Below, in pieces: positions 1-64,000 of a stretch of 64,000 bases of DNA (position 1 is the first letter of the stretch; the number at the start of each line of letters is the position of its first letter). The translations under genes and the position numbers were made by a program. The notes beneath the pieces were generated by a model that saw nothing but the letters and a program-made list of their open reading frames with translations, did not search any database and was not told the DNA's origin. The DNA is from Bacteroidaceae bacterium (lineage in GTDB: Bacteria > Bacteroidota > Bacteroidia > Bacteroidales > Bacteroidaceae). The stretch spans positions 248,001-312,000 of the forward strand of contig JAFYQK010000025.1 of the NCBI GenBank assembly GCA_017547165.1, written 5' to 3'.

Positions 1-450
1 ACCACCAATATGTCCAGTATGAAGGCGTTGAGGAATAACATCGCTATAGGTTTCTGTAAGAGATAAATCCACGTTAATAGCCTTGTGGCCACATTCTGCT
101 TGTGCTATTAAGTCAGGAAGTGCCATATAACTATCTGGTCCGGCAACCAGGTCAACGCCATATTCATGAAGAAGCTGTTCTTTGACACGTTCAGCCATGC
201 AACCAATCACGCCAATGATTAGTTTGTGACTATCAGGACGTTTTTTTTGTATGCTATGTAAGAATTCTATTCGAGAAAGAATCTTCTGTTCGGCATTGTC
301 TCTAACACTACATGTATTTAGAAATATGGCATCGGCTAGCTCTAACTGTTCGCAGACCTCATATCCAGCCATTCCCATAACAGATGCTACAACTTCGCTG
401 TCAGCAACATTCATTTGACAACCATATGTCTCAATCAGCAGTTTCTTCAT
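1..450 (-). CDS. miaB: tRNA methylthiotransferase MiaB, N-terminal part (cut by window edge)
   Basis: MiaB is a radical SAM enzyme that adds the 2-methylthio group to i6A37 in tRNA. The first 150 codons are visible; the 3' part lies outside the window. The reading starts at the ATG whose complement is at 448-450. The N-terminal MTTase domain shows the three cysteines for the auxiliary 4Fe-4S cluster: YGCQMN near residue 11, NTCSVRDNAEQK near 47 and GCMAER near 81. The radical SAM CxxxCxxC motif would lie beyond the edge. A strong hairpin separates the gene from tRNA-Gln upstream, so it probably has its own transcription start. MtaB/RimO relatives share this domain, but YGCQMN-type motifs favour MiaB. 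Confidence 0.9.
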   Translation of the reverse strand, partial: MKKLLIETYGCQMNVADSEVVASVMGMAGYEVCEQLELADAIFLNTCSVRDNAEQKILSRIEFLHSIQKKRPDSHKLIIGVIGCMAERVKEQLLHEYGVDLVAGPDSYMALPDLIAQAECGHKAINVDLSLTETYSDVIPQRLHTGHIGG

Positions 451-466
451 TTTGTGATATGTATAA

Positions 467-496
467 AAGGGAGGTTCGCCTATGGCGACCTCCCTT
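467..496 (-). terminator. Hairpin terminator between tRNA-Gln and miaB
   Basis: Inverted arms AAGGGAGGTCGCC and GGCGAACCTCCCTT with a 3-nt loop and one bulge. Read on the minus strand it is followed by TTTTAT. It sits 6 nt past the tRNA-Gln CCA end and likely ends the tRNA transcript. Confidence 0.75.
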
Positions 497-501
497 GATG
501 A

Positions 502-575
502 TGGTTGGGCTATCCGGGCTCGAACCAGAACAAAGACGACCAAAATGTCTTGTGCTACCATTACACCATAGCCCA
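502..575 (-). tRNA. tRNA-Gln (anticodon TTG)
   Basis: Cloverleaf on the minus strand: acceptor TGGGCTA pairs with TAGCCCA, discriminator A, encoded CCA. The seven-base anticodon loop TTTTGGT gives anticodon TTG. T-arm is TCTGG-TTCGAGC-CCGGA. The anticodon stem has one A-C mismatch next to the loop. Confidence 0.93.
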
Positions 576-616
576 ATCCTAAACAAATCATAGCCTTTCG
601 GCTTACATTTGCTGTG

Positions 617-624
617 CAAAGTTA
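617..624 (-). promoter_or_regulatory. -7 element (TAACTTTG) for tRNA-Gln
   Basis: TAACTTTG on the minus strand matches the Bacteroidetes TAnnTTTG box and lies about 41 nt upstream of the tRNA 5' end. No TTG at the usual 19-21 nt spacing is seen, so only the -7 half is supported. Confidence 0.5.
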
Positions 625-750
625 CGAAAAAATATTCATCTTTCGCATTATAAGGCGAAATTATTTACTGTTGTGCTCGCGATTTTGCTATTTCTCGTAA
701 CTTTTATTCTCATTTACTATCCTTTATTGGGGAGGAAATGTAAAGGAAAG

Positions 751-2052
751 TTATTTTACGATCAGTAGGAAGTACTTCTTTTTCCCTTGTTGTGCAAGAA
801 TGTACTTGTTGTCCAATAGGTCGTTTTCTGTAATTATCTGGTCAAAAGCAGTAAGTTTTTCCTTGTTTACAGAAACTCCACCACCTTGTGTCAGTTTGCG
901 CATCTCTCCTTTCGAGGGGAAACATTGTGTTTCTCCTGCTAAGAGGTCTACTGCCTTGATACCTTCACCCCTAAGCATATCTCTACTTATTTCAAATTGT
1001 GGCACACCAGCAAAAACATCCAGTAGTGTTGCTTCGTCAAGTTTTGCTAGACTTTCTTTAGTGGCCTTTCCGAAAAGTATGTTGCTTGCCTCAATAGCTG
1101 CTTCAAAGTCTTCACGAGAATGTACCATACATGTTACCTCTTCTGCCAATCGTTTTTGCAGTGTACGTAGACCTGGATCTTGCTTGTGCTCTTCTATCAG
1201 TGCATCAATCGTATTTTTGTCCAAAGATGTGAAAATTTTGATATAGCGTTCTGCATCTTCGTCACCTACATTTAGCCAGAATTGATAGAATGCGTAGGGA
1301 GTGGTACGGTTACGATCAAGCCATATGTTGCCTTTCTCTGTTTTTCCAAATTTTTTACCATCTGCCTTTGTAATCAAGGGACATGTTAGTGCGTATGCGC
1401 TATTTTCGCTACCAAGTTTACGACGAATTAACTCTGTACCTGTAGTAATGTTGCCCCATTGATCAGAACCACCCATTTGAAGACGGCAATTCTTTTCTTG
1501 GTAGAGGTGAAGGAAATCATATCCTTGAAGCAATTGGTATGTAAATTCGGTAAATGACATGCCATCTTGGCATTCTCCATTAAGACGGCGTTTAACACTG
1601 TCTTTGGCCATCATATAATTGACAGTGATACATTTGCCAATTTCGCGCGCAAAATCAAGGAATGTGTAATCCTTCATCCAATCGTAGTTGTTAACCAACT
1701 CTGCCTTGTTAGGTGCGTCGCTTTCAAAGTCAAGAAAGCGTCCTAATTGCTCCTTTATGCATGCTACGTTGTGGCGTAGTGTTTCTTCGTTTAGTAAATT
1801 ACGTTCCTGGCTTTTACCGCTGGGATCGCCAATCATTCCTGTAGCTCCACCAACAAGCGCAAGTGGCTTGTGGCCACAACGCTGGAAGTGACGTAACATC
1901 ATCACACCGCAAAGGTGACCGATGTGTAAGGAGTCAGCTGTAGGATCAATGCCTACATATGCTGTTTGCTGACCAGAGGCAAGCATTTCTTCTGTTCCTG
2001 GCATCATCTGGTGGATCATGCCTCTCCATTTCAGTTCTTCAACAAAATTCAT
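751..2052 (-). CDS. tyrS: Tyrosine--tRNA ligase
   Basis: Class I aminoacyl-tRNA synthetase charging tRNA-Tyr. At 433 residues it has the normal length of the bacterial TyrS form. The HIGH signature is present in SLHIGHLCG near residue 43, and the KMSKS-equivalent loop is KFGKT near 235. The tyrosine pocket segment [12 protein letters not shown] and GGSDQWGNI are present. The C-terminal ~80 residues form the S4-like RNA-binding domain. It follows korB by 28 nt on the same strand, so it could be co-transcribed with korAB. Confidence 0.96.
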
Positions 2053-2080
2053 TTATTTATTTTTTGAAGTATTATATTAT

Positions 2081-3088
2081 TTATTTTACTTCCCAGATGT
2101 CATTTGTTTCTAAAAGTTCGGCAAAGGTGTGATATTTCTTTTGTGCCTTAACTTCTTCTATTTGTGCCTCTACAGCCTCATTGTATGTAGGTGCTTCCAC
2201 ATCTCTAATGACACCAAGTGCAATGGGGAAACCATCTCCGTCGCCCATAAGTGCCAGCTTCAGTTGGAGAGTGTTGTCCTGGCATTTTGCATCGTGGATG
2301 AGAATATCATCAATGGTGATACCGTCCTTGCCAATCTCCACAATCTTCAGCCCAAAGCCTTCTTGTATCAGTCCGAATTCGTTGTTCTCTCCAAACACAA
2401 GAGGCTGTCCATGTTTAACATATATAGCATTCTTGGCGCGTCCTGCCTTGTCATAAATGCCGTCGTGGGTGCCATGGTTAAAGATGACACAGTCTTGCAT
2501 AATTTCGCATACCGATGCACCCTTATGGTTGTAAGCGGCCTTGAGAATATCAATTGTTCCAGGGGCATCTGTTGCTACAGCACGTGCAAAGAAGCGACCA
2601 CGTGCGCCAAAGCATAGCTCTGCAGGACGGAATGGATCTTCTACTGTGCCATACGGACTGCTCTTACTCACAAAACCACGTGGACTTGTTGGTGAATATT
2701 GTCCTTTGGTAAGACCATATATACGATTGTTCAGCAATATCATATTTAAATCGATATTGCGACGATTGGCATGTATGAAATGGTTGCCACCAATTGCTAA
2801 ACCGTCACCATCGCCACTTACCTGCCAAACAGATAGTTTTGAGTTTGCCACTTTACATCCAGTTGCGATTGCCGCAGCACGACCATGTATGGTGTTCATT
2901 CCATAGGTCGCCATATAGTGAGGAAGTCGGCTTGAGCATCCGATACCAGAAATTACCGCAATATCAGATGGTGCAACACCAATTTCTGCCATTGCTTTGT
3001 GGAGGGAAGCTAGGAAGAAATGGTCACCACATCCGGGGCACCATCTTGGCTGTCCCTTCTTGTAATCTTGAGCTGTATATGTTGCCAT
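2081..3088 (-). CDS. korB: 2-oxoglutarate:ferredoxin oxidoreductase, beta subunit (TPP-binding)
   Basis: Beta subunit of the CoA-dependent 2-oxoacid:ferredoxin oxidoreductase that interconverts 2-oxoglutarate and succinyl-CoA with reduced ferredoxin, oxygen-sensitive and typical of anaerobic Bacteroidetes. 335 residues. TPP/Mg-binding features are visible: WCPGCGDHFFL near residue 17, ISGIGCSSRLP near 46, and the GDGDGLAIGG...LLNNRIYGLTKGQ segment. It lies 15 nt after korA and is clearly co-transcribed. The substrate (2-oxoglutarate rather than pyruvate) is inferred from the two-subunit layout and overall similarity to KorB. Confidence 0.9.
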   Translation of the reverse strand: MATYTAQDYKKGQPRWCPGCGDHFFLASLHKAMAEIGVAPSDIAVISGIGCSSRLPHYMATYGMNTIHGRAAAIATGCKVANSKLSVWQVSGDGDGLAIGGNHFIHANRRNIDLNMILLNNRIYGLTKGQYSPTSPRGFVSKSSPYGTVEDPFRPAELCFGARGRFFARAVATDAPGTIDILKAAYNHKGASVCEIMQDCVIFNHGTHDGIYDKAGRAKNAIYVKHGQPLVFGENNEFGLIQEGFGLKIVEIGKDGITIDDILIHDAKCQDNTLQLKLALMGDGDGFPIALGVIRDVEAPTYNEAVEAQIEEVKAQKKYHTFAELLETNDIWEVK

Positions 3089-3103
3089 GATAATGTCCTT
3101 TGT

Positions 3104-4939
3104 TTACTTGTTAATGATGGTGTTGAATGCGTCTACTAACTCGGCGACCTTGAATGGTTGTCCCTTTACCTCGTTGTATTGATTGGGGCAGAAACCATCC
3201 ACTTTCATGCGGAGCCATCCTGCTAATTGTCCCATATTTTGTTCGGCAACAACTACCTTGGGATATTTTTTCATAACCTCGGTGGTATTAGCGGGTAATG
3301 GATTGATGTAACGGAAATGTGCCATAGCAACTTTCTTACCGCTGCCTCGCATTTCGTCCATTGCAGCACGTAGATGTCCATAAGTACCTCCAAAACCTAC
3401 AATGAGCAAATCGGCATCTTCCTTGTCGCCGAGAACCTCAAGGTCGGGAACAGGTATGTTCGCAATCTTCTGTGCGCGTTTGCGTGTCATCAAGTCATGA
3501 TTCTCAGGATTGGTGCTGATTGCCCCAGTTTTATCGTCCTTCTCCAGACCACCAAGAATGTGTTCAAAACCTTCACGGCCAGGAATTGCCCAATAGCGTG
3601 TACCGTTGGTTTGGCGCATGTATGGAGTCCATGTTCCTTTAAGTTCTTCGGGAACATATGGAGGAATGATTTCGGGATATTCCGCCAAATTTGGAAGGCG
3701 GAAGGCTCCTGAACCATTAGCTACATAAGCATCGGTGAGTAGAATGACGGGCGTCATATGCTCAAGAGCAATCTTTGATGCTTCGTAGGCAGCATCAAAA
3801 CAGTCGGTGGGACTGGTAGCAGCTAATACTGGCATGGGACTTTCACCATTACGACCGAAGAGTGCCTGGAGCAGGTCGGTCTGTTCGCTCTTGGTGGGTA
3901 ATCCTGTCGCAGGACCACCGCGCTGAACATCAAGGATAACGAGTGGTAATTCCATGATTACCGCCAGATTCATAGCTTCGCTCTTCAGACACATGCCAGG
4001 ACCTGACGTGCTGGTTACCGCCAATGCTCCAGCAAATGAAGCACCAACACTTGACGCACAACCAGAAATCTCATCCTCGCACTGTACAGTTGTCACACCT
4101 AAACTCTTGTGCTTTGATAGTTCATGCAATACATCAGTTGCGGGAGTGATGGGATATGAACCAAGAAATAATTTCAAGCCGGCCTTTTCTGCTGCAGCAA
4201 TAAAACCATAGGCTGTTGCCTTGTTGCCTGTTATGTCCATATAACGGCCTGGCACTTTGTTCTTCGTTTCTATACGATACACATTTGCCACACTTGAGTG
4301 AGTGTTATGGCCATAGTCGTAACCCGCTTGTACTACCTTGATGTTTGCTTCTGCAATAGCAGGTTTCTTTGCAAACTTTTCTTTGAGGTAGTTGAATGCG
4401 ATGTTTAGGTCGCGGTCGAACAACCAACATACAAGACCTAAGGCAAACATGTTACGGCATTTGTTTATGCTCTTGATATCCATGCCTGTGTCAGCAAGAC
4501 AATCCTTAACCATTGTGCTTAAGGGGCATGCTATTACGCGGTCAGGGTCTATACCCATTTCACCGAGATAGTCTTCGCTCTGGAACTGTGCCTTCTCAAG
4601 ATCTTTAGGACCGAAACTATCTGTATCAATTATGATAGCTGCATCAGGTTTGGCATATCGGTATTGTGTCTTCAGTGCAGCGGCATTCATAGCCACCAAA
4701 ACATCGCATTGGTCACCTGGGGTATATACCTGAGATGCGCCTATGTGTACTTGGAAACCGCTAACACCAGTCAGTGAGCCTTGCGGAGCACGGATGTCTG
4801 CGGGATAGTCTGGGAAAGTACTAATACTGTTTCCCACTGTTGCGGATACGGTGGAAAATATATTGCCTGCAAGTTGCATGCCATCACCGGAGTCGCCAGA
4901 AAAGCGAACAACGACTGATTCTCTTTCAGTTATGTTCAT
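3104..4939 (-). CDS. korA: 2-oxoglutarate:ferredoxin oxidoreductase, fused gamma/alpha subunit
   Basis: Partner of korB. 611 residues: an N-terminal gamma-type domain (FSGDSGDGMQLAGNIFS, residues ~10-190) fused to an alpha domain beginning near 240 (GSYPITPATDVLHELSKH, QCEDEISGCASSVGASFAG, TSTSGPGMCLKSE). This gamma-alpha fusion is the usual KorA form in this phylum. The open frame extends 17 codons further upstream, but that extension runs into tRNA-Arg, so the start MNITERES at 4939 is preferred. The order korA-korB suggests one transcript downstream of the tRNA. Confidence 0.92.
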   Translation of the reverse strand: MNITERESVVVRFSGDSGDGMQLAGNIFSTVSATVGNSISTFPDYPADIRAPQGSLTGVSGFQVHIGASQVYTPGDQCDVLVAMNAAALKTQYRYAKPDAAIIIDTDSFGPKDLEKAQFQSEDYLGEMGIDPDRVIACPLSTMVKDCLADTGMDIKSINKCRNMFALGLVCWLFDRDLNIAFNYLKEKFAKKPAIAEANIKVVQAGYDYGHNTHSSVANVYRIETKNKVPGRYMDITGNKATAYGFIAAAEKAGLKLFLGSYPITPATDVLHELSKHKSLGVTTVQCEDEISGCASSVGASFAGALAVTSTSGPGMCLKSEAMNLAVIMELPLVILDVQRGGPATGLPTKSEQTDLLQALFGRNGESPMPVLAATSPTDCFDAAYEASKIALEHMTPVILLTDAYVANGSGAFRLPNLAEYPEIIPPYVPEELKGTWTPYMRQTNGTRYWAIPGREGFEHILGGLEKDDKTGAISTNPENHDLMTRKRAQKIANIPVPDLEVLGDKEDADLLIVGFGGTYGHLRAAMDEMRGSGKKVAMAHFRYINPLPANTTEVMKKYPKVVVAEQNMGQLAGWLRMKVDGFCPNQYNEVKGQPFKVAELVDAFNTIINK

Positions 4940-4957
4940 GTCGATAAGTAATAAAAT

Positions 4958-5032
4958 TGGTACCCCCGCCGGGAATCGAACCCGGATCAAAGGTTTAGGA
5001 AACCTTCGTTCTATCCATTTAACTACAGGGGC
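4958..5032 (-). tRNA. tRNA-Arg (anticodon CCT)
   Basis: Minus-strand cloverleaf: acceptor GCCCCTG with CGGGGGT (two G-U pairs), discriminator A and encoded CCA. Anticodon arm AAGGT-TTCCTAA-ACCTT gives CCT, reading AGG. T-arm is CCGGG-TTCGATT-CCCGG. It sits 18 nt before the korA start. Confidence 0.94.
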
Positions 5033-5036
5033 ATCA

Positions 5037-5056
5037 CTATCACCCGAAGGTGATAG
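5037..5056 (-). terminator. UUCG-capped hairpin just upstream of tRNA-Arg
   Basis: CTATCACC-TTCG-GGTGATAG on the minus strand, an 8-bp perfect stem with a stable UUCG tetraloop, 4 nt before the tRNA 5' end and about 40 nt after secDF. No U-run follows, so it may be a weak terminator for secDF or a processing signal; the role is inference. Confidence 0.4.
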
Positions 5057-5094
5057 TAATTATATAATATTATAAGGTGTATATAAAATACAAC

Positions 5095-8076
5095 TTATTT
5101 TTTTGCTGTTTTCTTTAGGCATAAGAATGCAGTGGGAGCAGCTACGAAGATAGAACTGAATGTACCGAATACAACACCTAATATCATAGCGAAGCTGAAG
5201 CTGATGATGCTGCCAGCACCACCACCAATAATGCCGATTAAGAAAATCACTGCCAATACAAGGAATGTAGATACAGAAGTGTTTACTGTACGATTCAGTG
5301 TATTGTTCACAGAACGGTTGAACAAATCAAAGTGGTTCATTGTTGGATGCAGACTTAATTCTTCACGAATACGGTCAAACACCACCACCTTGTCATTGAT
5401 AGAATAACCAATAGCAGTCAAAATAGCACCAATGAATGTTTGGTCAATTTCCATGCTGAATGGCATCCAACCCCACAAGAGAGCATAAGCACCAAGAATC
5501 AGTAATACGTCTGAAACCAATGCAACAATAGAGCCGATAGAGAATGCTACATTACGGAATCGTACCAAAATGTAAATAAAGATTGCTATAATGGCAAGTA
5601 TTACACTAACGATAGCTCCATATGTGATGTCTTCTGCAACAGAGGGACCAACCTTCTGACTGCTTATGATTGAACCGCCTGTACGTACGTCTCTGTCAAT
5701 GAAAGTTTCTAGAGTCAGATCATCTGCCAACAGACCTCCATTTTTCAGTTCTTCGTAAAGTTTTGCCTCAATCTCGCTATCCACCTCAACACCTTCTTCA
5801 TTTATGCGATAGTTAGTACTGATACGCAAAGTGTTTCCATCGGTACCCAAAGCGATTGCGTTGATATTGCTACCTTCAAATGCATTTTCAAGGAGGACAT
5901 TTGCTTCATCTGCACTTACGGGTTGCTCAAACATAACAACGAAGTTACGACCACCAGTGAAGTCAATGCTCTTGCTAAAGCCTCTGAAGAACATTCCTCC
6001 TGCGGCAACAAGAGCAAGTATACCAAATACAGCAAAACTCTTCTTGTATGCTGCCATGACTTGGAAATTGGGATTTTTGAAGCTAATCCAATTACCAATG
6101 CTGGTCTTAAACTTTAGATTCTGCCATTTGCCCTTTTCCATCATGCCGCTATAAACCAAGCGAGTCATGAATACTGCGGTGAAGAAGCTTACAACAATAC
6201 CGATAATCAATGTTGTAGCAAAACCCTTGATAGGACCTGTACCGAAGTTGTAAAGGATAATACCAGTAATGATACTTGTCAAGTTAGAGTCAAAGATGGC
6301 GCTGAATGCATTGCTATAACCTGCAGCCAAAGCCTCGCGGAGTTTTTTACCTGATTTCAGTTCCTCTTTGGTACGCTCATAGATAAGTACATTAGCATCA
6401 ACAGCCATACCCAAGGTAAGCACCATACCAGCAATACCACTCATGGTAAGAGATGCCTGGAAACTTGTCAAGATACCAGCAGTGAAGAACAAGTTAAGCA
6501 AGAGTGCGCCATTTGCTACCATGCCTGGGATGAAGCCATACATAGTAATCATGTATATCATCAAAAGGACAAAAGCTATAGCACAACTCCAAATACCAAG
6601 ACGGATTGATTCTGCACCGAGTGTGGGACCAACAATTTCTTCGCTTACAATCTTTGCTGGTGCAGGCATCTTGCCGGATTTCAGTACGTTAGCAAGGTCG
6701 CGTGTGTCCTCCGCGGTAAAGTTACCTGTAATTTGACTAATGCCATCAGTGATTTCAACCTGGACGTTAGGAGCACTATATACATTATTATCAAGTACAA
6801 TAGCTACACTGCGGTGTAGATTGGCCTTGGTCAATGCTGCCCAACGACGAGCACCATCTACATTCATATGCATTTCTACACATGGTTTGCCGTACTGGTC
6901 ATAGTCATCCTTTGCAGAAGTAATGACATCTCCTTCAAGAGGTGCACGGCCATTACGCTCTGTCACACGAATTGCATAAAGTTCATATATGTCAGAGTTA
7001 GCGCCATCTCCAATGCCCTTTACACCCCACTTTAATTGCAGGTCAGAGGGAAGAAGTTCTTTTGCTTCTGGTGTAGCAAGCATTTCTTCGATAGCTTGCA
7101 TGTCTCGCTTGTGTGCAAAACCAACAACACAACCATAGTTGCCTTGAGTGACTTGTAGCTTGCTCAAGAGGGGATGCTGTTTCTTTAGCTGTTCAATATC
7201 ATTGTCTTTGTTGGCAGTTTCTCCTGCAAGAGCAGAGGCTAGGTCTGCCTTTTGAGCAGTTGTGTCTACAACATTTTCTTCTTCCTCTTCAACGGTTGCA
7301 TTTAAAGCACCAAGCTTGGTGTCAAGCTGTGCCAAGAATGGTACGATTTCCTGTGAATTGTATGTTTCCCAGAATTCAAGGTTTGCAGAACCCTGCAGTA
7401 ACTTACGGACACGTTCTGGTTCTTTTACACCAGGCATTTCTATCATAATGCGACCCTCTTGTCCCTCCAAAGCCTGGATATTGGGCTGAACAACACCGAA
7501 TCGGTCAATACGAGTGCGCAGAACATTATAACTGTTGTCAATTGCACTTTTTACCTCTTCGCGCAAGATGTTTTCAACTTCCTTGTCAGTACTTTTTGGG
7601 GTAACCTTGTCGCGCAACTGTTGTGTAGCAAACAACTCTGCCAAAGTACGCTCGGGAGCCATCTGCTTGAAGTTTTTAACGAACAGGGTAATAAAGTCAC
7701 TCTGGCTTTCTGTAGCCTCCTTTGTAGATTTTTCTACAGCAGTGCGGAATACCTCGTCGGTTTCCTCCTTGTGGTCAGCCAATGCTTTTACAACATCAGG
7801 AATGCTGACTTCCAAGATTACATTCATACCACCTTTAAGGTCAAGACCTAAACCGATGCCCATCTCGCGGCACTCCTTCAAATTCCAAGACCAGAGATAA
7901 ACGTCATGGGTGTTAAGGGAGTCCATGTAACGGTCGGCTGCATCCTGGCCTTCTGTTAGTACCTTTTCCTGGTACTTCTTGTCACAATGATTTGTGAAGA
8001 TAGAGAAGCTCAGGTAAAACGCACAAACTACGGTAAGCAGAACGGCAATAAACCTAACAAATCCTTTGTTTTGCAT
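5095..8076 (-). CDS. secDF: Protein translocase subunit SecDF (fused SecD-SecF)
   Basis: Inner-membrane RND-type partner of SecYEG that uses proton motive force to help pull proteins across the membrane. 993 residues. SecD half (1 to ~650): N-terminal membrane segment, GLDLKGGMNVILEV near 80, large periplasmic domain, then a six-helix block with GMAVDANVLIYERTKEEL. SecF half (~690-993): SIDFTGGRNFVVMFEQP and the six-helix block containing GYSINDKVVVFDRIREEL. The insertion around residues 255-290 is acidic and looks lineage-specific. SecD-SecF fusion is common in Bacteroidetes. The gene stands alone, with a -7 box about 70 nt upstream. Confidence 0.96.
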   Translation of the reverse strand: MQNKGFVRFIAVLLTVVCAFYLSFSIFTNHCDKKYQEKVLTEGQDAADRYMDSLNTHDVYLWSWNLKECREMGIGLGLDLKGGMNVILEVSIPDVVKALADHKEETDEVFRTAVEKSTKEATESQSDFITLFVKNFKQMAPERTLAELFATQQLRDKVTPKSTDKEVENILREEVKSAIDNSYNVLRTRIDRFGVVQPNIQALEGQEGRIMIEMPGVKEPERVRKLLQGSANLEFWETYNSQEIVPFLAQLDTKLGALNATVEEEEENVVDTTAQKADLASALAGETANKDNDIEQLKKQHPLLSKLQVTQGNYGCVVGFAHKRDMQAIEEMLATPEAKELLPSDLQLKWGVKGIGDGANSDIYELYAIRVTERNGRAPLEGDVITSAKDDYDQYGKPCVEMHMNVDGARRWAALTKANLHRSVAIVLDNNVYSAPNVQVEITDGISQITGNFTAEDTRDLANVLKSGKMPAPAKIVSEEIVGPTLGAESIRLGIWSCAIAFVLLMIYMITMYGFIPGMVANGALLLNLFFTAGILTSFQASLTMSGIAGMVLTLGMAVDANVLIYERTKEELKSGKKLREALAAGYSNAFSAIFDSNLTSIITGIILYNFGTGPIKGFATTLIIGIVVSFFTAVFMTRLVYSGMMEKGKWQNLKFKTSIGNWISFKNPNFQVMAAYKKSFAVFGILALVAAGGMFFRGFSKSIDFTGGRNFVVMFEQPVSADEANVLLENAFEGSNINAIALGTDGNTLRISTNYRINEEGVEVDSEIEAKLYEELKNGGLLADDLTLETFIDRDVRTGGSIISSQKVGPSVAEDITYGAIVSVILAIIAIFIYILVRFRNVAFSIGSIVALVSDVLLILGAYALLWGWMPFSMEIDQTFIGAILTAIGYSINDKVVVFDRIREELSLHPTMNHFDLFNRSVNNTLNRTVNTSVSTFLVLAVIFLIGIIGGGAGSIISFSFAMILGVVFGTFSSIFVAAPTAFLCLKKTAKK

Positions 8077-8144
8077 TTTGTTTTAGATGTTAATTATATT
8101 TTTAATAAGTTATTTATCAGAGTGTTTTTTGTACATAAAGCATG

Positions 8145-8152
8145 CAAATGTA
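8145..8152 (-). promoter_or_regulatory. -7 element (TACATTTG) upstream of secDF
   Basis: TACATTTG on the minus strand, about 70 nt before the secDF start. A matching TTG at 19-21 nt is not seen, so this is a partial promoter call. Confidence 0.4.
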
Positions 8153-8207
8153 AGATATTTTTTTGATACAGATATAAACTCGACCGATAAAAATGTCTTT
8201 TTGTAAC

Positions 8208-9302
8208 TTATTTTGATGATTTGGTTACTCTGGTGATAATTGGGTGATGATCGGATGACTTAATTTTGTTATCGATATTTGTAGAATAGACATTCATATC
8301 ATTACTGACAAAAATATGATCTATTCTTACAGGAAAACCTTTGAGTAAAAACGAAACCCCTACTCCATTTCCGGCATTGCGAAAAGCACATTTTAGTTTT
8401 TTTGAAATTCGTTGATAAGTGGTTGATATAGGTGTGTCATTGAAATCTCCAGCCACAATTACATCATACTTTTTGTATTCATCAATCAACGAGCATACAA
8501 TATCAGTTTGTTTGGATCTTTTTGCCGCAGCTTGAGATATTCTTGAAAGTAGAATTCTTCCGCTGGCTTCTATTTTGTCAGTGTTATATGTTTCTATTGC
8601 ATTGGCATATTCTGCCTTTTCAGCATGACTGATAGAATTGCTTTGCAAGTGATTATTTATTAACAGGATAGTGTCTCCATTGATATTAATTAAATTTGCT
8701 AAAGAACCATTGCTGTATATGTCATCTGGTTGTTGTATTGTGCTCCCTATAAAGGGCCATTTGGAAATAGTTGCAAGACCATTTTTCTCTCTGACAAAAT
8801 ACTCCTTTTTTTTAAGTTGTTTGGAAAGTTTTTCATAAAGATGACCAAGTGGACATTCTTGTAGGCAGATAATGTCGGCTTCGCTTTCCAATATATATTC
8901 GATTGTTTCTTCTCCTTTGAAACCCAATTGTGAATCGTTGGCAAAATTTCCAACATTGTACGACATTATGCAAATGCTCTCCTTGTTTTTTTCTGTTCCA
9001 ATGTTTATGGGGCAAAAATCCCTCACAAAACTCCAACAGCAAAAAGTGCCAATTAGAGGAAGAAGTATCCACCTCCATGAGACGAGCAACCATGTAAAAA
9101 TAAAACTGACATTTAAAAAAAAGAAAATAGGGAAAAGCAATCCTGCCTGAGACAACCGTGGGTGGGAAACGGGCGAAACCATTGTTGTCAGGCAGGTAAA
9201 CCAAAGAAGTATAATAATTGTCAGGTTGGTGCCAATAAGCAACCCTTTGAGTATTTGTCTGAATCTGCTAAAGATTCTAGACAGGATAGTATCTTTGCAC
9301 AT
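8208..9302 (-). CDS. Membrane-anchored endonuclease/exonuclease/phosphatase (EEP) family protein
   Basis: 364 residues. Two to three hydrophobic segments occupy residues ~15-95, then an EEP-fold domain follows. Metal and catalytic motifs are readable: IMSYNVGNF near 112, the metal-binding glutamate in ADIICLQECPLG near 145, NNHLQS near 220, IVAGDFNDTP near 290, RIDHIFVSND and the terminal SSDHHPI with the catalytic His. The fold covers DNases, phosphodiesterases and phosphatases, so substrate is not assignable. The domain after membrane anchors probably faces the periplasm. It follows the rhomboid gene with a 2-nt gap, so the two are one operon. Confidence 0.85.
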   Translation of the reverse strand: MCKDTILSRIFSRFRQILKGLLIGTNLTIIILLWFTCLTTMVSPVSHPRLSQAGLLFPIFFFLNVSFIFTWLLVSWRWILLPLIGTFCCWSFVRDFCPINIGTEKNKESICIMSYNVGNFANDSQLGFKGEETIEYILESEADIICLQECPLGHLYEKLSKQLKKKEYFVREKNGLATISKWPFIGSTIQQPDDIYSNGSLANLININGDTILLINNHLQSNSISHAEKAEYANAIETYNTDKIEASGRILLSRISQAAAKRSKQTDIVCSLIDEYKKYDVIVAGDFNDTPISTTYQRISKKLKCAFRNAGNGVGVSFLLKGFPVRIDHIFVSNDMNVYSTNIDNKIKSSDHHPIITRVTKSSK

Positions 9303-9304
9303 TC

Positions 9305-10057
9305 TTAATTTTTTCTATATACATGAAAATTGTTTTTAGGTTTCCCTCTGAACAAATCATGTATTTTTTTTAAGATCCCTCCTATCTTGTTATTGTCTTT
9401 CCAAAAAAGCAATATGATAAAACCCACCAGCATTCCTCCTAAATGTGCAAAATGTGCAACACCATCGTTGCTGTGTGTCATAAATAGTTCTATGAGTGCA
9501 TAGCCTATTACGAAAAATTTTGCTTTTATAGGAAATGGTATGGGAAAGATGAATATTTGTTCGTTTGGAAAAATCATACCAAAGGCTAAAAGAATTCCAT
9601 AAACAGCTCCCGAAGCACCTACGGTATTCCAATAATTGATATCAACGGCCATACCATTTTGTACCACATATTGTCCGCTTATTAATTTGGTTCCGACACG
9701 TGCGACATCTACATGCTGCAGGCTTTCATAATTAACCCACTGTACCAGCTCTTGGATAAGTCCTGCGCCGATACCACATGCCAAATAATAAAATAAAAAG
9801 CGCTTACTGCCTAAAACCTGCTCTATTATGCGTCCGAACATCCAAAGTGCAAACATATTGAACAAGATATGCTCAAAATTTGCATGAATGAACATATAGG
9901 TAAGCAATTGGAAAGGTTTAAAGTGTTCGGCAAGAAAGAAATGCAGACCAAGGAGGTCTTTCAAATTTATTTCATGCAGATTTAGAACGTGTATGGCAAC
10001 AAAACAGAGAACATTGATGATTAACAGGTTCTTTGTTATTGGTGGTAATAGTTTCAT
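9305..10057 (-). CDS. Rhomboid-family intramembrane serine protease
   Basis: 250 residues with six or more hydrophobic segments. The catalytic serine is in GASGAVYGILLAFG near residue 150, matching GxSG, and the catalytic histidine is in AHFAHLGGMLVGF near 210. An early HANFEHILFNMFALWMFG segment (residues ~58-75) is the usual rhomboid H-N signature. Rhomboids cut membrane-spanning substrates; the target is unknown. First gene of a two-gene operon with the EEP protein. Confidence 0.9.
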   Translation of the reverse strand: MKLLPPITKNLLIINVLCFVAIHVLNLHEINLKDLLGLHFFLAEHFKPFQLLTYMFIHANFEHILFNMFALWMFGRIIEQVLGSKRFLFYYLACGIGAGLIQELVQWVNYESLQHVDVARVGTKLISGQYVVQNGMAVDINYWNTVGASGAVYGILLAFGMIFPNEQIFIFPIPFPIKAKFFVIGYALIELFMTHSNDGVAHFAHLGGMLVGFIILLFWKDNNKIGGILKKIHDLFRGKPKNNFHVYRKN

Positions 10058-10176
10058 TCCTAAATAACTTCTTTATTTTTACGTTGCGAAGATACTTCTT
10101 TTGTGCATAAAAAAGTATAAAAATAGTTTTTAATATTAACTTTTAGCTTAATTATGCTATTTTTTTTATTTAAAAC

Positions 10177-10207
10177 TTGTTGGAGAAATGTGGATTTTCT
10201 ATATTTG
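10177..10207 (+). promoter_or_regulatory. Promoter of the HU gene
   Basis: TTG at 10177-10179, 20 nt, then TATATTTG at 10200-10207. Both halves and the spacing match the Bacteroidetes housekeeping promoter. It lies 65 nt before the HU start. Confidence 0.8.
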
Positions 10208-10271
10208 TAGTGCAAAAAATGTATATTTCATTATAGAAATACTTTTAACCAAATAATAAATAAACTAATCT

Positions 10272-10535
10272 ATGAACAAGACAGATTTAATTAATGCTAT
10301 TGCTGAAGGTGCAGGTTTGTCAAAGGCTGACGCTGCTAAGGCTCTAAATGCTACAACTGCTGCTATTGCAAATGCAGTAAAGGCTGGTGATAAGGTGGCT
10401 CTTGTAGGTTTTGGTACATTCGCTCCTTCTGAACGTCCTGCTCGTACAGGTAAGAATCCTCGTACAGGTGAAGTTTTGCAAATTCCTGCAAAGACTGTTG
10501 TTAAGTTCAAACCAGGTGCAGATTTGTCATTGTAA
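10272..10535 (+). CDS. hup: HU family DNA-binding protein
   Basis: 87 residues, slightly shorter than the common 90-residue HU. It starts MNKTDLINAIAEGAGLSKADAA, the usual N-terminal helix pair. The beta-arm region has GFGTFAPSERPARTGKNPRTGE, with the proline near residue 60 that intercalates DNA in HU/IHF proteins, and ends in KTVVKFKPG. Histone-like nucleoid protein that bends DNA. Monocistronic: its own promoter and an intrinsic terminator enclose it. Confidence 0.95.
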   Translation: MNKTDLINAIAEGAGLSKADAAKALNATTAAIANAVKAGDKVALVGFGTFAPSERPARTGKNPRTGEVLQIPAKTVVKFKPGADLSL

Positions 10536-10574
10536 ATAATTAGAGGATAAAACTCTATTTGTTCTAAAAAATAG

Positions 10575-10608
10575 AAACTCGGTTACATAGGTGACCGAGT
10601 TTTTGTTT
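10575..10608 (+). terminator. Intrinsic terminator after HU
   Basis: Stem AAACTCGGTTAC / GTGACCGAGTTT with a 4-nt loop and one G-U pair, followed by a T-rich tract. Forty nt after the HU stop. It can also work in the opposite direction. Confidence 0.85.
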
Positions 10609-10659
10609 TGTAATGAGCTATTATGAAATACTGATGTTGGAGGTATTAAGTTTAAAACA

Positions 10660-11901
10660 TTAAAACATGCCTTGGATCCTCTTGATACCTTGGACCAGAA
10701 GGTCGACCTCGTTTAGGGTGTTGTATAGACCGAAAGATGCACGACATGTGCCTTCGACTCCGAGACGATGCATGAGCGGTTCTGCGCAGTGGTGACCGGT
10801 GCGTACGGCTATGCCGAGGCGGTCCAGAAGGGTTCCCATGTCAAGGTGGTGGATGTATGGGGAATCCTTAGTGGCACCGAGGGGTTTTACTTCGAAGGAG
10901 ATGACGGCATCGTGCTCGTTGATATGCTCGCCAAGGGGACCAAAGATGTGCATGCCTTCGATTTGTAGCATTTGTTCTATTGCATATTTGGTGAGCTGGC
11001 GTTCGTGCTCCTCTATCTTGTTCATGCCAATGGCAGTGAGGTAGTTCAGAGCTTTGGCAAGGCCGGTGGAGGCGATGTAGTCTGGAGTGCCGGCCTCAAA
11101 CTTGTAGGGGAGGTCGTTGAAGGTTGTCCTCTCGAAAGATACGGTCTTGATCATATCTCCACCACCCATGTAGGGAGGCATGAGCTCAAGCCATTTCTCT
11201 TTGCCATAGAGCACGCCTATTCCGGTGGGACCGTAGGCCTTGTGTCCGGAGAAGGCGAAAAAATCACAATTAAGTTGTTGCACATCGACGGTGAAGTGTG
11301 GGGTGCTCTGGGCTCCGTCAATAAGTACTGGTACATCGTGCTGGTGTGCTATGTCGATAATTTGCTTGACGGGATTGATAGTGCCAAGTACATTGCTGAC
11401 ATGTGTGACGGAGACCAAACGGGTGCGATCGTTGAAGAGGCCTTCGTATTGACTCATACACAGTCGGCCGTCGTCGGTCATGGGGATGATCTTGATTCTG
11501 ATGCCGTACCTGGCTTGTGCCAATTGCCATGAAACGATATTGGAATGGTGCTCCATCTGACTTATAATAACCTCATCACCTTCCTTCATGAAAGCTTGGG
11601 TGAAGCATGAAGCCACAAGATTGATACTCTCCGTGGTTCCTCGGGTGAATATTATTTCAGAAGTCTTCTCTGCCCCAATGAATTGGCGCACGGTCTCTCG
11701 ACTTGCCTCGTGAAGGTCTGTTGCGGCTTGCGAAAGAAAATGCACACCACGATGCACATTGGCATTCACATTATAATATTCGTGAGTCATAGCTTCAACA
11801 ACACAGCGTGGTTTCTGTGTCGTGGCACCATTGTCAAGATATACTAATGGGTACTTGTTGTATATGGTTTTCTCCAGTATTGGAAAGTCCTCTCTATTCA
11901 T
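10660..11901 (-). CDS. sufS: Cysteine desulfurase SufS
   Basis: PLP enzyme that removes sulfur from cysteine for Fe-S cluster assembly by the Suf machinery. 413 residues, normal for the SufS/CsdA group. The PLP lysine is in FFAFSGHKAYGPTG near residue 227. The active-site cysteine that carries the persulfide is in RTGHHCAEPLMHRLG near 373, and TRGTTESINLVA lies in the N-terminal half. Last gene of the sufBCDS order. It is separated from sufD by 129 nt that hold tandem and inverted repeats. Confidence 0.95.
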   Translation of the reverse strand: MNREDFPILEKTIYNKYPLVYLDNGATTQKPRCVVEAMTHEYYNVNANVHRGVHFLSQAATDLHEASRETVRQFIGAEKTSEIIFTRGTTESINLVASCFTQAFMKEGDEVIISQMEHHSNIVSWQLAQARYGIRIKIIPMTDDGRLCMSQYEGLFNDRTRLVSVTHVSNVLGTINPVKQIIDIAHQHDVPVLIDGAQSTPHFTVDVQQLNCDFFAFSGHKAYGPTGIGVLYGKEKWLELMPPYMGGGDMIKTVSFERTTFNDLPYKFEAGTPDYIASTGLAKALNYLTAIGMNKIEEHERQLTKYAIEQMLQIEGMHIFGPLGEHINEHDAVISFEVKPLGATKDSPYIHHLDMGTLLDRLGIAVRTGHHCAEPLMHRLGVEGTCRASFGLYNTLNEVDLLVQGIKRIQGMF

Positions 11902-11907
11902 AGTAAA

Positions 11908-12030
11908 TGGAAAAGTGAAAACGGGAAATTTGTTTTGATGGAAAAGTGAAAACGGGAAATTTGTTTTGATTTATAATAACTTTATTTATTCTATACATGC
12001 TTCTGCTGTTTCTCGTTTTCACCTTTCCAT
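11908..12030. repeat. 31-bp tandem duplication plus inverted copy between sufD and sufS
   Basis: Two adjacent 31-bp units (11908-11938 and 11939-11969) contain GGAAAAGTGAAAACGGGAAA. At about 12008-12029 the same core appears inverted (TTTCTCGTTTTCACCTTTCC), so the transcript could fold into a hairpin. A close relative of this unit recurs at 61255-61359, so it is a dispersed family. Confidence 0.8.
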
Positions 12031-13242
12031 TCAGCACAACTTACAGCCTTCGCATTTGCTTAATTCACCTCGCATGCGTTTATCAACGATGAGGTGCAAA
12101 CGGTCGCGTAAGACTTCAAGGGGTATGGTGTCAATAACCTCGGTTATGAAGGCAGATTTTAGCAACAATTGAGCCTCGTATAGTGAAATGCCGCGTTGGC
12201 GCATGTAAAAGAGGGCCTGATCGTTTAATTGTCCTACTGTACTACCATGTGAGCATTTAACATCGTCGGCATAGATTTCCAGCATGGGTTGGGTGAACAT
12301 CCTAGCTTGGCGAGTGGCACAGATATTGGCATTTGTCATCTCTGATATTGTCTTCTGAGCATCTTTATGCACATGTATGAGTCCAGCAAAGGCACCTACG
12401 GCACTATCATCAAGGACATACTTATATAGTTGTTTTGATTGGCAATTAGGCACGATGTGCTCGATACAGGTATTGTTGTCTACTCGTTGCATCTTGTCGG
12501 CAATGACACATCCGTTGAGTATGGTTTCTGAATTTTCGCCAACCATCATCACTCGACAAAAGTTACGTGTGTGACCATTAAAAATGGTTAGTACGGTGTG
12601 ACGTACAGAGCAATCCCTACCCTCGCGGATAAAAACATTGCTATAGCGTGTGCACATGAGGTTAGTTTCCTCTATCTCGTAGAGGTTGAGGTGACTGTTG
12701 TCTGCACAGAATACCTCAATAACCTGGTTGGTCAGGAATTGTTGGTGATCGACTGCATGGTCCGAGATTATAATGTCGGCCTGGGCTCCTTGTTCCATGA
12801 TTATGAGCACACGGCGATTAGTCATCGTGTCCTGATTGCCTTTGAGTACGTTGTTGATCTGAATTGGATACTTGACGTGAATGTTTCGTGGTACATGGAT
12901 GAGCAGTGTGTCTACGGCCAGCATGGTGTTGAGTGCAACGATGCTGTCGGTATTGTCGGCAATCTTGTTGTAGTAATTTTCTACATCCAAGTCAGCATCC
13001 TTAAGTTGGCGACAGAATTCTGTACGTGTATTGCCAACAGAGGAAAGTTGTATACCATAGTCAGGAGCAAAGTCCTGCTCCACATTGGTATACTTGTATT
13101 TTTCTACTTTCTGCGAAGGAAAACCATTAGCCTCTAAAACTTTTCTGGCCTCCTCTCTGTGAAGGTTCATCACACCACATGAACGTGAACGTATGGTTTC
13201 TCCTACTTGTGTGTAGAGGTCTATATATTGGTTATTATTCAT
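12031..13242 (-). CDS. sufD: Fe-S cluster assembly protein SufD
   Basis: 403 residues, beta-helix scaffold protein that pairs with SufB and SufC in the SufBC2D complex. C-terminal SufB/D signature is clear: ADDVKCSHGSTVGQLNDQALFYMRQRGIS near residues 320-350, followed by AFITEVIDTIP. The C-terminal tail GELSKCEGCKLC holds a Cys cluster. It lies 45 nt after sufC on the same transcript. Confidence 0.93.
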   Translation of the reverse strand: MNNNQYIDLYTQVGETIRSRSCGVMNLHREEARKVLEANGFPSQKVEKYKYTNVEQDFAPDYGIQLSSVGNTRTEFCRQLKDADLDVENYYNKIADNTDSIVALNTMLAVDTLLIHVPRNIHVKYPIQINNVLKGNQDTMTNRRVLIIMEQGAQADIIISDHAVDHQQFLTNQVIEVFCADNSHLNLYEIEETNLMCTRYSNVFIREGRDCSVRHTVLTIFNGHTRNFCRVMMVGENSETILNGCVIADKMQRVDNNTCIEHIVPNCQSKQLYKYVLDDSAVGAFAGLIHVHKDAQKTISEMTNANICATRQARMFTQPMLEIYADDVKCSHGSTVGQLNDQALFYMRQRGISLYEAQLLLKSAFITEVIDTIPLEVLRDRLHLIVDKRMRGELSKCEGCKLC

Positions 13243-13287
13243 TGTTAAAGCCTAATATACAAAAATGCACGAACAACCATACTTGTC

Positions 13288-14031
13288 CTATTGCTGAATG
13301 TAGTTGTTAAAACCATTCTCGTCAATCTCTAATGCGAGTTCTGGTCCTCCTGTCTTGATTATTTTTCCGTCGATAAGGATGTGGACAATGTCAGGTTTCA
13401 GGTAATCAAGCAACCTTTGGTAGTGCGTGATTACTATTGCACTAGTTTCCCCTTTGCGTAGTTTATTGAATCCTTCTGCAACAATGCGTAATGCATCGAC
13501 ATCCAAACCTGAGTCCGTTTCATCCAATATGCAGAATGTTGGTTCAAGCATTGCCATTTGAAATATCTCATTACGTTTCTTTTCACCGCCGGAGAATCCT
13601 TCGTTGACGGAGCGACTGGTAAGTTTGTTGTCAAGTTCTACAATTTTACGCTTTTCACGCATGAGTTTTAAAAAGTCACCAGCAGAAAGTTGTTCGCGTC
13701 CTTGGGCCTTATATCTGGCATTAACGGCAGCACGCAAGAAATTTGTCATAGAAACACCAGGGATTTCAACTGGGTGTTGGAAAGATAGGAAGATACCAGC
13801 ATTTGCTCTTTCTTCAGTGCTCATTTCCAGAAGATTTCTACCATTGAAAATTATCTCTCCTTCAGTTACCTCATATGCTGGGTTGCCCACAATAACATTG
13901 CTTAAAGTGGATTTGCCTGCACCATTTGTCCCCATGACTGCATGAATCTCGCCATCGTTTATGGTAAGATTGATGCCTTTTAATATTTCTTTGCCATTGA
14001 TAGTGGCATGTAAATTGCGAATTTCGAGCAT
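13288..14031 (-). CDS. sufC: Fe-S cluster assembly ATPase SufC
   Basis: 247-residue ABC-type ATPase. Walker A is GTNGAGKSTLSNV near residue 34. The signature loop is NEGFSGGEKKRNEIFQM near 144, with the SufC-specific KKRNE sequence. Walker B is FCILDETDSGLD near 166, and the switch His is in VITHYQRLL near 200. It drives shape changes of SufBC2D. 29 nt after sufB. Confidence 0.97.
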   Translation of the reverse strand: MLEIRNLHATINGKEILKGINLTINDGEIHAVMGTNGAGKSTLSNVIVGNPAYEVTEGEIIFNGRNLLEMSTEERANAGIFLSFQHPVEIPGVSMTNFLRAAVNARYKAQGREQLSAGDFLKLMREKRKIVELDNKLTSRSVNEGFSGGEKKRNEIFQMAMLEPTFCILDETDSGLDVDALRIVAEGFNKLRKGETSAIVITHYQRLLDYLKPDIVHILIDGKIIKTGGPELALEIDENGFNNYIQQ

Positions 14032-14060
14032 TGTAATCGTATTAATAAAGACGGACTGTT

Positions 14061-15497
14061 TTAGCCGATGGAACCTTCTAATGTAACTCCCAGTAATTTT
14101 TGAGCTTCAACAGCAAATTCCATTGGTAGTTTGTTAATGACATCTTTTGCATAACCATTGACAATAAGGCTTACGGCATCTTCTGCTGATATTCCTCGTT
14201 GCTGGCAGTAAAAGAGTTGGTCCTCCGAGATTTTGCTGGTGGTTGCTTCGTGTTCAATTATTGCAGTATCGTTATGGATATCCATATATGGGAATGTATG
14301 GGCACCACATCTGCTTCCAAGTAGAAGTGAATCGCAACAGGAGTAATTTCTTGCGCCTTCAGCTCCTGCGACAACTTTAACCAGTCCGCGATATGAGTTC
14401 TGGCTTTTACCAGCACTTATTCCTTTGCTTATGATAGTGCTTTTCGTATTCTTGCCAATATGAATCATTTTTGTCCCAGTATCAGCCTGCTGGTAATTAT
14501 TTGTAACAGCAACAGAATAGAATTCTGCTTGCGACCCATCACCAGTTAATATGCAAGAAGGATATTTCCAGGTTATAGCACTACCTGTTTCAACTTGAGT
14601 CCATGACAGACGACTATTTGCTCCACGCAAATGTCCGCGTTTGGTAACAAGGTTTAGTACACCACCTTTTCCATTTTTATCACCGGGATACCAGTTCTGT
14701 ACGGTAGAATATTTTACCTCTGCCCGGTCTTTGACAACAATTTCCACTATGGCAGCATGTAGTTGGTTTTCATCGCGCATAGGCGCGGTACATCCCTCTA
14801 AATAAGAAACATATGCGTCGTCGTCGCACACTATCAGTGTTCGTTCAAATTGACCTGTTCCCATTGCGTTTATGCGAAAATAGGTGCTCAATTCCATCGG
14901 ACACCGCACACCTTTAGGTATGTATACGAAACTTCCGTCGGAGAATACGGCTGAGTTAAGGGCAGCAAAATAATTGTCTCTGTAAGGTACAACAGAACCT
15001 AAATATTCCTTAACCAAATCGGGATGATTTTTTACAGCCTCTGAAATGCTGCAAAAGATGATGCCTTTTTCCTTAAGCTTCTCCTGAAATGTGGTTTTTA
15101 CTGATACGCTATCCATTACCGCATCAACGGCCACTCCAGCAAGCGCCATGCGCTCCTCAAGAGGTATTCCAAGTTTGTCGAAGGTTTTCATCAACTCGGG
15201 GTCAATTTCCTTAGGACCGTCTTTCTTTGCATTTGCCGTAGGATCGGCATAATAAGATATATTTTGATAGTCAATCTCGGGCATATCAAGATGTGCCCAA
15301 ACCGCTTGTTCTTGAGTTTGCCAATAACGGAACGCTTTAAGACGGAATTCCAGCAACCATTCCGGCTCGCCTTTTTTCTCAGAGATAAGGCGCACAACAT
15401 CTTCGTTGAGTCCCTTTTCTATTATCTCTGTATGGACGTCCGTATGGAAGCCATATTCGTAGTCTTTGTTTACAAATTCTCTCGTAATGTCTTCCAT
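14061..15497 (-). CDS. sufB: Fe-S cluster assembly protein SufB
   Basis: 478 residues, typical of SufB, the scaffold subunit where the cluster forms. Typical segments: [17 protein letters not shown] near 245, [20 protein letters not shown] near 270, and the C-terminal [13 protein letters not shown] with [22 protein letters not shown]. Its start overlaps the end of the upstream cvpA frame by 28 nt, which implies translational coupling and links suf to the nusA-infB run. Confidence 0.97.
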
Positions 15498-15943
15498 TTT
15501 TTTTCTATATATGTAATTCCTGGAATAGAGTTTCGATCAACATATTTATCCAAATACTCTACCTGGTCGGTCATAATCAACACACATATTATAAGAACTG
15601 CCCATTTGGTAATACCTAAAATGCATCCTAATAATTTGTTCATTAGGCCGCCTACTATTGTCAAATTTAGCATCTTGGTTAGCAGTGAAGCTAATATTCC
15701 CAAAGCAATGGGTGTAATGATCCAAATTCCAATGAAAGTCCAAACTCCACCGCCAATCTGCTCGTAATATTTCCATGCAAAAAACAGACCAATGAAGAAA
15801 CCGGTCATACTGGCCAGTTCCTTCACGAATCCATTTTTTAATCCTATAATAGCTCCATATAGCAAAATAGCTAATGCAACTATTTCTGTTGTGTTTAGCG
15901 GAATCATCCCAACATATTTGCTGAGATTGCTGATTATGTCCAT
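15470..15943 (-). CDS. CvpA family membrane protein
   Basis: 157 residues with four hydrophobic segments (approximately 20-45, 50-70, 75-100, 110-135). The segment [31 protein letters not shown] resembles the CvpA family (colicin V production), whose biochemical role is unsettled. It starts 12 nt after infB and overlaps sufB, so it belongs to the same operon. Confidence 0.8.
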
Positions 15944-15955
15944 TCTAAAGTTTTG

Positions 15956-18736
15956 TTACAACTTGGCCTTAACCTCTATTTCGGCAAAGGTCTCAAGAAT
16001 ATCGCCTTCGCGCAAGTCATTGTAGTTGACAAGAGAGATACCGCACTCAAAGTTGGTAGTAACCTCCTTGACGTCATCCTTAAAGCGCTTAAGAGCGTTG
16101 ATCTGACCTGTGTAGACTACGATTCCATCGCGGATAACGCGAGCCTTGTTGGTGCGGCTGACCTTACCATCAATAACGTATGCACCTGCCACGGTACCAA
16201 CCTTGGATATGTGGTAAACTTGGCGTACCTCGACCTGAGCGGTAATCTCTTCCTTGATCTCGGGAGAGAGCATACCTTCCATGGCGTCCTTAACCTCTTC
16301 GATTGCATCATAGATGACGCTGTACTGGCGGATATCAACACCCTCCTGCTCGGCCAACTTGCGTGCTTGTGCACTGGGACGAACCTGAAAGGCAATGATA
16401 ATAGCATCTGATGCGGCAGCCAGGGTAACGTCGCTCTCGCTGATCTGACCAACGGCCTTGTAGATGACATTTACCTTGATCTTCTCTGTAGAGAGGCGTT
16501 CGAACGAGTCCTTCAATGCCTCGATAGAACCATCCACGTCGCCTTTGACCAGCAGGTTCAATTCCTGGAAATCACCAAGTGCGATACGACGGCCGATCTC
16601 GGTGAGGTCGACACGTTTCATTGTTCGCAGACCCTGTTCACGTGCCAACTGCTCGCGCTTATTGGCAATCTCACGTGCCTCCTGATCGTTCTCCATGATA
16701 TGGAAGGTGTCGCCTGCTGTGGGAGCACCATTCAAACCAAGGATGGTTGCGGCCTGTGAGGGACCGATCTCGTTAACACGGTGACCGCGCTCATCGAACA
16801 TTGCCTTCACACGGCCATAGTTGGTACCTGCCAACATTACGTCACCAACGCGCAGAGTACCATTGCTAACCAATACGGTGGCAACATAACCACGACCCTT
16901 GTCCAGAGAAGACTCGATGATAGAACCAGTAGCCTTGCGGTTGGGGTTGGCCTTCAGGTCAAGCATTTCTGCCTCCAGAAGCACCTTCTCCAAGAGTTCC
17001 TCAACACCAATACCAGCCTTAGCACTGATGTCTTGGCTCTGGTACTTGCCTCCCCAGTCCTCTACGAGGAAGTTCATGGCAGCCAAACCTTCCTTGATCT
17101 TATCGGGGTTGGCGGTTGGCTTATCTATCTTGTTGATTGCGAATACGATGGGAACATTGGCCGCAGTTGCGTGTGCAATGGCCTCCTTTGTCTGGGGCAT
17201 TATGTTGTCGTCGGCGGCAATGATGATGATGGCGATGTCAGTAACCTGTGCACCACGGGCACGCATGGCGGTGAACGCTTCGTGACCAGGAGTGTCCAGG
17301 AAGGTTACATGACGGCCATCCTTTAGCTGCACGTTGTATGCACCGATATGCTGTGTGATACCACCAGCCTCACCAGCAATAACGTTGGCCTGGCGGATGT
17401 AGTCAAGTAACGAAGTCTTACCATGGTCAACATGACCCATAACTGTAACGATTGGGGCACGTGGTACCAAATCTGACTCATCGTCCTCTTCCTCGATTAC
17501 AGCCTCGCTAACCTCGGCACTAACGTATTCGGTTTTGAAACCATACTCTTCTGCAACAATGTTGATGGTTTCTGCATCCAGACGCTGGTTGATGCTGACC
17601 ATGATACCGATGCTCATGCAAGTACCGATAATGCTTGTTACAGGTACGTTCATCATGGTTGCTAACTCATTGGCAGTAACGAACTCGGTAAGTTTCAGTA
17701 CCTTGCCTTCTGCCATTTCGTTCATCATCTCCTCTTCCATCTGTTCTCGGAAGGCCTCACGCTTTTCACGACGATACTTTGCACCCTTACCCATCTTGTT
17801 GCCCTTTGAGGTAAGACGGGCCAATGTCTCGCGAACCTGCTTAGCAACTTCCTCTTCGCTAACCTCTACTGGTTGAACTTGCTGTTTAGGCTGATTCTTT
17901 TGTTTATTCTTATTTTTCTTGCCTTGGGAATTCTGCTGCTGAGCATTGGCATTGTTCTTGCCCTGCTGGTTGTTTTGTCCGGCATTGTTCTTGTTGCCAT
18001 TCTGCTTCTGTTGGGAAACCACAGCGTTGACATCAACTTTCTCCTTGGCACCTCTGACTCTTTGTTTTTTACGGTCGGCCTGCACTTGTTGCTGTTTCTC
18101 CTCACGCTCGCGCTTGCGTTCGTCTTTTGATTTCTTCTTAGGACGAGTACTCTGGTTCAATGCAGACAAGTCAATATGTCCTTGCACCTTCAATCCGCTT
18201 GTTGGTTGCTGGGGAGCATTTAGTCGGAACACACCATTTTCCAAGGTGCCGGTTACCTTTCCGTCTGTGATAATCTGTGCACCATTATCATCTGTGGTGG
18301 AAATTTCTTGTTTTGCTGGTTCTTTTGTTGCAACAAGTTCCTCCTGTGCAGGAGTTTTCTTTTTATGTGCATCAAGATCAATGTGTCCCACAACCTTAAT
18401 GTTCTGTTGCATTTTCTTGGCTTCCTCTTCAGCTTTGCGTTTTGCTTCTGCCTCTGCTTTTGCCTCAGCCTCTGCTTTTGCTTTTGCTTTTGCCTCAGCC
18501 TTTTCCTTCTCCTTGCGTTCCTTCTCTTCCTTTTGGTGCTGAAGCATTTGGTTTGCAGCATCCTTCAGAACACTATCTGGTTTAAACTCTTTTAGCAGGA
18601 GCTCGTATTGCTCGTCAGAAATTTTGGTGTTGAGATTAGCCTCCACATCATTGTCTCCCTTAGATCTAAGGAAGTCAACAGCGGTTTGCAGACCAACATT
18701 GCACTCTTTTATAGCTTTACTTAATCTTATACTCAT
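15956..18736 (-). CDS. infB: Translation initiation factor IF-2
   Basis: GTPase that places initiator tRNA on the 30S subunit. 926 residues. N-terminal IF2_N module ([20 protein letters not shown]), then a long charged, low-complexity linker (Lys/Ala/Glu-rich near 70-110, Gln/Asn/Lys-rich near 210-300). The GTPase core follows: G1 [13 protein letters not shown] near 436, G3 DTPGHEAF and G4 NKIDKP. Domains II-IV follow, including the GTGxIIESxLDKGRG-like segment and the C-terminal [13 protein letters not shown]. It sits 47 nt after nusA, a widely conserved order. Confidence 0.97.
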
Positions 18737-18783
18737 TATTATTTCCCCTCCCAGGGTATTATCTTATTTGTGTCAATGTATTC

Positions 18784-20055
18784 TTATTTCTCAAACTCAG
18801 CGCTAAGCACGCGGATGATTTCATCAATGGTTTCGTCTTCCAAATCAGTCTTATTGATCAAATCTTCACGAGAGGTTCCTAATACCTGGCGTGCAGTTGT
18901 TAGTCCCTGACTCTTAAGTACATCAATAATCCATTGGTCGATATCATCATTGAACTGGTCCAGGCTGATATCATCATCGTCCATTGCCTCATCGATTTCA
19001 CGATAAACATCAATGGTATATCCAGTGAGCATGCTGGCCAACTTGATGTTGGCTCCGCCTTTACCTATGGCAAGAGAAATCTGATCGCTATCCAAAAGCA
19101 CCTCTGCTCTCTTCTCTTCCTCGTTCATGTTGATGGAATTTACTCTTGCTGGACTCAGTGCACGTGTAATCATCAATTGTGTGTTTGAAGTCCAGGGCAA
19201 AACGTCTATGTTTTCGCCATGTAGTTCACGAACGATACCATGTACGCGATTACCTTTTACACCCACACACGCTCCTACGGGATCGATACGCTCATCGAAG
19301 CTTTCTACTGCAACTTTGGCGCGTTCACCAGGGATGCGTGCAACTTTACGGATGGCAATAAGACCATCATGAATTTCAGGAACTTCAGCCTCTAACAATC
19401 TTTGCAGGAACATTGGGTCTGTTCTGGAGATGATAATCTTAGGGTTACCATTGAGGTTGTTAACTTTGCTGATTACGGCGCGCAAAGTCTCTCCCTTACG
19501 GAAAAAATCGCCAGGAACTTGTTCTGTCTTAGGGAGAATCATTTCGTTGTTCTCGTCGTCGGTAACAAGAGTCTCTCTCTTCCAACTTTGATATACCTCG
19601 CCATTCACAACTTCGCCAACACGATCCTTGAACTTGTTGTATATGGTGTCGTGTTCAAGTTCTAAAATGCGAGCAGCCAGGGTTTGACGTAGGGTAAGGA
19701 TAGCACGACGGCCAAAATCTTGGAATTCAACACGTTGTGATACCTCTTCGCCTTCTTCGTAATCTTCATCAATCTTTCGTGCGTCTGACAAGCTGATTTC
19801 CATGTTTGGATTTTTTACTTCGCCGTCTGCAACAACCACACGGTTTTGGTAAATTTCCAAGTCACCCTTGTCGGGATTCAGGATCACATCATAGTTCTCG
19901 TCAGTGCCGTTTATTTTGGCAATAACGCTACGGAAACATTCCTCCAACACTCCAACGAGAGTCGTACGGTCGATGTTTTTTGTTTCCTTGAATTCTGCCA
20001 ATGACTCAATCAACTTGGCAGGATCAAATGCACTTTGTTTTTTCTGTGTTGCCAT
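18784..20055 (-). CDS. nusA: Transcription termination/antitermination factor NusA
   Basis: 423 residues: N-terminal RNA-polymerase-binding domain (1 to ~120), S1 domain (~135-200), then KH1 and KH2, with GVKGNRVHGIVRELHGENIDV near 275 and IGKGGANIKLASMLTGYTIDV near 335. The acidic repeats of E. coli NusA are absent, giving the shorter form common in Bacteroidetes. It follows rimP by 12 nt in the conserved rimP-nusA-infB order. Confidence 0.96.
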   Translation of the reverse strand: MATQKKQSAFDPAKLIESLAEFKETKNIDRTTLVGVLEECFRSVIAKINGTDENYDVILNPDKGDLEIYQNRVVVADGEVKNPNMEISLSDARKIDEDYEEGEEVSQRVEFQDFGRRAILTLRQTLAARILELEHDTIYNKFKDRVGEVVNGEVYQSWKRETLVTDDENNEMILPKTEQVPGDFFRKGETLRAVISKVNNLNGNPKIIISRTDPMFLQRLLEAEVPEIHDGLIAIRKVARIPGERAKVAVESFDERIDPVGACVGVKGNRVHGIVRELHGENIDVLPWTSNTQLMITRALSPARVNSINMNEEEKRAEVLLDSDQISLAIGKGGANIKLASMLTGYTIDVYREIDEAMDDDDISLDQFNDDIDQWIIDVLKSQGLTTARQVLGTSREDLINKTDLEDETIDEIIRVLSAEFEK

Positions 20056-20067
20056 TTATATATTTTT

Positions 20068-20529
20068 TTATTTCATCCAATATTTAGTGTAAGCCGCTTC
20101 ATCATACTTGAAGGTGTGGGGAACCTGCTCCATTTTTGGACGCTTCTCTCCTTCTCGCTTCACCTTTTCTTCGCAAGTGATGGTGAATGTATCTTCTTCA
20201 ACAGCAGTTAGTATTCCACGATACTTGTGGCCATCCTTGAGCTGGGTTTCAACAGGCTTTTCCAAATGAATTTCCCATTGGCGGCGCACTTTGAAGGGAT
20301 ATCCCAGACCAGCGCTTCCAACCTCCAATTCATAATCTTCATCCTCACGGTTGATTTGTGACTCTATGTGTCTGCTTAAATCTGCACAATCCTCAATCCA
20401 TACTCCTTCGGCATGGTCTATCAGGACCTCAATACGGTCATCTGTGCTAACATTTACTTCAACCAGAAAATAGTCTTTTCCTTCCAGCCAATCGTTTACG
20501 GCTTGTTCTACGGCACTCTTGCTAATCAT
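20068..20529 (-). CDS. rimP: Ribosome maturation factor RimP
   Basis: 153 residues, assists 30S assembly. The family pattern is visible: ISKSAVEQAVNDWL at the N-terminus, SRHIESQINREDEDYELEVGSAGLGYPF in the middle, and a C-terminal SH3-like part GHKYRGILTAVEEDTFTITCEE. Short-length divergence is usual for this family. It is the first gene of the nusA-infB-suf run. Its start lies about 50 nt past a leader hairpin. Confidence 0.9.
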   Translation of the reverse strand: MISKSAVEQAVNDWLEGKDYFLVEVNVSTDDRIEVLIDHAEGVWIEDCADLSRHIESQINREDEDYELEVGSAGLGYPFKVRRQWEIHLEKPVETQLKDGHKYRGILTAVEEDTFTITCEEKVKREGEKRPKMEQVPHTFKYDEAAYTKYWMK

Positions 20530-20577
20530 TTTTTGAATAATGCTTAATGCAGATTAGTTGTTATTCTTTCTTTAACG

Positions 20578-20607
20578 AAAAGTGAGGAACCTGACCGGCC
20601 CCTCACT
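20578..20607 (-). promoter_or_regulatory. Attenuator-like hairpin in the rimP-nusA-infB leader
   Basis: On the minus strand AGTGAGG and CCTCACT enclose a 13-nt loop and are followed by TTTT. The hairpin lies between the -7 box at 20628-20635 and the rimP start at 20529, so it is inside the predicted leader. It could cause premature termination, or instead be a late terminator for the desulfoferrodoxin transcript. Function is inferred from position. Confidence 0.5.
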
Positions 20608-20627
20608 CTCTCGTGCTGTTCTGTTTG

Positions 20628-20635
20628 CAAAGATA
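20628..20635 (-). promoter_or_regulatory. -7 element (TATCTTTG) upstream of rimP
   Basis: TATCTTTG on the minus strand about 100 nt before rimP. The -33 TTG is not seen at the standard distance. It would give a leader of roughly 90 nt that contains the hairpin. Confidence 0.5.
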
Positions 20636-20780
20636 TGATAAAAACTCCACATATCGCGCGCGAATGACAATATGATATTGAAAGAATAAAAAGATTTAAC
20701 AATATTTCACAATTCCTGAATGTTATCGTTGTCTTTTCTTTCTATTTCTCTTGAATTGTCTTGCGTGCACATTCTTGAAT

Positions 20781-21221
20781 TTATGTACCGCAAGGGTAGA
20801 AAGGACTTGTGTATGATCCTTTTTCCTTTTTGGGGCAGCACTCTATGTCGATGTTCTTTTTCCAAAGTCCATGCAGGTTGCAATATTCATATACTGCCAC
20901 GGGTCTTGCTCCACAGGTACATATCTCTGCTACGGGTTCGTCTTTTAGGTTAACGAGAATACCTCCGTTCTCTGTCTCTACGTATATGAAGGCTATGTGG
21001 TGTTCTGGCGACATGGGGTGAAGCACGGAGCCTACCTCTATGCGCAATTTTCCACCGTCCGACAGAGTAATCACGGGAACGTGCTTCTCCTGACTGGCAT
21101 CCACGGTGTTGGGTACCAGTTCTTCCATCTTTTGCCCGCAACATACAACGGGGACATTGCTGTCAACAACCTTTACGATAACGTTGCCGCAATGGGCACA
21201 CTTATAAAACTTGGTTGCCAT
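20781..21221 (-). CDS. dfx: Desulfoferrodoxin / superoxide reductase
   Basis: 146 residues. The N-terminal rubredoxin-like Fe centre is FYKCAHCGNVIVKV with CCGQKM near residues 8-31. The catalytic non-haem iron ligands are in EKHVPVI, HHIAFIYVET and the C-terminal EYCNLHGLW. Superoxide reductase turns superoxide into peroxide without making oxygen, a common anaerobe defence. Unusually, about 24 residues follow CNLHGLWK, where the family normally ends, and this tail has three more cysteines. A consensus promoter lies upstream, divergent from the YeiH-type gene. Confidence 0.93.
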   Translation of the reverse strand: MATKFYKCAHCGNVIVKVVDSNVPVVCCGQKMEELVPNTVDASQEKHVPVITLSDGGKLRIEVGSVLHPMSPEHHIAFIYVETENGGILVNLKDEPVAEICTCGARPVAVYEYCNLHGLWKKNIDIECCPKKEKGSYTSPFYPCGT

Positions 21222-21259
21222 AATCTTCTCTTGTTTTTAGTTCTTGCTACTCTTGTTAT

Positions 21260-21311
21260 GGATTCCTCTTTGAATCCGATGCAAATTTACGTCGTTTCTC
21301 TTGTTGCCCAA
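21260..21311 (-). promoter_or_regulatory. dfx promoter with inverted repeat near the start site
   Basis: On the minus strand TTG (21309-21311), 19 nt, TAAATTTG (21282-21289), a full match. Just downstream GGATTC and GAATCC (21260-21265, 21272-21277) form a 6-bp inverted repeat with a 6-nt gap, placed where a repressor could bind. The operator role is inference. Confidence 0.65.
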
Positions 21312-21458
21312 TCATTTTCTGCCAAGATAATTCGTGCTGTTCACAATAATTATACTATCGTTACATTTGTTTATCAAAGTGAATCGTATTTTAGCATTTG
21401 TTTACCCTCGCATTCATTGCATTATTGCCATTCTACCCTTCATTTCAGAATGTTTCTT

Positions 21459-21489
21459 TTGGTAGTTTGGTAGCATAGTAGTAATTTTG
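21459..21489 (+). promoter_or_regulatory. Promoter of the YeiH-type gene
   Basis: TTG (21459-21461), 20 nt, TAATTTTG (21482-21489); start codon 20 nt downstream. Confidence 0.75.
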
Positions 21490-21508
21490 CAGAAAAGTTC
21501 AGACTGAT

Positions 21509-22489
21509 ATGAAAACCAACAACATTGGACATGGCGCAACAGCCTATATAATATTAGTTTCAGTATTGGCATTCTGCCTCATGGCTGATTATGTGCCTCG
21601 CCTTCACTTCCTCTCTGCCTGGGTCACCCCACCTGTGGTATTGTTCCTGGGTTTGGCTTTTGCCATGTTTTTTGGACAGCCTTTCCCTGTTTTCAATAAG
21701 AAGGCATCCAAGAAACTGCTTCAATATTCCGTTGTAGGTCTGGGTTTTGGCATGAATCTCCATGCCTCGCTGGCCTCTGGAACTCAGGGTATGGCATTTA
21801 CCATCGTATCTGTTGTAGGCACAATGCTTGTTGGCATGCTCATAGGCGTGTTGTTGCTCAGAATTCCCTCAACGGCCTCATATCTTATCAGTTCGGGTAC
21901 AGCCATCTGCGGAGGCAGTGCCATAGCCGCCGTAGGTCCTGTTGTAAAGGCAAAAGAATCAGAGATGTCCGTTGCCCTTGCCACCGTCTTCATACTCAAT
22001 GCTCTTGGTCTTTTCCTATTCCCCTTGTTAGGTCGTTGGCTTGGTCTTGATCAGCAACAGTTTGGCACATGGGCAGCTATAGCCATTCACGATACCAGTT
22101 CCGTTGTTGGAGCAGGTGCGGCTTATGGAGAAGAAGCATTACAGGTGGCCACCACAATTAAGTTGACGCGAGCCTTGTGGATAATTCCCCTGGCATTGGT
22201 CACCTCCTTCATTTTCAAGACCCGAGGCAAGGGTATTGCCATACCATGGTTCATCCTATGGTTCATTGTTGCCATAGTGCTGAATACTTATGTGCTTGAT
22301 GCTATGCCTGCCGTGGGTAATGCTATCTCATCCCTTGCTCGCAAATGCCTTACTCTCACCATGTTCTTTATCGGTGCCTCGCTTTCCGCATCCACTCTTA
22401 AGGCTGTTGGTTTACGTCCCTTGCTTATGGGCATACTTCTGTGGATCATAGTCAGTGTTGCCTCTCTGGCATACATATTGTTTAGGTAG
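21509..22489 (+). CDS. YeiH/UPF0324 family membrane protein
   Basis: 326 residues with about ten hydrophobic segments. The family hallmarks are visible: LLQYSVVGLGFGMNL near 70, SSGTAICGGSAIAAVGPVVKAKE near 130, and AIAIHDTSSVVGAGAAYGEEAL near 190. Annotated in many genomes as a putative sulfate exporter, but the transported molecule is not firmly known. Its neighbour cysK makes a sulfur-related role tempting, though the two are separated by a 179-bp repeat element and are not shown to be one transcript. Confidence 0.85.
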   Translation: MKTNNIGHGATAYIILVSVLAFCLMADYVPRLHFLSAWVTPPVVLFLGLAFAMFFGQPFPVFNKKASKKLLQYSVVGLGFGMNLHASLASGTQGMAFTIVSVVGTMLVGMLIGVLLLRIPSTASYLISSGTAICGGSAIAAVGPVVKAKESEMSVALATVFILNALGLFLFPLLGRWLGLDQQQFGTWAAIAIHDTSSVVGAGAAYGEEALQVATTIKLTRALWIIPLALVTSFIFKTRGKGIAIPWFILWFIVAIVLNTYVLDAMPAVGNAISSLARKCLTLTMFFIGASLSASTLKAVGLRPLLMGILLWIIVSVASLAYILFR

Positions 22490-22668
22490 GTTCTATAAAT
22501 TAGCTTTGAGTTGTTTGATATCTATTACGCAGTAGATTTTAAATTTGAGCGAACGAACATAGTAGTCTATGTGAGTAAGTGAAAATGATAAAGATACAAG
22601 TAAGAGGCATCAAAGAGCCAAAGTCACTAGAATTCTACCAGAATAAAGTATAAACTAATTTATAGAAC
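22490..22668. mobile_element. MITE-like hairpin element between YeiH-type gene and cysK
   Basis: Perfect 14-bp terminal inverted repeats, GTTCTATAAATTAG (22490-22503) and CTAATTTATAGAAC (22655-22668), enclose 151 nt without a reading frame. Interior arms continue to pair imperfectly (TTTGAT/ATCAAA) and the centre holds ACATAG-TAGT-CTATGT. The shape fits a small non-autonomous element or long imperfect hairpin. No second copy was seen in this window. Confidence 0.6.
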
Positions 22669-22705
22669 ATACCTTTATATAGTTTCATCATATCCGTGAT
22701 ACATT

Positions 22706-23638
22706 ATGGCAAAAATATATAACGACCTCACCGAGTTGGTAGGTCATACTCCCCTACTCCACCTCCAACGACTCTCTGCCCACTATGGCATAGACGAGAG
22801 CACCCGAGTGCTTGCAAAACTTGAATATTTCAATCCTGGCGGTAGTGTCAAGGATCGTGTGGCACTGAATATGATTCTTGATGCCGAGCGCCGTGGTGTG
22901 CTTCAGCCCGGAGGCACCATCATAGAGCCTACAAGTGGCAATACTGGCGTAGGGCTGGCATGGATAGCTCGTGTGCGTGGTTATGAGGCTGTTATCGTTA
23001 TGCCAGATTCTATGAGTCACGAACGCCAACAACTGCTTCGTGCCGCAGGTGCTCGCTTGATTCTTACTTCCGGTGCAGAGGGTATGACCGGAGCCATTGA
23101 AGAGGCAGAACGTTTGCATGCCAACACCCCAAACTCTGTCATCCTTGGTCAGTTCTCTAACCCAGCCAATCCCGAGGCGCATTCGCTCGCCACTGCACTG
23201 GAGATTTGGGACGATACGGACGGACAGGTTGACTACCTTGTGGCAGGTGTTGGTACAGGTGGCACTCTGTGCGGAACCTCTCGACGACTCAAGACTCTCA
23301 ACCCTCGCCTACAAGCCATTGCTGTTGAACCAGCAGAGTCTCCCCTACTTAGTGGAGGCACACCTTCTCCTCATGGCATACAAGGCATAGGTGCTAATTT
23401 TGTCCCCGAGAACTATGATCCCACCGTTGTTGATAGCATCATGCCTGTCGGCACGGAGCAAGCCATGCGTGTTGCTCGCGAACTCTCCCACCACGAAGGC
23501 CTCATCGTTGGCATATCCTCTGGTGCTGCTATCCATGCTGCCCTTCAACTGGCTCTCACCCCAGAAGCCCAAGGCAAGTGCATCGTTGTCGTATTGCCCG
23601 ATACGGGAGAGCGTTATCTAAGTACTGGGGTGTACTGA
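22706..23638 (+). CDS. cysK: Cysteine synthase (O-acetylserine sulfhydrylase)
   Basis: 310-residue PLP enzyme making cysteine from O-acetylserine and sulfide. PLP lysine in NPGGSVKDRVAL near residue 50; substrate loop PTSGNTGVGLAW near 75; phosphate-binding GVGTGGTLCGT near 185; and the C-terminal GISSGAAIHAAL and [10 protein letters not shown]. Complete and intact. A divergent, decayed 3' piece of another cysK lies 6.3 kb away at 29919-30035, on the far side of the accessory block. Confidence 0.95.
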   Translation: MAKIYNDLTELVGHTPLLHLQRLSAHYGIDESTRVLAKLEYFNPGGSVKDRVALNMILDAERRGVLQPGGTIIEPTSGNTGVGLAWIARVRGYEAVIVMPDSMSHERQQLLRAAGARLILTSGAEGMTGAIEEAERLHANTPNSVILGQFSNPANPEAHSLATALEIWDDTDGQVDYLVAGVGTGGTLCGTSRRLKTLNPRLQAIAVEPAESPLLSGGTPSPHGIQGIGANFVPENYDPTVVDSIMPVGTEQAMRVARELSHHEGLIVGISSGAAIHAALQLALTPEAQGKCIVVVLPDTGERYLSTGVY

Positions 23639-23777
23639 GAGACAAAAAACTGATAAGAAACTATTCTAAATTACTTACTTATACTTTCCTATTATTTACA
23701 CTACTTCACTTCTGCTGAGATTTATTGTGACTCCAGGAGCAATTTTTATGCGTTTCCTGTATTTCCAGGACGCAGAG

Positions 23778-25319
23778 TTAATTTATTGAGTATATTGTAA
23801 ATTCAAAAATCTGTTTATATTTTGACCATAAAGATAGATTTAAGTCTATTCCATATCGTTCTTGCAGATAGGAGATCTCATCATCATTACAGATTAAGAA
23901 ATATTTTGAACTTGTATCATTAAGATTAAGATATTCGATATTATTAATATCACACATCCTTATTTCATCATTAACAATATTCTGATACACCAAAACGTCA
24001 GAACATATTATTGTTGTTTTGGACAAATCATAATCTTTACTAATTGATTCTAAAACTAAATTAGGAATTTCAAATCGATTATATTGTTCCATTTTATTAT
24101 AATCACTTCTTAAAGAGAACGTAGGATAGACAGAAAGAAAAAGTAAAATGAAAGCACAGCTCATTAAGACTTGTTTCCGAACCTTAGGTAATAATAATGG
24201 AATCGTAATAGGAATTAAACAGTAGAAGTTATTTAAATACCTAAATGAATCAAATACGTCTACATTGTCTTCTGTTATAAAGAAATATCCCCTATAATGG
24301 AATGTGTAAATACAAAAGTAGATACACCAGAGCGTCGCAATAGCTAATCCAAAATTGTATGTTTTGGATTTGCAAATATTATATGCAATTGACGAAAAAA
24401 AAATGAAGAATATTATTCCAAAGTATCTGGGTGTTACTAGCGCTTTTAAATATACAGGGGCAAGTCGGTAGAAATATGTTGGTGAAAAAGTAGGTGCGTT
24501 TATATCCTGTGATTCTATAGTCTCAATATTGAACACATTTTGTATAAATGTTAAATACGATGCAATTATAATAGCATACAATGAAATCTCTTTGAAAAAA
24601 GGTTGTATGTTATTTTTGATTCCTCCATTTCGATAGAATGAACATAGAATCGGCAGACAAACTAATGAAATATTTTCTCTTTTTGTCATTATTGCCAATG
24701 CAAATGCTGCAATGGGAGCCCAAATATGTAGATTATCATCTGTATATTTATAAAAAAGATAACAAAATGCAAGAATAACCATTCCAGAAAAGGGCTCGCA
24801 TAAAAATGAATTGCCAAAAACATTTATAGTAGGAGAAATGCAAAATAAAGATGGGGCAATCATCCAAGCATATCTTCCTTTTATACTAGGGAAGACTGAT
24901 AAAATCAAGAGTGATATAAAATTCAAGAAAGTGGTTATCGCGCTAATTAATGATAGCGAAAATCCAAATAACCTTATTGGATAGCTTAAAAATGTGGAAT
25001 AAGTAATAAAATGTCCTCCGTATGTTTGCATTAATTCTGGGTATTCTATGCTTCCTATGCCAATTCCTTCAGACAAAAAGGATGTAGTGAATATATTGTT
25101 TGCAAATAATCTTCCTAAAAATGAAAAAGCATAGGAATCTTCGTACTCTAATCCGCAAAACAAAAGTCCATAGCTATATTTATACAGAAATGTAAGCACC
25201 AGACAAAACAAAATTCGAGTACGCTTATCATCAGCGTTTATGAAGTCATTAATAAGGGAAGAACTTAAAACACATATGAATAATGATAATATAACTGTGC
25301 AAAATATATAATAAAGCAT
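23778..25319 (-). CDS. GT-C-like multi-pass membrane glycosyltransferase (candidate)
   Basis: 513 residues with about eleven hydrophobic segments in the first 400, then a soluble C-terminal tail. The first long loop contains LEYEDSYAFSFLGRLF near residue 57, an acidic E-x-D pattern like the catalytic loop of GT-C enzymes (PMT, ArnT, EmbC groups). Those enzymes take a sugar from a polyprenyl-phosphate carrier and place it on a target outside the cytoplasm. The gene is 3 nt from a DPM1-like GT2 gene that could make the donor. AT-rich relative to core genes. The specific family is not recognised; the function is inferred from topology and neighbour. Confidence 0.55.
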   Translation of the reverse strand: MLYYIFCTVILSLFICVLSSSLINDFINADDKRTRILFCLVLTFLYKYSYGLLFCGLEYEDSYAFSFLGRLFANNIFTTSFLSEGIGIGSIEYPELMQTYGGHFITYSTFLSYPIRLFGFSLSLISAITTFLNFISLLILSVFPSIKGRYAWMIAPSLFCISPTINVFGNSFLCEPFSGMVILAFCYLFYKYTDDNLHIWAPIAAFALAIMTKRENISLVCLPILCSFYRNGGIKNNIQPFFKEISLYAIIIASYLTFIQNVFNIETIESQDINAPTFSPTYFYRLAPVYLKALVTPRYFGIIFFIFFSSIAYNICKSKTYNFGLAIATLWCIYFCIYTFHYRGYFFITEDNVDVFDSFRYLNNFYCLIPITIPLLLPKVRKQVLMSCAFILLFLSVYPTFSLRSDYNKMEQYNRFEIPNLVLESISKDYDLSKTTIICSDVLVYQNIVNDEIRMCDINNIEYLNLNDTSSKYFLICNDDEISYLQERYGIDLNLSLWSKYKQIFEFTIYSIN

Positions 25320-25322
25320 TTG

Positions 25323-26015
25323 TTATTTAATTTTATATACTAAAGAATGCCATATAACAAGTAAACCATATTTTATGGATCTTTTAATGTTTATAGATGA
25401 GGACTTTTCTTCATATTTTGCAGGACAATAGATCTCCTTGATAACATATTTTTTTCTTATAATTTCAAGTAGCATTTGATTATCAAATATAAAATCATTG
25501 GAGAGAGAATTATAATCAATAGATTCAAGAACATGGGATCTGTAGGCTCTATATCCCGTGTGGTACTCACTTAAATTTTGTTTATATAAGGAATTTTGTA
25601 TTTTTGTTAAAAATCTATTCGCATAGTATTTGTAGAAGGGCATTCCTAAATATAATGCTTCTTTTTTGTACATCATTCTTGAAGCTAAAACCACATCAGC
25701 ACCTTCATTGAATTGTGTGATTATTTCAGGTATTAGTTTAGGGTCGTACTGATAATCTGGGTGTAACATAATAATTATGTCGGCACCTAAACTTAAAGCC
25801 TTTGTATATAATGTCTTTTGATTACCTCCATATCCAATATTATGGTCGTGAAGAATTACATGATTAATCTTTAAGGATTTTGCTACTGATATAGAATTGT
25901 CATTGCTGAAATCATCTACGTAGATAATTTCATCAACTACTCCTTGGGGAATTGCATTTACAACATCTTCTAAAGTATCTTGACAATTATAACCTGGAAG
26001 GACAACTATATTCAT
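25323..26015 (-). CDS. GT2 family glycosyltransferase, polyprenyl-phosphate sugar synthase type
   Basis: 230 residues, GT-A fold. N-terminal nucleotide-binding strand MNIVVLPGYNCQDTL, IIYVDDFSNDNS near residue 33 (the D-D-x-S pattern), GYGGNQKTLYTKAL near 63, and the metal-binding segment MLHPDYQYDPKLIPEII near 83. FYKYYANRFLTKIQN and YHTGYRAY are typical of the DPM1-like branch that loads hexose onto a lipid phosphate. No C-terminal membrane helices, as in soluble DPM1. It is 3 nt from the GT-C-like gene downstream and 67 nt from hxsA upstream. Confidence 0.8.
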   Translation of the reverse strand: MNIVVLPGYNCQDTLEDVVNAIPQGVVDEIIYVDDFSNDNSISVAKSLKINHVILHDHNIGYGGNQKTLYTKALSLGADIIIMLHPDYQYDPKLIPEIITQFNEGADVVLASRMMYKKEALYLGMPFYKYYANRFLTKIQNSLYKQNLSEYHTGYRAYRSHVLESIDYNSLSNDFIFDNQMLLEIIRKKYVIKEIYCPAKYEEKSSSINIKRSIKYGLLVIWHSLVYKIK

Positions 26016-26038
26016 AATTTAATACGATTCAAATAAAC

Positions 26039-26078
26039 GGAGGCAGTTCAAAGATATTCCACCTTAAACTGCCTCCAA
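26039..26078 (-). terminator. hxsA terminator overlapping the glycosyltransferase promoter
   Basis: Arms GGAGGCAGTT (plus, 26039-26048) and AACTGCCTCC (26067-26076) form a 10-bp stem. On the minus strand it is followed by a T-rich stretch, 7 nt past the hxsA stop. The loop holds TATCTTTG (minus, 26049-26056), and TTG lies 19 nt upstream at 26076-26078, so a full Bacteroidetes promoter for the GT2 gene is nested inside the hairpin. Confidence 0.65.
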
Positions 26079-26082
26079 TAAG

Positions 26083-26334
26083 TTAGCGGCTTGAGAAGTG
26101 AGAACGATGAGAACTGTGCGATCTGTGTGAGCTGTGCGAATAGTGCCCCTTAATAGAAGAAGCAACATTTGAAGCTACATCCAGTATAAGCGCAGAACCA
26201 TTGTTCACCTGCTCCTTAATCATCTCAATTGCTTTGCTTTCAGAGAAAGAAGAGACAACATTTTTGGTGACAGAAGCAAAGCTGCTTGTTGCTGCAAAGA
26301 ATGCAGAAACAACAAAGAAAAGAACTCTTTTCAT
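26083..26334 (-). CDS. hxsA: His-Xaa-Ser repeat peptide precursor HxsA
   Basis: 83 residues. Residues 1-20 form a Sec signal peptide (MKRV, hydrophobic core, cut likely after SFA). Residues 64-81 are six exact tandem H-x-S triplets: HYS, HSS, HRS, HSS, HRS, HFS, ending SR. This is the signature of the His-Xaa-Ser system target protein, which is encoded with radical SAM maturases HxsB and HxsC and small protein HxsD; all four are present here. The C-terminal repeat is the likely modification zone and the product is probably exported. The chemistry of the modification is not derivable from the sequence. Confidence 0.85.
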   Translation of the reverse strand: MKRVLFFVVSAFFAATSSFASVTKNVVSSFSESKAIEMIKEQVNNGSALILDVASNVASSIKGHYSHSSHRSHSSHRSHFSSR

Positions 26335-26403
26335 TTGACTTACTGTTTAATAATTAATAAATTAAGTTAATTAACTCTGCTTGTATATTATTGTAAATAT
26401 ACT

Positions 26404-27516
26404 CTAGATTTTTTTTATGTGTGAACTATGATACTTTTTATTTGATGCAAAGAATCCTCCGCACTGTTCTTTTAGTTTACATCCTTCACAAGTATCTAAA
26501 TAGATATCTTTCCATTCTGATATTGATTGTACGGCCGTGTCACGAATTTGTTCGGGTAGCACACATAGTTGAGCATTGTATATGGCTGCTTGCATACCTC
26601 TAGAACGAAGAATTTCAATTGCTTCAACTAGCTGTTTATTATAATCATATGGGTCAATCCATAGGTCATGTATATTCTCCTCAGCCATGCCTATAGTTTC
26701 CATTTGCATGAATGCAACATTGCATACGAATGGGAAATTATGGTATATGTAGTCTGCTAATTGAGGCAGACGTTTATATGTTTTTTTATGTATGACTACT
26801 CGTATGCCAATTTTAGTGCCAAACAACGCTAAATTATACAATCCCTGTACGGTTTTGTAAAAGGTGTTTGCTCCTACAATCTCATTATGTAACTCTGCTA
26901 CATCCGAAAATATTGGAATATCGATTTGCAAATCATAGCAATTGCATAGAGCTAATTTCATGGCATAATCACGATCGGCAAACTTAACACCATTTGACAA
27001 TATGCTAATTGCTGCCTTTGGGGTATATTTTTTTATTTGTTTTATCAAGTCAAACAATTTGTCACCAATCAACGTAGGTTCACCTCCAGTAATACCCACT
27101 TCTTTTGTTTTTTTGTCAAACAAAGAAATAAGCTTCATATTAAAGGGAGTCATATCTTCTTCATGAACGACCGGAGGTTGTGGGCACATAATACATCGAT
27201 GATTGCATCTTCCTGTTGCGAATATAGCATTAGATGTTGACTCAATTTCATAAAGAAATGTTATTTCTCCTTCTTTATTAATTGTAACAACATCACCTTC
27301 ATGAAATTCTTTTAAATCAACACCTCCTGCTATTGGGCGATTACCCTTTATATATACCATATTTGTTATAGTAGCAGCATAACCACTTGGGCATAATTCT
27401 TGCTCTCCTTGTACCAAAATATAGTCTTTTCGTCCGAAGATATTCTTTCCTGTTAGTGTTATTTTGCCAAGAATTGTGTCTTCAATATTAAGAATATTTG
27501 CATGTATCTGTTTCAT
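26404..27516 (-). CDS. hxsC: His-Xaa-Ser system radical SAM maturase HxsC
   Basis: 370 residues. Radical SAM 4Fe-4S motif CNHRCIMC at residues 104-111, followed by GITGGEPTLIGDKLF near 155, the GGE motif that binds SAM. A C-terminal Cys pair region, CEGCKLKEQCGGFF near 345, could hold further iron-sulfur centres. The ~95 residues before the motif are unusual for a radical SAM protein and match the HxsC layout. It lies 6 nt after hxsB and 69 nt before hxsA. It probably modifies the H-x-S repeat with HxsB. Confidence 0.88.
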   Translation of the reverse strand: MKQIHANILNIEDTILGKITLTGKNIFGRKDYILVQGEQELCPSGYAATITNMVYIKGNRPIAGGVDLKEFHEGDVVTINKEGEITFLYEIESTSNAIFATGRCNHRCIMCPQPPVVHEEDMTPFNMKLISLFDKKTKEVGITGGEPTLIGDKLFDLIKQIKKYTPKAAISILSNGVKFADRDYAMKLALCNCYDLQIDIPIFSDVAELHNEIVGANTFYKTVQGLYNLALFGTKIGIRVVIHKKTYKRLPQLADYIYHNFPFVCNVAFMQMETIGMAEENIHDLWIDPYDYNKQLVEAIEILRSRGMQAAIYNAQLCVLPEQIRDTAVQSISEWKDIYLDTCEGCKLKEQCGGFFASNKKYHSSHIKKI

Positions 27517-27522
27517 AACATA

Positions 27523-28953
27523 TTACTTTATCCATGACCAGAAAATTTTGATTGTTTCAGGATCCCCTTCGTGTAACTTTTCCATCAAATAATGTATGAT
27601 GGCTTTAGTCTTTATGCACATTTCGTTTGTAGGTCTATGACCAACTACATCACCTTGTACAGAATAGTTGCGAACAGGATCAGCACCACAATATGGTTGA
27701 AATACACAATCTGCACATCCAGGAAGACATTCGGTACATGAATTTTCAATAATCTCGTGCAACAGCTTGCCATTAAACATCTCTTGGAATGTATTTTCAT
27801 TAACATTTCCAAGTTTGAAATAATAGTTTTTGAATCTAGCAAGCATTCGACCTTCGTCAGCAACATAAACACTTCCATCATAGTCGTAAATAGCACCTGC
27901 AATACCAACACCTGCTGGGGATTGTAAATCAACAAATCCTGTTGCAAATGGAGTTAAAATTCGTTTTAGTAAAAGTGCGGCAAATCCTTCTACAAAGAAT
28001 GTTCCTTTCTTGTTTATCTCTATAATATAATCTAATCCTTCTTTAAAGTTTTCTATAAACTCCTCTATTGGATAAGCAACTTTTTCTTTGTATTCACTAG
28101 CAAAGCCATAGGGGTTCAATGAACGGAGAAAAATATTGTTAAATCCAAGTCTGATATATTCATCTATAATTTCTTTGTATCTTCCAAGACTATATTTAGA
28201 TGTTGTCATCAATGCCGAAACACAATCTGCATCCCCCCATATGTCACGTACCATTTTTACGTTTTTCTCAAATATCTCATGGTGATCAAGTTTTTTATCT
28301 TGTAATGGCCTATTTGTATCATGCAAATCTTTAGGACCATCCAAAGACGTAGAGATATCACACTTATGTTTTTTAAGATACTTAACCATGTCTGGGGTGA
28401 GCAAAGTCAGGTTGGTGCAAATAACAAAGCTCAAATCACGCTTCTTGAATAGATTAACCCACTCTGCTTCCTCAATGATATATTTGACCATCTCAAAATC
28501 AATTGAGGGATCTCCACCTTGAAATTCAATTTTGATATATGGGGAAGGACCATCAAATATGCATTTAACAATGTTTTTAGCGGTTTTTTTTGTCATATCC
28601 GCGGAATGATCCGACTTTTCATGACGCTTAACTTGGCAATAGATACAACTTGAATTACATCTAAGTGTAGGTACGACCATGTGTAGAGATGTAAAATCTC
28701 TCAAGATACTTTTCTTTGTTCTAAACTTAGTAGCAAGCATTTTTACTACATCTTCCACTTTGTCTGTGGTTGCTATTTGCTTGGATGCCAAATCATAGAA
28801 GAGATCTGATTTCGAATCAAGTTCATGAGTAACAAACTTTTCAAAATCAGCATTTTTTAAAAATATATATTCACCAACGTCGTTAGTTAACAAATATTCC
28901 TCGTTACTGAAATGGTCAAAGCGAAAAGGAAGTATAGTATATTCGTATTTCAT
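27523..28953 (-). CDS. hxsB: His-Xaa-Ser system radical SAM maturase HxsB
   Basis: 476 residues. Radical SAM motif CNSSCIYC at 99-106, then KIEFQGGDPSIDFEMVKYI near 148, where GGD takes the place of GGE. A SPASM-like C-terminal region follows with CTECLPGCADCVFQPYCGADPVR near 410-430 and a last Cys in TNEMC. SPASM enzymes act on ribosomally made peptides. Its first codons overlap the hxsD stop by 4 nt (ATGA), indicating coupled translation. Confidence 0.9.
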   Translation of the reverse strand: MKYEYTILPFRFDHFSNEEYLLTNDVGEYIFLKNADFEKFVTHELDSKSDLFYDLASKQIATTDKVEDVVKMLATKFRTKKSILRDFTSLHMVVPTLRCNSSCIYCQVKRHEKSDHSADMTKKTAKNIVKCIFDGPSPYIKIEFQGGDPSIDFEMVKYIIEEAEWVNLFKKRDLSFVICTNLTLLTPDMVKYLKKHKCDISTSLDGPKDLHDTNRPLQDKKLDHHEIFEKNVKMVRDIWGDADCVSALMTTSKYSLGRYKEIIDEYIRLGFNNIFLRSLNPYGFASEYKEKVAYPIEEFIENFKEGLDYIIEINKKGTFFVEGFAALLLKRILTPFATGFVDLQSPAGVGIAGAIYDYDGSVYVADEGRMLARFKNYYFKLGNVNENTFQEMFNGKLLHEIIENSCTECLPGCADCVFQPYCGADPVRNYSVQGDVVGHRPTNEMCIKTKAIIHYLMEKLHEGDPETIKIFWSWIK

Positions 28954-29270
28954 TTATTTACAGGTTTAAATGCTTCTTCTACTATTAAATCACGAATATA
29001 GCCAAAATCTTTATTGATATTGTGTCTTATTTCTTGATCGATTAGGTTATTGCAAAATTCTTTAACAACAGTTTGGCTTATATCAGATTTGTCTTTAGAT
29101 TCAAACAAAATACTAACTGTGTTTTCTTCACAACTTTCATGAATATAGTATTTACCAGTGTATTTATAACAAGTAGCAGTAATTGCTTCTTTAGAATACA
29201 ATTTTAAATCAAAAGAAATCTTGAGCTTATTGCCATCAATAACATTAATGGGGAATTCTAGATTTGCCAT
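28950..29270 (-). CDS. hxsD: His-Xaa-Ser system protein HxsD
   Basis: 106 residues, no signal peptide or membrane segment. The pattern LYSKEAITATCYKYTGKYYIH near residues 25-45 and the end segment FCNNLIDQEIRHNINKDFGYIRDLIVEEAF match the small HxsD family. Its role is unknown; a peptide-recognition or chaperone function for the maturases is only a guess. First gene of the hxsDBCA run. No clear consensus promoter was found in the ~190 nt between it and the structured RNA. Confidence 0.85.
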   Translation of the reverse strand: MANLEFPINVIDGNKLKISFDLKLYSKEAITATCYKYTGKYYIHESCEENTVSILFESKDKSDISQTVVKEFCNNLIDQEIRHNINKDFGYIRDLIVEEAFKPVNK

Positions 29271-29460
29271 GTCTATTATAATTTTGTATGTGTATATATG
29301 AATTTATGATGTAAAATATATTTTATCCCTTCTTTAAAGTTCTTTTGATTAACTAAATTGTCTATCCCATAACAACGTGCCGCAAGTTCAACTATATAAC
29401 ATTTATTGTTAGGTTAATCTGACTCCTGGATTAATGGTCAGTATTGTTATGTAAACATAT

Positions 29461-29783
29461 ACAAAAAAAGCGTGGAGCCAGCTCTGATGCTCGTTCCACG
29501 ATTCAAAGGCTCTCGCATTGCCCGATTAGTCGAAACGAGCAACGCTGAAAGCCCCACGCCGATGAGTATATAATGCACACCCAATGGAACATTGTATGTT
29601 GACAATAGCCAATGAGGGCTGTATATAAACATCCCAAGGGGCGTCCCCGTTGCTTTGTCCTTGACTAATCGTTTTGAATTTGCGAGATTCTTGAATCGTC
29701 AAAACCAAAGCGTTCAGTTACGCCTTTTTATGATATGTGTCATGCCCGCCTCTACCCTTAGGGGCTTTCAGCAATGGCATTGA
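29461..29783 (-). ncRNA. Large structured non-coding RNA, copy A
   Basis: Homologous to the element at 46281-46633, with alignable blocks: AAAGGCGT...ACGCTTTGGTT, GGACAAAGCA-CG, ATTATATAC-CAT-CGGCGTGGGGCTT, CGTTGCTCGTTTCGAC and a final CACGCTTTTTTTGT. The 3' domain closes by GCGTGG/CCACGC around an inner stem GTTGCTCGTT/AACGAGCATC. The oligo-T end acts as a terminator, and a TACATTTG box precedes the predicted 5' end. No shared reading frame. The family is not recognised with certainty; known Bacteroidales RNA families should be tested. Confidence 0.75.
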
Positions 29784-29789
29784 CAAGTG

Positions 29790-29797
29790 CAAATGTA
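29790..29797 (-). promoter_or_regulatory. -7 element (TACATTTG) for structured RNA copy A
   Basis: TACATTTG on the minus strand. A CTG, not TTG, lies 20 nt upstream, so the -33 half is weak. It gives a transcript start near 29783. Confidence 0.5.
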
Positions 29798-29918
29798 GGT
29801 ATTTTATTTCTAATAGTCAGTCTTTTTCGTGAAGAATATTCATATCTATTATAAAAAGAAAGAGGAACCTTTAGATTAGACCTTGCCAGTCAAGTGTAAA
29901 GTTTCAAAAATGTAAGAA

Positions 29919-30035
29919 GAGAAAGCATCAGTTTGTGTTGCCCTTCAGTTGGCGCGCGAACCAGATAATAAAGGTAAAAATATTGTTGTTATTTTGCCTG
30001 ATACAGGAGAACGGTATTTGAGTATGATGCTGTAG
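29919..30035 (+). pseudogene. Decayed 3' fragment of a cysteine synthase gene
   Basis: The frame ending at the TAG at 30033-30035 reads [20 protein letters not shown] then [12 protein letters not shown]. This matches the C-terminus of cysteine synthases, including the PDTGERYLS signature, and the intact cysK at 22706-23638 end-aligned. Everything before about 29919 is missing. Many differences from the local cysK show that it is a remnant of another copy rather than a recent duplication. It marks the right edge of the accessory block. Confidence 0.85.
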
Positions 30036-30112
30036 GTGCAAGGGACCTTATTTGTATTTGATCTAATTTGGAACAATAATTAGAAGCATGCTGAGTTACA
30101 TGCTTGCCACAG

Positions 30113-30140
30113 TTCAAATTTGAGGTGTCAAATTTGAGGT
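30113..30140. repeat. 14-bp tandem duplication
   Basis: TCAAATTTGAGGTG occurs twice in direct succession. Short and without other context; it lies in the non-coding stretch between the cysK remnant and the exported hypothetical gene. Confidence 0.8.
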
Positions 30141-30334
30141 GTCAAGAATTTTCTCTTCTTGAGAACTTTGTTAAAAAGGTGAAGAATCTGGTATATGTCA
30201 AAGATGCAAAGAGTAAGTCAAAAATCTCTTAGCAAAATGTCTTGATTGCTTATGTTCTTAATAATCAGTGATATAGCTATTAAGTGGGTGCCTGAAATAT
30301 TCTTTAAACGAAAGGTTAGCGGTCTTTAAAAAAG

Positions 30335-30435
30335 GTCTCCCTAATCTTTCGCTCAAGACTCCCTAATCTTTGACACGTAAGATAGTAATCTTTTGCTCCT
30401 AAGATTATAATCTTCGGTTCGTAAGATAGTAATGT
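30335..30435. repeat. Degenerate 22-24-bp tandem array
   Basis: About four and a half units of a pattern like (a)GTAATCTTTnGCTCnTAAGA: CCCTAATCTTTCGCTCAAGA, CCCTAATCTTTGACACGTAAG, AGTAATCTTTTGCTCCTAAG, ATAATCTTCGGTTCGTAAG, AGTAATG. Units abut without spacers, so it is not a CRISPR array. The rest of 30036-30540 shows no reading frame with family features. Confidence 0.7.
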
Positions 30436-30542
30436 GTTTAAGGTATGGTTGTGAAGGAATGATACAGTAAATATTTTTTACCGCATTAATAATTACTTTA
30501 TTATTTGTAGAGTGGGAGAGTTCTTAGGTAAAAGTTTCCCGA

Positions 30543-31001
30543 CTATCTTTGTTGCTTCCGAGCGGCAGCTATAGAGTCTTCTCGCAATTGGCGCATTATG
30601 GCTTCGGTAAGTTCGTCCTCGTATGACTTTGCTGCCTCAAGTTTTTGGATTGCTTCAGCGGTGCGTTTGCGATTCTTCTCTTTGCGGCGTTCCTTCCATG
30701 CTGTAGGGTGCATTATGTAGTCAGTAGCTTTCTTGCCAATAATATCAGAGATGCTTTTTTGCCTTGGTGTGGTGAGACCGTTGTTTAAGGATTTGTTGAT
30801 GGCATCCTTAACTCGCAGTTCTTTATTTGCCTTGATTTCAATTTCCTCCAGTGTGTCTGTGAGTACATACGAGGTGTCTTGCTTTGTTTTGATGCTGTCG
30901 GAATAGCCAGATACAGTCATAGTGGAACTTGATGTTGTGGTGTGTGACATCAAGGTTATTGTCAGTAGGAAAAGTGTAATTATGTAGGTAAACTGTTTCA
31001 T
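30543..31001 (-). CDS. Exported hypothetical protein
   Basis: 152 residues, family not recognised. Residues 1 to ~20 (MKQFTYIITLFLLTITLMS) form a signal peptide. A Ser/Thr-rich segment follows (~20-55), and then a conserved-looking middle LKVKDAI-like part (ELRVKDAINKSLNNGL, SISDIIGKKATDYIMHP). The C-terminal ~50 residues are very basic and acidic in alternation (WKERRKEKNRKRTAEAIQKLE), consistent with a helix or coiled coil. Stands alone before polA on the same strand. Likely real because of the signal peptide and codon pattern. Confidence 0.6.
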   Translation of the reverse strand: MKQFTYIITLFLLTITLMSHTTTSSSTMTVSGYSDSIKTKQDTSYVLTDTLEEIEIKANKELRVKDAINKSLNNGLTTPRQKSISDIIGKKATDYIMHPTAWKERRKEKNRKRTAEAIQKLEAAKSYEDELTEAIMRQLREDSIAAARKQQR

Positions 31002-31119
31002 TTATATCTGTATATACATTCATTCACCTGTATGCAATACCATAAGGCTTGTTTTTTCGTTGGTAAAGATATGATTATTCCTAAAACTACGCAAATAATT
31101 TTCAATAATTAAATCATTG

Positions 31120-33675
31120 TTAATGAGATTCCAACCAATTGTTGCCAAGTCCAATATCGGCAATGAGTGGTATAACAAGTTGTGCAGCGTTCTGCATTTC
31201 TTCTTTTACAATCTGTTGGAGATGTTCGCACTCTTCCGGTACAACTGTGAAATTTAGTTCGTCGTGTACTTGGAGTATCATTTTGCTCTTCAGTCCTTCC
31301 ATGCGCATACGTTTGTCAATGCGTATCATGGCAATTTTCATGATGTCAGCCGCACTTCCTTGTATGGGAGAGTTAATGGCATTTCGTTCGGCATATCCCC
31401 GAACTACGGCATTGTGGCTGTTGATGTCGGGTAGGGGACAACGACGAGAGAAGAGAGTTTCGGTGTAGCCTTTTTCGCGTGCTTTGGCAATACTTTCATC
31501 CATATATCGTTTTACTCCGGGATAAGTGGAGAAATAACCATCAATAAGCAGCTTTGCTTCGCTCCGGCTGCATCCAAGGCGTTCTGCCAGTCCAAAGGCG
31601 CTTATTCCGTAGATGATGCCGAAATTAGCTGTTTTTGCGCTGCGACGTTCGTCGGAGGTGACCTCGCTGATATCCTTATGGAAAATCTTGGCTGCGGTGG
31701 CGGCATGGATGTCTTCACCACACAGGAAGGCTTGTACCAGGTTTTCGTCATTGCTCAGGTGTGCCATGATACGCAGTTCAATCTGGCTGTAGTCGGCCGA
31801 AAGGAATATCTGTCCTTCATCAGGAATGAAGGCTTTGCGTACCTCCTTTCCCATTGCATCTCTTACTGGTATATTTTGCAGATTAGGATTTGATGAAGAG
31901 AGGCGTCCTGTGGTGGTGACGGTTTGGTTGAAGGTGGTATGTATGTGTCCTGTTTCGGGATTTACCAATCGGGGTAGGGCATCAATGTAAGTGCTTAAGA
32001 GTTTCTTTATTCCTCTGTGTTCCAATATTTTGCCTACAATCTCGTGTTTCGCGCGCAAGGCTTCTAATACCTCCTCACTGGTGACATACTGGCCCGTCTT
32101 TGTTTTCTTTGCTTTAGAGTCAAGTTTGAGTATGTCAAAGAGTATTTCTCCCACTTGTCGTGGAGATGCAATGTTGAATTTTTGACCAGCAAGGTTGTAT
32201 ATTTCTTCTTCGAGCTGGCTGATTTCTTGCGAAAAGTGCTGACTGGTTTCTCCAAGTCCTCGTTCGTCAATGCGTACACCATTAGTTTCCATTCGTGCCA
32301 ATACACTCATGAGTGGCATTTCTATTTTTTCAAAGACGTCCCACAGACTGGTGTTATATAATTGTGATTCAAATAGTTCCTTAAGGCTTAGAAGGGTAGG
32401 GCATTGGTATACTTCTTTTAGGTATTCTAACCCATGGCGCATCTCTGGGTGCAGAAGATAATGTGCTATGGCTACGTCAAAAAGTTCCAGAACGGGAGTT
32501 TCTGCATCGCTGTTAAGGTCTTGTGAAAGAATTTGTGGGTATTCTCCGGTCAGTTCCTTCCAATGCGCTTTAAGGTCGTGGCCTATAATAGTGTTTCCTT
32601 CTTTTATGAATGGTGGTTCCTCTATTATTTTAAAACTACAATTGTTAATACTGAAAAGGTCGGCCTCGTCTTCATTTATGTCCTTATTGGCATTGGGAAT
32701 ACCAATGGTGTCATTAGATGCAAAAAGGTCGCCTTGAATGCTGCCATCGCTATGCTTTTGTAGAGTCTTTTTATCTATTGACGGTTCCTTGGTGGGTTTA
32801 TCCTGTGATTTTACTCCCGAAGATTTCTTTAATAGTTGTCTGAATTCAAGATCCTCAAAAATAATCTGTAGTTTTGTGGTGTCAGGTTCGCTGATTTCCA
32901 ATGCTTTAAGGTCGAGGCTTATTGGCGCATCTGTAACTATGGTTGCCAACCAGTAGCTTTGTTTTATAAGGTCGACGTTTTCTTTTACTTTGCGTTGAGT
33001 TGTACCTTTAAGTTTGTCGATATTGTTCAATAGGTTATCAATACTTCCCCATTCTTTAATCAGGTTGCTTGCTGTCTTTTCGCCAATTCCTGGACATCCA
33101 GGAATGTTGTCGCTTGAGTCTCCCATTAAACCAAGAATGTCTATAACCTGAGAAGTGTTGGAGATGCCCCATTTTTGGCATATATCTTCAGGTCCTAAAA
33201 CTTGTGCCTCATTCTTTCCTACACCAGGACGGTACATCTGAACATTTGCGGTTACAAGCTGACCATAATCCTTGTCGGGGGTCATCATGTAGGTCTTGAT
33301 GCCTTGTAAATCGGCTTGATGAGCTAAAGTTCCGATAACATCATCCGCCTCATATCCAGGAACTTCAAGTACAGGGATGTGGTATGCTTCGAGTATCTCT
33401 TTTATCTTTGGAACAGCAAAACGGATGGCCTCGGGAGTTTCTTCGCGTTGTGCCTTGTATTCGGGAAAGGCTTCGTGGCGAAAGGTGCCCCCATGTGGGT
33501 CGAAGGCAACACCGATATGGGTGGGTTGCATGTTGCGGAGTACATCTTCAAGAGTGTTTACAAAGCCCAAAATGGCGCTTGTGTTTTCGCCTTTGGAGTT
33601 GTATCTGGGATTTTTAATAAAAGCATAGTAGGCTCTGTAGATAAGAGCATAGGCGTCCAGTAGGAATAATTTCAT
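31120..33675 (-). CDS. polA: DNA polymerase I, apparently lacking an active proofreading domain
   Basis: 851 residues from MKLFLLDAYALIYRAYYAF at 33675; the frame extends upstream but the extension crosses the promoter region. 5'-nuclease domain, residues 1 to ~290 (PDKDYGQLV, GDSSDNIPGCPGIGEKTA). Polymerase domain ~440-851 with motif A SADYSQIELRIMAHLS, the O-helix RRSAKTANFGIIYGISAFG, and motif C LQVHDELNF. Between them the exonuclease-like part is short: the segment that normally carries the FDTET metal motif is missing. Proofreading is therefore probably lost. Gap filling and repair polymerase. Confidence 0.94.
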   Translation of the reverse strand: MKLFLLDAYALIYRAYYAFIKNPRYNSKGENTSAILGFVNTLEDVLRNMQPTHIGVAFDPHGGTFRHEAFPEYKAQREETPEAIRFAVPKIKEILEAYHIPVLEVPGYEADDVIGTLAHQADLQGIKTYMMTPDKDYGQLVTANVQMYRPGVGKNEAQVLGPEDICQKWGISNTSQVIDILGLMGDSSDNIPGCPGIGEKTASNLIKEWGSIDNLLNNIDKLKGTTQRKVKENVDLIKQSYWLATIVTDAPISLDLKALEISEPDTTKLQIIFEDLEFRQLLKKSSGVKSQDKPTKEPSIDKKTLQKHSDGSIQGDLFASNDTIGIPNANKDINEDEADLFSINNCSFKIIEEPPFIKEGNTIIGHDLKAHWKELTGEYPQILSQDLNSDAETPVLELFDVAIAHYLLHPEMRHGLEYLKEVYQCPTLLSLKELFESQLYNTSLWDVFEKIEMPLMSVLARMETNGVRIDERGLGETSQHFSQEISQLEEEIYNLAGQKFNIASPRQVGEILFDILKLDSKAKKTKTGQYVTSEEVLEALRAKHEIVGKILEHRGIKKLLSTYIDALPRLVNPETGHIHTTFNQTVTTTGRLSSSNPNLQNIPVRDAMGKEVRKAFIPDEGQIFLSADYSQIELRIMAHLSNDENLVQAFLCGEDIHAATAAKIFHKDISEVTSDERRSAKTANFGIIYGISAFGLAERLGCSRSEAKLLIDGYFSTYPGVKRYMDESIAKAREKGYTETLFSRRCPLPDINSHNAVVRGYAERNAINSPIQGSAADIMKIAMIRIDKRMRMEGLKSKMILQVHDELNFTVVPEECEHLQQIVKEEMQNAAQLVIPLIADIGLGNNWLESH

Positions 33676-33697
33676 GTTGGATATATCTATTTCTATG

Positions 33698-33747
33698 CAA
33701 AAATAATGAAAAAAAGTGATAATTTTCACCCTTTTTGTGTAAATTTG
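33698..33747. promoter_or_regulatory. Divergent -7 elements between polA and the prenyltransferase gene
   Basis: TATTTTTG on the minus strand (33698-33705) faces polA. TAAATTTG on the plus strand (33740-33747) faces the prenyltransferase. The two boxes are 34 nt apart, so the promoters overlap. No exact TTG is seen at either -33. Confidence 0.5.
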
Positions 33748-33774
33748 CAATTGATAACATTTACTATAACTCTG

Positions 33775-34755
33775 GTGGAAATATTAGAAGAATTAAGAAA
33801 ACCCGTTGAGGCTGACTTGGAGAGATTCAATGTGATGTTGCAGGAATCATTGCATTCGAGCAATAAAATTCTGAATCTGGCATTGGAGCACTTGGTTAAG
33901 CGTCGTGGTAAGCAAATGCGTCCTATATTGTTGATGCTTGCCGCTCGTGGTGCTAACAATTCTCCAGAGGTGTTGGATGATAAAATTCTGCATGCTGCAA
34001 TAGCAATGGAATTGCTGCATACGGCTTCGCTGGTGCATGATGATATAGTAGATGAGAGTGACCGACGTCGTGGTCACAAAAGTATCAATAGTTTATTGGA
34101 CAATAAGGCTGCAGTTCTGGTTGGTGATTTCCTCTTGAGCAAGTCTATTGAACATGCTGTGGCAAGTGGAAACTTTCGGGTTGTGGAACTCATTTCTAAT
34201 GTGGGAATAATGCTTTCGGATGGTGAGTTGCTCCAGCTTTCTAATGTCGAAAGCGATATTATCGATGAGAGTTCTTACTATGAAGTTATTAGAAAGAAAA
34301 CCGCTTCTTTGTTTTCTGCTTGTGCTGAAATAGGTGCTTTGTTATCAACTGATAATGAGGGGTATATCTTTACAATGAAACGTTTTGGTATGCTTTTGGG
34401 GATATGTTTTCAGTTGAGGGATGATATCTTTGATTACGATCCATCTCATGACGTCGGAAAACCTTCGGGCAATGACATGAAGGAGGGTAAACTGACATTG
34501 CCTGTAATATTTGCTTCGCAAAAGAACGAGTTGGTGCGTGATTTGGCAATGAAGGTACGGCGCTTTGAGGCTTCTGCCGAGGAAATAGAACATCTGGTAC
34601 AACTTGCTCGTCACGAGGGAGGTGTTGTTTATGCCGAAGCTGCTATGACTGACTTTTCTCATATGGCCTCAGGTCTTTTGGAGGATGTTCCCAATAAGGG
34701 TGTAGCTAAGAGTATGCTTAATTATCTTTATTACTCTTCTAAGCGAGATATATAA
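33775..34755 (+). CDS. ispB: Long-chain polyprenyl diphosphate synthase
   Basis: Trans-prenyltransferase that elongates allylic diphosphates with IPP, giving the side chain of menaquinone. 326 residues from the GTG at 33775, chosen because the longer frame begins before the -7 box. First aspartate-rich motif LVHDDIVDESDRRRG near residue 80, second QLRDDIFDYD near 210. KRRGKQMRP near 40 and the FLLSKSIEHAV segment agree with the octaprenyl/solanesyl group. Chain length is inferred from family and organism, not from sequence alone. Confidence 0.9.
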   Translation: MEILEELRKPVEADLERFNVMLQESLHSSNKILNLALEHLVKRRGKQMRPILLMLAARGANNSPEVLDDKILHAAIAMELLHTASLVHDDIVDESDRRRGHKSINSLLDNKAAVLVGDFLLSKSIEHAVASGNFRVVELISNVGIMLSDGELLQLSNVESDIIDESSYYEVIRKKTASLFSACAEIGALLSTDNEGYIFTMKRFGMLLGICFQLRDDIFDYDPSHDVGKPSGNDMKEGKLTLPVIFASQKNELVRDLAMKVRRFEASAEEIEHLVQLARHEGGVVYAEAAMTDFSHMASGLLEDVPNKGVAKSMLNYLYYSSKRDI

Positions 34756-35242
34756 ATAATGTGAGCCGATATACCGTTAAATAGAGTATATTTAGTCGAC
34801 TGGGCACTTCTTTTAGCATCTTGTCTTAGTACTTTCACAAGCATTCATTTGTGCGTTTCTGGTTATAAGCATCCGCGCAATGTCTGGCGTGGGGTGGCGG
34901 AATAGCATGTGTTGGCTAGGGAGGCATTTTTTAGTCATGCTATATGTTAAGATGCATTGTGTATGGTATAAATAATGGGTGACAAAAGGTCTTGCTAAGA
35001 AAAGTAGAGTTATGGTGTTACACTCTGTGATATTTTTCTTAGTAACTTTAAGTGGTGTTTGATTGTTGATATTTGATGATGGTGCAATTTCCCCCATCAG
35101 ACTTTTTCTAACAACGTTTTCTTTGGTTCATATTATTAAAAGTCGGAAAAGACTGATTAACTCAATAGGATAGGGCGTCAAAAGGCGAGATTTCATTTTC
35201 GTAATCGTAAAAACATCTAGATTTCTTTTTGTGTGATATATA
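34756..35242. other. Gene-free interval with one imperfect hairpin
   Basis: No reading frame with family features. An imperfect hairpin spans 34992-35045: TTGCTAAGAAAA pairs with TTTTCTTAGTAA through one G-U, with AGAGT/ACTCT inside. A smaller TGATGG/CCATCA pair lies near 35080-35097. No DnaA-box cluster was seen. Confidence 0.5.
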
Positions 35243-35288
35243 AAAACATCCCTTAACAGGTTGATTTATACCTTTTAAGGGATGTTTT
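35243..35288. terminator. Bidirectional intrinsic terminator
   Basis: Perfect 14-bp arms AAAACATCCCTTAA (35243-35256) and TTAAGGGATGTTTT (35275-35288), with A and T tracts on both outer sides. It lies 85 nt past the deoC stop, which it probably ends on the minus strand. Confidence 0.85.
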
Positions 35289-35373
35289 GTGCCTCGTGAG
35301 AATTAAAAATTTATACCATTCTTTCCATCTGTACGCAATTTCTATATTCTCAATGGGGTAAATAATGGGTTTG

Positions 35374-36261
35374 TTAGAAGAATTTTATCTCCTCGCCAAG
35401 AACTTCGCTTAAGAGAAGGTTTGCTAAACGGCTAGTGCCAAGACGAAGATATTTGTTGGTGAGCCACTCTTCGCCAAGAACTTCTTTTACTATGGTGTAG
35501 TAGACGAGTGCGTCGTGTACGGTGTTGATTCCGCCTGCAGGTTTGAAACCAATACGTATACCAGTTTTTTCATAATACTCTTTAATAGCTTGACACATTA
35601 CGTATGCTGCCTCGGGAGTGGCGGCAGGATTTTCCTTGCCGGTGCTTGTCTTGATGTAGTCTGCGCCTGCATATATGGCTAAAAGGCTGGCTGTCTTTAT
35701 GTCTGCGCAAGATGGTAGGAGTCCTGTTTCCAGTATTACTTTAAGCATCTTATCGCCACAAATCGCTTTCAATTCTGCGATTTCATCACATACAGTTTCA
35801 TAATCTCCACTTAGATATTTGCCTACGCTCATTACCATATCTATCTCTGTGGCGCCGTCCTTGATGGCTAGGGCTGTTTCTGCAACTTTTACTTCGATGA
35901 GGGCTTGAGAACTTGGGAATGAACCGCTGACACATGCAAGTTCTACTCCTTCAACTTCAAGGCTTTGGCTTACTATTTCTGCAAAACAGGGGTATACGCA
36001 GATGGTTGCAACGTGTGGAAGGTCGGGGTAGGTCTGTTCAAATTCGTTAACGCGCTCGGTAAATTTTAACACGCTTTCATCGCTATCTGTAGTTTTCAGT
36101 GTTGTTAACTCTACGCTACCCATAAGGAATTTTTTTACCTCGAGGGTGTTGTTTTCTGCTACCTTATTTTCGATGATGGTTGTCACCGCTTGTTTCACTT
36201 CATCGTCTTTGATGTTGGTGTTGTATTCTGCCAACATTCTTTCATACTTGTTTTCTTCCAT
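35374..36261 (-). CDS. deoC: Deoxyribose-phosphate aldolase
   Basis: Splits 2-deoxyribose-5-phosphate into acetaldehyde and glyceraldehyde-3-phosphate in nucleoside salvage. 295 residues, the longer DeoC form. The Schiff-base lysine is in GADYIKTSTGK near residue 212. The partner lysine is in IGFKPAGGI near 250, and IDMVMSVGKYLSGD lies near 145. It follows uvrC by 26 nt in the minus-strand run mnmG-apt-uvrC-deoC. Confidence 0.94.
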   Translation of the reverse strand: MEENKYERMLAEYNTNIKDDEVKQAVTTIIENKVAENNTLEVKKFLMGSVELTTLKTTDSDESVLKFTERVNEFEQTYPDLPHVATICVYPCFAEIVSQSLEVEGVELACVSGSFPSSQALIEVKVAETALAIKDGATEIDMVMSVGKYLSGDYETVCDEIAELKAICGDKMLKVILETGLLPSCADIKTASLLAIYAGADYIKTSTGKENPAATPEAAYVMCQAIKEYYEKTGIRIGFKPAGGINTVHDALVYYTIVKEVLGEEWLTNKYLRLGTSRLANLLLSEVLGEEIKFF

Positions 36262-36287
36262 TGTGTGTTGTTTATATGGTTTATAAT

Positions 36288-38159
36288 TTATGATTTAGCC
36301 TTAAAGTGTTGATATTCAACTTGCTGGTTTACGCTTCTTGGTTTCTCGTCAGTTAAGTGCTTTAATATTATTTTTGCCTTGCTTTCTCCGATACATTGAG
36401 TTAATTCGCTTATGCTCGCTTTTCGTATGCGTGCAACGCTTTTGAATTCTTTAAGTAATCTTTCTTTTGTCTTAAGACCAATGCCGGTAATATTTTCCAG
36501 TTCGCTGGCAACTTGACGTTTACTTCTTTTGTCGCGATGAAAATTTATGGCAAAACGATGAACTTCGTCTTGTATTTGTGTGAGTAGTCTGAATAATGCT
36601 CCGTCAATAGGTAGACCTATAGTTTTTGCTGGGAAACCAAATAATAGTTCATTGGTCTTGTGTTTGTCGTTTTTCGCTAATCCTGCTATTGGTATGGACA
36701 AATTCATTTCGTCTTCTACAGCCTCTCTGACTGCTTCCATTTGTCCCTTTCCACCGTCTGTAATGATTAGATTGGGTAGGGGGCATCCTTCTGCGATTAG
36801 GCGTGAATAGCGCCGTTTTACTATTTCTTTCATAGAAGCGTAGTCATCGGGACCTTTAACCGTTTTTATATCGTATCTTCGATATTCTTTCTTGCTCGGT
36901 TTTCCTTTCCTAAATACAACGCAACCAGCAACGGCATCTTCTCCACTGATATTGCTATTATCGAAGCACTCTATGTGCATAGGTATTGATTCTAGTGCCA
37001 AAGCGTCTTGTAGTTCCTTGAGACAACGAACTTGTTTTTGTTCAGGATTTAGTTTGTCAATTTGGTTTAAACGGTCCTTTTTGTATTGTAGGGCATTAAG
37101 CCGTGATAGTTCTAACAGTTTCTTCTTGTCTCCCTTTTGTGGTACGGTAAAATCAACGTTGTCTAAAAAAAGTTCCACGTGGAACGGTACTATTATCTCT
37201 TTACTTTTGCTTCCATACCTTGCTCTCATTTCTCCGATTCCTGCGATGAGTAATTCTTCTGCTGTTTCGTTTAATTTCTTCTTGTATTCAAAAGTGAAGG
37301 CTTGTATTATGCAGCCATTTACAACATGAAGATAGTTTATGTAAGCGTTTTTATCGTCATTTTCAATATTAAACACATCAATATTGTGCAATGTTTTACT
37401 AACCACTTCGCTCTTGTTGCGGTAATTGTCTAATAGAATATATTTCTTTTTTATAATTTCAGCTTCTTCAAATCGCATTTCTGTAGCGAGTCTCTGCATT
37501 TCAAGAAGTAGCTTTTCTTCGATTTTACCGGTATTACCTTTTAGTATTTCTTTTGCTTCGTCGATGTAATTAAGATATTCATCTCTGCTTTGTAGACCAC
37601 AACAAGGTCCCATGCAGTTTTTAATGTGGTATTCAAGACATAATTTGTGTTTCTTGTTTTTTATGCTTTCTTCGTTAATTTTTTCTCGACAACTTCGTAG
37701 TGGATATAGGTTTTTGATGAGTTCGAGAAGTGCTTGTAGGGTAGGGTGGTGACTATATGGCCCAAAGAATGTGCCCATTCTTTTGTCGGTCTTACGGGTG
37801 AATATGATTCTTGGAAAGAATTCGTTGGTGATACAAATACTCGGATATGTTTTCCCATCCTTAAGTAGTATATTGTATCGGGGGCTCCATTGTTTTATTA
37901 AGTTATTTTCTAAAAGAAGAGCGTCTTCTTCGGTGTTTACGACGATATATTTTATATCCCGTATTTTGTCAACAAGTATCCGTGTCTTGAGGTTGTCGTG
38001 TTCTCGGTTAAAGTAACTGTTTACTCTCCTTTTTAAATTTTTGGCCTTCCCTACGTATATTATATTTCCTTTCTCGTCAATATACTGATAGCATCCAGGA
38101 AGTTCTGGTAAACTTCCAATAATATTCCTTAGGTTCATGTCGACATCGCGCCTATTCAT
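36288..38159 (-). CDS. uvrC: Excinuclease ABC subunit C
   Basis: Dual-incision endonuclease of nucleotide excision repair. 623 residues. N-terminal GIY-YIG domain (ELPGCYQYIDEKGNIIYVGK, residues ~18-37), UVR segment near 210 (LATEMRFEEAEIIKKKY), UvrC RNase-H-like domain (ECFDNSNISGEDAVAG near 400, LIITDGGKGQ near 465), and a terminal HhH pair (ITGIGLKTKERLLKEF). A second possible start is the Met at codon 8. The coding sequence contains a parS-like palindrome at 37171-37186. Confidence 0.95.
   Translation of the reverse strand: MNRRDVDMNLRNIIGSLPELPGCYQYIDEKGNIIYVGKAKNLKRRVNSYFNREHDNLKTRILVDKIRDIKYIVVNTEEDALLLENNLIKQWSPRYNILLKDGKTYPSICITNEFFPRIIFTRKTDKRMGTFFGPYSHHPTLQALLELIKNLYPLRSCREKINEESIKNKKHKLCLEYHIKNCMGPCCGLQSRDEYLNYIDEAKEILKGNTGKIEEKLLLEMQRLATEMRFEEAEIIKKKYILLDNYRNKSEVVSKTLHNIDVFNIENDDKNAYINYLHVVNGCIIQAFTFEYKKKLNETAEELLIAGIGEMRARYGSKSKEIIVPFHVELFLDNVDFTVPQKGDKKKLLELSRLNALQYKKDRLNQIDKLNPEQKQVRCLKELQDALALESIPMHIECFDNSNISGEDAVAGCVVFRKGKPSKKEYRRYDIKTVKGPDDYASMKEIVKRRYSRLIAEGCPLPNLIITDGGKGQMEAVREAVEDEMNLSIPIAGLAKNDKHKTNELLFGFPAKTIGLPIDGALFRLLTQIQDEVHRFAINFHRDKRSKRQVASELENITGIGLKTKERLLKEFKSVARIRKASISELTQCIGESKAKIILKHLTDEKPRSVNQQVEYQHFKAKS
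37171..37186. promoter_or_regulatory. parS-like site inside uvrC
   Basis: AGTTCCACGTGGAACG: a perfect 14-bp palindrome, GTTCCACGTGGAAC, close to the bacterial ParB site consensus TGTTNCACGTGAAACA (one core change plus both outer bases). Located 1.57 kb from the stronger site at 38742-38757. Confidence 0.55.
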
Positions 38160-38178
38160 TGCTATCAGATTCTTTCCT

Positions 38179-38709
38179 TTAAATTTTCAATAATGTTGTT
38201 ATCTCTATGTTATTATCAAGAATATCGCGTCCGTGAAGTCCTTCTATGGTTAGTTCGATTATGAAATTTATATAGATTTTTTTCGGGTTGAAGCGTTTGA
38301 CAAGATCGCAAACAGCTTTCATCGTGCCTCCCGTCGCCAGTAGGTCGTCATGTATTAAAATAATGTCTTCGGAGCACAAAGCGTCAGAACTTATGCATAT
38401 TTTATCCGTTCCGTATTCTTTCTCATATGTTTCCTCGATTACCTCTCCTGGTAATTTCCCTGGTTTGCGGGCCATGACAAAGCCTGCGTTTAGTTCTGTT
38501 GCAACTATACCTCCAAGTGGGAAGCCTCTGCTTTCTAAACCTACAACTTTAGTTATATTTTTATCTTTATAAAAGTTTAAGGTTTCTTCTTTCATTATTC
38601 TTAAACATTCGCTGTCTCTAAATAGAGTTGATACATCTTGAAATTGGATGCCAGGAATAGGGAAATCGGGAATTACTCGTAGGTTTTTAAGTAGAGTAGG
38701 ATTATTCAT
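38179..38709 (-). CDS. apt: Adenine phosphoribosyltransferase
   Basis: Purine salvage: adenine plus PRPP gives AMP. 176 residues. N-terminal LRVIPDFPIPGIQFQDVSTLF is characteristic of Apt. VVGLESRGFPLGG near residue 55 and the PRPP loop ILIHDDLLATGGTM near 118 are present. It sits between mnmG and uvrC on the same strand, 57 nt from mnmG. Confidence 0.95.
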   Translation of the reverse strand: MNNPTLLKNLRVIPDFPIPGIQFQDVSTLFRDSECLRIMKEETLNFYKDKNITKVVGLESRGFPLGGIVATELNAGFVMARKPGKLPGEVIEETYEKEYGTDKICISSDALCSEDIILIHDDLLATGGTMKAVCDLVKRFNPKKIYINFIIELTIEGLHGRDILDNNIEITTLLKI

Positions 38710-38741
38710 TTTTTTTATATGTTTTATTTTTGTTTGTCTGA

Positions 38742-38757
38742 TGTTTCACGTGAAACG
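38742..38757. promoter_or_regulatory. parS-like site between apt and mnmG
   Basis: TGTTTCACGTGAAACG matches the ParB-binding consensus TGTTTCACGTGAAACA at 15 of 16 positions. It lies in the 57-nt apt-mnmG gap. In many bacteria mnmG (gidA), parAB and parS cluster near the replication origin; parAB are not in this window. Confidence 0.75.
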
Positions 38758-38766
38758 TTGTATGTG

Positions 38767-40644
38767 TTATCTGCCCATTAAGACTAGAAGGACGTTTATG
38801 TCAGAAGGAGAAACTCCTGGTATGCGTGATGCTTGTGCAAGGGTTTCTGGATCTATTTTAGTCAATTTTTGTCTTGCTTCTGTTGAAAGCGAATTTAAAT
38901 TTTTGTAATCGAACTTACCTTTAATCTTTATGTTTTCCAATCGGGTCATTTTGTCTGCGATTTCTCTCTCTCGTTTAATGTATCCACTATACTTAATTAA
39001 AATTTCCGCAGCTTCTATAATTTCCTCGCGGCGATTTGGAATGGTGTTAAGAAATTGTTCTAAAGCCTTGATGTGTTTTGCCAAAGTTAAAATTCCTAAT
39101 TGGGGGCGTGTTATTAGTTCTATCAGTTTGCATCCCTTACTTAAGGGTGCGCTACCTAATGTTTCCAAGGCATCGTTTATAAGTGTTGCTTTAACCGAAA
39201 AGTCTTTGCAGAACTCAATTGTTTTATTTATCCAAGTTTTCTTTTCAATCCAATGTTGGTATCTTTGCTTTGTGGCTAACCCGATTTGATAACTTCGTTC
39301 TGTTAGTCTTGCGTCAGCATCGTCTTGTCGAAGAAGAACTCGGTATTCGGCTCTTGATGTGAACATGCGATAAGGTTCGTCTACTCCCTTTGTTACGAGA
39401 TCATCAATAAGTACGCCAATATAAGCTTCGTCGCGACGTAGAATGAATGGTTCTTTGCCTTGTAGATTTAATGCGGCATTGATGCCTGCAATTAATCCTT
39501 GTCCTGCTGCTTCTTCATATCCGGTTGTGCCGTTTACCTGCCCAGCGAAGTAAAGGCCGTCTATGACTTTGGATTCTAATGTGTGATATAACTGAGTCGG
39601 ATCAAAGAAATCATACTCTATTGCATACCCAGGACGATACACTTCAACATCTCTAAAGCAATGGATCTTGCGCAATGCTTCTATTTGCACGTCAATAGGT
39701 AGTGAAGAAGAGAATCCGTTCAGGTAGTATTCTTGGGTGCCTAATCCTTCTGGTTCAAGAAAAAGTTGATGCTGTTCCTTATCGGCGAAAGTAACGAGTT
39801 TTGTTTCTATGCTTGGGCAGTATCGCGGTCCAATACTTTGTATCTGTCCGTTGTATAAAGGTGAGTCCGCAAGGCCATCCTTAAGTCGTTTGTGTACCTC
39901 TGGATTTGTATATGTTATCCAGCATGGAAGCTGAGGTAGTGATTGGGTGGTATTTGTGTATGAAAAATTTTGACATACAACATCGCCAGGTTGTTCTTCC
40001 ATATCCTCAAAATGAACTGTACGACCATCTATTCGGACTGGGGTGCCTGTTTTCATACGCCCATATTTGATGCCATGTTTAGCGATGCTCTCGGTAAGTT
40101 CTTTTGATGCTGGTTCGGCGCATCTTCCGCCCTCTAATTGTGTTTTGCCAATATGCATTAGACCATTTAAGAATGTGCCTGCGGTTAAAATGACACACGA
40201 TGCGTTTATGGTCACATCCATGTAAGTTTTTACACCAGTGACTCTTTTTGTATTCTCGTCTACAAGCAGTTCTCTGACTTGATCTTGCCAAATGTATAGG
40301 TTTTCTGTATTTTCCAGAATTTTTCTCCATTCTGAGATGAATTTGCTCCTATCGCACTGTGCTCGTGGGCTCCACATGGCGGGACCTTTGCTGCGATTTA
40401 GCATTCTGAATTGTATGGCTGTGCGGTCGGTTACTTCTCCTGTATGCCCACCTAATGCATCGATTTCTCTGACAATCTGCCCTTTGGCTATGCCACCAAT
40501 GGCAGGGTTGCATGACATTTGTGCAATTTTGTTCATGTCCATAGTAATGAGGCAAGTTTTTGCTCCAAGTTTAGCACTTGCAGCAGCAGCTTCGCAACCT
40601 GCATGGCCTGCACCTATGACAATAATGTCGTAATTTAGTTCCAT
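38767..40644 (-). CDS. mnmG: tRNA uridine-5-carboxymethylaminomethyl modification enzyme MnmG
   Basis: FAD enzyme that with MnmE modifies U34 of certain tRNAs. 625 residues. FAD-binding GAGHAGCEAAAASAKLG near residue 12, then SCNPAIGGIAKGQIVREID near 46. The catalytic cysteine region is in MKTGTPVRIDGRT near 195, and the C-terminal MnmE-binding helix region ends IPGVSPSDINVLLVL. Also called GidA. First gene of the mnmG-apt-uvrC-deoC run and divergent from frdCAB. Confidence 0.97.
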   Translation of the reverse strand: MELNYDIIVIGAGHAGCEAAAASAKLGAKTCLITMDMNKIAQMSCNPAIGGIAKGQIVREIDALGGHTGEVTDRTAIQFRMLNRSKGPAMWSPRAQCDRSKFISEWRKILENTENLYIWQDQVRELLVDENTKRVTGVKTYMDVTINASCVILTAGTFLNGLMHIGKTQLEGGRCAEPASKELTESIAKHGIKYGRMKTGTPVRIDGRTVHFEDMEEQPGDVVCQNFSYTNTTQSLPQLPCWITYTNPEVHKRLKDGLADSPLYNGQIQSIGPRYCPSIETKLVTFADKEQHQLFLEPEGLGTQEYYLNGFSSSLPIDVQIEALRKIHCFRDVEVYRPGYAIEYDFFDPTQLYHTLESKVIDGLYFAGQVNGTTGYEEAAGQGLIAGINAALNLQGKEPFILRRDEAYIGVLIDDLVTKGVDEPYRMFTSRAEYRVLLRQDDADARLTERSYQIGLATKQRYQHWIEKKTWINKTIEFCKDFSVKATLINDALETLGSAPLSKGCKLIELITRPQLGILTLAKHIKALEQFLNTIPNRREEIIEAAEILIKYSGYIKREREIADKMTRLENIKIKGKFDYKNLNSLSTEARQKLTKIDPETLAQASRIPGVSPSDINVLLVLMGR

Positions 40645-40665
40645 CTTGTTTTGTTATTTCATTCG

Positions 40666-40673
40666 CAAAAGTA
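40666..40673 (-). promoter_or_regulatory. -7 element (TACTTTTG) for mnmG
   Basis: TACTTTTG on the minus strand 22 nt before the mnmG start. No standard TTG at -33 was found. Confidence 0.45.
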
Positions 40674-40704
40674 CGGAAATTCTTTCTACTTTTTCTTAAA
40701 AGCG

Positions 40705-40735
40705 TTGCACAAATAAATAAAAAACATTAAATTTG
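40705..40735 (+). promoter_or_regulatory. Promoter of frdCAB
   Basis: TTG (40705-40707), 20 nt, TAAATTTG (40728-40735), a full consensus match. The leader to frdC is about 105 nt. Confidence 0.75.
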
Positions 40736-40749
40736 CGTCGAGTATATTT

Positions 40750-40783
40750 ACCTAAAAATAGGTATTTGGGGAGATTTTTCTCC
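40750..40783 (+). promoter_or_regulatory. Two short hairpins in the frdCAB leader
   Basis: ACCTA-AAAA-TAGGT (40750-40763) and GGAGA-TTTT-TCTCC (40770-40783) lie in the predicted leader. They may stabilise the 5' end; no known riboswitch is recognised. Confidence 0.4.
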
Positions 40784-40845
40784 AAAACTTTTTAATTAGG
40801 AATAGAGAAAAAATATAATATACACTTAATTTTAATCAAAATCCT

Positions 40846-41574
40846 ATGTGGTTAATCAATTCATCAATCGGTAGGAAGGTAGTAATGTCAGTTACTGGCA
40901 TCGCGCTAATTCTCTTCCTCTTGTTCCATGCGTCAATGAACGTAGTGGCACTCATCAGCGCCGAGGGTTACAACATGATTTGTGGTTTCCTTGGTGCTAA
41001 CTGGTATGCCCTGGTGGCAACAGCAGGTTTGGCAGCATTGGTAGTCTTGCACTTCCTCTATGCCTTCTGGTTGACAATCCAGAACCGTCGTGCTCGCGGC
41101 ACCAGCCGTTATGAGGTTGTAGACACTCCCAAGAAGGTAGAGTGGAGCAGCCAGAACATGCTCGTCCTGGGTATCATTGTTATCTTGGGTATGGGTCTGC
41201 ACCTTTACAACTTCTGGGCAAAGATGATGCTCGTGGAGTTGATGCCTTGCGCTGGTGACCATCACTTGGCTACCAACGGTGCTTATTGGATTGCCGAGAC
41301 ATTCGCTTGTCCCGTTTACACCGTTATCTACCTCGTATGGCTGGCAGCTCTTTGGTTCCACCTGAACCACGGTTTGTGGAGTTCTATGCAGAGCCTTGGC
41401 TTGAGTGGCAAGATCTGGTTCAACCGTTGGCGTGCTATCAGCTGCATCGTGTCTACTATCATCATCTTGATGTTCGTTGCTGTAGCTGTTGCTTTCTGCT
41501 TCGGCTACCGTCCTTGCGACTTCAATGAGGTTGCAGGTACAGTTGCTAACGCTTGCCATGCAATCGGTTGCTAA
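40846..41574 (+). CDS. frdC: Fumarate reductase / succinate dehydrogenase cytochrome b subunit
   Basis: 242 residues, five hydrophobic segments, membrane anchor with haem b that exchanges electrons with menaquinone. It begins MWLINSSIGRKVVMSVTGIALILFLLFH, and the paired His residues for haem lie in LFHASMN, LHFLYAFW, GLHLYNFW and WFHLNHGLW, as in the Bacteroidetes/epsilon-type FrdC. First gene of frdCAB, 44 nt before frdA. In this group it mainly acts as fumarate reductase in succinate production. Confidence 0.93.
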   Translation: MWLINSSIGRKVVMSVTGIALILFLLFHASMNVVALISAEGYNMICGFLGANWYALVATAGLAALVVLHFLYAFWLTIQNRRARGTSRYEVVDTPKKVEWSSQNMLVLGIIVILGMGLHLYNFWAKMMLVELMPCAGDHHLATNGAYWIAETFACPVYTVIYLVWLAALWFHLNHGLWSSMQSLGLSGKIWFNRWRAISCIVSTIIILMFVAVAVAFCFGYRPCDFNEVAGTVANACHAIGC

Positions 41575-41618
41575 TTTTCTATTAAACTAAATCCATTAAT
41601 CTATAATCTACCAAAATC

Positions 41619-43601
41619 ATGGCAAAGACTTTAGATTCAAGAATCCCCGAGGGACCTATTGCTGAAAAATGGACCAACTATAAGGCTCACCAGCGTTTGG
41701 TTAACCCCAAGAATAAGCTCAAGCTCGATGTTATCGTAGTAGGTACAGGTCTGGCAGGTGCCAGTGCTGCCGCTTCTTTGGCCGAGATGGGTTTCAATGT
41801 ATATAATTTCTGTATTCAAGACTCTCCCCGTCGTGCACACTCTATCGCTGCACAGGGTGGTATCAATGCTGCTAAGAACTATCAGAACGATGGTGACTCT
41901 GTTTACCGTTTGTTCTACGATACAGTAAAGGGTGGTGACTATCGTGCTCGTGAAGCTAACGTATACCGTCTGGCAGAGGTGAGCAACGCTATCATCGACC
42001 AATGCGTGGCACAAGGTGTTCCCTTCGCTCGCGAATATGGTGGCATGTTGGCAAACCGTTCTTTTGGTGGTGCACAGGTAAGCCGTACTTTCTATGCGAA
42101 GGGTCAGACAGGTCAGCAGCTCCTTTTGGGCGCTTACTCTTCACTGAGCCGCATGGTAAACACCGGTAAGGTTAAGCTCTTCACTCGTTATGAGATGGAG
42201 GATGTAGTTATCGTTGACGGTCGTGCTCGTGGTATCATCGCCAAGGACTTGGTTAGCGGTAAGCTCGTTCGCTTCAGCGCCAACGCTGTTGTTATCGCTA
42301 CTGGTGGTTATGGCAATGCATACTTCCTCAGCACCAACGCTATGGGTTGTAACTGCACCGCTGCTATCCAGTGCTACCGTAAGGGTGCTGTGATGGCTAA
42401 CCCCTCATACGTTCAGATTCACCCCACCTGTATCCCCGTTCACGGTGACAAGCAGTCTAAGTTGACCCTTATGTCTGAGTCTCTCCGTAACGATGGTCGT
42501 ATCTGGGTTCCCAAGAAGTTGGAGGATGCCAAGGCACTTCAGGCAGGTACAAAGCAGGGTTATGAGATTCCCGAGGAGGATCGCGACTACTACTTGGAAC
42601 GTCGCTATCCCGCATTCGGTAACTTGGTTCCCCGTGACGTGGCTTCACGTGCTGCTAAGGAGCGTTGCGACAAGGGCTTCGGTGTTAACAACACTGGTCT
42701 GGCTGTATTCCTTGACTTCTCTGAGTCTATCCAGCGTCTGGGCATCAAGGAGATTCTCCAGCGTTATGGCAACCTCTTCGAGATGTACGAGGAGATTACC
42801 GACGTTAACCCCGGTAAGTTGGCTAAGACGGTTAATGGCGTTGAGTACTATCACCCAATGATGATCTTCCCCGCTATCCACTACACAATGGGTGGTGTTT
42901 GGGTTGACTACGAGTTGCAGACCACCATCCCCGGTTTGTTCGCTATCGGTGAGTGTAACTTCTCTGACCACGGTGCTAACCGTCTGGGTGCTTCTGCTCT
43001 TATGCAGGGCTTGGCCGATGGTTACTTCGTACTTCCTTATACTATCCAGAACTACTTGGCCGACCAGAAGTTGTGGGCTCGCTTGTCTACCGACCTGCCA
43101 GAGTTTGAGGCTGCCGAGAAGGCTGTTGAGGCAGAGATCGACCGTTTGATGAACATCAAGGGTAAGCGCTCTGTTGACTCTATCCACAAGGAGTTGGGTC
43201 ACATCATGTGGGAGCATGTAGGTATGGGTCGTACCAAGGAAGGTCTGCAGGAAGGCTTGAAACTCCTGAAGGCTATCCGCAAGGAGTTCAACGAGAACCT
43301 CTTCATCCCCGGTACCAAGGAAGGTCTGAACATCGAGTTGGACAAGGCTATCCACCTGCGCGACTTCATCCTTATGGGCGAACTGATTGCTTACGATGCA
43401 TTGCACCGTGAGGAGAGCTGTGGTGGTCACTTCCGTGAGGAGCACCAGACAGAGGAAGGCGAAGCAAAGCGCGACGACGAGAACTTCTTCTATGTTGGTT
43501 GCTGGGAGTATCAGAAGAACGACGAGTCTGCTCCCGAGCTCATCAAGGAGCCTCTCCAGTACGAGATTATCAAGGTTCAGCAGCGTAACTATAAGAACTA
43601 A
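41619..43601 (+). CDS. frdA: Fumarate reductase / succinate dehydrogenase flavoprotein subunit
   Basis: 660 residues. N-terminal FAD-binding [17 protein letters not shown] near residue 43, then the flavinylation His in [17 protein letters not shown] near 85. Active-site part [14 protein letters not shown] near 268. [21 protein letters not shown] near 415 and [20 protein letters not shown] near 445 are the usual signatures. Codon use is strongly biased toward a preferred set, in line with high expression. Reduces fumarate or oxidises succinate. Confidence 0.97.
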
Positions 43602-43624
43602 TCCCCTTAATCCGAAAGATTATT

Positions 43625-44383
43625 ATGGCAAAGAATATATCAGTAACTGTAAAGTTTTGGAAGCAGAATGGTCCCAAGGATAAGGGTCATTTTGAGAAGC
43701 ACGAGATGAAGAACGTGCCCGACGATACTTCATTCCTCGAGATGCTCGACATGATGAACGAGGAACTCATTGCCGCTGGCAACGAACCCTTCGTATTCGA
43801 TCATGACTGTCGTGAGGGTATCTGCGGCATGTGCTCACTCTATATCAACGGTACACCTCATGGTAAGACCGAGCGTGGTGCTACAACATGTCAGCTCTAC
43901 ATGCGTAAGTTCAACGATGGCGACACCATCACCGTAGAGCCTTGGCGTTCTGCAGGTTTCCCCGTTATCAAGGACTGTATGGTAGACCGTATGGCATTCG
44001 AGAAGATCATGCAGGCAGGTGGTTACACCAGCATCCGTACTGGTCAGGCTCAGGACGCTAACGCTATCCTCATCTCTAAGGATGATGCCGACGAGGCAAT
44101 GGATTGCGCCAGCTGTATCGGTTGCGGCGCTTGTGTTGCTGCATGTAAGAACGGTTCTGCAATGCTCTTCGTTTCTTCAAAGGTAAGTCAGTTTGCTCTC
44201 CTTCCTCAAGGGCAGGTAGAGGCTGCTCGCCGTGCGAAGGCAATGGTTGCCAAGATGGATGAACTTGGTTTCGGTAACTGTACCAACACCCGTGCCTGCG
44301 AGGCAGTATGTCCCAAGTGCGAGACCATCTCTAACATCGCACGCTTGAACCGTGAGTTCATCAAGGCAAAACTTGCTGACTAA
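43625..44383 (+). CDS. frdB: Fumarate reductase / succinate dehydrogenase iron-sulfur subunit
   Basis: 252 residues. 2Fe-2S ligands [14 protein letters not shown] near residue 62 with a fourth Cys in TTCQLYM. The C-terminal 4Fe-4S and 3Fe-4S ligands are in [17 protein letters not shown] near 160 and [17 protein letters not shown] near 220. Carries electrons between the FrdA flavin and FrdC haem. 23 nt after frdA; the transcript ends at the hairpin at 44452-44485. Confidence 0.97.
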
Positions 44384-44451
44384 TACATCCAACCCACGAT
44401 TCTTTATATCTTTATATATTTATAATAATGTAAGGATATCAAATAAAAACG

Positions 44452-44485
44452 GAATCCCGGTGGCATTTTGTCATCGGGATTTTTT
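44452..44485 (+). terminator. Intrinsic terminator after frdCAB
   Basis: Stem AATCCCGGTG / CATCGGGATT followed by a T run. About 70 nt after the frdB stop. Confidence 0.85.
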
Positions 44486-44492
44486 ATCTTTG
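44485..44492 (+). promoter_or_regulatory. -7 element (TATCTTTG) directly before the UDG-like gene
   Basis: TATCTTTG overlaps the end of the frd terminator T run and lies only 4 nt before the ATG at 44497. If it is used, the mRNA would be almost leaderless. No TTG at the standard -33 position. Confidence 0.4.
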
Positions 44493-44496
44493 TGCT

Positions 44497-45168
44497 ATGA
44501 AAGACCAATTCGATAACCCGCTATATCTCAACCACGATAACATTGCCCGCTCCGTCAACGGCATAGAGTATCACCCATTACATCCCTTCCTGCCCAAGAA
44601 TTGCCGCGTGCTGTTTTTAGGTAGTTTCCCACCGCAACGTAAGCGCTGGTGTATGGACTTCTTCTATCCAAACTTCATAAACGACCACTGGCGCATCGAG
44701 GGACTTATCTTCTTTGGCGACAAGGATTATTTTGTTGACACAAAGGCAAAGAGCTTCCGTCTGGAGCGTATTATCCCTTTTCTTGAGCAGAAGGGTATCG
44801 GTTTTTACGATACCGCCACCGCTGTGCGCCGCCTCAAGGACAATGCCTCTGACAAGTTTCTTGATATTGTTGAACCGACCGATATCCGTTCGCTTTTGGT
44901 TCAAGTACCGAAATGTCGCGTAATTGTCACCACAGGCGAGAAAGCCACTCAAACCATATGTAGTTCCCTTGGAATGACTCAAATGCCCACCGTGGGCAAA
45001 TACGAGGCCATACCGGGACTTTGCGATATCCAATTGTCTGTAGGTGCACCCAGCGAGAGTCAGATTTACCTTTACCGTCTCCCGTCCTCCTCCCGTGCAT
45101 ATCCGATGTCTTTGGAGAAGAAGGCCGAAGCCTATCGTCAGATGTTCCTATTCTGCGGAGTGGAGTAG
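44497..45168 (+). CDS. Uracil-DNA glycosylase superfamily protein
   Basis: 223 residues. VLFLGSFPPQRKRWCMDFFY near residue 34 has the G-x-F-P pattern of motif 1 in the UDG fold. The C-terminal YRLPSSSRAYP near 195 resembles motif 2 (H/S-P-S). RVIVTTGEKATQ near 145 is the central strand. It probably removes damaged bases, but the exact UDG family and substrate are not clear, as the usual His of motif 2 appears replaced. Monocistronic between the frd terminator and tRNA-Thr. Confidence 0.7.
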   Translation: MKDQFDNPLYLNHDNIARSVNGIEYHPLHPFLPKNCRVLFLGSFPPQRKRWCMDFFYPNFINDHWRIEGLIFFGDKDYFVDTKAKSFRLERIIPFLEQKGIGFYDTATAVRRLKDNASDKFLDIVEPTDIRSLLVQVPKCRVIVTTGEKATQTICSSLGMTQMPTVGKYEAIPGLCDIQLSVGAPSESQIYLYRLPSSSRAYPMSLEKKAEAYRQMFLFCGVE

Positions 45169-45243
45169 GGTATGAGCTGTATCTGGATATTTGATTTTTA
45201 AAAAAAGAAAAGATAATAATACCATAGTTTAAACTATTTTTAC

Positions 45244-45251
45244 TACCTTTG
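45244..45251 (+). promoter_or_regulatory. -7 element (TACCTTTG) for tRNA-Thr
   Basis: TACCTTTG 17 nt before the tRNA 5' end. No clear TTG at -33. Confidence 0.5.
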
Positions 45252-45268
45252 CAATGCAAAATATTTGC

Positions 45269-45341
<73 letters not shown>

Positions 45342-45353
45342 CTTCCTAGGTTC

Positions 45354-45389
45354 ACCGCCAATTTTTAGAAATTTCTAAAGGTTGGCGGT
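45354..45389 (+). terminator. Strong hairpin after tRNA-Thr
   Basis: ACCGCCAA / TTGGCGGT arms enclose a second palindrome, TTTAGAAATTTCTAAA. No T tract follows directly, but the position 12 nt past the tRNA fits a terminator. Confidence 0.55.
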
Positions 45390-45452
45390 TGGCGTTTATA
45401 TAAGAAATATACGTAACTTTAGTTCTAAAGTAAAATTCGTGTAACCTTGATT

Positions 45453-45482
45453 TTGTTATTTGCTCACTTAATCGTAACTTTG
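45453..45482 (+). promoter_or_regulatory. Promoter in front of the left (orphan) repeat
   Basis: TTG (45453-45455), 19 nt, TAACTTTG (45475-45482), 31 nt before the orphan ATG at 45514. It is probably the original promoter of the ybaK-like gene before the island was inserted. CTCACTTAATCGTAACTTTG matches the structured-RNA promoter at 46255-46274 in 19 of 20 bases. Confidence 0.65.
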
Positions 45483-45512
45483 AACAGAGTTCGAAACTAA
45501 CTCACATAATCT

Positions 45513-45573
45513 TATGACACGAGAAGAAAGCGTACTGACATATTTGCGCGAGCACGACATAGCATTCACTAAC
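45513..45573 (+). pseudogene. Left direct repeat: truncated 5' end of the ybaK-like gene
   Basis: Starts ATGACACGAGAAGAAAGC at 45514 and encodes MTREESVLTYLREHDIAFTN, identical at DNA level to the start of the intact gene at 59730. After 45573 the frame runs into unrelated sequence and stops. It still has a consensus promoter upstream. Confidence 0.9.
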
Positions 45574-45653
45574 GAGGCAAGATGGACAAAAAGTAGGATG
45601 AATACCTATGTATTGAATTGATTTACATATCTTTGTTTATAATTATCATTGAT

Positions 45654-46167
45654 ATGGTAAAAAAAAAGCTTTTTTTGTACTTCTTCTAATGTTGTGAGGA
45701 ATGGAGTCCGAGGCCGAAGACAAATGTATAAATGTAAGGATTGTGGCAAGCAATTCATTGGTGGTCAAAGACGCTCCAAGTCGCAAGTAATAACAGATTA
45801 TATAGAGGGTAAACAAACTCTATGCCAGCTAGCCTTGCGTTATAAGGTATCCGAGCGTACCATTCGTCGCGATCTGGGTAGTATACGCTTTGTCTATAAG
45901 ATAGCCAAGCATAAAAATGTTACAATTCAACTTGACACTACCAATTGGGGTAGAACATTTGGTTTGATGGTCATCAAGGATGCTCTTCGCAATAAGATTT
46001 TATGGCACAAATATGTAAGCCATGAAACCATAGGTCAGTATATGGAGGGTGTTTTCTGGCTCAAATCTCAGGGTTTCAAAATATATGGTGCTGTAATAGA
46101 CGGAATGCGTGGTTTGGCTCAGGCATTATACCCAATCCCGGTCTGGAATCTCTTTGTAATCTGTTAA
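45654..46167 (+). pseudogene. Truncated IS256-like (variant zinc-binding) transposase
   Basis: The readable part from GTG 45694 gives 157 residues: a zinc-ribbon-like YKCKDCGKQF, a helix-turn-helix segment (QLALRYKVSERTIRRDLG) and the first catalytic region IQLDTTNWGR with a second Asp in GAVIDGMRGLAQAL. The catalytic domain then stops abruptly at ALYPIPV, so roughly half is missing. At the 5' side an ATG at 45654 opens MVKKKLF, out of frame by one base across a run of A and T, so a one-base slip in the homopolymer separates it from the main frame. The element is probably dead. Confidence 0.7.
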
Positions 46168-46198
46168 TCCACGCTTAATCGTACTCTGACCTATCGGT

Positions 46199-46212
46199 CG
46201 AAAGTACTTTCG
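46199..46212. promoter_or_regulatory. 14-bp perfect palindrome upstream of structured RNA copy B
   Basis: CGAAAGTACTTTCG, 31 nt upstream of the -33 box of the RNA promoter. A possible regulator site; copy A has no such palindrome at the same place. Confidence 0.4.
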
Positions 46213-46243
46213 TTCGGAAATCCCAAATTAAAGCAAACTTTAT

Positions 46244-46274
46244 TTGGTATTTCTCTCACTTAATCGTACCTTTG
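46244..46274 (+). promoter_or_regulatory. Promoter of structured RNA copy B
   Basis: TTG (46244-46246), 20 nt, TACCTTTG (46267-46274), a full consensus match that gives a start near 46281. Confidence 0.75.
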
Positions 46275-46280
46275 TCCTTG

Positions 46281-46633
46281 TCTCACGCCGACTGCGCCCT
46301 TTATGGACGCGGGGGGGCGTGGGGCAAGACATATTAAAAGGCGTTTACTACGCTTTGGTTCTGACGGTTAGAAATCGTAGGAAAATTTATTTCTGTTAGG
46401 AACAAAGCAGCGTGAATGTCCTTCGTGGGTATGTTATACACATTCCCCAGTTCTGCATTGACAGCCAATGGTGTATCCGTACACCTGCGGTTCGATATGT
46501 AGGATTCATGGGTGAATTATATACACATATCGGCGTGGGGCTTCGACGTTGCTCGTTTCGACAGAAAGGGCAATTTCCTACGAGCCTCTAACCGTGAAGC
46601 GAGCGACAGTGCAGGGCTTCACGCTTTTTTTGT
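46281..46633 (+). ncRNA. Large structured non-coding RNA, copy B
   Basis: About 350 nt from a consensus promoter to an oligo-T end (46625-46631). 5' hairpin CACGCC/GGCGTG, then AAAG(G)CG/CGCTTT. The 3' domain closes by GCGTGG/TTCACGC around GTTGCTCGTTTC with GAAGCGAGCGAC. The same helices form in copy A (29461-29783), and several differing bases keep pairing (A-U versus G-U, G-C versus G-U). The centre of the two copies differs in length and sequence. No reading frame shared. Remaining sequence 46634-46840 shows nothing I can assign. Confidence 0.75.
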
Positions 46634-46840
46634 GTCTTAAGGTAACCTTATTTGATAACACTCGGTTGCCGTAGTCCTCGACCGGGAAGGTGGGAATGCC
46701 ATGCACATTGGATCAGCATTGCTTTAATCCAGGACAAAGCGAAGACCCCTACATCGTATTAGAATAGGTCTTTCATTACGCTAGGATAGCAAAGAGATAG
46801 AACGCCAGTATGCAGAGTCATCTTCCCCGAAACGAGAACT

Positions 46841-47863
46841 ATGGCTATCGAAGTAGACATATTGGAGGATTACATCTTCCAACTCTCTCCCGACCTATTG
46901 AACACACTGCTCAAAGACCACACCACGAGCAAGGAGGGAGAGCCACAGCGCAATATCTTTTGGGGAACCTCCGACTATGCCCATCTGGGCGATGGCTACG
47001 ACTATCATTCCCCCATACTCCCTCATCTTATCACGGGCGACAACGGGCATGTCATCATGCCTCGTATTCTCAAGAGTCGCGACACCCAGTCGGTACGCTC
47101 ACGCGATATGGCCGAGGTGTTCACCCCTTCGTGGATTTGCAACGCACAAAACAACCTTATCGACGAGGCTTGGTTTGGCCGCAAAGAGGTGTTCAATACC
47201 GAACACACCGATGAGCAAGGCCGACACTCATGGACTGCTACAACGGAGAAGATTACCTTCCCCGAAGGTAAGACATGGCGCGACTACGTGCGTGACACCC
47301 GACTCGAAATTACCTGTGGCGAAGCACCCTATATCGTCAGTCGTTACGACACGACGACAGGCGAAGCCATTCCCTTGGAGCAGCGCATCGGCTTGCTCGA
47401 CCGCAAACTGCGCGTCGTGAGTGAGAATACCACCGAATCGGGCGAATGGCTCGAATGGGCACAAGTTGCCTACAAGAGCACCTACGGCTACGAGTGGCAG
47501 GGCGATAATCTCCTGATTGCCCGCGAAGCCATGCTCATCTCCTTTATCGAATACTATGAGCGGAAGTTTGGCAAGCAGCCACTACTCAAGTCGCTCAACT
47601 TTATCGCCTACATTATCTCGTGGAATGTGTGGCAGATGGATGGGCTCAAAGGGGTAGTCCCCGATACCTGTGGCGACAAGATAGAGATAGAGCAAACGCT
47701 CTTCGATGGCACCATAGAGCGGATAATCCCTTGCGAGGGATGCGCCAAAGATGACATTCGTCGCCACAACGGCACCTATTGCTTCATCAAGGATTGGCAT
47801 GCCAAAGACCCCACGACGGGCCGAATGGGAAAAAGAATCCGATTTATCGACCTCATCAAATAA
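46841..47863 (+). CDS. Methyltransferase-like protein of a restriction-type locus (no NPPY motif)
   Basis: 340 residues. AEVFTPSWICNAQNNLIDEAW near residue 91 resembles the region that opens N6-adenine methyltransferase domains of type I M subunits. LEITCGEAPYIVSRYD near 152 sits where the SAM-binding motif I is expected, but its DPACGSG-like glycines are changed. YGYEWQGDNLLIARE near 215 resembles a later motif. No (N/D/S)PP(Y/F/W) motif occurs anywhere, so catalysis by this protein alone is unlikely. It ends 7 nt before the large helicase/methylase gene and is surely its partner. Called a restriction endonuclease subunit M in similar loci. Confidence 0.65.
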   Translation: MAIEVDILEDYIFQLSPDLLNTLLKDHTTSKEGEPQRNIFWGTSDYAHLGDGYDYHSPILPHLITGDNGHVIMPRILKSRDTQSVRSRDMAEVFTPSWICNAQNNLIDEAWFGRKEVFNTEHTDEQGRHSWTATTEKITFPEGKTWRDYVRDTRLEITCGEAPYIVSRYDTTTGEAIPLEQRIGLLDRKLRVVSENTTESGEWLEWAQVAYKSTYGYEWQGDNLLIAREAMLISFIEYYERKFGKQPLLKSLNFIAYIISWNVWQMDGLKGVVPDTCGDKIEIEQTLFDGTIERIIPCEGCAKDDIRRHNGTYCFIKDWHAKDPTTGRMGKRIRFIDLIK

Positions 47864-47870
47864 TGGTACT

Positions 47871-50800
47871 ATGAAATTCACCTCATTACTGAAACTGAAG
47901 TTGATCTATGTGTTCCGCATCAATGATGCTGCACACGAAGGTTGTTTGAAGGTGGGCGAAGCCACTTGCGACAGCGACGATGTGTTTGACCTCGCTCCCA
48001 ATAGCAAGGCACTCAACGAGTCGGCCAAGAAACGCATCAACCAATACACACAGACGGCAGGCATTGCTTATGACCTCCTGTATACTGACCTCACGATATA
48101 TAACCATAAGAAGAAGGGCTTGTGCTCATTCAACGATAAGGAGGTACACAATGTGCTGGAGCGTTCGGGCATCAAGAAGAAGGTGTTCGATACAGTGAAC
48201 AAAGCTAACGAATGGTTCATCGCCGACCTCGACACTGTGAAGCGAGCCATTGCGGCTGTCAAGGAGGGACGCGGGTCGCTCACTACGGCAGAGATAACCC
48301 ACCACAGAACGCCCATCATCTTTCGCCCCGAGCAACGCAAGGCCATAGACGACACCAAGAAACAATACAAAAAGGGTAACCAAATGCTATGGAATGCCAA
48401 GATGCGTTTTGGTAAGACACTATCTGCGTTGCAAGTAGTAAAGGAGGTGAACTTCAAGCGTACGCTGATTCTTACCCATCGTCCAGTAGTGGATAGTGGT
48501 TGGTTTGAAGATTTTGGCAAGATATTCTATGACCGCCCAGAATTTGCTTATGGTTCTAAGAACAATGGTGATTCTCACTCATCACTTGAGGCAAGAGCCA
48601 GTCAAGGGAAATGCCAGTATGTCTACTTTGCTTCGATGCAAGACCTTCGCGGTTCGGAACTCGTGGGCGGCAACTTCGACAAGAATGATGAGGTGTTTGC
48701 CACCAAGTGGGACTTTATCATTGTAGACGAAGCGCACGAAGGAACGCAAACTGAATTGGGCAAGGCGGTGATGACCGAACTCGTGAAGGAGAACACCAAG
48801 GTATTGCGCCTGTCGGGTACACCATTCAATCTGCTTGATGAGTTTGCCGAAGGTGAGATATACACTTGGGACTATGTGATGGAGCAGCAAGCTAAAGCCA
48901 CTTGGGACGAACTCCACTTTGGCGACCCCAACCCCTATGCTTCGTTGCCAACAATGAATATCTACACCTATGACCTCGGCCGATTGCTGAACGATTTTGC
49001 AGATGAAGATATAGCCTTCAACTTCCGCGAGTTCTTCCGTGCCAATGATGAAGGAAAATTCGTTCACGAAAAGGATGTGTGGGCATTCCTCAACCTGTTG
49101 ACCAAGGAGGATAAGGAGAGCTGTTACCCCTTTGCCAATGAGGAGTACCGCAACATATTCCGTCACTCCCTGTGGATAGTACCAGGTGTAGCGCATGCTC
49201 GTGCGCTGAGCGCGATGCTACAAAGTCATCCAGTATTCCAACATTTCAAGATAGTCAATGTGGCTGGCGACGGCGATTTGGAGGAGGAGAGCAAAGATGC
49301 ATTGGCAGCCGTAGAGGAGGCTATCGGTAGCGACCCTGATGCTACGCGCACCATCACTCTCTCTTGCGGACGACTCACGACAGGTGTCAGCGTCAAGGCA
49401 TGGACAGCTGTATTCATGCTTTCAGGCTCGTACAATACAGGTGCGGCAAGTTATATGCAGACCATCTTCCGTGTGCAGACACCGGCAACCATCAATGGCC
49501 GTGTGAAAGAGCAGTGCTATGTGTTCGACTTTGCCCCCGACCGCACGCTGAAGGTGATAGCCGAGACCGCCAAGATATCATCGAAAGCGGGCAAGACCAG
49601 CAGCGATGATCGTAAGGTGATGGGTGAATTCTTGAACTTCTGCCCCATCATATCGGTCGAGGGCAGTAAGATGAATCCTTTCGATGTGCCCCGCATGCTC
49701 GAACAACTCAAGAAAGTATATGTAGAGCGTGTCGTGCGCAATGGCTTTGAGGACAAGAGTCTGTATAACGATGAGTTGATGAAGCTCAACGACTTGGAAC
49801 TGCAAGCATTTGATGACCTCAAGAAGATTATCGGACAGACCAAGGCCATGCCCAAGACCAATCAGGTAGACATCAACAATCAAGGCTTGACCGATGAGCA
49901 ATACGAAGAACTCGAATCACTGGAGAAGAAGAGCAAGAAGAAAGGTAAGGACAAGCAACCCTTGACAGAGGAAGAAAAGGCACGTCTCGAAGAGTTGAAG
50001 AGGAAGCGTGAGAATCGCGAGGCAGCCATCTCCATCCTCCGTGGCATCTCTATCCGTATGCCTCTGCTCATCTACGGTGCTGAGGTCAGCAACGAAGACG
50101 AGGAGATCACCATTGATAACTTCTCATCGCTTGTCGATGACCAGTCTTGGGAGGAGTTCATGCCCAAGGGAGTCACCAAGGAGAAGTTCGATAGCATCAA
50201 GAAGTATTACGACCCTGACATCTTCAGTGCAGCGGGTAAGCGCATCCGTGCGATGGCTCGTGCTGCCGACAAACTGAGCGTAGAGGAGCGCATCGAGCGC
50301 ATTACCGATATCTTCAGTACCTTCCGTAATCCAGACAAGGAAACAGTACTCACTCCATGGAGAGTGGTTAATATGCATTTGGGCGACTGTTTGGGAGGCT
50401 ACAACTTCTTCGAACAGGGATACGATACATCATTGACCGAGCCACGTTTCATTGATAAGGAAGAGGTCACAGCCAATGTCTTCAATGAGGACTCGCGCAT
50501 CCTTGAAATCAACTCCAAATCGGGTTTGTATCCCTTGTATATGGCCTACAGCATCTATCGTGCAAAAGTAGCCAGCCTGCTCACCTCTCCGTCAAGCATT
50601 GAGGAGGAGCAACGGATATGGGACAAGGTGGTAGCTGAAAACATCTTTGTCATCTGCAAGACCCCGATGGCCAAGAGCATTACCAAGCGCACCCTTATAG
50701 GCTTCCGCAAAGCCAAAGTAAACACTCGGTATTTCGAGGACCTGATCAATCAAATAAAGAACAAACCGGAGAACTTCGTGGCCAAAGTAGCCAAAGGCAG

Positions 50801-51815
50801 TTCATACTGGAAAGCAATAGATAACGACAATATGAAATTCAATGCAATAGTGGGTAATCCGCCGTATCAAGTGATGGATGGAGGAGCAGGTGTTAGTGCC
50901 AAGCCTGTATATAATCTATTTGTAGAAATAGCCAAACTCATAAAACCGGATTACATTTCTATGATTATGCCCTCTCGCTGGTTTGCAGGAGGAAAGGGAT
51001 TGGATTCCTTTAGAGAAGAAATGTTGTCGGACAAACGCCTTAGTCACATTTTTGATTTTATAAATGCCAAAGATTGTTTCCCTACTGCAAGTATTGGAGG
51101 TGGAGTAAACTATATCTTGTGGAACGCCAAACATAATGGTGATTGCAATATCACCACCATCCAAGGGGATATGCGTGACTCAGAAAAACGTCCATTGGAT
51201 CAGTTTGCCGTATTCATTCGCTACAACTCTGCTATACACATTGTCAACAAATGTAGAGCAAAGGAAAACTTTGATTCAATAGTGAATACTCGTAATCCTT
51301 TTGGCTTGTCTTCAAATGTTCGAGGAGACAAATCAGGTGAGCTACGTTTGATTTCAAGTGCGGGAATATCTTGGTTACCTAAATCTGCAGTGCCTACTTC
51401 CAATCCTTTGCTGTCCAAGTATAAAATTCTGATGAGTAAAGTGACTGCAGAACACGCAGGAGAACCAGACAAGAATGGTCAGTTCAAAATTGTTTCAAGA
51501 ACAGACATTATCGGACCGAACGATGTTTGTACTGATTCCTATCTGATTATAGGTGAGTCAGAACATAAATATATTGTAGAGAATGAATACAAGTATATTC
51601 AAACTCGTTTCGCAAGATTCCTATTGATGTTAGCAGTTTCTTCTATCAATCTCTCACCAGACAAGTTTCAATTTGTCCCAATCCAAGACTTTACCAATCA
51701 GAGTGATATAAACTGGAATGAAGTAGTCTCAGATATCGACAAACAATTATACGCCAAGTACAATCTAACCGAAGATGAAATCGAATTCATTGAGAAGATG
51801 ATAAAGCCGATGTAA
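47871..51815 (+). CDS. GIY-YIG nuclease / SF2 helicase / Eco57I-type methylase fusion protein
   Basis: 1314 residues from MKFTSLLKLK at 47871; the frame extends 40 codons into the previous gene, but this start is just 7 nt after its stop. N-terminal GIY-YIG-like part (LIYVFRIND, GCLKVGEAT, then KKRINQY and FNDKEVHNVL, residues ~10-100). SF2 motor: Walker A-like NAKMRFGKTLSAL near 174, VDEAHEG near 284, RLSGTPFN near 313, TIFRVQTP near 529. A charged linker (KKSKKKGKDKQP near 685). Methylase: ILEINSKSGLYPLYMAY near 876 as motif I and GNPPYQVMDGG near 994 as motif IV, followed by target-recognition-like sequence. Probably restriction or phage defence. Confidence 0.8.
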   Translation: MKFTSLLKLKLIYVFRINDAAHEGCLKVGEATCDSDDVFDLAPNSKALNESAKKRINQYTQTAGIAYDLLYTDLTIYNHKKKGLCSFNDKEVHNVLERSGIKKKVFDTVNKANEWFIADLDTVKRAIAAVKEGRGSLTTAEITHHRTPIIFRPEQRKAIDDTKKQYKKGNQMLWNAKMRFGKTLSALQVVKEVNFKRTLILTHRPVVDSGWFEDFGKIFYDRPEFAYGSKNNGDSHSSLEARASQGKCQYVYFASMQDLRGSELVGGNFDKNDEVFATKWDFIIVDEAHEGTQTELGKAVMTELVKENTKVLRLSGTPFNLLDEFAEGEIYTWDYVMEQQAKATWDELHFGDPNPYASLPTMNIYTYDLGRLLNDFADEDIAFNFREFFRANDEGKFVHEKDVWAFLNLLTKEDKESCYPFANEEYRNIFRHSLWIVPGVAHARALSAMLQSHPVFQHFKIVNVAGDGDLEEESKDALAAVEEAIGSDPDATRTITLSCGRLTTGVSVKAWTAVFMLSGSYNTGAASYMQTIFRVQTPATINGRVKEQCYVFDFAPDRTLKVIAETAKISSKAGKTSSDDRKVMGEFLNFCPIISVEGSKMNPFDVPRMLEQLKKVYVERVVRNGFEDKSLYNDELMKLNDLELQAFDDLKKIIGQTKAMPKTNQVDINNQGLTDEQYEELESLEKKSKKKGKDKQPLTEEEKARLEELKRKRENREAAISILRGISIRMPLLIYGAEVSNEDEEITIDNFSSLVDDQSWEEFMPKGVTKEKFDSIKKYYDPDIFSAAGKRIRAMARAADKLSVEERIERITDIFSTFRNPDKETVLTPWRVVNMHLGDCLGGYNFFEQGYDTSLTEPRFIDKEEVTANVFNEDSRILEINSKSGLYPLYMAYSIYRAKVASLLTSPSSIEEEQRIWDKVVAENIFVICKTPMAKSITKRTLIGFRKAKVNTRYFEDLINQIKNKPENFVAKVAKGSSYWKAIDNDNMKFNAIVGNPPYQVMDGGAGVSAKPVYNLFVEIAKLIKPDYISMIMPSRWFAGGKGLDSFREEMLSDKRLSHIFDFINAKDCFPTASIGGGVNYILWNAKHNGDCNITTIQGDMRDSEKRPLDQFAVFIRYNSAIHIVNKCRAKENFDSIVNTRNPFGLSSNVRGDKSGELRLISSAGISWLPKSAVPTSNPLLSKYKILMSKVTAEHAGEPDKNGQFKIVSRTDIIGPNDVCTDSYLIIGESEHKYIVENEYKYIQTRFARFLLMLAVSSINLSPDKFQFVPIQDFTNQSDINWNEVVSDIDKQLYAKYNLTEDEIEFIEKMIKPM

Positions 51816-51819
51816 AAGT

Positions 51820-51848
51820 AATCGCCGCAAACCTGGTTTGCGGCGATT
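51820..51848. terminator. Hairpin between convergent genes
   Basis: AATCGCCGCAAA / TTTGCGGCGATT with a 5-nt loop, directly after the helicase-methylase stop and 39 nt before the end of the convergent dtcC. There is no long T tract. Confidence 0.6.
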
Positions 51849-51886
51849 GGGGCAATAGTCTCATTAATGAGAAAAGTTGTCTAAGC

Positions 51887-53131
51887 TTAATATGATAATT
51901 CATTACGTATTATATGTCCAGCAAAAGCTGCAGAAGTATACATACAATAATCTTGATAATTGTCAGTTTTTTGTATATCTGCGAAATCTGAGACAGATTT
52001 AATAAGACATGTGTATTGTGGTCTTGGATGTGCACTGTTATTCGCAGCAAAGAACACTCCATAACCTTCCATTTCTATCCCTAATAATTTTCTGCAATGT
52101 GACATTATTTTTTCGATTTCCATTTTACTCGACAACACTGCTGGAACAGAAGCTATAGGTCCTAACCTAACATTCAGTTTAGTTTGAGGTTTGGTTGTTG
52201 CATTATAGCTCTCTTCTATATTATTAAGAAGTTCTCTATTTGTTGCTAATCGCTTAATAATTGCACACATGTCAGAGTTTAATGGAAGTTCATGAAAGTC
52301 TGGATAAAAGATATCTGTACCTTGTTCGTTTGTTTTGATTTTACCACTTGCACCATCCCATACCTTTTCAGCTACCATTATATCACCCAAATTAATATCA
52401 TCTTTATTCACTCCTGCTGCAATTCCTGTCATGAATAAATATCTAGGTCGAAAGTTATATATAACTTTAGTCGTCAATGCAGCGGAGGCAGTACTCGCCA
52501 TTTGTAGAGCATAGCATGTCACTATTCTTATTGTCTTTCCAGAATGATGTGTGACTTTTTTCACGTAATATATTGTAGATTTATCTGCAGGAATATTATA
52601 CTCTTCCCATTCTTCTAAACCAAAAACTTTTCGAACATATCTATTTTCTGTTTCTAAAGCATTGATGATTGCAACATCGAAATCGTATTCTTCTGTATTT
52701 TGTATACTTCGTTGAACTTTTAATAAGAATTCGACCTTATTCTTTAATTTTTGTTTCCATTCATCGTTATTTTGCTCATATACAATATAGGCTAATAGTA
52801 GGTTACTAAAATAATCCCTATACTTTGGATCTGCATTATGACAATACGTGATTCCGACAATACTATATGGCATTTTTATTGAATCTTCATCTGAAAGTTC
52901 TCGCAATAGCCAAATAGCATTATCTGGTGATGGGTCGTCACCATATCTCAATGGTAAATATAAGTCTAAAATAGCTAAATCATATTGCTTTTTCTGCATT
53001 TTTTGTACCGCATCTTCTGCCGATACTGCTACATCAATATTTCTTGGGTTGATTTCCTTAAATTCGCAAAGTAACTCCTTGTACTTTTTTACCTTTTCGG
53101 AGGTGTCGTCAATTATTATTATTCTCAACAT
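51887..53131 (-). CDS. dtcC: Detocs effector DtcC: receiver domain fused to nucleoside phosphorylase
   Basis: 414 residues. Residues 1 to ~130 form a response-regulator receiver: acidic pair in IIIIDDTSE (8-9) and the phosphoacceptor D56 in LAILDLYLP. Residues ~165-414 are a PNP/MTAN-fold domain: FDVAIINALETE, FMTGIAAGVN near 235, GDIMVAEKVWDG, GIEMEGYGVFFAA near 355 and the catalytic Asp in KSVSDFAD near 388. In the Detocs family this effector is switched on by phosphotransfer and destroys ATP by cleaving adenine from it, halting phage growth. It overlaps dtcB by 23 nt. Confidence 0.85.
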   Translation of the reverse strand: MLRIIIIDDTSEKVKKYKELLCEFKEINPRNIDVAVSAEDAVQKMQKKQYDLAILDLYLPLRYGDDPSPDNAIWLLRELSDEDSIKMPYSIVGITYCHNADPKYRDYFSNLLLAYIVYEQNNDEWKQKLKNKVEFLLKVQRSIQNTEEYDFDVAIINALETENRYVRKVFGLEEWEEYNIPADKSTIYYVKKVTHHSGKTIRIVTCYALQMASTASAALTTKVIYNFRPRYLFMTGIAAGVNKDDINLGDIMVAEKVWDGASGKIKTNEQGTDIFYPDFHELPLNSDMCAIIKRLATNRELLNNIEESYNATTKPQTKLNVRLGPIASVPAVLSSKMEIEKIMSHCRKLLGIEMEGYGVFFAANNSAHPRPQYTCLIKSVSDFADIQKTDNYQDYCMYTSAAFAGHIIRNELSY

Positions 53132-53558
53132 TTTGTAGTAGTTTTTTTAAATTATCTTTCCATTCTTCATCCAACTTATTATACTTAACGTGACCTAAAT
53201 AGTTCTTTCCGCAACAATTATAAATACGATCACTAATTTCTTCGATTGTTTCATTGTTGAAAGTTTCATATTGCGTTAATACAGCACACTTAAATTTAAC
53301 ATTTTCATCTAATAACTCTCGTACAATTATTTCTCCTCCATTTTTAAAAGATTGTCCGCCTCCTCTGCCATCTGTCTTATCAAAGTTTGGAATAGTCATA
53401 TCTAGGAGTATTAAATCATATTGATTATTTACTCCTTGTTGGACTCCACTTTCTATTGACATTCCGGTATCAATAACTATATTCTTAAAAGAAGACTCTA
53501 AAAAAGAAACGACACTATTACGCTTGTAGTCATCGTCCTCCACAAATAAAATTCTCAT
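53109..53558 (-). CDS. dtcB: Detocs stand-alone receiver DtcB
   Basis: 149 residues, a single receiver domain with no output domain: acidic cluster FVEDDD (7-10), phosphoacceptor D53 in LILLDMTIP, and an Ala-Val-Leu-Thr beta-4 segment CAVLTQYE. In Detocs this protein is thought to draw off stray phosphoryl groups and so prevent accidental activation of the effector. It overlaps the kinase gene by 4 nt (ATGA) and dtcC by 23 nt, which fixes stoichiometric co-translation. Confidence 0.83.
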   Translation of the reverse strand: MRILFVEDDDYKRNSVVSFLESSFKNIVIDTGMSIESGVQQGVNNQYDLILLDMTIPNFDKTDGRGGGQSFKNGGEIIVRELLDENVKFKCAVLTQYETFNNETIEEISDRIYNCCGKNYLGHVKYNKLDEEWKDNLKKLLQNVENNNN

Positions 53559-56500
53559 TTTCTTATTGGTTTTAGTTCTATATTAATATCAACTATAAAT
53601 GTATCATTTTCTACGCTGTTTATATATTTGTTAGTTCTTGAACCTAAATGATTATGAACAGCATTAAAAATCTTAATACAACCAGAATTTCCTTCCATTC
53701 TGGACCTTCCTCCTATAAACATTTTCTGTAAATTACTATTTATTTCTGATACTTTTTGCTGTAATATAGCCATGTCATAAGTATCTATTGGGTTTGTAAT
53801 TCTGATTTTAAGGAAGCCTTCATCTTCATCAATTACAATTTTGCAAGTATTGCCAACTTCGTGATGTTGTTCATAAAACAAGATATTATTTAGTATATCA
53901 TAAAACATATCATAAAGTGTTGTGAAATATCTACCATGAATCTCAGATAAACTATTAGTTTCAACCTCAGCTTTCAATATAGTTCTGTTGTTTCGGTTAA
54001 TAAAACTTAAACAAGTATCTATGACCTGTCTTATTGTAAAGTCAAAATCTATCGAATTGCTTCTATTAAACCATTTAGATACAACCTGAAAATCTTCTTG
54101 AATATTATTTACGCAACGTGTTACTGCATCATGAAACGGGGCCCACATCGGATTGTTCTTTGTTATAAAAAATGTTATATCTTTTTCTATAGAATGTAGA
54201 GCCTCAATCATCGTTTCTTGCACTTCTGTAAGATAATTTCTAATGTGAATAAGACATTTGTCTGTATGCTGCCATAATATATTTATCATTTCAGATATAA
54301 TCGCATCGTATGAATTTAACTCAGTCCTAGCCTGTAATTGCTTTATTCCTTCCCTAAAATGAACAATGTCGTAGTTAAAACTTGCATGTTGATTTTGAGA
54401 GTTCTCTTCTGTATAAACTTGCACATACTCATCTTTTATTTTGAATATGATACAATCGATTTGTTCTGAAAAAGATAGAAATCGTTCAACACATTGGACC
54501 GCAATATTTCCTTCTATGCCTAACATCTCTGGCCAATAATCATTGGGAGAATATTTTCCTCCTTTCTTGTTTGTTATTAAATTCTCTCCTTCAAAATGGT
54601 TACGTAACTGATTAACAAGTGTTCCATGCCTAATGCGAGTACTTAAATAATTGTCAAGCCCTGATTTTGGATTATATAGAAATTGATCTCTAACATGGAT
54701 GAATATTCGTTCCAATATGTCATATTGATAATCTATTTTTTCTTGATTCTTTTCATATTGTTCTGAAATGAAACTAATCTCATATCCCATAGACTTTAAG
54801 TTTTCAACCAATTGTTTGATGTCACTGTTTTGAATAATTTCTAATTCTGTAGATGCAGATTGTTCGTACATCTTGAATAATGTTTTTGCTTCATCAAGTT
54901 CATTATCCCTTATTGATTGGACATCAACATAAATTTTATTGTCGACAACTTGTTTGTTTAGAGCCAAAATTTGTTTATCACGCATTATAACAGATATCTC
55001 ATCTAAATACTTTCTATGCCCAAAGTAATTATATAGATTGGTGCATATATCGCTGCGCTCATCCATTACCTGTTCGATTGTCTTAAATTTTAACACATGC
55101 AGTGTTATCACTCTTTGACTAACAACATTTGAAAGAAAATATTCTTGTCTCTTGTCACCAGATATTTGTAATTCAGATGCTTTCTTAACCTCACAAAACC
55201 TTAAATATTGCTTATATGTTAAATATATGGTGTCAATCTCAACATTCATAGAATGATAAAAGATTGCTAACTCAAGAGGTATATGGAGGACTAATCTTTC
55301 GTGATCTTTTAAGATTTTATCAATACTTTCTTTTTTAACTTGGATTTCTGTAGAATTACAGTTTATTAAATGGTTAACATAAAATATGATAGCATCCTCA
55401 TACCTGTATTTTTCAACATAATAGTCGAATATATATGATGTGACAGGTCTGCTTAAAAATTGCAGAAACTCTCCATTTTTATAATCCGATATAATTTTCT
55501 GAGATACGTATTCCCAATTCTGTCCTCCAATTGAAAGTTCATAGCAATCGATTGACAAAGGATGGTTAATACTATCAAATATATCAGATAATATGGATTC
55601 TAACCCCAAACTATACAAATAGTGTTTCTTGCTTTCTTTATCTTTGTAGAAGGATGCATCTCCAATGTTTAGGTATGCTGAATACTTCCAGGTTTCATTG
55701 CATAGATTCCAAAGATTATTGTTTTCCAGTGCAACGATAGATGAATATAAATATCTAATTCCCTCTATATGAAATAGAGACTGACATATTCCTTTTATTT
55801 TTGTATAATGGTATGAAACATCACTGTCTGATGAATAAATATTATAAAGGTGGTACTTTATTTGTTGAATGATTGAATCATCCTTTTCTACTTCTAACTC
55901 ATTATGATTTAAGACTATACAACTTTTGATGTATATACATAGTATTTCTATATCAAGTGGGTTGAACTCAATATAATCCAAACTATTATCTACGACATAT
56001 TGGAAGTTCCTTGATAGATAATTTTTTAAGATTATTTGCCTATAAGCATCTTCTTTAGGCTTAGATTTAGAAATATTGTATAAAAAACATATTTTCCTGA
56101 GATATGGGTCTTCTACTATTGATAGAATTTCTTCTAAAAAGAACCTAAACTCTTCGTTTTGAATTGTATCTTTTTCTAGGTTGGGCAAATATATTATAAA
56201 ATTATTATACAAATCAATAATAGATGAATTCATATCAGTACAAAACCAAATACCTTCACTAACACCTTTATATGCAAAAAAATGAGCCTGCAAAATATTG
56301 TTAAAACAAGAGAAATCTCCAGTACCTTTATGAAATATCTTCTTCTCTATATCTGTTGTGTATTCCAAAGAACTTGTATGAAAAGCAGCATTACAAAACT
56401 TTTGAAATATTGCACTATTGTTTCTGTGAAAAAACTTATTATGGGTTTCTATAGCTTTTTGTACTCCATATTGTAGTCTGTCTATTTTAATTTCATAGGC

Positions 56501-56923
56501 AATTGCCCAAAATGAATAACTTATATCTTTATTAATCTTATTAAGTATTTTACGGGCGTCATCATAATTACCGGTAATAAAAGATGAGTCAACTTGTGCT
56601 TTATACTTGAGATATAAATTGATATCTTTACTATGCCTTTTTATCGCATACACCAATTTACCAATACAATCAATAGTTGAACTTTTAGGTAAGATTGGAG
56701 TTCTATATAAAGCTGTTTCATCCTTTCTTATTAGGTAAGACAAAGATAAAAGCCCTTTATAAGTAATGGGAATTCTAGAGTAAATATAATTTAACTCATA
56801 ATAGTTACAAATATTTAGAGCGTTATAAAGAATTTTTTTCTTATCACTATTATTTTGCTTTATTTGAGCTAAAATGCTATTTGCTTTTTTCTTATCTAGT
56901 TTTTTCAGAATAACATTATCCAT
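53555..56923 (-). CDS. dtcA: Detocs sensor histidine kinase DtcA
   Basis: 1122 residues, no membrane segments. The first ~680 residues are helical and repeat-like, with TPR-style periodicity (for example DDARKILNKINKDISYSFWA), fitting a cytosolic sensor. Around 725-800 lies the dimerisation region with STRIRHGTLVNQLRNHFEG; H766 is the likely phosphoacceptor. The C-terminus is a GHKL ATPase: N-box-like LYDMFYDILNNILFYEQ, FLKIRITNP, and GGRSRMEGNSG at 1071-1081. The sensed phage cue is unknown. Very AT-rich compared with the methylase genes of the same island. Confidence 0.82.
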   Translation of the reverse strand: MDNVILKKLDKKKANSILAQIKQNNSDKKKILYNALNICNYYELNYIYSRIPITYKGLLSLSYLIRKDETALYRTPILPKSSTIDCIGKLVYAIKRHSKDINLYLKYKAQVDSSFITGNYDDARKILNKINKDISYSFWAIAYEIKIDRLQYGVQKAIETHNKFFHRNNSAIFQKFCNAAFHTSSLEYTTDIEKKIFHKGTGDFSCFNNILQAHFFAYKGVSEGIWFCTDMNSSIIDLYNNFIIYLPNLEKDTIQNEEFRFFLEEILSIVEDPYLRKICFLYNISKSKPKEDAYRQIILKNYLSRNFQYVVDNSLDYIEFNPLDIEILCIYIKSCIVLNHNELEVEKDDSIIQQIKYHLYNIYSSDSDVSYHYTKIKGICQSLFHIEGIRYLYSSIVALENNNLWNLCNETWKYSAYLNIGDASFYKDKESKKHYLYSLGLESILSDIFDSINHPLSIDCYELSIGGQNWEYVSQKIISDYKNGEFLQFLSRPVTSYIFDYYVEKYRYEDAIIFYVNHLINCNSTEIQVKKESIDKILKDHERLVLHIPLELAIFYHSMNVEIDTIYLTYKQYLRFCEVKKASELQISGDKRQEYFLSNVVSQRVITLHVLKFKTIEQVMDERSDICTNLYNYFGHRKYLDEISVIMRDKQILALNKQVVDNKIYVDVQSIRDNELDEAKTLFKMYEQSASTELEIIQNSDIKQLVENLKSMGYEISFISEQYEKNQEKIDYQYDILERIFIHVRDQFLYNPKSGLDNYLSTRIRHGTLVNQLRNHFEGENLITNKKGGKYSPNDYWPEMLGIEGNIAVQCVERFLSFSEQIDCIIFKIKDEYVQVYTEENSQNQHASFNYDIVHFREGIKQLQARTELNSYDAIISEMINILWQHTDKCLIHIRNYLTEVQETMIEALHSIEKDITFFITKNNPMWAPFHDAVTRCVNNIQEDFQVVSKWFNRSNSIDFDFTIRQVIDTCLSFINRNNRTILKAEVETNSLSEIHGRYFTTLYDMFYDILNNILFYEQHHEVGNTCKIVIDEDEGFLKIRITNPIDTYDMAILQQKVSEINSNLQKMFIGGRSRMEGNSGCIKIFNAVHNHLGSRTNKYINSVENDTFIVDINIELKPIRK

Positions 56924-57075
56924 AGTATAAAATTCATTTATTAATACCTTTCAATAAGATAAAAAAGTAATAAAACTTACAAAATACGATAAAGTTCCAA
57001 ACATAAACATCCTTTAGATTTATTTTTCGCTGTACAATTGACGAAAACACATTCTCCCCAATATGTTACAAAAAA

Positions 57076-57690
57076 CTAATTCAATTTCAAACACTTTAAT
57101 TTTTCCATTAGCCTTCCGAACTCGGAATAGGTATATGTTCTATTACCAGTTTCTATTTCATCCATAGAGCGTTCGGCATTTACCACTGCCGTACTAAAAC
57201 TTCCACCATTCCGCTCAAAATAACTATGCAGCCCCTTGCACTTAATGAAGAAATCTGTTGTCTTCTGATATGCCACATCGCGATTCAAATCCTTAATCAA
57301 TGCCTCTTGGTCGGCATAGGGGCGTGAGGTATAACGGAAATAGTAGAGAAAGAACAGTTCGGTACAGCGGTGAGTCTCAAAGAACTCAACGTTGCAGTAT
57401 ATGCCTTTCTTCGGTTTATTGATGGGCTTGGCATACTTAGCTCTTAGCTTCTGGTATTGCGTACGCTCGGGTTCCGTGTCTTTGGTGTCCATATCGATGA
57501 CGCAAAAGATATGGCTGTAGCCCAAGGCTATTCCCTCTTCAATCTTTAGCTCAAGTTCTTTGATGCTGGTGTGCTTGGGGTAGTCGGGCTTGATGGTGAT
57601 GTTCTTGTACACATCGCACAGGGACTTGAAGTAATAGAACTCAGTAGGTCCCTCTCCTAAGATAAGTGCTGTTTGTCTTTGTTTACCCAT
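57076..57690 (-). CDS. RloB/AbiLii-like protein
   Basis: 204 residues. ALILGEGPTEFYYFKSL at 8-24 is the opening strand and acidic residue of a TOPRIM-like fold, and FCVIDMDTKD near 63 supplies the later D-x-D. The RloB family pairs with an AAA/ABC-type ATPase in phage-defence loci (RloAB, AbiL), where the ATPase is the sensor and the TOPRIM-like protein the likely nuclease. That is inferred from related systems. It begins 1 nt after the ATPase gene stop. Confidence 0.8.
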   Translation of the reverse strand: MGKQRQTALILGEGPTEFYYFKSLCDVYKNITIKPDYPKHTSIKELELKIEEGIALGYSHIFCVIDMDTKDTEPERTQYQKLRAKYAKPINKPKKGIYCNVEFFETHRCTELFFLYYFRYTSRPYADQEALIKDLNRDVAYQKTTDFFIKCKGLHSYFERNGGSFSTAVVNAERSMDEIETGNRTYTYSEFGRLMEKLKCLKLN

Positions 57691-57691
57691 A

Positions 57692-58972
57692 TCAGTCCTC
57701 CAAGTTTATAAAGATACTTCCCAGTTCTGGCTTTGCACCCAATCGACCTATGCGATAGGAGTTGTAAAGCGACAGATTCTTGTGCAGACCGAAGGAGTCG
57801 CCACGGGCATATTCAGAAGAAGCGGTCTCTTTGTTCTTCTCTACGAACCACACCACGCCACGATTCTCATTGATAAGGTCTTGAGAGAGAAGGGTGGTCT
57901 CTTGGCTGGTGATGATGAGTTGCGACTTCTCGGAGTTGAAGATGAAGACATTGAGGTAATAGAACAGGAGGTCGTTGTGAAGGTCTTCGCCCAACTCGTC
58001 AAGGAAATAGACGTGGGGACTCGTTATCATATTGTACAAGGCCTCCAAGATGCGGATGTACTTTTGTGTACCCTTTGACTGCCATCTGAGGGGGATGTCG
58101 AAATCGCCATTGTCTGAATGGTTCAAGAAGGTGATGGAATCAGTGGTTGGCTTCAAAAGCACATCTTTCATCTCCTCTGGGATATTTTCTTTCTGGATGC
58201 GCTCGCGGAAATCGTTGGGTACAAATCGGTCTTCTACAACAGGACGATACTCCAGAATGTTTAAGTCGGCTTTCTGAAGCATCGTATTATAGAACTTACG
58301 CTTTTTAGGATGATTGTATGCATCCTTTAAAATCTCAACAATTCCTTTGTCTTCGTCGCCATCAATGTCGTGGTAGTTGGTCATAATCCAACCATGCAGT
58401 TCCTTGAATGGGGCTATGTCTTCCGTCAATGCGTTCTTTCTGCAAACGGAAAGTACGCTATGGTTATTCAGTGTGTGCTCCCTAATGCTGTCTTGGGTCT
58501 TTGGCTGAAGCTTTAGGCTTGGTCCGAACTTAATATCTGCCTGCACATTATCATCGACAAAAGTACGTTCGTAGAAGAGTACTTTTGATTTATTGGGATA
58601 ATAGTTTAGGACTTCGTTTAGAATGTACTTTTCATTGAACTTTACGTCGTAATCATATCTAATGCTATTGGCATAGAACGATACATGCATCTCAATGGGC
58701 TCGTCTTTTGTCAAGATAAAAGGAATGCTACCACTAATCTTTTTAGTGGCATCATATCTTGACTGAATTAATATGTGAAATATTTCGTCCATAGCAATCA
58801 GCATATTTGATTTGCCCGAAGCATTAGAGCCATAAAGAATGCCTAACTTATACAGGAATACATTTTCGGAAACCTCTGTCACCAATTCCGATGCTGGTCC
58901 TTTGGCTATGAAACTCAACTCTTGTTTGTCACGAATGGAAAGGTAATTCTTTACCCAAAACTCTCGTATCAT
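57692..58972 (-). CDS. AAA/ABC-type ATPase, RloA/AbiLi-like
   Basis: 426 residues. It begins MIREFWVKNYLSIRDKQELSF, the usual opening of OLD/RloA-type ATPases. Walker A is LYGSNASGKSNMLIAM near residue 47. The ABC-like signature region is RWQSKGTQKYIRILEAL near 305, and Walker B with its catalytic Glu is VYFLDELGEDLHNDL near 330. The D-loop His is replaced by IITSQETTLLS near 358. Together with the RloB-like gene it forms an AbiL-type abortive infection pair under its own consensus promoter. Confidence 0.83.
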   Translation of the reverse strand: MIREFWVKNYLSIRDKQELSFIAKGPASELVTEVSENVFLYKLGILYGSNASGKSNMLIAMDEIFHILIQSRYDATKKISGSIPFILTKDEPIEMHVSFYANSIRYDYDVKFNEKYILNEVLNYYPNKSKVLFYERTFVDDNVQADIKFGPSLKLQPKTQDSIREHTLNNHSVLSVCRKNALTEDIAPFKELHGWIMTNYHDIDGDEDKGIVEILKDAYNHPKKRKFYNTMLQKADLNILEYRPVVEDRFVPNDFRERIQKENIPEEMKDVLLKPTTDSITFLNHSDNGDFDIPLRWQSKGTQKYIRILEALYNMITSPHVYFLDELGEDLHNDLLFYYLNVFIFNSEKSQLIITSQETTLLSQDLINENRGVVWFVEKNKETASSEYARGDSFGLHKNLSLYNSYRIGRLGAKPELGSIFINLED

Positions 58973-59006
58973 ATGTTTTGTTTTGCTTAAATCCGTAATT
59001 CTTCTA

Positions 59007-59037
59007 CAAAAATAAGGAAAATATCCGTGGATGCCAA
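59007..59037 (-). promoter_or_regulatory. Promoter of the AbiL-type pair
   Basis: Minus strand TTG (59035-59037), 20 nt, TATTTTTG (59007-59014), 35 nt before the ATPase start. Confidence 0.7.
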
Positions 59038-59219
59038 GATATTTTGCTTGTTTTTGAAGTTTAGTTACGTTTTTGGTGCAAATGGGTGATGTTTTCGGTT
59101 TCTATGTTCTTTCGTATTGGCAGAAGAAGAAACGCCAGAGGAAGATACTTGAAAATAATAGTTGGTATTTTCATAACCTAACATATTTCGGTGAGCACTG
59201 AACGGGTGAAACTCAAAGT

Positions 59220-59309
59220 TCAAACTTCGAACTCCGAAATGCGCCAAATAGAAGCATAGAAGCAATGCCAAAAGCCTTGGGCATTAAGGTCAGGGTAGAG
59301 ATAGTTTAG
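59220..59309 (+). pseudogene. Remnant of an XRE-type regulator C-terminus
   Basis: The frame ending at TAG 59307-59309 reads NRSIEAMPKALGIKVRVEIV, which fits the end of HTH_XRE proteins (…SIEAMAKALGxKVxIxIV). No start or HTH part is preserved. The rest of 59040-59700 has no gene; CAACAAGCA-type segments at 59342 and 59567 look like two decayed copies of one another. Confidence 0.55.
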
Positions 59310-59388
59310 ATCTTCCAAATCCTGCACCCAAACTAAGCGCGGCAACAAGCACGTTTACATCACCACCCCGATGTGAGCCTATTAACAA

Positions 59389-59428
59389 AATGGAGAGAAC
59401 CGATGCCTGTGCCGGTTCTCTCCATTTC
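59389..59428. terminator. Perfect-stem intrinsic terminator in the island's right part
   Basis: AATGGAGAGAACCG (59389-59402) pairs perfectly with CGGTTCTCTCCATT (59413-59426), followed by a T-rich tail on the plus strand and preceded by A residues, so it can work both ways. No complete gene lies next to it. Confidence 0.75.
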
Positions 59429-59703
59429 TTGAATAGTCGAGTTCTCTACTTTCGCATCAATCTGATGAACCATTCATCCTGTTGTGCAACGTAGGCAAAA
59501 CTCTCGGTTTCTTATCGGTAACTCTGTTTCTATTGATTTCTCGGCTAAGAATAGTTTCCCAATGCAACAAGCATGCCTACATCAACATTCGCATGGAGGT
59601 GGGGTAGGGGGAGCATGGTTCTTAAAGGGGTAATGCTCGTTTTATTTTGGGGATATTTCCGAAAAAAAAGGTTATGCCGTTAGGAGGAACGGGCAAAAGT
59701 CAG

Positions 59704-59711
59704 TATCTTTG
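59704..59711 (+). promoter_or_regulatory. -7 element (TATCTTTG) now driving the ybaK-like gene
   Basis: TATCTTTG 18 nt before the ATG at 59730; TTA at 59680-59682 could serve as a weak -33 with 21 nt spacing. It differs from the promoter at the left repeat, so the inserted element supplied a new promoter. Confidence 0.55.
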
Positions 59712-59729
59712 AGGCATAAAAAGAAATAT

Positions 59730-60254
59730 ATGACACGAGAAGAAAGCGTACTGACATATTTGCGCGAGCACGACATAGCATTCACTAACTATAACCACCC
59801 AGATGGAAAAACTATTGAGGAGGCCAAGCGTTGGTGGAAGGATGACGGGAGCGTGCATTGCAAGAACATATTCCTGCGTAACCACAAAGGAAACCGCCAT
59901 TATCTTGTGTGTTACCATTGCGACCACAATCTGGACATACGCAGTCTGGAGCACCGACTCAAGGCAGCCCTCCAGAGTCGAGGCCTTCCGGCACCAGGCA
60001 AGCTCTCCTTCGCCTCGCCCGAACGCATGATGCGCTACTTGGGGTTGGAACCCGGAAGCGTTTCCCCCTTCGGACTCATTAACGACCATGAGCACCATGT
60101 CCACCTCTTCCTCGATTCCTCTCTGCAGGAGGCCCAGACATTGAGTTTTCATCCCAACGATTGCCGTGGTACGGTGGTGATTGCTAAGGACGACTTTGAA
60201 CAATACCTATCTATTGTGGGCAATACATACGAATATATTGAACTCTATGATTAA
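59730..60254 (+). CDS. YbaK/ProX-type aminoacyl-tRNA deacylase
   Basis: 174 residues, single-domain YbaK/EbsC fold. Family features: RWWKDDGSVHCKNIFLRNHKGNRHYLV near 35-60, with the conserved Lys of the active site in HCKNIFL, and GLEPGSVSPFGLIND near 115-130. The related ProXp/PrdX proteins remove mischarged alanine from tRNA-Pro; exact substrate here is inference. The start at 59730 sits one base inside the 61-bp repeat. Codons 1-20 are duplicated at 45514, so this gene was the target of the island. It overlaps the next gene by 8 nt. Confidence 0.88.
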   Translation: MTREESVLTYLREHDIAFTNYNHPDGKTIEEAKRWWKDDGSVHCKNIFLRNHKGNRHYLVCYHCDHNLDIRSLEHRLKAALQSRGLPAPGKLSFASPERMMRYLGLEPGSVSPFGLINDHEHHVHLFLDSSLQEAQTLSFHPNDCRGTVVIAKDDFEQYLSIVGNTYEYIELYD

Positions 60255-61275
60255 GCACATCATTTTCGACCTAGGAGGCGTGCTGATAGACCTTGATATG
60301 CCCCGTTGTCTGGAGAGTTTCCGTGCTCTAGGTGCTGACCCTTCGGCATTGTTGCTACCATCTGCTGAACCCAATCAGCAGGGTAGAGCAAAGGCCACTC
60401 TGTGCGATGGATTGGTGGCAAATGGTGCCATGGATCTTTACCAAACAGGCGATATCACTACAGAACAATTTGTTGCCGACATTCAGAGATATTGTGTGCC
60501 AGGCACCACCGCTGACCAAGTTCTTGAGGCTTGGAACGATTGCCTGCTTACCATACCCGCATACAAGCTCGAATTCATCAAGTCACTTCGTGCTCAAGGC
60601 TATTCTGTGCATCTCCTCTCCAATACCAACGAGGCACACTGGATCCACATTGCCCAGAAGCATTTCGAAGGCAGGACAGAGGATTATTTCGACACCCTCT
60701 TCCTCTCGCAAGAGATGCATATGTCAAAACCCAACGACGACATATTCCATGCCGTGCTCGACAGACTTGGTGCCCAACCAAGCGAGTGCCTCTTCATTGA
60801 CGATGCCCAAGCTAATGTAGATGCTGCCCGAGCATTGGGCTATCAGGTCTACAAGGCACCGATTAAATATGATTATCGCACTGAAATCAACGAATTTCTT
60901 AATTCTATGACATATACAAGCACTATCACCGTAGAGGATAAACATTTGGCCTGCACCATCGGAAGCGGCGACCTCCACGTGCTGGCCACTCCCATGATGG
61001 TGGCACTGATGGAGAATGCCGCCATGTTATGTATCCAGCCCGAACTTGCCGAAGGCGAATCCACCGTTGGTAGCATGGTAGGCGTGTCGCACATCAAACC
61101 AACTGCCCTGGGCAAGAAGGTCAGTGCCAAGGCCACATTGCTATCTCGCGAAGGTCGTAAACTCACCTTCCATGTGGAGGCGCACGATGAGGAAGGCCTC
61201 ATTGGCGAAGGAGAGCATGTGCGATACATTATCAACAAGGAGAAATTCTTATTAAAGGTGAAATCGGAAAAGTGA
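60247..61275 (+). CDS. HAD phosphatase fused to a hotdog thioesterase
   Basis: 342 residues from MIKHIIFDLGGVLIDLD at 60247; an upstream in-frame ATG lies within the previous gene. Residues 1-220 form a HAD-IA hydrolase: motif I FDLGGVLID, motif II LLSNTN, Lys in MSKPNDDIF, motif IV FIDDAQANVDAA. At residue 221 an internal Met begins MTYTSTITVEDKHLA, the usual start of a separate thioesterase, with GSGDLHVLATPMMVALMENAA and VSHIKPTALGKKV (FlK-like hotdog fold). No stop lies between them. It may be a true fusion or allow internal starts. Confidence 0.85.
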   Translation: MIKHIIFDLGGVLIDLDMPRCLESFRALGADPSALLLPSAEPNQQGRAKATLCDGLVANGAMDLYQTGDITTEQFVADIQRYCVPGTTADQVLEAWNDCLLTIPAYKLEFIKSLRAQGYSVHLLSNTNEAHWIHIAQKHFEGRTEDYFDTLFLSQEMHMSKPNDDIFHAVLDRLGAQPSECLFIDDAQANVDAARALGYQVYKAPIKYDYRTEINEFLNSMTYTSTITVEDKHLACTIGSGDLHVLATPMMVALMENAAMLCIQPELAEGESTVGSMVGVSHIKPTALGKKVSAKATLLSREGRKLTFHVEAHDEEGLIGEGEHVRYIINKEKFLLKVKSEK

Positions 61276-61359
61276 AATCAGAAAACTGTTGAAAAGTGAA
61301 AACAGAAAACTCTTATTACTCCGAATAACCTTTCCGTTTTCCGTTTTCACCTTTCCGTT
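61255..61359. repeat. GAAAAGTGAAAAC repeat cluster
   Basis: Three direct units (GGTGAAATCGGAAA, AGTGAAATCAGAAAAC, AGTGAAAACAGAAAAC) face an inverted unit CCTTTCCGTTTTCACCTTTCC. This is the same core as at 11908-12030, also with a direct-plus-inverted layout. It overlaps the 3' end of the fusion gene and could end its transcript as a hairpin. Confidence 0.7.
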
Positions 61360-61373
61360 AAAAAATAAATACT

Positions 61374-61649
61374 ATGTTACGATTAAATTGTTTTTTCCAG
61401 GCCAATGAAGGTCGTTATGATGAGGCTTTACAGGCAGCAATGGCACTCACCGCTAAGAGTCAGTCACATCAGGGATGCAAGGCCTACGACGTGTTCGAGA
61501 GTGCTACCCGTCCCGATGTCTTCATGTTCTGCGAGACATGGGAAGATCAGGCCTCGCTCGATTTGCACGAGCAGACCCCCGAGTTCGCCCTCTATGCAGG
61601 TATCTTGATGGATTGCGGACAGTTAAAGATTGAAAAGTTTGAGGTGTGA
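61374..61649 (+). CDS. Antibiotic biosynthesis monooxygenase (ABM) domain protein
   Basis: 91 residues, one ferredoxin-like ABM domain. ALTAKSQSHQGCKAYDVFES and the VFMFCETWEDQASLDLHEQTPEF segment are typical of the YgiN-like quinol monooxygenase group. The substrate is unknown. It overlaps the next gene by 4 nt (ATGA). Confidence 0.8.
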   Translation: MLRLNCFFQANEGRYDEALQAAMALTAKSQSHQGCKAYDVFESATRPDVFMFCETWEDQASLDLHEQTPEFALYAGILMDCGQLKIEKFEV

Positions 61650-62272
61650 TGATGGACGTCCGTTTTGAGCACGGCAACAGCTGGACACATTTGGCTGGTG
61701 TTGTGTTTGCATTGAGTTGCATCTGGTTGATATGGCCGGCAACGGCACAGGGATGGCAGATGTCCTTTGGCGTTATATTCTTCATCGTGGGCATGTTTTT
61801 GATGTTCCTGTCAAGTACCGTCTATCACATGTTGCCACCTGGCAAGGTGAAGAATGCCTTTCGCAAGTGCGACCACATCAGCATCTACGTCATGATAGCC
61901 TGCTCTTATACCCCCATTGCAATTGGTGTCGTGGGCGGTTGGCAAGGTTGGCTGGTGTTCGGTCTGCAATGGGCATTTGTAATTGCCGGAGTGGTCTACA
62001 AACTCATAGCCTTGGGCAAGTATCCACGCCTCTCTTTGGGTCTGTACCTCTTCATGGGATGGAGCGGTTTGTTCATAGCCGACAGCGTGTATCAGCGTCT
62101 CTCCGTGTTGTCCATAGCCGGCATCTTGGCCGAGGGACTGTTCTACACCGCTGGCACCTATTTCTTTGCACACGATGACCGTCCTCATTATCATGCCATC
62201 TGGCACATCTTCGTTCTTCTCGGTGCCATGGCCCACTTCTCTGCCGTACTATGCATCGTGATGGGATGGTAG
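61646..62272 (+). CDS. Hemolysin III / PAQR family membrane protein
   Basis: 208 residues with seven hydrophobic segments. PAQR markers: FEHGNSWTHLAGVV near the N-terminus, SSTVYHMLPPGK near residue 52, CDHISIYVMIACSYTP near 75, and HAIWHIFVLLGAMAHFSAV at the C-terminus, containing the metal-binding His residues. The family is named for hemolysis but may act as a membrane hydrolase or regulator. Three Met codons lie at the start; the first overlaps the ABM gene. Confidence 0.88.
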   Translation: MMMDVRFEHGNSWTHLAGVVFALSCIWLIWPATAQGWQMSFGVIFFIVGMFLMFLSSTVYHMLPPGKVKNAFRKCDHISIYVMIACSYTPIAIGVVGGWQGWLVFGLQWAFVIAGVVYKLIALGKYPRLSLGLYLFMGWSGLFIADSVYQRLSVLSIAGILAEGLFYTAGTYFFAHDDRPHYHAIWHIFVLLGAMAHFSAVLCIVMGW

Positions 62273-62515
62273 GGGAAGGACCCCTCCCCAGCCAACGGAC
62301 TCTCCCCCCAGCCCCTCCACAAGGGAGGGGAGTATAATCTACTGTTTGATGTGGGCATTAGTCAGTTGTAACTGACTCTACCCCTAATTAGGGGTAGTAC
62401 CCCGCAGGGGGGAGGGGGTATGCAAATCTACGCCATTGTCGGTTGTAACCACTCCCTCCCCTTGTGGGAGGGGTCCGGGGGATTGAGGGGGGGCCTAACC
62501 GCTCACCTCTCACCG
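62273..62515. repeat. Cluster of GC-rich palindromes
   Basis: Nested hairpins: CCCCTCC-ACAA-GGGAGGGG near 62312-62330, GTCAGTTGTAACTGAC (62361-62376), the perfect 20-bp palindrome CTACCCCTAATTAGGGGTAG (62378-62397), and CCCTCCCCTTGTGGGAGGGG near 62454-62473. The first and last are roughly inverted copies of each other. It resembles REP/BIME-type intergenic repeats and lies between convergent genes. Confidence 0.7.
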
Positions 62516-62520
62516 TTTAT

Positions 62521-63816
62521 TTATTGTTTCATCAAGGTAAAATCAAAGCGCAGGCCTCCTTCAGGTCTGTTGGTTGCCGTGATGTTGCCACCATGGAAGA
62601 GAACGGCATGCTTTACGATGGAAAGTCCAAGGCCGGTGCCACCCAATTTGCGCGAGCGTCCCTTGTCTATGCGGTAAAAGCGCTCGAATAGCCTGCTTAG
62701 GTGTTGGGGGGCAACTCCTTGTCCGTCATCTTCAAACCTGATACGACATAGTTTTTCGGTATTCTCCAGAAGGGTGATATATATGTTCCTGCCACTGGAA
62801 TATGCTATGGCATTCTTTGTCAGGTTGCTGAAGATGGAGCCTATCAGAGAATTATTGCCGGCAAGCGTAACCTCCTCGTTGAAACTGATGTGCAGTTCGA
62901 GGCGCTCTTCTGGAGGCAACACACTCAGTTCTTCTGATATTTCCCTCAGGATATTGTTTATGCATACATTCTCCGTGCTGATCAGTTGGCTTCCCTCCTC
63001 CAGTCTTGTTATTAGCGAGATATCATTCAGCAGTTGGCGCAGCCGCTCGTTGTGGGTGTAGCATCTTGCTATGAGTTCCTGGCGCTTTTCCTCGCTCAGG
63101 GCTATGCCGGAGAGCAGGGTTTCAAGGCAGACCTGCATGGAAGCGACTGGCGTTTTGAGTTCGTGATTGATGTTGTTGCTAAGTTGGCGCTTAATCCGGT
63201 TCTTCTCCTGTTCGGATTCAAACTGGTTTACTCTTTCTATGTCCTGGCCCAGTTTGCGTGTGCTGAAATAAGCCGCTATGCTCATGGCCAAACTGATGGC
63301 TATCATCACAAAGAGGAAGGTCCAGTCGGCTTGGAGCAGTTCTCTGAGTGTGGCAGAATAGGGGATGGCCGTACGCACGATGACCCTCTGGCCACGTGTG
63401 GCTGAGTAGAAATACTCGCGCCCGTCGCTTGCCGACTGGCGGCCGATGTGGTAGCCGCTCCCATGCCTTAGTGCGGATGCTATCTCCGGACGCTCGATGT
63501 GGTTGTCCAAGGAGTCGAGCGGAATCATGTTGTCGTAAACCACGGCTCCCGACAGGGTTATGACAGAGACACGCAAATCGTCGAAGGGCTTTTCGTGCGA
63601 GGCGATGTAGGTCTCATAGGGCAGCCCCTCCTCCACGGTTTCAAGCAGGTGGCGGTTGTATTGTTGCAACTTGGCGCTGAGGAAGTCGGATTTGTACTGC
63701 TTCTCCCTCACATACTGGAAACCTATGGACAGAAGGATTATCGTCCACGAGAAGGACAGGAGCATGAGCAGGAGCCTCCTGTGGTAGGAAAGTCTAATAG
63801 CGAAAGCCATAGCCAT
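62521..63816 (-). CDS. Sensor histidine kinase
   Basis: 431 residues. Membrane segments near 14-36 and 160-182 enclose a periplasmic domain of about 125 residues. HisKA: INHELKTPVASMQVCLE near 215, with the phosphoacceptor His. HATPase: N-box NLTKNAIAYSS near 325, G1 FEDDGQGVAP near 352, G2 GGTGLGLSIVKHAVLFHGG near 390. It overlaps the response-regulator gene by 23 nt, so the two form one two-component system of the PhoR/RprX type. The signal is unknown. A second start is possible at codon 3. Confidence 0.92.
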   Translation of the reverse strand: MAMAFAIRLSYHRRLLLMLLSFSWTIILLSIGFQYVREKQYKSDFLSAKLQQYNRHLLETVEEGLPYETYIASHEKPFDDLRVSVITLSGAVVYDNMIPLDSLDNHIERPEIASALRHGSGYHIGRQSASDGREYFYSATRGQRVIVRTAIPYSATLRELLQADWTFLFVMIAISLAMSIAAYFSTRKLGQDIERVNQFESEQEKNRIKRQLSNNINHELKTPVASMQVCLETLLSGIALSEEKRQELIARCYTHNERLRQLLNDISLITRLEEGSQLISTENVCINNILREISEELSVLPPEERLELHISFNEEVTLAGNNSLIGSIFSNLTKNAIAYSSGRNIYITLLENTEKLCRIRFEDDGQGVAPQHLSRLFERFYRIDKGRSRKLGGTGLGLSIVKHAVLFHGGNITATNRPEGGLRFDFTLMKQ

Positions 63817-64000
63817 ATCCGGATTTTGTTACAATGTATGCCCCGTAGGGACCTATCTTCTGGCGCACCCTGGTGATGTTGACATCGATGGTGCGGTCGA
63901 GCACCACCACCTCATCGCTCCACACACGGCTCAGGATCTGCTCTCTGCTGCACACACGCCCACGGTGGGAGATAAGGTATGCCAGCAGTTCGAACTCCTT
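63794..64000 (-). CDS. OmpR-type response regulator, C-terminal part (cut by window edge)
   Basis: The last 68 residues are visible: a winged-helix DNA-binding domain with KEFELLAYLISHRGRVCSRE, ILSRVWSDEVVVLDRTIDVN and the end wing TKSGYGYGFRY. The receiver domain is beyond the window. It overlaps the kinase gene that follows it. Confidence 0.9.
   Translation of the reverse strand, partial: KEFELLAYLISHRGRVCSREQILSRVWSDEVVVLDRTIDVNITRVRQKIGPYGAYIVTKSGYGYGFRY

Follow-up and report, generated by a model that had tools for sequence, protein, structure and literature searches.

An hxsDBCA peptide maturation operon of a Bacteroidales sub-type, probably controlled by an attenuator-type leader RNA

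The His-Xaa-Ser systems covered by the family models TIGR03976-TIGR03979 were reportedly described by Haft and Basu, whose work PMC9062424 lists as its ref. 10. The DNA analysed here, a stretch of 64,000 nucleotides from a gut-type Bacteroidaceae bacterium (the window), resembles these systems in that HxsB, HxsC and HxsD score above the family cut-offs and are adjoined by an HxS-repeat precursor, while it differs from them in its gene order, D-B-C-A, and in a precursor which stays below TIGR03979. All four open reading frames were found in one minus-strand run at the places claimed by an earlier note on this DNA, which had called the system complete. The NCBIfam curated cut-offs served as the test for HxsD (106 aa, 28950-29270; TIGR03976, 84.2 bits, cut-off 50), for HxsB, a radical SAM/SPASM-like maturase (476 aa, 27523-28953; TIGR03978, 632.5 bits, cut-off 370) and for HxsC, the second radical SAM enzyme (370 aa, 26404-27516; TIGR03977, 370.9 bits, cut-off 267.9), and all three passed the models which the note had named. 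HxsC is extended at its N terminus by about 70 aa, its TIGR03977 match starting at residue 71. The next gene after hxsC encodes the precursor (83 aa, 26083-26334, minus strand), which reached 37.2 bits in the TIGR03979 (HxsA) search against a cut-off of 121.65; by the test that the note had itself named, this would count against the precursor. With this one qualification the observation made in the note is confirmed.

The CxxxCxxC motif expected in both enzymes is kept throughout the alignments, as C99xxxC103xxC106 in 29/29 HxsB sequences and as C104xxxC108xxC111, together with C318, C343, C346 and C352, in 27/27 HxsC sequences. The SPASM-like cysteines attributed to HxsB were likewise present (C413, C416, C422 and C446 in 28 of the 29 aligned sequences), with the Pfam SPASM model giving 21.1 against 21.5, and PF04055 matched HxsB and HxsC with 51.1 and 47.0 bits, respectively. 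Besides the radical SAM cluster, each enzyme would probably hold an auxiliary one. By sequence, the best solved relatives of HxsB are PDB 5wgg, which we take to be the SCIFF maturase of the CteB type, and the anaerobic sulfatase maturases 4k36 and 4k37; unlike either kind, HxsB is accompanied by a second radical SAM enzyme and has a repeat as its presumed substrate. HxsB matches occur on 411 plasmid records. The AlphaFold2 model of HxsD (mean pLDDT 86.7) has a predicted beta-beta-alpha-beta-beta-long alpha arrangement. Sequence search of HxsD against the PDB gave chance-level matches only, and its match to the C-terminal part of the adaptor MecA (24.3 bits, E 2.2e-5) was far below the cut-off of 214.

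The precursor begins with a Sec-like signal peptide, as had been claimed (about residues 1-21, 26272-26334, the cleavage site being a prediction; hydrophobic stretch 4-23), and ends with the six exact HxS triplets that had been noted at residues 64-81 (26092-26145), which start in register at residues 64, 67, 70, 73, 76 and 79. A putative recognition motif, ALIL, is situated 16 residues before H64 (residues 48-51, 26182-26193). In the six frames of the window 350 lone HxS triplets were counted, along with a single six-run at period three and no runs of 2-5. Since the serine codons within the run are a mixture of TCN and AGY, it is the amino acids that have been kept, and the run is not a DNA repeat. 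The precursor resembles HxsA2 (NF038296) in its length and C-terminal repeat; however, it scored 23.8 bits with that model, under the cut-off of 48. It is still the substrate candidate, as judged by its position, its repeat and its relatives.

These relatives place the operon in a Bacteroidales sub-type (type I), usually ordered D-B-C-A and having a short precursor. Of the 21 type I loci, 16 yielded a precursor, with lengths of 81-138 aa as called by the ORF finder used, and the N-terminal parts of these precursors appear hydrophobic by eye. The short, export-ready precursor, which the earlier note had regarded as the notable part, is therefore ordinary in the sub-type. Four of the five loci lacking a precursor end at a contig edge, and in one locus, L037, no HxS run was present within the 17 kb read. 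In 14 of the 16 primary type I precursors the most aliphatic tetrad lies 16-20 residues before the run; all 16 runs stop 2-3 residues short of the C terminus, and the last unit is H-Y-S in 15 of them and H-F-S in the window. The type I anatomy is thus a Sec-like signal, an aliphatic tetrad and a C-terminal repeat that closes with H-[Y/F]-S-S. In 152 repeats from the 22 precursors with runs of at least five (L039 was omitted, as was the second precursor in both L034 and L049) the x position varies freely, being S in 83, Y in 24, R in 23, G in 9 and some other residue in the rest, whereas H and S of each unit are fixed by how the run is defined. The HxsA2 cut-off was passed by two of the seven type I relatives scanned (L019, 52.1 bits; L031, 61.6) and missed by L018 (26.4), L034 (31.3), L045 (21.1) and L051 (22.4), with L035 having no listed match. 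A C-terminal peptidoglycan-binding domain is present in two of the three type II precursors scanned and is lacking in the 83-aa precursor of the window. A larger unit common to the window and L018 was considered and rejected, as the DNA likeness stops just past hxsA (26040) and at the leader (29805).

HxsB and HxsC would modify the His and/or Ser of each HxS unit, and the aliphatic motif before the repeat, probably together with HxsD, would guide them. The precursor would be modified while cytosolic and unfolded, after which the peptide would leave by Sec. Anaerobic sulfatase maturases act before export, and it is a fair inference that modification precedes Sec export here as well. Alternatively, the HxS tail could work unmodified as a metal-binding segment, HxsB and HxsC acting on another target. 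The tail is His-rich and exported, and the parts of the literature reached by our search contained no evident HxsA mass data; we nevertheless consider this very unlikely, because an HxS precursor lies inside the stretch read in 16 of the 21 type I loci and such precursors also occur on plasmids, a short one, with an FVLE tetrad, beside hxsB/hxsC in Methylobacter and a long one in Hymenobacter.

Downstream of the precursor, on the same strand, lie a GT2 glycosyltransferase resembling polyprenyl-phosphate sugar transferases (230 aa, 25323-26015; PF00535, 66.3 bits) and a multi-span membrane protein (513 aa, 23778-25319), which by motif only may be GT-C-like. The latter had no NCBIfam or Pfam match at E 1 and only chance matches among PDB sequences. 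In the window genome the pair may add a sugar to the peptide outside the cell. A GT2 relative also comes after HxsA in three other loci (L047, L048, L059); the membrane protein was detected in 4 of 201 family genomes, belonging to two genera and adjoining hxs in all four, and among 386 genomes drawn from the order in the window's own genome only. This rarity and linkage speak against a pair that serves surface polysaccharide and merely shares the place of the operon. The pair is, however, not found beside most hxs loci, and the genomes with the most similar hxs systems (HxsB 93-94%) gave no match to the membrane protein in a search run without a positive control; we regard the surface polysaccharide role as a serious possibility, somewhat short of even.

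In attenuator leaders a terminator stands ahead of the gene together with a competing structure, and the same arrangement precedes hxsD; the earlier note mentions neither this leader nor the pair that follows the precursor. A structured RNA of about 340 nt (29448-29786, minus strand; z-score -6.58, covariation in 28 copies) has at its 5' end the motif TACATTTG (29790-29797, minus strand; TAnnTTTG), which we assume to be a -7 promoter motif of the Bacteroidota type, and at its 3' end a terminator hairpin, CGTGGA/TCCACG followed by a U-run (29463-29500, minus strand), whose stem is kept with some paired changes. Beside the terminator a competing rod-like fold can be drawn, in which the U-run pairs with an upstream A-run (in the window copy; in others by eye). 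Leader model R1, built from nine leader copies, of which hxs loci supplied four, matched at 29455-29583. The hxsD start is located 185 nt past the leader, compared with the usual distance of about 65. A second copy (46266-46639, plus strand) precedes a gene at 46841 that resembles a type II methyltransferase (PADLOC MTase_II, 7.6e-124). A leader peptide was rejected, as many other copies, judged by eye, lack the ATG which the window copy has within GGGATG. Rfam gave no match to the leader in 29200-31100 on both strands at E up to 5; the one match in that region was to a snoRNA family at 30912-31023, below the gathering score.

The leader was found in 66 of 101 family genomes, with 1-15 copies per positive genome (in genome G000, blastn gave 6 and the model 7). 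Eighty copies were collected, including 40 extra loci hand-picked among the best-scoring matches listed, and 28 of the 80, hand-picked before pair counting because they had a promoter motif about where one was expected, formed the covariation alignment; T-A..TTTG is invariant in these 28, which were themselves selected for it. Without such selection, TAnnTTTG occurs at -255..-200 of the core in 62/80 copies, against 0.025 expected per window. In the 28 copies 97.1% of the cells of the rod are paired, and 161 cells are doubly changed as compared with 49.8 +/- 5.5 after shuffling and 12-23 when slid. The terminator stem had 7 doubly changed cells versus 1.2; its two doubly changed pairs are not above the shuffles, 127/500 of which reach that number. 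The covariation is thus strong for the rod and modest for the terminator stem. Column 377 covaries with column 126 (GC 17, AU 8, UA 3) and is at the same time part of the terminator. Both an intrinsic terminator and an alternative helix that overlaps it, as expected of an attenuator, are seen in the sequence.

Could the leader be a repeated DNA element of the REP/MITE kind, near genes by chance and without regulatory function? It is multi-copy and has no known ligand or factor; this explanation is nonetheless improbable in view of the covariation of a long RNA fold, the promoter motif at the 5' end, and the orientation and spacing relative to start codons. A start codon lies 50-80 nt downstream in 44/80 leaders against 136/1600 points drawn at random from the loci concerned, and on the 5' side at that distance in 0/80; the longest ORF beginning within 400 nt is on the same strand in 79/80. 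The promoter motif and terminator would also suit a self-standing, trans-acting small RNA gene, the downstream genes using other promoters. We hold this to be unlikely, since the spacing to the same-strand start codon is near-constant, TAnnTTTG falls within the first 70 nt past the element in only 3/80, and the pairing of the U-run with the A-run suits readthrough and less a finished small RNA.

We therefore return to the attenuator, and control of this hxsDBCA maturation operon by such a leader RNA appears probable from the sequence. Transcription would start at TAnnTTTG near 29797 and give a leader of about 340 nt. By default the hairpin at 29500-29463 would end the transcript; when the long rod forms instead, its strands would take up sequence of the terminator stem and bind the U-run to the upstream A-run, and the polymerase would read on into hxsDBCA.

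The genes following the leader include, among the families listed, restriction-modification, AbiE, SspB, TerY, a helicase and a BspA-type surface protein, and another radical-SAM peptide operon is also preceded by it. Downstream proteins were listed for 73 of the 80 copies (L103, L113 and L129 not kept; the hxs loci L018, L049, L034 and L033 omitted) and scanned for 70 (L095, L115 and L128 omitted), the family tallies covering the first 25 of 51 Pfam and the first 25 of 79 PADLOC families. Among 21 type I hxs loci six show the leader, L049 matching its 3' part only, and among seven of type II none does; therefore hxs is not dependent on it. Mobility of the leader was considered and rejected, as blastn, at its sensitivity, gave no match in 72,556 plasmid and 50,697 phage records. 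As compared with the attenuator and processive antitermination leaders (UpxY, LoaP), to judge from the parts of their literature that were available, one conserved RNA of about 340 nt is here common to unrelated genes, and it has no Rfam match. In our reading this RNA represents a new and apparently undescribed class of attenuator, with hxs as one client. That it is a rod-versus-terminator switch of Bacteroidales, by which one signal or antitermination factor would turn on a whole accessory regulon of defence and surface genes, has about an even chance of being right.

The operon is of a known kind and probably alters a small exported peptide. Experiments on the HxsB/HxsC chemistry were not evident in the portion of the literature covered by our search, and the compactness of this operon, with a candidate substrate of only 83 aa, makes it well suited for working that chemistry out. 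In related bacteria the leader may serve many accessory genes as a common on/off switch. If it works as proposed, many unrelated accessory operons of the family would be tied to a single RNA-based switch, and co-regulated defence and surface genes could be found from sequence alone.

The four hxs genes described in the earlier note lie, as stated there, on the minus strand (hxsD, 28950-29270; hxsB, 27523-28953; hxsC, 26404-27516; precursor, 26083-26334, 83 aa). Three of the four proteins were confirmed by the family models, HxsD scoring 84.2 bits (cut-off 50), HxsB 632.5 bits (cut-off 370) and HxsC 370.9 bits (cut-off 267.9), while the precursor remained below both TIGR03979 (37.2 bits, cut-off 121.65) and HxsA2 (23.8 bits, cut-off 48). 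It is thus no formal HxsA and counts as a divergent HxsA2-like variant. Across all six reading frames of the window, 350 lone HxS and a single run of six were counted, and there were no runs of two to five. Since the run uses mixed Ser codons, it is the amino-acid sequence that is kept. The hxs finding is real and of a known kind. In the passages of PMC9062424 concerned, HxsB is treated as annotated previously and HxsB and HxsC as putative maturases of the HxS motif; no experiments on these enzymes were evident in literature searches, from which subscription journals were mostly absent.

The HxsB model (E <= 1e-80, the window's own genome included in each draw) matched 15 of 393 genomes of the order, 10 of 201 of the family and 2 of 395 of the phylum draw, in which only the window's own exceeded the cut-off. 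The 29 aligned HxsB proteins (the window and 28 loci) form two types plus one outlier, locus L054 (26% identity). Type I (n=21 including the window) has the order hxsD-B-C, HxsC of 370-387 aa where whole, and a short precursor usually after hxsC (between hxsD and hxsB in L045, about 3 kb on in L049). Type II (n=7) has the order precursor-D-B-C, a precursor of 217-342 aa with the repeat mid-protein, and HxsC of 289-296 aa (373 in L043); PG_binding_1 was detected in two of the three precursors of this type that were scanned. A precursor was found at 16/21 type I loci, and a contig end is close by at four without one (L017, L020, L038, L046). At L037 the HxS run was absent from the 17 kb examined around hxsDBC; its genome, G091, is of 1.2 Mb and 99% complete. 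Two of 13 same-genus genomes listed match HxsB, the window's own (type I) and G511 (type II), which fits gain, loss and transfer. HxsB relatives also occur on plasmids (411 records of a plasmid collection, 317 from Klebsiella, 327 predicted conjugative). In L042 (9682-15407) and L052 (9679-15324) the type II hxs genes are preceded on the same strand by kinase-, VWA- and PP2C-type-like genes, as judged by eye, and an unknown gene, possibly a phosphorylation-hxs operon.

The hydrophobic stretch at residues 4-23 of the window precursor indicates a Sec-like signal, and the N-terminal region of the other precursors looks similar by eye. When the 34 residues preceding the repeat were scanned, the top aliphatic tetrad (ALIL in the window) lay 16-20 residues before the first His in 14/16 primary type I precursors; L045 deviates, and L051 has SLIL at 18, which is not its top-scoring tetrad. 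In a 90-aa precursor from a Methylobacter plasmid, which ends in HVSSRY, the tetrad FVLE lies 16 residues ahead of the first His; a type II-like precursor from Hymenobacter carries LVLK in a comparable position. We take the tetrad as a putative recognition site. The x residue is free (152 units: S 83, Y 24, R 23, G 9, V 4, T 3, A 2, Q 2, F 1, K 1). The 16 type I runs stop two or three residues short of the C terminus, 15 of them with H-Y-S as the last unit. L034 and L049 each encode an additional precursor-like protein, unlike the first but with an HxS tail of the same sort (9414-9851 and 7420-7992, respectively). Both lie inside hxs operons, have N-terminal parts that differ, and include an H-[YF]-S-S stretch with their HxS units.

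The radical SAM triad of HxsB is kept in 29/29 proteins and C413, C416, C422 and C446 in 28/29, and in HxsC the triad together with C318, C343, C346 and C352 is kept in 27/27. On these conserved cysteines both enzymes probably hold auxiliary clusters, as do cross-linking or oxidising maturases; in HxsB the Pfam SPASM score (21.1) falls narrowly short of the cut-off (21.5). Among solved structures, the best relatives of HxsB are 5wgg, a radical SAM protein, and anaerobic sulfatase maturases. HxsD is predicted to fold as beta-beta-alpha-beta-beta plus a 35-residue helix (mean pLDDT 86.7), and its weak resemblance to the MecA C-terminal region (24.3 bits) may serve as a lead.

On the 3' side of the precursor a GT2 gene (PF00535) and a gene for a 513-aa membrane protein follow on the same strand. 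The latter is a putative GT-C, judged from EYEDSYAFSF near its first spans, which we presume to be a GT-C motif. Its relatives occur in 4/201 family genomes, namely the window's and three of one genus (G456, G474, G435), and in the order draw (386 genomes) in the window's own only. All four genes adjoin hxs genes (L047, L048 and L059 included); the L059 contig, from G435, starts within HxsC and continues with precursor, GT2 and membrane protein. The window and L048 differ in their outer flanks. A search of the L017, L018 and L019 genomes, run without positive control, returned no match.

L017 and L018 carry DNA similar to that upstream of hxsD (29455-29805); in L049 the similarity covers the 3' part. 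The window's genome holds six copies of this leader (29448..29786, minus strand) by blastn and seven by covariance model. The covariance model R1, built from nine copies and searched against the window and 29 hxs loci, recovered five founder copies, two new sense matches immediately 5' of hxsD (L034, E 5e-9; L033, E 4e-4) and two weak antisense matches overlapping known copies; a profile search agreed. The leader is thus present at 6/21 type I loci, and neither search found it at the seven type II loci. Under stricter filters it matched 66/101 family and 19/198 order genomes, own included. Rfam 15 gave no match, the leader is not named in the available text passages of PMC8040213, which reports thousands of candidate structured RNAs, and no literature evidently describing it was found in searches mostly outside subscription journals.

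Among 80 collected copies, the longest ORF starting at most 400 nt away is on the same strand in 79. An ORF start (ATG, ORFs >=80 aa) lies 50-80 nt 3' of 44/80 copies. The count was 0/80 on the 5' side, and 136/1600 (8.5%) for random points drawn from these loci without excluding genes. At four hxs loci this count took a longer later gene and not hxsD, whose true start lies 68 (L018), 37 (L049), 40 (L034) and 23 nt (L033) after the leader; the distance is 153 nt in L017 and 185 nt in the window. TAnnTTTG, which we take to be the Bacteroidota -7 box, occurs 200-255 nt 5' of the core in 62/80 copies (expected 0.025 per search interval). The element is probably a leader and more than a repeat.

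The 70 proteins surveyed downstream of leader copies include BspA-type LRR proteins (7), DUF4595 (4), SNF2/ResIII helicases (3) and VWA (2), with PADLOC hits to, among others, type II and III methyltransferases, TerY, SspB, AbiEi and HKD+Snf2. The putative clients of the leader are thus accessory, exported and defence genes, hxs included. In L100 (1690-3125) it precedes two short Tat-signal-like Cys-containing peptide genes, identified by eye, and a radical SAM gene, likely another peptide-modifying operon. A leader copy also starts a defence island of the window (46266-58972), which holds a type IIG restriction-methylation protein, a PDC-M60A/C-like pair, one member with receiver and PNP_UDP phosphorylase, and an AbiLi/AbiLii-like (AAA_21/RloB) pair.

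The consensus fold of 28 full copies, chosen for the promoter motif near the expected place, has 51 pairs with 97.1% of cells paired. Double-sided changes were seen in 22 pairs and 161 cells, compared with 16.0 and 49.8 after shuffling and with 5-9 pairs and 12-23 cells in the slid-partner control; the window copy alone folds at -126.6 kcal/mol (z -6.58). The 3' hairpin has 6-8 pairs from its base in 25/28 copies, with the variants CGTGGA/TCCACG, CGTGAAGC/GCTTCACG and CGCGGGA/TCCCGCG; its double-sided changes are weak alone (7 cells vs 1.2 shuffled, 2 pairs vs 1.0). The 5' strand of this hairpin also has an upstream partner, with columns 121-126 paired to 377-382 and no miss between columns 126 and 377. 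In the single-sequence fold AAAAAGGCGU is paired with ACGCUUUUU, which would hide the U-run in the rod. By eye, nearly all 28 copies retain an A-run before GCGT. The hallmark of an attenuator is two exclusive states, one of them having the terminator. There is good support for the leader being a conserved structured RNA; as to its function, we infer an attenuator-type RNA. The value of the window locus lies in this leader RNA.
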